Shown one piece after another: positions 1 through 17,579 of a stretch of 17,579 bases of DNA; the stretch's first letter is position 1, and each line of letters opens with the position of its first letter. A model generated the notes under the pieces. That model saw only the letters and a program-made list of their open reading frames with translations, did not search any database and was not told where the DNA came from. Origin of the DNA: an uncultured Collinsella sp. (GTDB lineage Bacteria; Actinomycetota; Coriobacteriia; Coriobacteriales; Coriobacteriaceae); the NCBI GenBank assembly GCA_900556365.1, contig USOG01000013.1:1-17579 (forward strand). The letters run 5' to 3'. Made by a program: the position numbers and the translations under genes.

Positions 1-258
1 ATCTCGGCTGGCTGCATCATCAAGGGCACCGTGCGCAACTCGATCCTGTCGCGCGGCGTTGTGGTCGAGGAAGGCGCCTCGGTGACCAACTCGATCATCA
101 ACCAGAGCTGCATCATCAAGAGCGGCGCCCGCGTCGAGAACGCCATCCTGGACAAGAACAACGTGGTTCCCACCAACACCGAGCTTCGCGGTACGCCCGA
201 GAACATCCTGGTGCTGGGAAAGGCCCCGTTAACTTCCGACACCACCATCGTACGTTAA
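1..258 (+). CDS. glgD: Glucose-1-phosphate adenylyltransferase, GlgD-type subunit (3' end only)
   Basis: Only the last 85 codons are in the window; the frame is open from base 1 and stops with TAA at 256-258. The visible part is a left-handed beta-helix of hexapeptide repeats (for example GVVVEEGASV and SCIIKSGARV), the C-terminal domain of ADP-glucose pyrophosphorylases. The ending, with ILDK, LRGTPEN and VLGK, resembles the GlgD subunit of GlgC/GlgD pairs more than GlgC itself. That subunit assignment is from memory of the families, because the catalytic N-terminal domain is not visible. GlgC/GlgD enzymes make ADP-glucose, the donor for glycogen synthase, and the next gene is glgA, 90 bases downstream on the same strand. 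This supports a glycogen-synthesis operon. The family is secure; GlgD versus GlgC is less so. Confidence 0.8.
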   Translation: MSAGCIIKGTVRNSILSRGVVVEEGASVTNSIINQSCIIKSGARVENAILDKNNVVPTNTELRGTPENILVLGKAPLTSDTTIVR

Positions 259-290
259 CGTTGGCACCGCAACATCGCTCGTAACAGGTA

Positions 291-324
291 GAATAGCCGC
301 CCGGTTCGCGCCAGGCGGCTATTC
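291..324 (+). promoter_or_regulatory. Perfect 11-bp hairpin between glgD and glgA
   Basis: An 11-base inverted repeat (GAATAGCCGCC at 291-301 and its complement at 314-324) encloses a 12-base loop. It ends 25 bases before the glgA start. No T-run follows, so it is not a classical intrinsic terminator. An mRNA processing site, a stabiliser or a partial attenuator that sets GlgA output relative to GlgD would all fit. The role is inference; only the pairing is seen. Confidence 0.5.
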
Positions 325-348
325 TCGAATTGCAACATGGGAGACAAT

Positions 349-2718
349 ATGGCAGATTCCAGCAAAAAGATGCAGATCGTGTTTGCCTCGGCCGAGTGCG
401 CACCGTTTGTAAAGACCGGTGGTCTGGGCGACGTGGCGGGCTCGCTGCCTGCGGCGCTTGTGCGCGCCGGCGCCGAAGTCATCGTGATGGTGCCCAAGTA
501 CGCCACCATCAAGGACGAGTACAAGGCGCAAATGGAGCACTTCTCCGACTTTTACGTGAGCCTGGGCTGGCGCAATGAGTACTGCGGGCTCGAGAAGCTC
601 GAGCACGACGGCGTTACCTATATGTTCATCGACAACGAGCGCTACTTTGCGCGCGACTATCCGTATGGCTTCTTTGACGACGGCGAGCGTTTTGCGTTCT
701 TCTCCAAGGCCATCACCGAGAGCCTGCAGCACCTGCCGGCCGGCTTTGAGTGCGACATCCTGCACTGCAACGACTGGCAGACGGCACTGGCGCCCGTGTT
801 TTTGCGCGAGTTCTACCAGGGCCTGCCGCTGTACGACCGCGTCAAGACCGTGTTCTCGATCCACAACGTGGCGTTCCAGGGCCAGTTTAGCGACACCGTG
901 ATGGAGGACATCCTTGGTGTGGCGCATATTCCCGCTGCCGCCTCGCAGCTGCGTTGCGACGCCTGCAGCGTCAACTACATGCTGGGCGCGCTGCGCTATG
1001 CCGACGCCATTACCACGGTGAGCCCCACCTATGCCAACGAAATCCAGACGCCCGAGTTTGGCGAGGGCCTGGACGGTGTGCTGCGCGAGCGCTCCTACGC
1101 GCTGCAGGGCATTTTGAATGGCATCGACGTCGCGGGCTTTGACCCGGCGACCGACAAGCGCATTGCCGCCAACTACACCGTCGAGGACCGCTCCGGCAAG
1201 GCCGTGTGCAAGGCCAAGCTGCAGGAAGAACTGGGGCTCGAGGTTCGCGACGACCGTCCGCTCATGGTGATGGTCACGCGCCTGACGCGCCAGAAGGGCA
1301 TGGACCTGGTCATGTATGCGCTCGACCGCATCCTGGCCGGCGGCGTGCAGGTGGCGGTGCTGGGCACCGGCGACCGCGACTACGAGGACGGTCTACGCTA
1401 CTTCCAGGACAAGTACCCCGGCACTATGGCCGCGCGCATCGAGTTTGACCCGGCGCTGTCGCAGCGCATGTATGCCGCCGCCGACATGTTCCTAATGCCT
1501 TCGAAGTTTGAGCCCTGCGGCCTGTCGCAGATCATCGCCATGCGCTACGGCACGCTGCCGATTGTTCGTGAGACCGGCGGCCTGAAGGATACCGTGCAGC
1601 CGTACAACGAGTTTACCGGCGAGGGCACGGGCTTTTCGTTTACCAACTTTAACGGCGACGAGATGGGCGACGCGGTATTCCGCGCGGCACGCCTGTTCTG
1701 GGACAACCGCGATGCCTGGAATCAGCTGGTCACGCAGGCCATGAGCCAGGACTTTAGCTGGACGCGCTCGGCCGACAAGTATCTGGACCTGTACTTCTTT
1801 ATGCACCCGGAGATTGAGAGGCCGGCGGCTGTTGTCGACGAGCCTGAGGCTGTTGCTGAGCCGGTGGCCGCTGAGGAACCCAAGGCCGAGGAGAAGCCGG
1901 TTGAGGCTGAGCCCGCAAAGGCCGAGCCTGAGGTGAAGGCTGAGGTTGCTCCCGCAAAGGTCGAGCCTGAGGTGAAGGTCGAGGCTACTCCTGAGGCAGC
2001 CCCCGAGGCTGAGGCTAAGCCGGCTGCGAAGCCTGCCGCCAAGAAGACCACGACCCGCAAGACGACCGCTAAGAAGGCTACGACAACCAAGGCCGCTGCC
2101 ACCAAGACAGCCGCAGCAAAGACGACCACTACCAAGGCAACGACGACGCGCAAGCGCACGACCGCCGCAGCCAAGAAGGCCGCCGAGGCCGAGGCCGCTC
2201 CCGAGGTAAAGGCCGAGACTCCAGCCGTTGAGGCCAAGCCGCCCGCCAAGCCGGCCGCCAAGCCGGCCGCCAAGGCTCCGGCCAAGACCGCTGCCAAGAA
2301 GACGACAACGACCAAGACCACTGCCGCCAAGAAGGCTACAGCTACGAAGTCGACGACCGCCAAGGCCACTGCAACGAAGGCAGCCCCCAAGGCGGCCACA
2401 AAGCCGGCCGCCAAGGTCGAGGAAACGCCTGCCGAGTCCAAGGCGGAGGCAACCGTCGAGGCCAAGCCCGCCGCCAAGACCACCACGCGCAAGCGCAGCA
2501 CTACGACCAAGAAGACCACGGCAAAGGCCGCAACTCCCAAGGCAGAGACTAAGCCCGCCGCTGCCAAAGAGGAGCCCAAGGCCGAGGTAAAGGCCGAACC
2601 CAAGGCAGAGGACAAGCCGGCGCCGAAGGCCGCAGAGGTCAATGCCGCCCCGAAGGCAGAGGCTAAGCCCGAGCCCGCCAAGGAGACCCCGGTCTCCCCC
2701 GCCGCTCCGGCAGAGTAA
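349..2718 (+). CDS. glgA: Glycogen synthase (GT5) with a long Lys/Ala/Thr-rich C-terminal tail
   Basis: This cytoplasmic enzyme transfers glucose from ADP-glucose to the non-reducing end of a growing alpha-1,4-glucan. The GT5 core spans about residues 8-484. It shows the ADP-binding KTGGL loop (K22), HCNDWQTAL, SIHNVAFQG, ILNGIDV, the VTRLTRQKG strand, and the E-x7-E region FEPCGLSQIIAMRYG (first Glu at 388). Bacterial GlgA is usually about 480 residues; this one is 789. The extra ~305 residues are a low-complexity tail of Ala, Lys, Thr, Pro and Glu with PAAK and KATTTK-like repeats. I chose ATG 349 because the purine-rich GGGAGA at 339-344 fits it. An in-frame ATG at 337 would overlap that site and lacks its own, but it cannot be excluded. 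The gene follows the glgD-type gene and probably shares its transcript. The frame reopens directly after the TAA with the same tail composition (see 2719-2778). Confidence 0.93.
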   Translation: MADSSKKMQIVFASAECAPFVKTGGLGDVAGSLPAALVRAGAEVIVMVPKYATIKDEYKAQMEHFSDFYVSLGWRNEYCGLEKLEHDGVTYMFIDNERYFARDYPYGFFDDGERFAFFSKAITESLQHLPAGFECDILHCNDWQTALAPVFLREFYQGLPLYDRVKTVFSIHNVAFQGQFSDTVMEDILGVAHIPAAASQLRCDACSVNYMLGALRYADAITTVSPTYANEIQTPEFGEGLDGVLRERSYALQGILNGIDVAGFDPATDKRIAANYTVEDRSGKAVCKAKLQEELGLEVRDDRPLMVMVTRLTRQKGMDLVMYALDRILAGGVQVAVLGTGDRDYEDGLRYFQDKYPGTMAARIEFDPALSQRMYAAADMFLMPSKFEPCGLSQIIAMRYGTLPIVRETGGLKDTVQPYNEFTGEGTGFSFTNFNGDEMGDAVFRAARLFWDNRDAWNQLVTQAMSQDFSWTRSADKYLDLYFFMHPEIERPAAVVDEPEAVAEPVAAEEPKAEEKPVEAEPAKAEPEVKAEVAPAKVEPEVKVEATPEAAPEAEAKPAAKPAAKKTTTRKTTAKKATTTKAAATKTAAAKTTTTKATTTRKRTTAAAKKAAEAEAAPEVKAETPAVEAKPPAKPAAKPAAKAPAKTAAKKTTTTKTTAAKKATATKSTTAKATATKAAPKAATKPAAKVEETPAESKAEATVEAKPAAKTTTRKRSTTTKKTTAKAATPKAETKPAAAKEEPKAEVKAEPKAEDKPAPKAAEVNAAPKAEAKPEPAKETPVSPAAPAE
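1801..2718 (+). repeat. Low-complexity coding repeat: histone H1-like tail of GlgA
   Basis: About 306 codons are dominated by Ala, Lys, Thr, Pro and Glu. An acidic Glu/Pro-rich first part (about 1830-2020) is followed by alternating basic blocks rich in AAKK, TTTK and TRKR, such as 2040-2190 and 2280-2420, separated by shorter Glu-rich blocks. At DNA level there are near-tandem units, for example AAGCCGGCCGCC repeated back to back around 2248-2271. Such tracts change length easily by slippage or recombination. The composition resembles the C-terminal tails of eukaryotic H1 and of actinobacterial histone-like proteins, and it should be disordered. The long opposite-strand open frame across this region is only a by-product of the biased codons. 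Confidence 0.85.
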
Positions 2719-2778
2719 AAGGCTCCGACCAAGAAGACCTCCGTCCGCAAGGCAACGGCCACCCGCAAGCGCCGCTAA
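2719..2778 (+). other. In-frame continuation of the glgA tail beyond its stop codon
   Basis: Immediately after the glgA TAA (2716-2718), the same frame reads KAPTKKTSVRKATATRKRR and then meets a second TAA at 2776-2778. All 19 codons have the Lys/Arg/Thr/Ala composition of the tail and end in a strongly basic RKRR. The first stop is one base from GAA, CAA or AAA. The simplest reading is a recent nonsense substitution that shortened the tail. A sequencing error or programmed readthrough are alternatives. Confidence 0.7.
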
Positions 2779-2808
2779 TTCGGACGATCCACAATCTAAT
2801 CCTCAATA

Positions 2809-2843
2809 AACAAGGGGTGTCGTTCAGCGCGACACCCCTTGTT
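2809..2843 (+). terminator. Intrinsic terminator after glgA
   Basis: A perfect 14-bp stem (2809-2822 with 2830-2843) has a GGGGTGTCG core and a 7-base loop. The upstream side is A-rich and the downstream arm ends in TTGTT. The run of U after the stem is short, but the stem is very stable. It separates glgA transcription from the amylase-MalQ gene. Confidence 0.8.
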
Positions 2844-2856
2844 CTATAGATGGGGT

Positions 2857-2866
2857 AAAACGTTTT
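2857..2866. promoter_or_regulatory. Candidate LacI-type operator upstream of the amylase-MalQ gene
   Basis: AAAACGTTTT is a 10-base perfect palindrome with a central CG, the layout typical of LacI-family sugar regulators of the MalR or CcpA type. It overlaps the candidate -35 region of the promoter ahead of an alpha-glucan gene. The palindrome is seen; assignment to a LacI-family regulator is inference from context. Confidence 0.35.
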
Positions 2867-2891
2867 TCTAGCACAACCGTTCGCCGATAAT
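2863..2891 (+). promoter_or_regulatory. Candidate promoter for the amylase-MalQ gene
   Basis: A good -10 match, GATAAT, lies at 2886-2891 with a weak T-rich -35 at 2863-2868 and a 17-base spacer. A second possible -10, TATACT, lies at 2927-2932. Either would give a leader of roughly 60-100 bases before ATG 2994. A 7-bp inverted repeat (ACAACCG at 2873-2879 with CGGTTGT at 2895-2901) straddles the first -10 and could be a second protein-binding site. Confidence 0.35.
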
Positions 2892-2952
2892 GAGCGGTTG
2901 TAGTTTATGCAACTAAAGTCCAACGATATACTAAAGAACTGTGCGTTAAGCC

Positions 2953-2970
2953 CATGGCCCGCAGGCCATG
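2953..2970 (+). promoter_or_regulatory. Leader hairpin ahead of the amylase-MalQ start
   Basis: CATGGCC (2953-2959), loop CGCA and GGCCATG (2964-2970) form a perfect 7-bp stem that ends 23 bases before ATG 2994. Both arms carry an ATG or CAT. It probably lies in the untranslated leader and may affect translation of a gene whose ribosome-binding site is otherwise weak. Confidence 0.35.
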
Positions 2971-2993
2971 ACTGTATAGAACTGGACCGTACT

Positions 2994-5900
2994 ATGAGAT
3001 TGATTCACAACAGCCGCCTACCGCAGTTTCGAACTCCGTTTGGCGCTGTGACCACTGGAACTTCCGTTGCACTCTCGGTGATTCTGGAGGATGCCGATCC
3101 CAACCAGGCAACACTCACCCTGCGCACCTGGGTCGATGAAGTCGGCGAAACCCTGATCCCGATGGAGCACGAGGGCGATGGCATTTTTACCGGCGAGCTC
3201 AAATGCGATGAACCGTGTCTTGTGTGGTACAGCTTTATCTGCAATATCGAAGGTCAGCCCGAGGTCCGCCTGGGTGCGCCGCAGGGCCGCACCGGCGGCG
3301 AAGGCGTAACCTACGACTACGCCGAGGTGCCGTCCTTCCAGATTACCGTCTACAAGCACCGCGAAACCCGCCCCACCTGGTACGAGCGTGGCATGGTCTA
3401 CCAGATCTTCCCCGACCGCTACGCCCGCGACGAGCATTGGCGCGAGCGCACAATGGCCCAACTCGAAAAACCGCGCAAGGGCATTCAGCGCCGGATGGTC
3501 GAGGACTGGAACGAGCCGCCCGTGTACGAGCGCGCCAACGACGGCTCCATCAAGACCTGGGACTTTTACGGCGGATCGCTCAAGGGCATCCAGGAAGACC
3601 TGCCCCGCATCGCCGAGCTGGGCTTTACGGCCATCTACCTCAACCCCATCTTTGAAGCCGCGAGCAACCATCGCTACGACACGGCCGACTACACCAAGAT
3701 CGACCCGATCCTGGGCACCGAGCAGGACTTTACCGAACTGTGCCAGGCAGCCGAGAAGCTGGGCATCTCCATCATCCTGGACGGCGTCTTCAACCACACG
3801 GGCGACGACTCGATCTATTTCAACCGCTACGGCAACTACCCCGGCGTGGGCGCCTGGCAGAGCGAGGATTCGCCGTGGCGCGATGCGTTTACCTTCCACG
3901 AGGACGGCTCGTACGACTGCTGGTGGGGGGTGGGCAACATGCCCGCCCTCAACGAGAAGTCCGAGCTGGTGCGCGAGAAGCTCCTGGGCAAGGACGGCGT
4001 GATCCGCAAATGGCTGCGCGCCGGCGCCCATGGTTGGCGCCTGGACGTCGCTGACGAGCTTTCCGACGACTTCCTAACCGAAATCAAGAAGGCCGTTCTT
4101 GCCGAAAAGCCCGACGCGCTGTTGCTCGGCGAAGTCTGGGAAGACGCCTCCAACAAGATTAGTTACGGTCATCTGCGCCGATACCTGCAGGGCTCCGAGC
4201 TCGACTCTGCTATGGATTACCCCTTCCGCGACATGGTCATCGGCTTTTTGATGGGCTACAAGAACGCCTACGAGGCCGCCGAGGATATCGAGACCCTGCG
4301 CGAGAACTACCCGAGCGAGGCATTGTCCTGCGCGCTCAATCTGCTTTCGAGCCACGACCGTCCGCGCATCATCTCGGTGCTCGGCGGCGGCCCCGACGAG
4401 TCGCAGCTGCCCGAGTGCGAGCGCAGCAAATGGCGCCTGGACGAGAACGCAATGGGTCTGGCCAAGAGTCGTTTTTGGCTCGCCACGCTTATGCAGATGA
4501 CCTTCCCCGGCGTGCCTTCGATCTATTACGGCGACGAATACGGTCTGGAGGGCCTTACCGATCCGGGCAACCGCCGCACCCTGCCGACCAAGGAAGACCT
4601 GCACGACTTCGATACGCTGGCTATTGTCAAGAACGCCTCGGCCGTGCGCCGCGCGCTGCCGTTTATGATTGACGGCGAGATCAAGGCCTTCGCACTCAAT
4701 GATGAGGTGCTGGCATACAACCGCACGGGCAAGGACGGCGAGTCGGCAACGGTCATCATCAACCGCAGCCTGCGCAATTCGCACCGCGTGACGATTCCAG
4801 CGCTCGGCGAATGTGCGAGCGACGTGATCAGCGGTCACGAGTGCGAGATTCACAACGGCACGGTCACGCTCGACCTGTACCCGCTGGGCTCGTCGATCAT
4901 CTATCACCACGCCGAGCAGCGCCTGCAGGAGCCGCTCGATCACGGCGCGGGCGTCGTGTGCCACATCACCTCGGTGCCCACCGACGACGGCAAGCCCGGT
5001 ACGATCGGCGCGCCCACGCGTCGCTTTATCGACCATCTGGCCGCTATGGGCATGCGCTACTGGCAGGTTCTCCCCGTCAACCCCACGGACTTCTTCCGCT
5101 CACCTTACGCTGGTCCTTCGGCCTTTGCGGGCAATATTGACCTGCTGCCCGAGAGCCAAGAGGAGCTGGCCGCCGACTTTGAAACCTGGAAGGCCCGCGG
5201 TAGCGAAGATGCCGATCCGTTGTACACCGCGTTTAAACATCGTAATGCTGATTGGCTTGAGAAGTACTGCGTCTACATGGCCGTCAAGAAATACTTTGAG
5301 GGCGAGTCACGCCACGATTGGCCGGCAGATGTTGCGCACTACAACGAGCACCTGATTGACGACAAGCGTTTTCACGACGAGTCAGAGCTGCAGGCGTACA
5401 TGCAGTACCGCTTTGACCTGGCTTGGTGTGAGCTCATGAACTACGCGCACAAGAAGGGCATCGAGGTTATCGGCGATATCCCGATGTATGTCTCGGACGA
5501 TTCGGCAGACGCATGGAGCGAGCCCGAGAACTTCTGGCTGTCCGATACCGGCAAGGCGATTGAGATTTCCGGCGCGCCGCCCGACAACTTTGCGCCCGAG
5601 GGCCAGATGTGGGGCAACCCGACCTTCCGCTGGGACCACATGAAGGAGAATGGCTATCGCTGGTGGATGGATCGCCTGCGCCGTGCGTTCTCGCTCTACG
5701 ACCGCGTGCGCCTGGATCACTTCCTGGGCTTCCACAGCTACTTTAGTATCCCCGCGGGCAAGGCTTGCGCCGACGGGCGTTGGCTGGCAGGCCCGGGCAA
5801 GGACCTGTTCCAGACCGCCTATGACGAGCTGGGGCCACTCAACTTTATTGCCGAAGATCTGGGCTACCTGACGCCCGGCGTTCGCGCCATGGCTTCGACC

Positions 5901-6290
5901 TGTGGTTTCCCCGGCATGGACGTGCTGGAGTTTAGCGATTACGACGTCCGTTGCGGTGTGCATCCCACGCCGAGCAAGATTCTGTACACCTCAACGCACG
6001 ACACGTCGACGCTCGCCGGTTGGTGCACGCGCTCCTTTGCGGGCGGCGACGAGCCGAGCGGTGTTGAGTTTGCGGCCAAGCTGATGAGCGACGCACTGGC
6101 AAGCGACGCTCCCCTCGTGATGATGCCGCTGCAGGATGTTCTGGGGCTGGGCGACGACGCGCGCATGAACGTTCCGGGCGTTGCCACGGGCAACTGGACC
6201 TGGCAGGCTGACGAGGCGGACATTGCAGCCGCCGAGGGCAAAACTGCGCAGCTCCTGCGCAACAGCCATAGATTCTGGGGCGAGGCGTGA
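2994..6290 (+). CDS. Fused GH13 alpha-glucan hydrolase / GH77 4-alpha-glucanotransferase (MalQ)
   Basis: The 1098-residue protein has two catalytic halves and no signal peptide, so it should work in the cytoplasm on maltodextrin or glycogen. Residues 1-130 form a beta-sandwich of the neopullulanase/cyclomaltodextrinase N-domain kind (HNSRLPQFRTPFGAV). The GH13 barrel follows with DGVFNH (263-268), GWRLDVADE (nucleophile D351), LLGEVWE (acid/base E380) and SSHD (D455). From about residue 650 a GH77 domain begins (CHITSVP, H657), with GDIPMYV, VRLDHFLGF (nucleophile D908), IAEDLG (E954) and STHDTST (D1003). GH77 usually has DHFRGF and THDN; the Leu and Thr here are variants, but the carboxylates are intact. 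I chose ATG 2994 because family homology begins directly there; an in-frame ATG at 2907 adds 29 unrelated residues. The gene probably cuts and rearranges alpha-1,4-glucans made by the neighbouring glycogen enzymes or imported. The exact GH13 subfamily is uncertain. Confidence 0.93.
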   Translation: MRLIHNSRLPQFRTPFGAVTTGTSVALSVILEDADPNQATLTLRTWVDEVGETLIPMEHEGDGIFTGELKCDEPCLVWYSFICNIEGQPEVRLGAPQGRTGGEGVTYDYAEVPSFQITVYKHRETRPTWYERGMVYQIFPDRYARDEHWRERTMAQLEKPRKGIQRRMVEDWNEPPVYERANDGSIKTWDFYGGSLKGIQEDLPRIAELGFTAIYLNPIFEAASNHRYDTADYTKIDPILGTEQDFTELCQAAEKLGISIILDGVFNHTGDDSIYFNRYGNYPGVGAWQSEDSPWRDAFTFHEDGSYDCWWGVGNMPALNEKSELVREKLLGKDGVIRKWLRAGAHGWRLDVADELSDDFLTEIKKAVLAEKPDALLLGEVWEDASNKISYGHLRRYLQGSELDSAMDYPFRDMVIGFLMGYKNAYEAAEDIETLRENYPSEALSCALNLLSSHDRPRIISVLGGGPDESQLPECERSKWRLDENAMGLAKSRFWLATLMQMTFPGVPSIYYGDEYGLEGLTDPGNRRTLPTKEDLHDFDTLAIVKNASAVRRALPFMIDGEIKAFALNDEVLAYNRTGKDGESATVIINRSLRNSHRVTIPALGECASDVISGHECEIHNGTVTLDLYPLGSSIIYHHAEQRLQEPLDHGAGVVCHITSVPTDDGKPGTIGAPTRRFIDHLAAMGMRYWQVLPVNPTDFFRSPYAGPSAFAGNIDLLPESQEELAADFETWKARGSEDADPLYTAFKHRNADWLEKYCVYMAVKKYFEGESRHDWPADVAHYNEHLIDDKRFHDESELQAYMQYRFDLAWCELMNYAHKKGIEVIGDIPMYVSDDSADAWSEPENFWLSDTGKAIEISGAPPDNFAPEGQMWGNPTFRWDHMKENGYRWWMDRLRRAFSLYDRVRLDHFLGFHSYFSIPAGKACADGRWLAGPGKDLFQTAYDELGPLNFIAEDLGYLTPGVRAMASTCGFPGMDVLEFSDYDVRCGVHPTPSKILYTSTHDTSTLAGWCTRSFAGGDEPSGVEFAAKLMSDALASDAPLVMMPLQDVLGLGDDARMNVPGVATGNWTWQADEADIAAAEGKTAQLLRNSHRFWGEA

Positions 6291-6334
6291 TAAAACGCCC
6301 GATATAGGGTACAGTTACAGACGTTTGAATTTTT

Positions 6335-6359
6335 GCGGGCAGAGTAATCTGCCCGCTTT
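6335..6359 (+). terminator. Terminator or attenuator between amylase-MalQ and the FmdB-like gene
   Basis: GCGGGCAGA (6335-6343), a GTAA loop and TCTGCCCGC (6348-6356) form a perfect 9-bp stem. It is followed by TTT and preceded by five T. It ends only 22 bases before the next start codon, which leaves no room for a promoter in between. The small gene is therefore either read through this hairpin or transcribed from a promoter within 6291-6334 with the hairpin in its leader. Confidence 0.7.
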
Positions 6360-6378
6360 GTGCTGAAAAGGAAGTATT

Positions 6379-6615
6379 ATGGCGCGCTACGATTACAAGT
6401 GCTCGAGTTGCGGAAACGTGTTTGAGGTTGAGCATCCCATGTCCGAGACTCCCGAGGTCGTGTGCCCGAGCTGCGGTGCCCCGGCGGCCAAGACGTTCTC
6501 GGCCAGCGGCATTAAATTTGAGGGTAGCGGTTTCTACAACACCGACCAGCGCAGCGGCGGCTCCAGCACCAGCGCCACCAGCGGCTGCTGCGCCAACTGC
6601 CCGCATAACCACTAG
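6379..6615 (+). CDS. FmdB-type putative zinc-ribbon protein
   Basis: The 78-residue protein has the FmdB/CxxC zinc-ribbon domain: Y4-DYKC, C8-x2-C11 and C29-x2-C32, then a short conserved region with SGIKFEGSGFYNTD. The C-terminus is a Gly/Ser/Thr-rich stretch that ends in a second cysteine cluster (C70, C71, C74) and HNH. The family is small and widespread and is often called a regulatory protein after FmdB of a methylotroph amide operon. Its molecular role is not established and I assign none. ATG 6379 has a clear AAAGGAAG ribosome-binding site at 6367-6374. The gene is flanked by hairpins on both sides and so forms a short unit of its own. Confidence 0.88.
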   Translation: MARYDYKCSSCGNVFEVEHPMSETPEVVCPSCGAPAAKTFSASGIKFEGSGFYNTDQRSGGSSTSATSGCCANCPHNH

Positions 6616-6621
6616 AAACCG

Positions 6622-6661
6622 AACAGCCCCGCGACCGACACCGATTGCGGGGCTGTTTCTT
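6622..6661 (+). terminator. Intrinsic terminator after the FmdB-like gene
   Basis: An 11-bp perfect stem, AACAGCCCCGC (6622-6632) with GCGGGGCTGTT (6647-6657), has a 14-base loop and is followed by a T-rich run (TCTTT). It starts 6 bases after the stop codon. It lies in the convergent gap facing the rsmB gene. Confidence 0.85.
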
Positions 6662-6684
6662 TAGCTACCCAGGTTTCCTTATGA

Positions 6685-6749
6685 GTTGCGGTGAAATAAG
6701 GACTGTTTGGTGGGCAGAAGCGGCTTTTCAATCCCTATTTCACCGCAAC
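6685..6749 (-). repeat. Long inverted repeat / candidate structured RNA 3' of rsmB
   Basis: GTTGCGGTGAAATA (6685-6698) and its exact complement (6736-6749) form a 14-bp stem. The stem extends seven more pairs to 6705/6729. The two non-Watson-Crick positions (6699/6735 and 6703/6731) are A-C clashes on the plus strand but G-U wobbles on the minus strand. RNA made from the minus strand, running out of rsmB, can therefore form an unbroken 21-bp helix with a 23-base loop. It starts 7 bases after the rsmB stop. No T-run follows. It could be a 3' stabilising structure or a dispersed palindromic element. Confidence 0.6.
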
Positions 6750-6756
6750 ATAGTAG

Positions 6757-8157
6757 TTACTTGCGGACCAGCCTGGCGCAGAAGTGGCCGTCGTAGGAGT
6801 CGGCGTTTACCGGCACGCTTTGGAAGAGGCCTCGATCGTTCTGGCGTACGGATACGAGCTTCTTGGCCTGGTCGAACTCGGGGAGTTGCAGAATCTGTGC
6901 CTCGGAAAGCGGTGCCACGCTAAAGCCGGCACCCTCGGGAGAAGCAAGGAAAGCATCCACCACCTGCGTGTTCTCCTCGTCGAAGACCGAACACGTTGCA
7001 TAGATGAGCTCGCCGCCGGCAGCCACGCGCGCGGCAGCTTCCTTGAGCATCGTCAGCTGCAGTTTGGGCAGCTCAACCGTCACATCATTCTCGGTTAGGC
7101 GCCACGGAATCTCGGGATGACGACGCATGGTTCCGGTGCCCGAGCACGGCGCATCGATAAAGACCGTGTCGAATTTAACCGGCTCGCCAAGCATGGCATC
7201 AAACGATGTGAGCACCTCATCAAGCTCGCAGGCATCGCCCGAAACCGTACGAACGCCCTGAATACCGGCCTTATGCAGGCGCGCGAGATTCAGATCGCAC
7301 TTGCGATCATGCAGATCGAGCGCCGTATGCTGACGCTCATAGCCCGCACGCTTGGCCTGGCACATCATCACATAGGTCTTGGTGCCACGACCGGCACCAA
7401 TCTCAAGGCAGCTACCAGGGCGCGTGGCAGCCGTGGCGATAAGCTGCGCGTTGAGATCAGACGCCACCGCGGCAGCACGCTCAAACACACCCGAAGCAAC
7501 GGTAACCTGGGCATCAACCGGGGCATGGCAGCCCGGAAAGACAGGCGCGACGAGCTGCGAGATATACGGATCGGGCTTGGTCGCAAAGGCGTTCTCATGC
7601 AGGGCCAGCGGCGCGGGGGCCAGATTGCCGGCAAAGTTAAGCGCACCCTCTGGCGTGTCGAACGATGCCATAATGCGAGCGCACAGCCAACGCGGCAGAC
7701 CCATCAGGCGCGACAGACGAACCAAGCGTCGCTCAGACTCATCCACATCGGACGCCGTTGCAAAGTCCTCAACATTGTCAGCAACCTTATGCAGTACAGC
7801 ATTGGCCAAGCCCGCGGCGGACTTAGCACCGCAGCGAACCAGCTCAACACCTTGACTTACGGCAACGCGGCCAGGCGTATGCAGATAGAGCATCTCGAAG
7901 GCCGAGATACGAAGCGCCATGCGAACACGCGGCGCAACCTTCTTGGGCTTATCAAGAAACTGATCGAGCAGCTCGTCCAAAATACCCTGCGTGGCGGCCA
8001 CGCCCAGCGCCAAGCGGGCTGCAAAAGCGGAATCGCGCTGGTCAATAGCCTTGGCCGATGCGCGAGAGGACAGCACGTCGCGCGCATACATGCCGCGGCG
8101 ATCGGCCTCCATCAGCACATCGAGTGCAAGCTTGCGCGCGGGAGACAGCTTGCTCAT
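6757..8157 (-). CDS. rsmB: 16S rRNA m5C methyltransferase, RsmB/Sun family
   Basis: This SAM-dependent enzyme methylates a cytosine of 16S rRNA (C967 in E. coli numbering). The 466-residue protein has an N-terminal NusB-like RNA-binding domain (about 5-140), a linker domain, and a Rossmann methyltransferase domain from about 245. Motif I is LEIGAGRG (251-258), motif IV is DAPCSGTG (C338) and motif VI is ATCS (catalytic-type C389). Both cysteines of the RNA m5C mechanism are present. The start at 8157 is supported because its ATG overlaps the fmt stop as ATGA (8154-8157), a sign of translational coupling. A GGGGTGG stretch lies just upstream. An in-frame ATG 48 bases further up would lie inside fmt and adds no family sequence. 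Length is near the usual 430-450. Assignment to RsmB rather than another NOP/Sun member rests on the NusB domain and the fmt linkage. Confidence 0.93.
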   Translation of the reverse strand: MSKLSPARKLALDVLMEADRRGMYARDVLSSRASAKAIDQRDSAFAARLALGVAATQGILDELLDQFLDKPKKVAPRVRMALRISAFEMLYLHTPGRVAVSQGVELVRCGAKSAAGLANAVLHKVADNVEDFATASDVDESERRLVRLSRLMGLPRWLCARIMASFDTPEGALNFAGNLAPAPLALHENAFATKPDPYISQLVAPVFPGCHAPVDAQVTVASGVFERAAAVASDLNAQLIATAATRPGSCLEIGAGRGTKTYVMMCQAKRAGYERQHTALDLHDRKCDLNLARLHKAGIQGVRTVSGDACELDEVLTSFDAMLGEPVKFDTVFIDAPCSGTGTMRRHPEIPWRLTENDVTVELPKLQLTMLKEAAARVAAGGELIYATCSVFDEENTQVVDAFLASPEGAGFSVAPLSEAQILQLPEFDQAKKLVSVRQNDRGLFQSVPVNADSYDGHFCARLVRK

Positions 8158-9074
8158 GACAAACCACCCCAGATAAGATCGGCGCCTTGCAGCCCAGCAG
8201 CCCAAGCAGAAGCGGCCATGGCACGCTTGCCATCGGGCTTAACATCGAGCAGTTCAACCGCACCATCGGAAAGGCCAAGGAAAACACGCTTGTTCTTGAC
8301 AGCAATAGCGCCCTCGCCAAGCGACACATCAGCCGGCGCAGCATCGAGCACGCGCACGGTCTTGCCGGCAATCACGCAACGAGCGGGAGCGGTATCGGAC
8401 GAGGCCAGCACATGACGCACGCAATCGAGCGCTGCCATCTGAGGATCCAGGCGCATCTCCTGCTTAGAAATCTTAGCAGCATGAGTGACGAGTGACTCAT
8501 CCTGTTCGGTCCAAACGGCGGTGCCGTCGGCGAGGGAAGGAAGCGTATCAGCCAGCAGCTTGCCGCCCAGCTCGCCAAGCTCCATAGTCAGCGCCTCAGC
8601 ATGCTTACCGGCAACCGACGTGGAAGCCCGGGCACAATAAGCACCAGTATCCACGCCATGCCCAATGCGCATAATGGAAACGCCAGCAACCTCATCACCA
8701 GCGAGAATCGCACGCTGAATAGGAGCAGCCCCACGCCAACGCGGCAGCAAGGACGCATGAACATTCACAATGCCGAGCGGCGCCATATGCAGCACCTCAT
8801 CAGGCAAAATGCAGCCATAGGCAGCCACACAGAAAATATCGGCCTGGGCAGCTTGGAGCGCCTCAACAACCTCCGGCGTCATACGATTAGCCTCAATAAC
8901 CGGCAGACCAAGCTCAAGCGCCTTGGCCTTAACAGGAGAAGGCTCGAGCCTCTTGCCACGCCCACGAACAGCATCAGGACGAGTAACAACAAGCGCAATC
9001 TCATTCCCAGCGTCAACAAGCGAAGTCAGCGAAGGCACCGCAAAATCAGGCGTACCCATAAACACAATACGCAT
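8154..9074 (-). CDS. fmt: Methionyl-tRNA formyltransferase
   Basis: Fmt uses 10-formyl-tetrahydrofolate to formylate Met-tRNAfMet for translation initiation. The 306-residue protein is close to the usual ~310. The N-terminal domain begins RIVFMGTPDFAVPSL. The catalytic triad is visible as N104 and H106 in NVHASLLPRWRG and D142 in GVDTGA, as in the E. coli enzyme. THAAKISKQE (about 197-206) marks the junction to the C-terminal tRNA-binding domain. The start has GGGGAG about 9 bases upstream. The stop overlaps rsmB by four bases. Functionally it pairs with def on the same strand, which removes the formyl group, although an unusual 326-bp gap separates the two. Confidence 0.95.
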   Translation of the reverse strand: MRIVFMGTPDFAVPSLTSLVDAGNEIALVVTRPDAVRGRGKRLEPSPVKAKALELGLPVIEANRMTPEVVEALQAAQADIFCVAAYGCILPDEVLHMAPLGIVNVHASLLPRWRGAAPIQRAILAGDEVAGVSIMRIGHGVDTGAYCARASTSVAGKHAEALTMELGELGGKLLADTLPSLADGTAVWTEQDESLVTHAAKISKQEMRLDPQMAALDCVRHVLASSDTAPARCVIAGKTVRVLDAAPADVSLGEGAIAVKNKRVFLGLSDGAVELLDVKPDGKRAMAASAWAAGLQGADLIWGGLS

Positions 9075-9108
9075 AAAGAACGTCTCCCCTCAACCAAAGC
9101 CGAGACGG

Positions 9109-9201
9109 CTACAAATAACAGCGGAAAGCCAAGTACCCAGCCCATCCGCAATAACAATTCAACAAGAACAAATATACCCAAAAACAAAGAAAGAGCCGCA
9201 T
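9109..9201 (-). CDS. Possible 30-residue hydrophobic small protein
   Basis: ATG 9201 opens a 30-codon frame that begins MRLFLCFWVY and continues through a mostly hydrophobic stretch rich in Phe, Leu, Cys and Tyr, enough for one membrane span. A GAGAGG lies 9 bases upstream. The frame ends 34 bases before the fmt start. It could be a small membrane protein, a leader peptide for fmt, or simply a chance frame in T-rich DNA, since T-rich codons encode hydrophobic residues. I recognise no family. Confidence 0.2.
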   Translation of the reverse strand: MRLFLCFWVYLFLLNCYCGWAGYLAFRCYL

Positions 9202-9290
9202 AAAAGCAGCCCTCTCAACAAAGCACCTATCAGCGAAGACGCCCTTCCCTGGCCCGACGGCACCCGGGCGAACCGAGCCAGAACAACGCA

Positions 9291-9392
9291 GTCCCCGGTG
9301 CTGAGCGCCCACATATCGTCCCGCGCGCAGTTTCGCAGCGAAGCGAGAATGTTTGAGCACGGGATGATATGTGGGCGCTCAGCACCGGGGAC
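9291..9392. repeat. 102-bp palindromic element between def and fmt
   Basis: Arms of 33 bases (9291-9323 and 9360-9392) are complementary except at one position (9318/9365), which is a G-U wobble in plus-strand RNA. The outer ends are GTCCCC/GGGGAC. The 36-base centre has a smaller potential hairpin (CGC..GCG near 9334-9345). One arm ends 8 bases after the def stop codon. There is no T-run and no coding capacity. The size and perfection fit a non-autonomous palindromic repeat (REP- or MITE-like) better than a terminator. Confidence 0.7.
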
Positions 9393-9400
9393 GGTGGGAC

Positions 9401-9937
9401 CTATTCCGTCTCGCCCGGTCGAGCGCCGCGGGCCAGGGCGTCCTGGTACTCCTTGACTGCCTTGAGCCTCTGCATGGGCTTAAGGCGCTCGAACATGGTG
9501 TTGCCGTGCAGGTGATCGATCTCGTGCTGCAGGCAAACACAGAACAGGTCGCCCGTGGCCTCGTAGCGAATCAGGTTGGCGTCCAAGTCGTACGCCTCGA
9601 CGACGACATGGTCGGGACGCTCGATCTCGCAGCTGATGCCAGGGATGGAAAGGCAGCCCTCGCTAAACGGCACCAGATGGTCGCTCTGCTCAACAATGAC
9701 AGGATTGATGAGCACGTACGGATCGTAGTCGCTCTTGTCGCTGTAGTCGCAGTCGATGGTGACGAGCTGAATGAGCTCGCCGATCTGCGGAGCAGCCAGG
9801 CCGCAACCGCCGTTCTCGAACATCATCTTCTTCATCTTCTCGGCAAGTGCCTCAATCGCCGGAGTGATCTCCTCGATGACGGCGCACTCCTGGCGCAGAC
9901 GAGGGTCGGGCGACAGTACGATTCCGTTGGCTTCCAT
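9401..9937 (-). CDS. def: Peptide deformylase
   Basis: This metalloenzyme removes the N-formyl group from nascent proteins. All three family motifs are present: GCGLAAPQ (residues 44-51), EGCLS with metal ligand C95, and HEIDH with ligands H138 and H142 and catalytic E139. The length of 178 is normal. Two ATGs lie six bases apart. AAAGGA abuts the first (9943) but sits 5 bases before the second (9937), so I use 9937. The gene starts 18 bases after the priA stop, which indicates one transcript. The def-fmt pairing is functional, linking formylation and deformylation of the initiator methionine. Confidence 0.95.
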   Translation of the reverse strand: MEANGIVLSPDPRLRQECAVIEEITPAIEALAEKMKKMMFENGGCGLAAPQIGELIQLVTIDCDYSDKSDYDPYVLINPVIVEQSDHLVPFSEGCLSIPGISCEIERPDHVVVEAYDLDANLIRYEATGDLFCVCLQHEIDHLHGNTMFERLKPMQRLKAVKEYQDALARGARPGETE

Positions 9938-9955
9938 GGCCATCCTTTCGGGTTG

Positions 9956-12409
9956 TTACATCAAATCATAGGCGTCGACGTCAACGCTCACGCTCACGCC
10001 GCGCACGGAGCCCACCTCTTTGAGGCAGGCGTCGATATCATCAGAGACATGGTACCCCACGGGCGACTTCACAAGCAGATGGAAGCGGTAACGGTCCTTG
10101 GCTCTCTCGATTACACACGAAGCAGGACCCAGCACCTGCGGCACCGCGCTCCCCGCCCGCAAAAAGTCGGGTGCGGCGGCATGCCAGCGGCGCTTAAGTA
10201 GCTTTGCGATGCGCCCGATGTAGTCCCGCGCGTCGTCTCGGTTCGCCGACCACACCAAGATGTTGACCAAGCGAACAAACGGCGGGTACAGCGCGTCGCG
10301 GCGCTGATCCAGGTCGTAGTCGGTAAAGATCGAGCGGTCGTGCTCAGCGACGGCGCGAATGACCGGGTCATCGGGCAGGTAGGTCTGGATGATGACCTCG
10401 CCGGGGCGATCGCCGCGTCCGGCACGGCCGGCGACTTGCTCAAGCAAATCGTAGGCGCGCTCCCCCGCGCGGAAGTCCGGCAGCTTGAGGGCAAAGTCGG
10501 CATTGACCACGCCCACGAGTGTGACCTCGGGAAAGTCGAGGCCCTTTGCGATCATTTGGGTACCCAGTAACACGGCACAATCGGACGCATCGAACTGCTC
10601 GAGCAACTTTTTGTGCGCATCCTTACCACGCGTGGAATCGGCATCCATGCGAATGATGGCGACGTCCTCGGGCAGCATTTGGTGCAGTGCGTCCTCGATC
10701 TGCTGAGTGCCCAGACCCATTTTTGCCAGGTAGCGACTGCCACATTTGGGACAGCGACTCGTGGGCGCGGGATACGGCTGCACACGCCAAGACGAACCGC
10801 AGGTGTGACACTGCAGCGTGTGCGTGCGCTCGTGGTACGTAAGCGCGGTAGAGCAGTGGTTGCAGGTGGGCACGCAGCCGCATTCGCGGCACATCAGGAA
10901 CGGCGCAAAGCCACGGCGGTTATGCAGCAGCACGGCCTTCTCGCGGCGCTCGACCACTCGCTCCAAGCCCTCCATCAAGGGTTTTGAGAACATTGAGCGG
11001 CTGCCGTGCGAGAACTCGCGACGCAGGTCGGCAATGCGAACCGTGGGCAGAACCGCGTGCCCCGGGCGCTCGGGCATCTCGACACGCGTCCAGGTGGCAC
11101 CGTTATACGTGCCACGGCGGCAGCGGTCGAGGGCCTCGGCAGAAGGCGTGGCGGAACCCAGCACGAGCGGGCAGCGATAGCGCCGCGCCATCTCGGCCGC
11201 CACCTCGCGCGCATGGTAGCGCGGGCTGGAACCCTGCTTGTAGCTGGTCTCGTGCTCCTCGTCGAGGATGATGAGACCTAAATCGTTGAGCGGGCAAAAG
11301 AGCGCCGAGCGGGCGCCGACGACCACACGCGCGGCACCGCTGGCGACCATGTCCCACTGATCCAAGCGCTCGCCGGCCGAAAGGCGTGAGTGGAAGACCG
11401 CGACCGTCTCACCGAAGCGCGAGCGGAAGCGGCCGACGGTCTGGGCCGTCAGCGAGATCTCGGGCACCAACACGCAAGCCGAACGGCCGGCTGCGAGCAC
11501 GCGCTCGATGGCGGAGAGATAAACCTCGGTTTTGCCGGAGCCGGTGACGCCGTCGACCAGCACCACGTCGCCATGGGCGTCTAGACTGGCGCGCTCAATC
11601 TGCGCGAGTGCCTGCTGCTGGCCGTTGGTAAGGGAGACCGGCGCCTTGCCGCTTGCCGAAGACAGCGTGGTCTGCTCGCTGCAGCCACGCCACGCACGGC
11701 GCTCCTCCACCACCACGACACCGCGTTTTTCAAGCGACTTGATGGTCGCCGACATGCTGTTATAGAGCAGGTTGAGGTCGCGCGTCGTAACCGGGCCGCA
11801 CTGGAGTGCCTCGATGAGCTGGCGCTGGCGAACGGCGGTCTTGGGCGGCGTATAGTCAAAACCTTCGGGCGTGAGCATGACCCAGCGGTTTTGGATAGGC
11901 TTGACGGCGGGACGTTCAACCGTCCACACGCCGTCGTCGCCTTTGACCACGCGCGGGCTTCCACCCGGGGGCAAGAACAGGCGCAGGCACTCGGAAAGCG
12001 TCGCGACATATTCGCGGCTCATCCAACGCGCGATGCGGGCGGCCTCGGCACTAAAGAGCGGCTTGCTGAGAATCGCCTCGATGGGCTTTATACGCGCGGG
12101 ATCGAGGGCGATTTTGCCTCGCAGCTCGCTTAGCTCAGACGCAATGTCGACGATATAGCCAGCGGCCGCACGGCTACCAAAGTGGACCAGGACCGTGGAT
12201 CCAATCTGCGCCTCGTTGGCAAGAGTTTCCGGGATGCCGTAGGCGAATGGCTCGGACAGCGCACGCGTCGGAATGTCCAGGACTACGCTCGCGTAGGCGG
12301 CGATGGGCTCAGGTACAGGCTCGGACTTGGCCGGGGCAACAGCAGGCTCGGGCGTGGCCGGAGCCTCCTCCGGTTCCGGCGAACCAAACAGTGACAGTTG
12401 CTCGGCCAT
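9956..12409 (-). CDS. priA: Primosomal protein N' (replication restart helicase PriA)
   Basis: PriA is a 3'-5' superfamily 2 helicase that recognises stalled forks and reloads the replisome. The 817-residue protein has the 3'-end-binding domain (about 38-150), a winged-helix region, and helicase motifs GVTGSGKT (287-294) and DEEH (383-386). A zinc-binding insert with cysteine pairs 507/510, 516/519, 534/537 and 553/556 follows, plus an extra C512, then QVAGRAGR (658-665). E. coli PriA has 732 residues. Part of the excess is a 38-residue N-terminal extension: QLSLF at residues 4-8, then a Pro/Glu/Ala-rich linker. ATG 12409 follows a GGGAGG about 10 bases upstream. No ATG, GTG or TTG occurs between codon 1 and the PriA core, so the extension is real unless translation uses a non-standard start. 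QLSLF matches the bacterial sliding-clamp-binding consensus; that function is inference. Confidence 0.95.
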   Translation of the reverse strand: MAEQLSLFGSPEPEEAPATPEPAVAPAKSEPVPEPIAAYASVVLDIPTRALSEPFAYGIPETLANEAQIGSTVLVHFGSRAAAGYIVDIASELSELRGKIALDPARIKPIEAILSKPLFSAEAARIARWMSREYVATLSECLRLFLPPGGSPRVVKGDDGVWTVERPAVKPIQNRWVMLTPEGFDYTPPKTAVRQRQLIEALQCGPVTTRDLNLLYNSMSATIKSLEKRGVVVVEERRAWRGCSEQTTLSSASGKAPVSLTNGQQQALAQIERASLDAHGDVVLVDGVTGSGKTEVYLSAIERVLAAGRSACVLVPEISLTAQTVGRFRSRFGETVAVFHSRLSAGERLDQWDMVASGAARVVVGARSALFCPLNDLGLIILDEEHETSYKQGSSPRYHAREVAAEMARRYRCPLVLGSATPSAEALDRCRRGTYNGATWTRVEMPERPGHAVLPTVRIADLRREFSHGSRSMFSKPLMEGLERVVERREKAVLLHNRRGFAPFLMCRECGCVPTCNHCSTALTYHERTHTLQCHTCGSSWRVQPYPAPTSRCPKCGSRYLAKMGLGTQQIEDALHQMLPEDVAIIRMDADSTRGKDAHKKLLEQFDASDCAVLLGTQMIAKGLDFPEVTLVGVVNADFALKLPDFRAGERAYDLLEQVAGRAGRGDRPGEVIIQTYLPDDPVIRAVAEHDRSIFTDYDLDQRRDALYPPFVRLVNILVWSANRDDARDYIGRIAKLLKRRWHAAAPDFLRAGSAVPQVLGPASCVIERAKDRYRFHLLVKSPVGYHVSDDIDACLKEVGSVRGVSVSVDVDAYDLM

Positions 12410-12440
12410 GGTCTCTGTACCTCCCATCCCATACGTCTTT

Positions 12441-12474
12441 AGAAACAAGAGCCCCGCTCGGGTGAACGGGGCTC
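12441..12474 (-). terminator. Intrinsic terminator after gltX
   Basis: Read on the minus strand, GAGCCCCG (12474-12467), a 10-base loop and CGGGGCTC (12456-12449) form an 8-bp stem followed by TTGTTTCT. It lies between the gltX stop and the priA start. priA therefore probably has its own promoter or depends on readthrough; the 40 bases left before its start give little room for one. Confidence 0.75.
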
Positions 12475-12497
12475 GGATACGTGCGTTTACGCGGCTG

Positions 12498-13973
12498 CTA
12501 CAGCGCCATCGTGCGGGCGCGGTCGATGCGCGCCAGGCAGTCGTCGCGACCAACGAGCGCCATGGTCTCGCCCAGCGGAGGGCTCACCATGTTGCCGCAG
12601 ACGGCGACGCGCACGGCCTGGAACACCACGCGCTTCTTAAGGTCCATCTGCTCGGGCAGCGGCTCAAGCGCGGCGTCGATGTTGGCAGCCGTCCACTCGT
12701 CCACGCCCTCGAGCGCGGCCTTGGCGGCGTCCAGAATGGCGCCCATGCCTTCCTTGGCCAGGCCCTTGTTAACGGACTTCTCGTCATACTCGAGCGTCTC
12801 GGCCGTAGCGAAGATGGGAGCGGCGACGGTCACGGCGTCGGCCGGCATCTTGGTGCGCGGCTTGACGATAGCGGCAAGCGCGTCGATCCAGTCCTCGCCG
12901 TACTCGACATTACCCTCGATGAGACCCGCCTCGTGCAGCTCGGGGACCATGATCTCATCGGCAAACTGGGCGTCGGACATACCGTTGATGTACTCGGCAT
13001 TGACCCAGTCGAGCTTCTTGGGGTCGAAGGTCGCCGGGTTCTTGGAGATGCGGTCGAGCGAAAACTTGCTGGCCAGGACATCGCGCGGGATGATCGTGGT
13101 CTCGCCGTCGAGCGACCAGCCGAGCAGCGCCAGGTAGTTGACGAAGGCGTCGGACAGGTAGCCGGCGTCGCGATACTCCTCCACCGAGGTGGCGCCGTGG
13201 CGCTTGGAGAGCTTTTTGCCGTCGGCGCCCAGGATCATGGAGATGTGGGCGAACGTGGGCACGGGCGCGCCGAGGGCCTCGTAGACCATGACCTGACGCG
13301 GGGTGTTGGACAGGTGGTCGTCGCCGCGGATGACATGGGTGATCTTCATCATGGCGTCGTCGACGACGGTCGCGAAGTTGTACGTGGGCGTGCCATCGGA
13401 GCGGAAGATGACAAAGTCGTCGAGCTCCTTGGCGTCGAAGGTCACCTCGCCGTGGACGGCGTCGTGGATAACGACGTCGCCGCGGTCCTCGGGCACCTTG
13501 ATGCGCAGGACGTAGGACTCGCCGGCCTCGATGCGACGGCGGGCCTCCTCGGGATCAAGATCGCGGCAACGGCGCTGATAGCCCTGGAAGGGGTCCTTGC
13601 GCTCCTGCGCGGCCTTGCGGTCGGCATCGAGCTGCTCCTTGGTGCAGAAGCAGGGATAGGCCTTGCCCTCGTCCCAAAGCTTCTGGGCGGCCTGCTTGTA
13701 CAGGTCCAGGCGCTCGGTCTGGGCGTAGGGGCCAAAATCGCCGCCCACCTCGGGACCCTCGTCCCAGTCCAGGCCCAGCCAACGCATGGCGCGCAGGATG
13801 ATCTGCGTGTTCTCGTCGGTGGAGCGGGTGGGGTCGGTGTCGTCGATGCGCAGGATGAACGTGCCGCCGTTTGCGCGGGCGAAAGCCCAGTTATAGATAG
13901 CGGTGCGGGCGCCGCCGATGTGCAGCTTGCCCGTCGGTGAGGGTGCAAAGCGGACGCGAACGTCTGATGCCAT
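12498..13973 (-). CDS. gltX: Glutamyl-tRNA synthetase
   Basis: This class I aminoacyl-tRNA synthetase charges tRNAGlu, and in bacteria lacking GlnRS also tRNAGln; which applies here cannot be told from the window. The 491-residue protein begins VRVRFAPSPTGKLHIGG, with the HIGH-type motif HIGG at 18-21. The KMSKS-type motif is KLSKR at 254-258. The zinc-binding insertion has C108-x-C110 and Y132/C136. The C-terminal half is the anticodon-binding region. ATG 13973 has GAGGAG at 6 bases spacing. An upstream in-frame ATG at 14012 adds 13 residues that are not family-like. The gene has its own terminator. Confidence 0.95.
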   Translation of the reverse strand: MASDVRVRFAPSPTGKLHIGGARTAIYNWAFARANGGTFILRIDDTDPTRSTDENTQIILRAMRWLGLDWDEGPEVGGDFGPYAQTERLDLYKQAAQKLWDEGKAYPCFCTKEQLDADRKAAQERKDPFQGYQRRCRDLDPEEARRRIEAGESYVLRIKVPEDRGDVVIHDAVHGEVTFDAKELDDFVIFRSDGTPTYNFATVVDDAMMKITHVIRGDDHLSNTPRQVMVYEALGAPVPTFAHISMILGADGKKLSKRHGATSVEEYRDAGYLSDAFVNYLALLGWSLDGETTIIPRDVLASKFSLDRISKNPATFDPKKLDWVNAEYINGMSDAQFADEIMVPELHEAGLIEGNVEYGEDWIDALAAIVKPRTKMPADAVTVAAPIFATAETLEYDEKSVNKGLAKEGMGAILDAAKAALEGVDEWTAANIDAALEPLPEQMDLKKRVVFQAVRVAVCGNMVSPPLGETMALVGRDDCLARIDRARTMAL

Positions 13974-14062
13974 GGAAATCTCCTCGATTGCAGGATGGAT
14001 GTCTAACCGCACCAGTATAAAGCATCAAAGCAACCTCCGCACAAAGGGCACCGACCTACTAC

Positions 14063-14142
14063 TCATTGGGGACAGACTTAAATGAACAGCCCTAAATTAA
14101 GAACGTCTCCAACGACTGGTCATTTAAGTCTGTCCCCAATGA
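14063..14142. repeat. 80-bp perfect palindromic element between gltX and metK
   Basis: Two exactly complementary 23-base arms (14063-14085 and 14120-14142) contain the core GGGGACAGACTTAAATGA and its complement, with a 34-base centre. Short flanking matches lie just outside (GCACC at 14048-14052 with GGTGC at 14146-14150). There is no T-run and no reading frame. It sits between two divergent genes, so it cannot be a terminator shared by both. GGGGACAGAC-type ends recall palindromic repeats mobilised by Y1 (IS200/RAYT-like) transposases. That link is from memory and no transposase is present here. Confidence 0.75.
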
Positions 14143-14157
14143 ATAGGTGCGGAAAGG

Positions 14158-14186
14158 GTGTGAATGTTTGATTTACGCGCTATGAT
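14158..14186 (+). promoter_or_regulatory. Candidate metK promoter
   Basis: TATGAT at 14181-14186 is a good -10. The -35 at 17-base spacing (14158-14163) is poor. A TTGATT at 14168-14173 is too close to serve. Transcription would start near 14193 and give a leader of about 60 bases. The start of the gltX transcript must lie on the other side of the palindrome. Confidence 0.4.
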
Positions 14187-14235
14187 GTGCCCTTGCATAG
14201 AGAGCCTGGCGGAATGGTAACGGTCGCCGGGACAC
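14187..14235 (+). promoter_or_regulatory. Foldable metK leader
   Basis: CCTGGCG (14205-14211) can pair with CGCCGGG (14225-14231), seven pairs with one G-U. GTGCCC at 14187-14192 can alternatively pair with GGG and CAC at 14229-14235, which competes for the same bases. The pairing ends 10 bases before GAAAGGA, the metK ribosome-binding site. Two competing folds next to a SAM synthetase start would suit a SAM-responsive switch. I do not recognise a known SAM aptamer here, and the assignment is speculative. Confidence 0.25.
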
Positions 14236-14253
14236 GTTTTTGAAAGGACAATC

Positions 14254-15534
14254 ATGTCAGAAGAACTTCGTTCCATCCCACCCCAGCACGGGTCCTTTGT
14301 ATTTACGTCGGAGTCGGTGACCGAAGGTCATCCCGATAAGATCGCTGACCAGATCAGCGACGCCGTCCTCGACGCAATCCTCGCCAAAGAAATAGAGCTC
14401 CAGGAGCAGGGCTACATCGCCCCCAACGGCGTGCCTGCCAACGTGGAGAACGTCCGCTGCGCCTGCGAGACCCTCGTGACCACCGGCACCGTCATCGTCG
14501 CCGGCGAGATTCGCACCCAGGCCTACGTCGACGTACAGGAAATCGCCCGCGGCGTTATCCGCCGCATTGGCTACAACCGTGCAAAGTTCGGTTTTGACTG
14601 CGACACCTGCGGCGTCATGAGCCTCATTCACGAGCAGTCGCCCGATATCGCCCAGGGCGTCGACGAGTCCTTCGAGACCCAGACCGGCGCTACCACCGAC
14701 CCGATCGACCTGATCGGCGCCGGCGACCAGGGCATGATGTTCGGCTATGCCTCCAACGAGACCAAGACCCTCATGCCCATGCCGCACTACCTGGCAAGCC
14801 GCCTGGCCGAGCGCCTGGCTGCCGTGCGTCACGACGGTACCCTCGCCTATCTGCGTCCCGACGGCAAGACCCAGGTCACCGTGCGCTACGAAGACGGCAA
14901 GCCCGTCGAGGTCACGACCATCGTCATCTCCACGCAGCACGCCGCCGAGATCGAGGACATGGGCAAGATCAAGGCCGACCTCATCGAGCACGTCATCACC
15001 CCGGTCATGGCTGCCGAGAACATGCCGTGGGACAACGCAGACATCTACGTGAACCCCACCGGTCGATTTGTCGTGGGCGGCCCCATGGGCGACACGGGCC
15101 TGACCGGCCGCAAGATCATCGTCGACACCTACGGCGGCTACGGCCGTCACGGCGGCGGTGCCTTTAGCGGCAAGGACTGCACCAAGGTCGACCGCTCCGC
15201 CGCGTATGCCGCGCGCTGGGTCGCCAAGAACGTGGTCGCCGCCGGTCTGGCCGACCGCTGCGAAGTCGAGCTTGCCTACGCCATCGGCGTTTCCAAGCCC
15301 CTCTCAATCATGGTCGACACCTTCGGCACCGCACACGTCGCCGAGGACAAGATCGTTGAAGCCGTAGAGAAGACCTTCGACCTGCGCCCAGGCGCAATCA
15401 TCCGCGACCTAGACCTGCGTCGCCCCATCTACGAAAAGACGGCAGCCTACGGTCACTTCGGCCGCGAAGACGCCGACTTCACCTGGGAGAAGACCGACCG
15501 AGTCGAAGAACTCAAAGCAGCCTGCGGCCTGTAA
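14254..15534 (+). CDS. metK: S-adenosylmethionine synthetase
   Basis: MetK makes S-adenosylmethionine from methionine and ATP in the cytoplasm. The 426-residue protein has [11 protein letters not shown] (GHPDK at 25-29), the GAGDQG ATP-binding hexapeptide (155-160), [13 protein letters not shown] and the P-loop-like [16 protein letters not shown] (about 300-315). C309 replaces the usual Pro in GKDPTKVD, while the catalytic Lys and Asp residues are kept. Most homologues are 380-400 residues. The extra length is largely an insertion after LDAIL, about residues 44-68 ([16 protein letters not shown] and onward), ahead of the conserved ACET. The start has GAAAGGA at 5-6 bases spacing. The gene stands alone, with a strong terminator directly after it. 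SAM made here is the methyl donor for enzymes such as RsmB. Confidence 0.96.
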
Positions 15535-15571
15535 GCTTACGAGAAAAGCCACAGCCAAATAACAACGCACC

Positions 15572-15609
15572 AAAAGAAGTACCGGCCCCAACCGGTACTT
15601 CTTTTTATT
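15572..15609 (+). terminator. Strong intrinsic terminator after metK
   Basis: A perfect 14-bp stem (15572-15585 with 15592-15605, core GAAGTACCGG) has a 6-base loop and runs straight into CTTTTTATTT. It is a textbook Rho-independent terminator, 37 bases after the metK stop. Confidence 0.95.
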
Positions 15610-15844
15610 TAAAGGTGGTGAAGATGAGCCGACCTGGGACATGGAATAGGTCACAGGCCGATAAATTTTGCAGCAGAGCGACTCCAACCATGTATCCTAA
15701 GTTCCGAGGGCTTTAGTATTTGGTCGATCGCGAGTTCCGCACGAGCCGGAGAGCACTTAATGTGCTCTCCGTGCGAGCAGGACTGTCCGAGCAGGCGACC
15801 TTATGCCCCGCCCCTCGGGACGAAGGGATAGAAAAGGAGCACCC
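15610..15844 (+). other. Leader/promoter region of the serine dehydratase gene
   Basis: Between the metK terminator and sdaA lie 235 bases without a gene. A possible promoter is TATCCT at 15693-15698 with a weak TTGCAG at 15668-15673 (spacing 19). This would give a leader of about 140 bases that includes the foldable segment at 15722-15800. A short GACCT/AGGTC pairing lies near 15640-15655. Confidence 0.35.
15722..15800 (+). promoter_or_regulatory. Candidate structured RNA leader of sdaA
   Basis: GGTCG (15722-15726) can pair with CGACC (15796-15800) and enclose a 10-bp perfect hairpin (CGGAGAGCAC at 15747-15756 with GTGCTCTCCG at 15762-15771, loop TTAAT). Four further pairs lie beyond a bulge (15738-15741 with 15772-15775). 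The motif CGAGC[CA]GG recurs three times, at 15742, 15774 and 15788. The closed multi-part fold, 45 bases before the start codon, suggests a regulatory leader. It lacks the conserved CCGAAGG of glycine riboswitches. Confidence 0.4.
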
Positions 15845-17452
15845 ATGGCAGGCAAGCCGCAAACACTAGCTACGACCTCGGCATTCGAGATCTTGGGCCC
15901 CGTCATGGTCGGCCCTAGCTCATCGCACACCGCCGGCGCCCTGCGGTGCGCCCAAGTTGCCGCCAGCCTACTGGAAGGCCGCATCACCAAAGTCACCTTT
16001 GGCCTGTGGAACTCCTTTGCCCATACTTACCGCGGCCACGGCACCGACCGTGCACTCGTCGCGGGCATCCTGGGCCTCGACACCGATGACGAGAACATCA
16101 AGCAGGCCTTCGACCTCGCGCGTGAGCAGGGCCTCGAATATCACTTTGACATCAAGGGCGATGACGCCTCCATCCACCCCAACACCGTCGACATCGACAT
16201 GGTCGACGACACGGGCGCCACGGCGCAGGTCCGCGGCGAGAGTCTGGGCGGCGGCAAGATGCGCATCAGCCGCATTAACGGCGTCGGCGTCGACATCTCG
16301 GGCATGTACTCCACGCTCTTCGTGGCGCACCAGGACGTCCCCGGCGTGCTCGCCGCGCTCACGAACCTTCTCGCCTACGCACACGTGAATATCGCCTTCT
16401 GCCGCACCTACCGCACCGAAGTGGGCGGCCAGGCCTACTCCGTCTTTGAGACCGACGGCGCGCCCGACGACACCGTCGTCCCCATGCTGCGCAAGCTCGA
16501 CAATGTCGATTACGCAACGTTTATCGAGCTCCCGGGCTCGGTTTCGTCGCTCTCCCCCGGCGTCTCGGCCAAGGAGATCTTCGACGACGGCGAGCAGCTG
16601 CTCGATGCGTGCAAGGAACTAGGGCTCAGCATCGGCGCCGTCATGGCCGTGCGCGAAGCTCGTCTGACCGGCGAGGCCCACGCCGTCGCCGCCATGCGCC
16701 GCGTACTCGAGGTCATGCGCGAAGAGACCACAGCCCCCATCGCCAATCCGCAGCGCTCGCTCGGCGGGCTTATCGGCGGCGAGGCCAAGCTTGTCGATGC
16801 CACCGGCCGCAACGACCTTGGCTCCAACTTAATGGGCCCCGTCCAAACCGATGCCGTGGCCCGCGCCATGGCCGTGCTCGAGCGCTCAGCCACCATGGGC
16901 GTGATCGTCGCCGCCCCCACGGCGGGCTCCGCGGGCGTCGTCCCCGGCTGTGTGTTGGCGCTGGCCGACCACCTGCAGCTCGACGACGAACAGGTCATGG
17001 ATGCCCTCTACTGCGCCGCCGCCATCGGCCTCAATCTCACCACAAGTGCCTGTGTTGCCGGCGCCGAGGGCGGATGCCAGGCCGAGGTAGGAAGTGCGGC
17101 CGCCATGGCTGCCGCCGCGCTGGTGCAGATGCTCGGCGGCACGCCCGAGCAGGCGCTCGACGCCAGTTCCATCGCGTTGAGCAACCTACTGGGTCTCGTT
17201 TGTGACCCCGTCGGTGGCCTCGTGGAGGTGCCCTGCCAAAACCGCAATGCCATCGGCGTGGCAGCGGCCTTTAGCTCGGCACAACTCGCCCTCGCCGGCA
17301 TTAAGAGCCTTGTGCCGTTTGACCAGATGGCGCATGTGATGCTCTCGGTGGGCCACGCCCTGCCGGCAACCCTGCGCGAGACGGCAAAGGGCGGCATCGC
17401 GCAGGCTCCGGCCGCACTTTCGGCCTGTGCAAAATGCGGTGTGTGCGGATAG
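15845..17452 (+). CDS. sdaA: L-serine dehydratase, single chain (beta/ACT plus alpha/4Fe-4S)
   Basis: The enzyme deaminates L-serine to pyruvate and ammonia with an oxygen-sensitive 4Fe-4S cluster instead of PLP. The 535-residue chain fuses the two subunits that are separate in B. subtilis. Residues about 8-150 are the beta domain (GPVMVGPSSSHTAGALR), followed by an ACT domain (about 155-225, starting STLFVAHQDVPGVL). The alpha catalytic domain runs from about 235, with APTAGSAGVVPG. The cluster ligands are C411, C453 and C464. Their 42- and 11-residue spacing equals that of the Legionella enzyme (C343, C385, C396), which itself is one chain. The C-terminus CAKCGVCG supplies a terminal Cys region like the tail that enters the active site in Legionella. 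ATG 15845 has AAGGAG 7 bases upstream. An earlier in-frame ATG at 15803 adds 14 unrelated residues. The ACT domain implies ligand control, probably by serine. Confidence 0.94.
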   Translation: MAGKPQTLATTSAFEILGPVMVGPSSSHTAGALRCAQVAASLLEGRITKVTFGLWNSFAHTYRGHGTDRALVAGILGLDTDDENIKQAFDLAREQGLEYHFDIKGDDASIHPNTVDIDMVDDTGATAQVRGESLGGGKMRISRINGVGVDISGMYSTLFVAHQDVPGVLAALTNLLAYAHVNIAFCRTYRTEVGGQAYSVFETDGAPDDTVVPMLRKLDNVDYATFIELPGSVSSLSPGVSAKEIFDDGEQLLDACKELGLSIGAVMAVREARLTGEAHAVAAMRRVLEVMREETTAPIANPQRSLGGLIGGEAKLVDATGRNDLGSNLMGPVQTDAVARAMAVLERSATMGVIVAAPTAGSAGVVPGCVLALADHLQLDDEQVMDALYCAAAIGLNLTTSACVAGAEGGCQAEVGSAAAMAAAALVQMLGGTPEQALDASSIALSNLLGLVCDPVGGLVEVPCQNRNAIGVAAAFSSAQLALAGIKSLVPFDQMAHVMLSVGHALPATLRETAKGGIAQAPAALSACAKCGVCG

Positions 17453-17470
17453 CGACAAAGGACGACTCAA

Positions 17471-17496
17471 AGGTGGGACAAATGTCCCACCTCTTT
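17471..17496 (+). terminator. Intrinsic terminator after sdaA
   Basis: AGGTGGGAC (17471-17479), loop AAAT and GTCCCACCT (17484-17492) form a perfect 9-bp stem, followed by CTTT. It starts 19 bases after the stop codon. Confidence 0.8.
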
Positions 17497-17514
17497 CGAA
17501 TGCCACCGTTTCCG

Positions 17515-17544
17515 TACCACAAACAGCAGGGCAATCGCTATAAT
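17515..17544 (+). promoter_or_regulatory. Candidate promoter for a gene beyond the right edge
   Basis: A perfect TATAAT lies at 17539-17544 with a weak -35 (TACCAC, 17515-17520, 18-base spacer). It follows the sdaA terminator and points out of the window, so transcription would begin near 17551. What it drives is not visible. Confidence 0.45.
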
Positions 17545-17579
17545 GCAAGCCCAGTAAAAACACGATGAGCCGCAAGGCG

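What the first reader, a model, noticed from the sequence alone, without database searches (positions are those of the whole stretch)
1801..2718. Glycogen synthase with a ~305-residue histone H1-like tail
The GT5 catalytic fold is complete by about residue 484, where ordinary GlgA proteins end. This chain then continues with ~305 disordered residues made almost only of Ala, Lys, Thr, Pro and Glu, in alternating acidic and basic blocks. Such tails are known from H1 and from actinobacterial nucleoid proteins, not from glycogen synthases that I know of. It might tether GlgA to a polyanion (DNA, RNA, polyphosphate), organise glycogen granules as a condensate scaffold, or bind an acidic partner. 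The near-tandem DNA units suggest its length varies between strains.
Basis: partly seen in the sequence, partly recalled or inferred. Interest (0 to 1): 0.75.

Follow-up and report, generated by a model that had tools for sequence, protein, structure and literature searches.

The report
Glycogen enzymes with histone-like tails
In the gut bacterium Collinsella and its relatives, the enzyme that builds glycogen ends in a long, floppy, lysine-rich tail like that of histone H1, and its partner branching enzyme usually has one too, which suggests that glycogen may be tied to DNA or polyphosphate in these cells, although no binding has been tested.

Summary
The tail is real. Window 337-2718 encodes a GT5 glycogen synthase (GlgA) whose fold ends near residue 489; about 300 disordered residues follow. 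In 55 of 55 Coriobacteriaceae GlgA ends read outside one genus (g24), a tail of 105-469 residues is present. In the nearest clade its length drifts (224-313) but lysine holds at 19.2%, and charge-swapping K/E changes are much rarer than the equivalent A/T changes, so charge looks selected.

Two corrections. The window's tail is cut short: an in-frame stop precedes a basic cap that 119 of the 120 closest proteins keep; the cap's frame still follows in the DNA (2719-2778). And the tail is not peculiar to GlgA: the branching enzyme GlgB of the same operon has its own lysine-rich tail; in 71 of 71 genomes where both were read, at least one of the two has one.

Best explanation: the tails tether growing glycogen to a polyanion, most likely nucleoid DNA, as PhaF and AlgP tails do for PHA and polyphosphate granules. 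Conservation is shown; binding and positioning are inferred. Polyphosphate binding, GlgA-GlgB co-assembly and a mere disordered bristle remain open. I found no description of it in the open-access papers searched.

The parts
1..258 (+). 3' end of glgD (ADP-glucose pyrophosphorylase-like subunit), next gene upstream in the glycogen operon
   Evidence: same C-terminal sequence as the glgD of G001; that gene passes NCBIfam TIGR02092
337..1803 (+). GlgA GT5 catalytic domain, residues 1-489
   Evidence: NF001898 660 bits against cut-off 603, PF08323; starch/glycogen synthase structures align to about 486-490; last predicted helix 475-489
1795..2715 (+). disordered lysine-rich tail (307 residues after residue 486)
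   Evidence: 88.6% A/K/T/P/E; pLDDT about 30-39 for 499-793; kept in relatives
1795..2034 (+). acidic E/P/A-rich block next to the core, net -12
   Evidence: near-core 40 residues net negative in 50 of 55 Coriobacteriaceae tails
2035..2154 (+). basic block 1 (KKTTTRKTTAKK type), net +12
2275..2394 (+). basic block 2, net +10
2455..2514 (+). basic block 3 (TTTRKRSTTTKK), net +6
2716..2718 (+). in-frame TAA stop ahead of the conserved cap; relatives have a sense codon here
2719..2778 (+). remnant of the conserved basic C-terminal cap KAPTKKTSVRKATATRKRR and the old stop, untranslated in this strain unless the stop is read through or is a sequence error
   Evidence: in-frame translation; the cap or a near copy is present in 23 of 23 other distinct clade sequences and 119 of 120 closest proteins
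2809..2843 (+). strong RNA hairpin just after the old stop, probably the 3' end of the glgA transcript
   Evidence: segment 2779-2860 folds at -32.6 kcal/mol, z -5.3; no run of T follows and the terminator scan does not list it

Best explanation
GlgA of Coriobacteriaceae is an ordinary ADP-glucose glycogen synthase to which a long polyampholyte tail has been added: an acidic spacer, then lysine/threonine/alanine blocks, then (lost in this strain) an arginine/lysine cap. GlgB of the same operon carries a shorter, almost purely basic tail. The catalytic domains sit on the growing glucan; the tails most likely bind a polyanion non-specifically, above all nucleoid DNA, so that glycogen particles are held along the nucleoid, spaced, and shared between daughter cells. 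This is the job that the H1-like tails of PhaF and PhaM do for PHA granules and that of AlgP does for polyphosphate granules. The acidic spacer would keep the basic part off the enzyme or tune its affinity. Shown here: presence, predicted disorder, a charge pattern that looks selected, co-occurrence on GlgA and GlgB, likeness to known DNA-binding tails. Inferred: DNA binding, tethering, the effect on granules.
For: Tail present in 55 of 55 closed Coriobacteriaceae GlgA reads outside genus g24, 105-469 residues; the 38 such rows in a 65-row core tree are one clade, support 100/95. Charge: K<->E differences in 3.5% of aligned pairs against 14.4% for A<->T, both the same A/G change at codon position 1; polymorphic columns 17 of 81 against 72 of 118, Fisher p 2e-8; K fraction 0.192, sd 0.005. 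dN/dS core 0.044, tail 0.24, cap 0.08. In 55 of 55 of those tails (the window's not among them) the last 20 residues carry net +5 or more. GlgB of the same operon has its own basic tail (69 aa in G001), net >= +8 in 67 of 71 genomes; either enzyme tailed in 71 of 71. In codon-pattern searches of 3 and 6 genomes other K-rich ends sit mainly on nucleic-acid or ribosome-linked proteins: TopA, ribosomal L17 and L31, trigger factor, also SecE and a ferredoxin-type protein (families). The GlgA tail shares more 5-letter words with the TopA tail than shuffles do in 3 of 4 genomes. TopA lysine repeats keep that enzyme on DNA (PMC7398561, passages). [quoted passage not shown] PMC13052382, passages). E. 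coli GlgA-GFP marks glycogen and goes to the old pole, strongly in a csrA mutant and less in wild type (PMC4836754, passages).
Against: No binding or localisation data. The tail's net charge is modest (+18 in the window, +6 to +46 over the 55 Coriobacteriaceae tails) beside +55 for AlgP, because of the acidic blocks. Polyphosphate is an equally good target: PPK1 is in 14 of 14 genomes tested. GlgA tails are absent from genus g24 (4 of 4) and from 12 of 17 Atopobiaceae read, so the GlgA tail is not needed for glycogen there. The GlgB tail shares no more 5-letter words with TopA than shuffles do, and in G018 the GlgA tail does not clearly either (95 of 1000 shuffles). The window's own strain has lost the cap. 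Similar tails also occur on proteins with no DNA role, such as phosphoglycerate kinase (3 of 120 listed).
Confidence: 0.48

Rival explanations
1. The tails bind polyphosphate (or are modified by it on lysines) and link the glycogen store to the polyphosphate store or regulate GlgA by polyphosphate level.
For: PPK1 is present in 14 of 14 Coriobacteriia genomes tested, PPK2 in 4 of 14. The H1-like AlgP protein localises to polyphosphate granules (PMC9239181, passages). Mixed E/K-rich stretches resemble targets of lysine polyphosphorylation (recalled, not from a call).
Against: No direct evidence; PPK1 is common in bacteria and rings in 7 of 14 control genomes, so its presence discriminates little. 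Lysine polyphosphorylation motifs are serine-rich (recalled); these tails are Ala/Thr-rich.
Confidence: 0.17
2. The tails hold GlgA and GlgB together: the acidic spacer of GlgA pairs with the nearly purely basic GlgB tail, making an enzyme condensate on the glycogen surface.
For: GlgA tails start acidic in 50 of 55 Coriobacteriaceae while GlgB tails hold 1593 K/R against 185 D/E over 71 genomes; both genes lie in one operon.
Against: GlgB basic tails exist in genus g24 (4 of 4) and in the 10 of 12 Atopobiaceae whose GlgA has no acidic spacer, so the GlgB tail does not need it.
Confidence: 0.18
3. A lineage-specific disordered bristle of little specific function: it keeps the enzyme soluble or spaced on the granule, and composition drift in a GC-rich genome made it look H1-like.
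For: Length varies freely; genus g24 and 12 of 17 Atopobiaceae read do without it on GlgA; K/A/P-rich tails also occur on ribosomal and other proteins; this strain tolerates loss of the cap, if the stop is real.
Against: Matched-mutation test indicates that charge is kept; a cap motif of VSAARK/SVRKA type is recognisable in 40 of 55 distinct tails; alternative codons are mixed (Ala GCT/GCC/GCA/GCG 0.30/0.43/0.17/0.09 in the tail), so most of it is unlikely to be recent DNA slippage.
Confidence: 0.17

Closest known systems
PhaF / PhaM (PHA granule-nucleoid tethers)
   Same: Storage-granule proteins with a granule-binding part followed by a histone-like C-terminal part that binds DNA non-specifically and places granules on the nucleoid (PMC3574117, PMC13052382, passages); in PhaF that part is disordered without DNA.
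   Different: These are not polymerising enzymes; here the tail is on the polymerising enzyme itself, the polymer is glycogen, the tail has Thr-rich blocks and an acidic spacer, and DNA binding is untested.
AlgP (polyphosphate granule spacing, Pseudomonas)
   Same: 195-aa disordered H1-like C-terminus rich in KPAA; needed for granule number and spacing (PMC9239181, passages). One Atopobiaceae GlgA tail (G266) has 20 KPAA in 296 residues.
   [quoted passage not shown] net +55; polyphosphate granules, not glycogen.
Actinobacterial topoisomerase I lysine repeats
   Same: C-terminal degenerate K-rich repeats likened to histone H1 (PMC7398561, passages); Collinsella TopA has such a tail and the GlgA tail shares words with it beyond shuffles in 3 of 4 genomes.
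   Different: TopA acts on DNA; GlgA acts on glucan and has an acidic spacer.
Histone H1 C-terminal domain
   Same: Lys/Ala/Pro/Thr-rich disorder (recalled).
   Different: No H1 domain: Pfam finds only glycosyltransferase domains in this protein.
Ordinary bacterial GlgA and GlgB
   Same: Complete catalytic domains above curated cut-offs.
   Different: The 10 loci outside Coriobacteriia whose GlgA end was read (Clostridia, Oscillospiraceae, Weissella, Planctomycetota) end 3-18 residues after the core.

Membership tests
GT5 glycogen synthase GlgA | full-length match above the curated cut-off | tested here: met
   NF001898 660.3 bits against 603, residues 12-486; PF08323
GT5 glycogen synthase GlgA | ADP-glucose-dependent glucan elongation | not testable with these tools
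   inferred from family and operon only
PhaF/PhaM/AlgP-type granule-nucleoid tether | disordered, lysine-rich, H1-like C-terminal tail | tested here: met
   (low confidence taken as disorder)
PhaF/PhaM/AlgP-type granule-nucleoid tether | homologous granule-binding domain (phasin or AlgP N-terminus) | tested here: not met
   only glycosyltransferase domains found; so it is not a member, though it may work alike
PhaF/PhaM/AlgP-type granule-nucleoid tether | non-specific DNA binding by the tail | not testable with these tools
   no experiment
PhaF/PhaM/AlgP-type granule-nucleoid tether | tail needed for granule position or number | not testable with these tools
   no experiment
Histone H1 | globular winged-helix domain | tested here: not met
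   Pfam scan finds no such domain
Actinobacterial TopA lysine-repeat tail | K-rich degenerate repeats, basic, at the C-terminus | tested here: met
   the likeness is of tail type only, not of the enzyme

The most novel reading that the evidence does not exclude
Coriobacteriia have a glycogen-positioning system built into the biosynthetic enzymes themselves: H1-like tails on GlgA and GlgB tie each growing glycogen particle to the nucleoid (or to polyphosphate), so that the store is spread and inherited by both daughters instead of being excluded to the old pole as in E. coli.
Probability: 0.38. Interest if true: 0.78.

Novelty: new variant of a known kind. Interest (0 to 1): 0.62.

Why it matters
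Nucleoid tethers are described for PHA and polyphosphate granules; the word glycogen does not occur in the text of the organelle-positioning review looked up (PMC13052382, 0 occurrences). If these tails bind DNA, a third bacterial storage polymer would be organised by the same trick, placed on the polymerase and branching enzyme instead of on a coat protein. It would also give a testable contrast with E. coli, where GlgA-GFP and glycogen collect at the old pole (PMC4836754, passages). The natural set of tailed, cap-less and tail-less enzymes across the order is a ready experiment.

Tried and rejected
Other tail-bearing proteins by sequence search with a GlgA tail: of 6 genomes only G001 matched (its own GlgA) and G018 gave one weak hit with two stops (E 0.008); 4 of 6 gave nothing, not even their own GlgA, so the method was dropped for codon-pattern searches. 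Those find only tails with these words and are no proteome census; of the 31 places I looked at 25, several in spurious short ORFs.

Tail-only protein search (G266 KPAA-rich GlgA tail; 429 proteins, best 120 listed): 91 of 120 are primary sigma factors (hand count of the Pfam column); the other 29 include GlgA itself, DksA, S2, IF-2, a helicase and a recombinase, but also phosphoglycerate kinase (3), so H1-like extensions are not limited to nucleic-acid binders. Candidates shorter than 0.55 of the query length, such as phasins, could not appear.

Misassembly or frameshift as the source of the tail: rejected. Mostly recent DNA slippage: unlikely by codon mixture and charge test. Standalone H1-like substitute in tail-less genus g24: G218 has an ORF with a long H1-like stretch running into another sequence (weak sub-threshold match to histone-like HC2); not pursued.

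A survey of other phyla was not possible, so absence of such tails elsewhere is supported only by ten loci. Several loci were read on the wrong strand; one search replaces that table. In one search one Atopobiaceae row (G393) was labelled as Coriobacteriaceae; one search recounts without it (55). Two of those 55 (G345, with an N, and G205) look frame-disturbed and were kept. Of 57 such genomes read, 2 (G028, G264) have no closed end in the stretch I held and were left out. The 71 genomes are those for which I fetched both genes, and Atopobiaceae were partly picked for long frames, so neither is a random draw. Two Coriobacteriaceae genomes, G321 and G386 (89% and 76% complete), gave no GlgA match. 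The terminator scan gave nothing on this strand. Family names f1 = Coriobacteriaceae, f5 = Atopobiaceae and g1 = Collinsella are inferred from contigs that recur with names.

Papers: PMC9239181, PMC3574117, PMC13052382, PMC7398561, PMC4836754 were seen as passages returned by term look-up; others only as search listings. 'Not in print' rests in an open-access library only; one search found 90 papers and I saw 12 listings.

Full report
WHAT IS THERE. The window comes from a Collinsella close to C. aerofaciens: the nearest loci, 99% identical over the GlgA core, are named C. aerofaciens or Collinsella sp.; its own assembly is not held. ORF 337-2718 is a GT5 glycogen synthase: NF001898 scores 660 bits against a cut-off of 603 and ends at residue 486, solved starch/glycogen synthases align to residues 486-490 (one to 515), and in an AlphaFold2 model the last helix ends at 489 while 499-793 has pLDDT of about 30-39 (15-sequence alignment, pTM 0.63). 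The 307 residues after 486 are 88.6% A/K/T/P/E and fall into an acidic block (net -12), two strong basic blocks (+12, +10) with a mixed stretch between, a further basic block (+6) and a net-neutral end.

THE END IS MISSING. Just after the stop at 2716-2718 the same frame continues KAPTKKTSVRKATATRKRR and then stops at 2776-2778. That sequence, or a near copy, is the C-terminus of 119 of the 120 closest proteins (the exception, P0001, is the window's own) and of the 23 other distinct sequences of the clade with core identity of 94% or more. So this strain encodes a cap-less tail, unless the stop is a sequencing error or is read through. More distant Coriobacteriaceae end in versions such as TSVSAARKTTTRKKR; a VSAARK- or SVRKA-like cap is found in 40 of 55 distinct tails, and in 55 of 55 the last 20 residues carry a net charge of +5 or more. 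The window's own last 20 residues carry -2. A strong hairpin at 2809-2843 follows the old stop.

SELECTION ON THE TAIL. In 24 distinct clade sequences (window included) the tail varies from 224 to 313 residues, yet the lysine fraction is 0.192 with sd 0.005. dN/dS is 0.044 for the core and 0.24 for the aligned tail (276 pairs each), and 0.08 for the 19-residue cap (253 pairs, window left out); alignment of low-complexity sequence makes the tail value rough. A matched test is cleaner: AAG/GAG (K/E) and ACN/GCN (T/A) differ by the same A/G change at codon position 1, yet K/E pairs differ in 713 of 20,226 comparisons and A/T pairs in 4,177 of 28,967; polymorphic columns are 17 of 81 against 72 of 118 (Fisher p 2e-8). 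Columns share ancestry and the alignment is itself a guess in places, so the p-value is indicative. The simplest reading is that charge is kept and the rest is free.

DISTRIBUTION. Among 58 relatives 35 of 35 genomes of the genus have the gene, with open frames of 575-986 aa, the shortest cut by a contig end. In a class-wide draw of 396 genomes 254 have a match of any strength, among them 40 of 40 of the genus. Of 57 Coriobacteriaceae genomes read outside genus g24, 55 have a closed end and 55 of 55 carry a tail of 105-469 residues. A core tree of 65 rows (the C. aerofaciens clade thinned) puts the 38 tailed Coriobacteriaceae in one fully tailed clade (100/95); overall 5 changes of state are needed, 3 of them forced by well-supported branches. 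Genus g24 (4 of 4 read) has 7 residues and 12 of 17 Atopobiaceae read have 10-16; four Atopobiaceae and two f2 genomes have tails of their own (64-296 residues), including one with 20 KPAA motifs (G266), and one Atopobiaceae read is open-ended.

THE PARTNER. A pattern for clustered KKA/KKT codons in six genomes (31 places; 25 looked at) led to GlgB as well as to GlgA, TopA, ribosomal L17, L31 and L5, SecE, trigger factor and a ferredoxin-type protein (families, L5 by eye); several hits were in spurious ORFs. In G033 and G128 the order glgB - glgP - glgC - glgD - glgA - GH13/GH77 fusion is read directly; in G001 and G018 part of it is hidden under longer antisense ORFs in the list, and glgB was read separately. 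Families were checked for GlgB, GlgC and GlgD of G001 and GlgP of G033. The C-terminal ends of GlgC, GlgP and the fusion protein seen there, and of GlgD in G001 and G033, show no such tail. The GlgB tail is 69 aa in G001 (22 K/R, 3 D/E). In 71 genomes where I read both genes, GlgB has a basic tail (20 aa or more, net +8 or more) in 67, GlgA has a tail of 60 aa or more in 57, and either is present in 71. The 12 Atopobiaceae among them, and the one f2 genome, have the GlgB tail; 10 of the 12 lack a long GlgA tail. In this sample the GlgB tail is the more widespread of the two.

HOW IT PROBABLY WORKS. GlgA and GlgB are the enzymes that hold the growing glucan (established knowledge). A basic tail on each would give the particle many weak contacts with a polyanion. 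The best documented analogues are the tails of PhaF, PhaM and AlgP, held to bind DNA without sequence preference, which set the position or number of PHA and polyphosphate granules (passages of PMC3574117, PMC9239181, PMC13052382), and the lysine repeats of actinobacterial TopA (PMC7398561). Collinsella TopA has such a tail, and the GlgA tail shares more 5-letter words with it than shuffled tails do in 3 of 4 genomes (6, 12 and 1 of 1000 shuffles reach the count; 95 of 1000 in G018); for GlgB this is not so, while GlgA and GlgB tails share words with each other beyond shuffles in 3 of 4. In E. coli, whose GlgA is an ordinary short one (recalled), GlgA-GFP and glycogen gather at the old pole, strongly in a csrA mutant and less in wild type, which the authors link to nucleoid exclusion (PMC4836754, passages). 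Tethering would counter that. Shown: tails, predicted disorder, kept charge, pairing of GlgA with GlgB. Inferred: DNA binding, tethering, inheritance.

WHAT SPEAKS AGAINST OR LEAVES DOORS OPEN. PPK1 is present in 14 of 14 genomes tested (PPK2 in 4 of 14), so polyphosphate is an equally available polyanion. The net charge of the GlgA tail is below that of AlgP. H1-like tails also occur on unrelated enzymes such as phosphoglycerate kinase (3 of 120 listed). The GlgA tail can be absent. The acidic GlgA spacer and basic GlgB tail could instead pair with each other, though tail-less GlgA with tailed GlgB argues that this is not the general reason.

VERDICT. It is a new variant of a known kind (H1-like granule tails), on a polymer and on enzymes where I found no earlier description in the open-access library; subscription literature was not searched.

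Noticed in passing
2907-6290 (+): The gene after glgA encodes a fusion of a GH13 alpha-amylase-type domain and a GH77 4-alpha-glucanotransferase (1127 aa); best NCBIfam model NF011083 (GlgX/MalQ bifunctional) stays below its cut-off.
   Followed up: partly
L184:1581-2816 (genome G218, genus g24): A 412-aa ORF with roughly 240 residues of H1-like K/A/P sequence followed by other sequence, in a lineage whose GlgA has no tail; Pfam gives only a weak, sub-threshold match to histone H1-like HC2.
   Followed up: partly
1722-2768 (-): A 348-aa antisense ORF spans the whole tail; in G001 a 1432-aa antisense ORF lies over the glgB-glgC region. Probably a by-product of GC-rich composition.
   Followed up: no
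L152, L166, L173, L155 and L153: K/A/E-rich tails or heads on trigger factor, ribosomal L17 and L31, SecE and a 4Fe-4S ferredoxin-type protein of these genomes.
   Followed up: partly
6757-17452: Downstream genes look like rsmB, fmt, def, priA and gltX (minus strand), then metK and an L-serine ammonia-lyase (plus strand); names recalled from the translations, no family search made.
   Followed up: no
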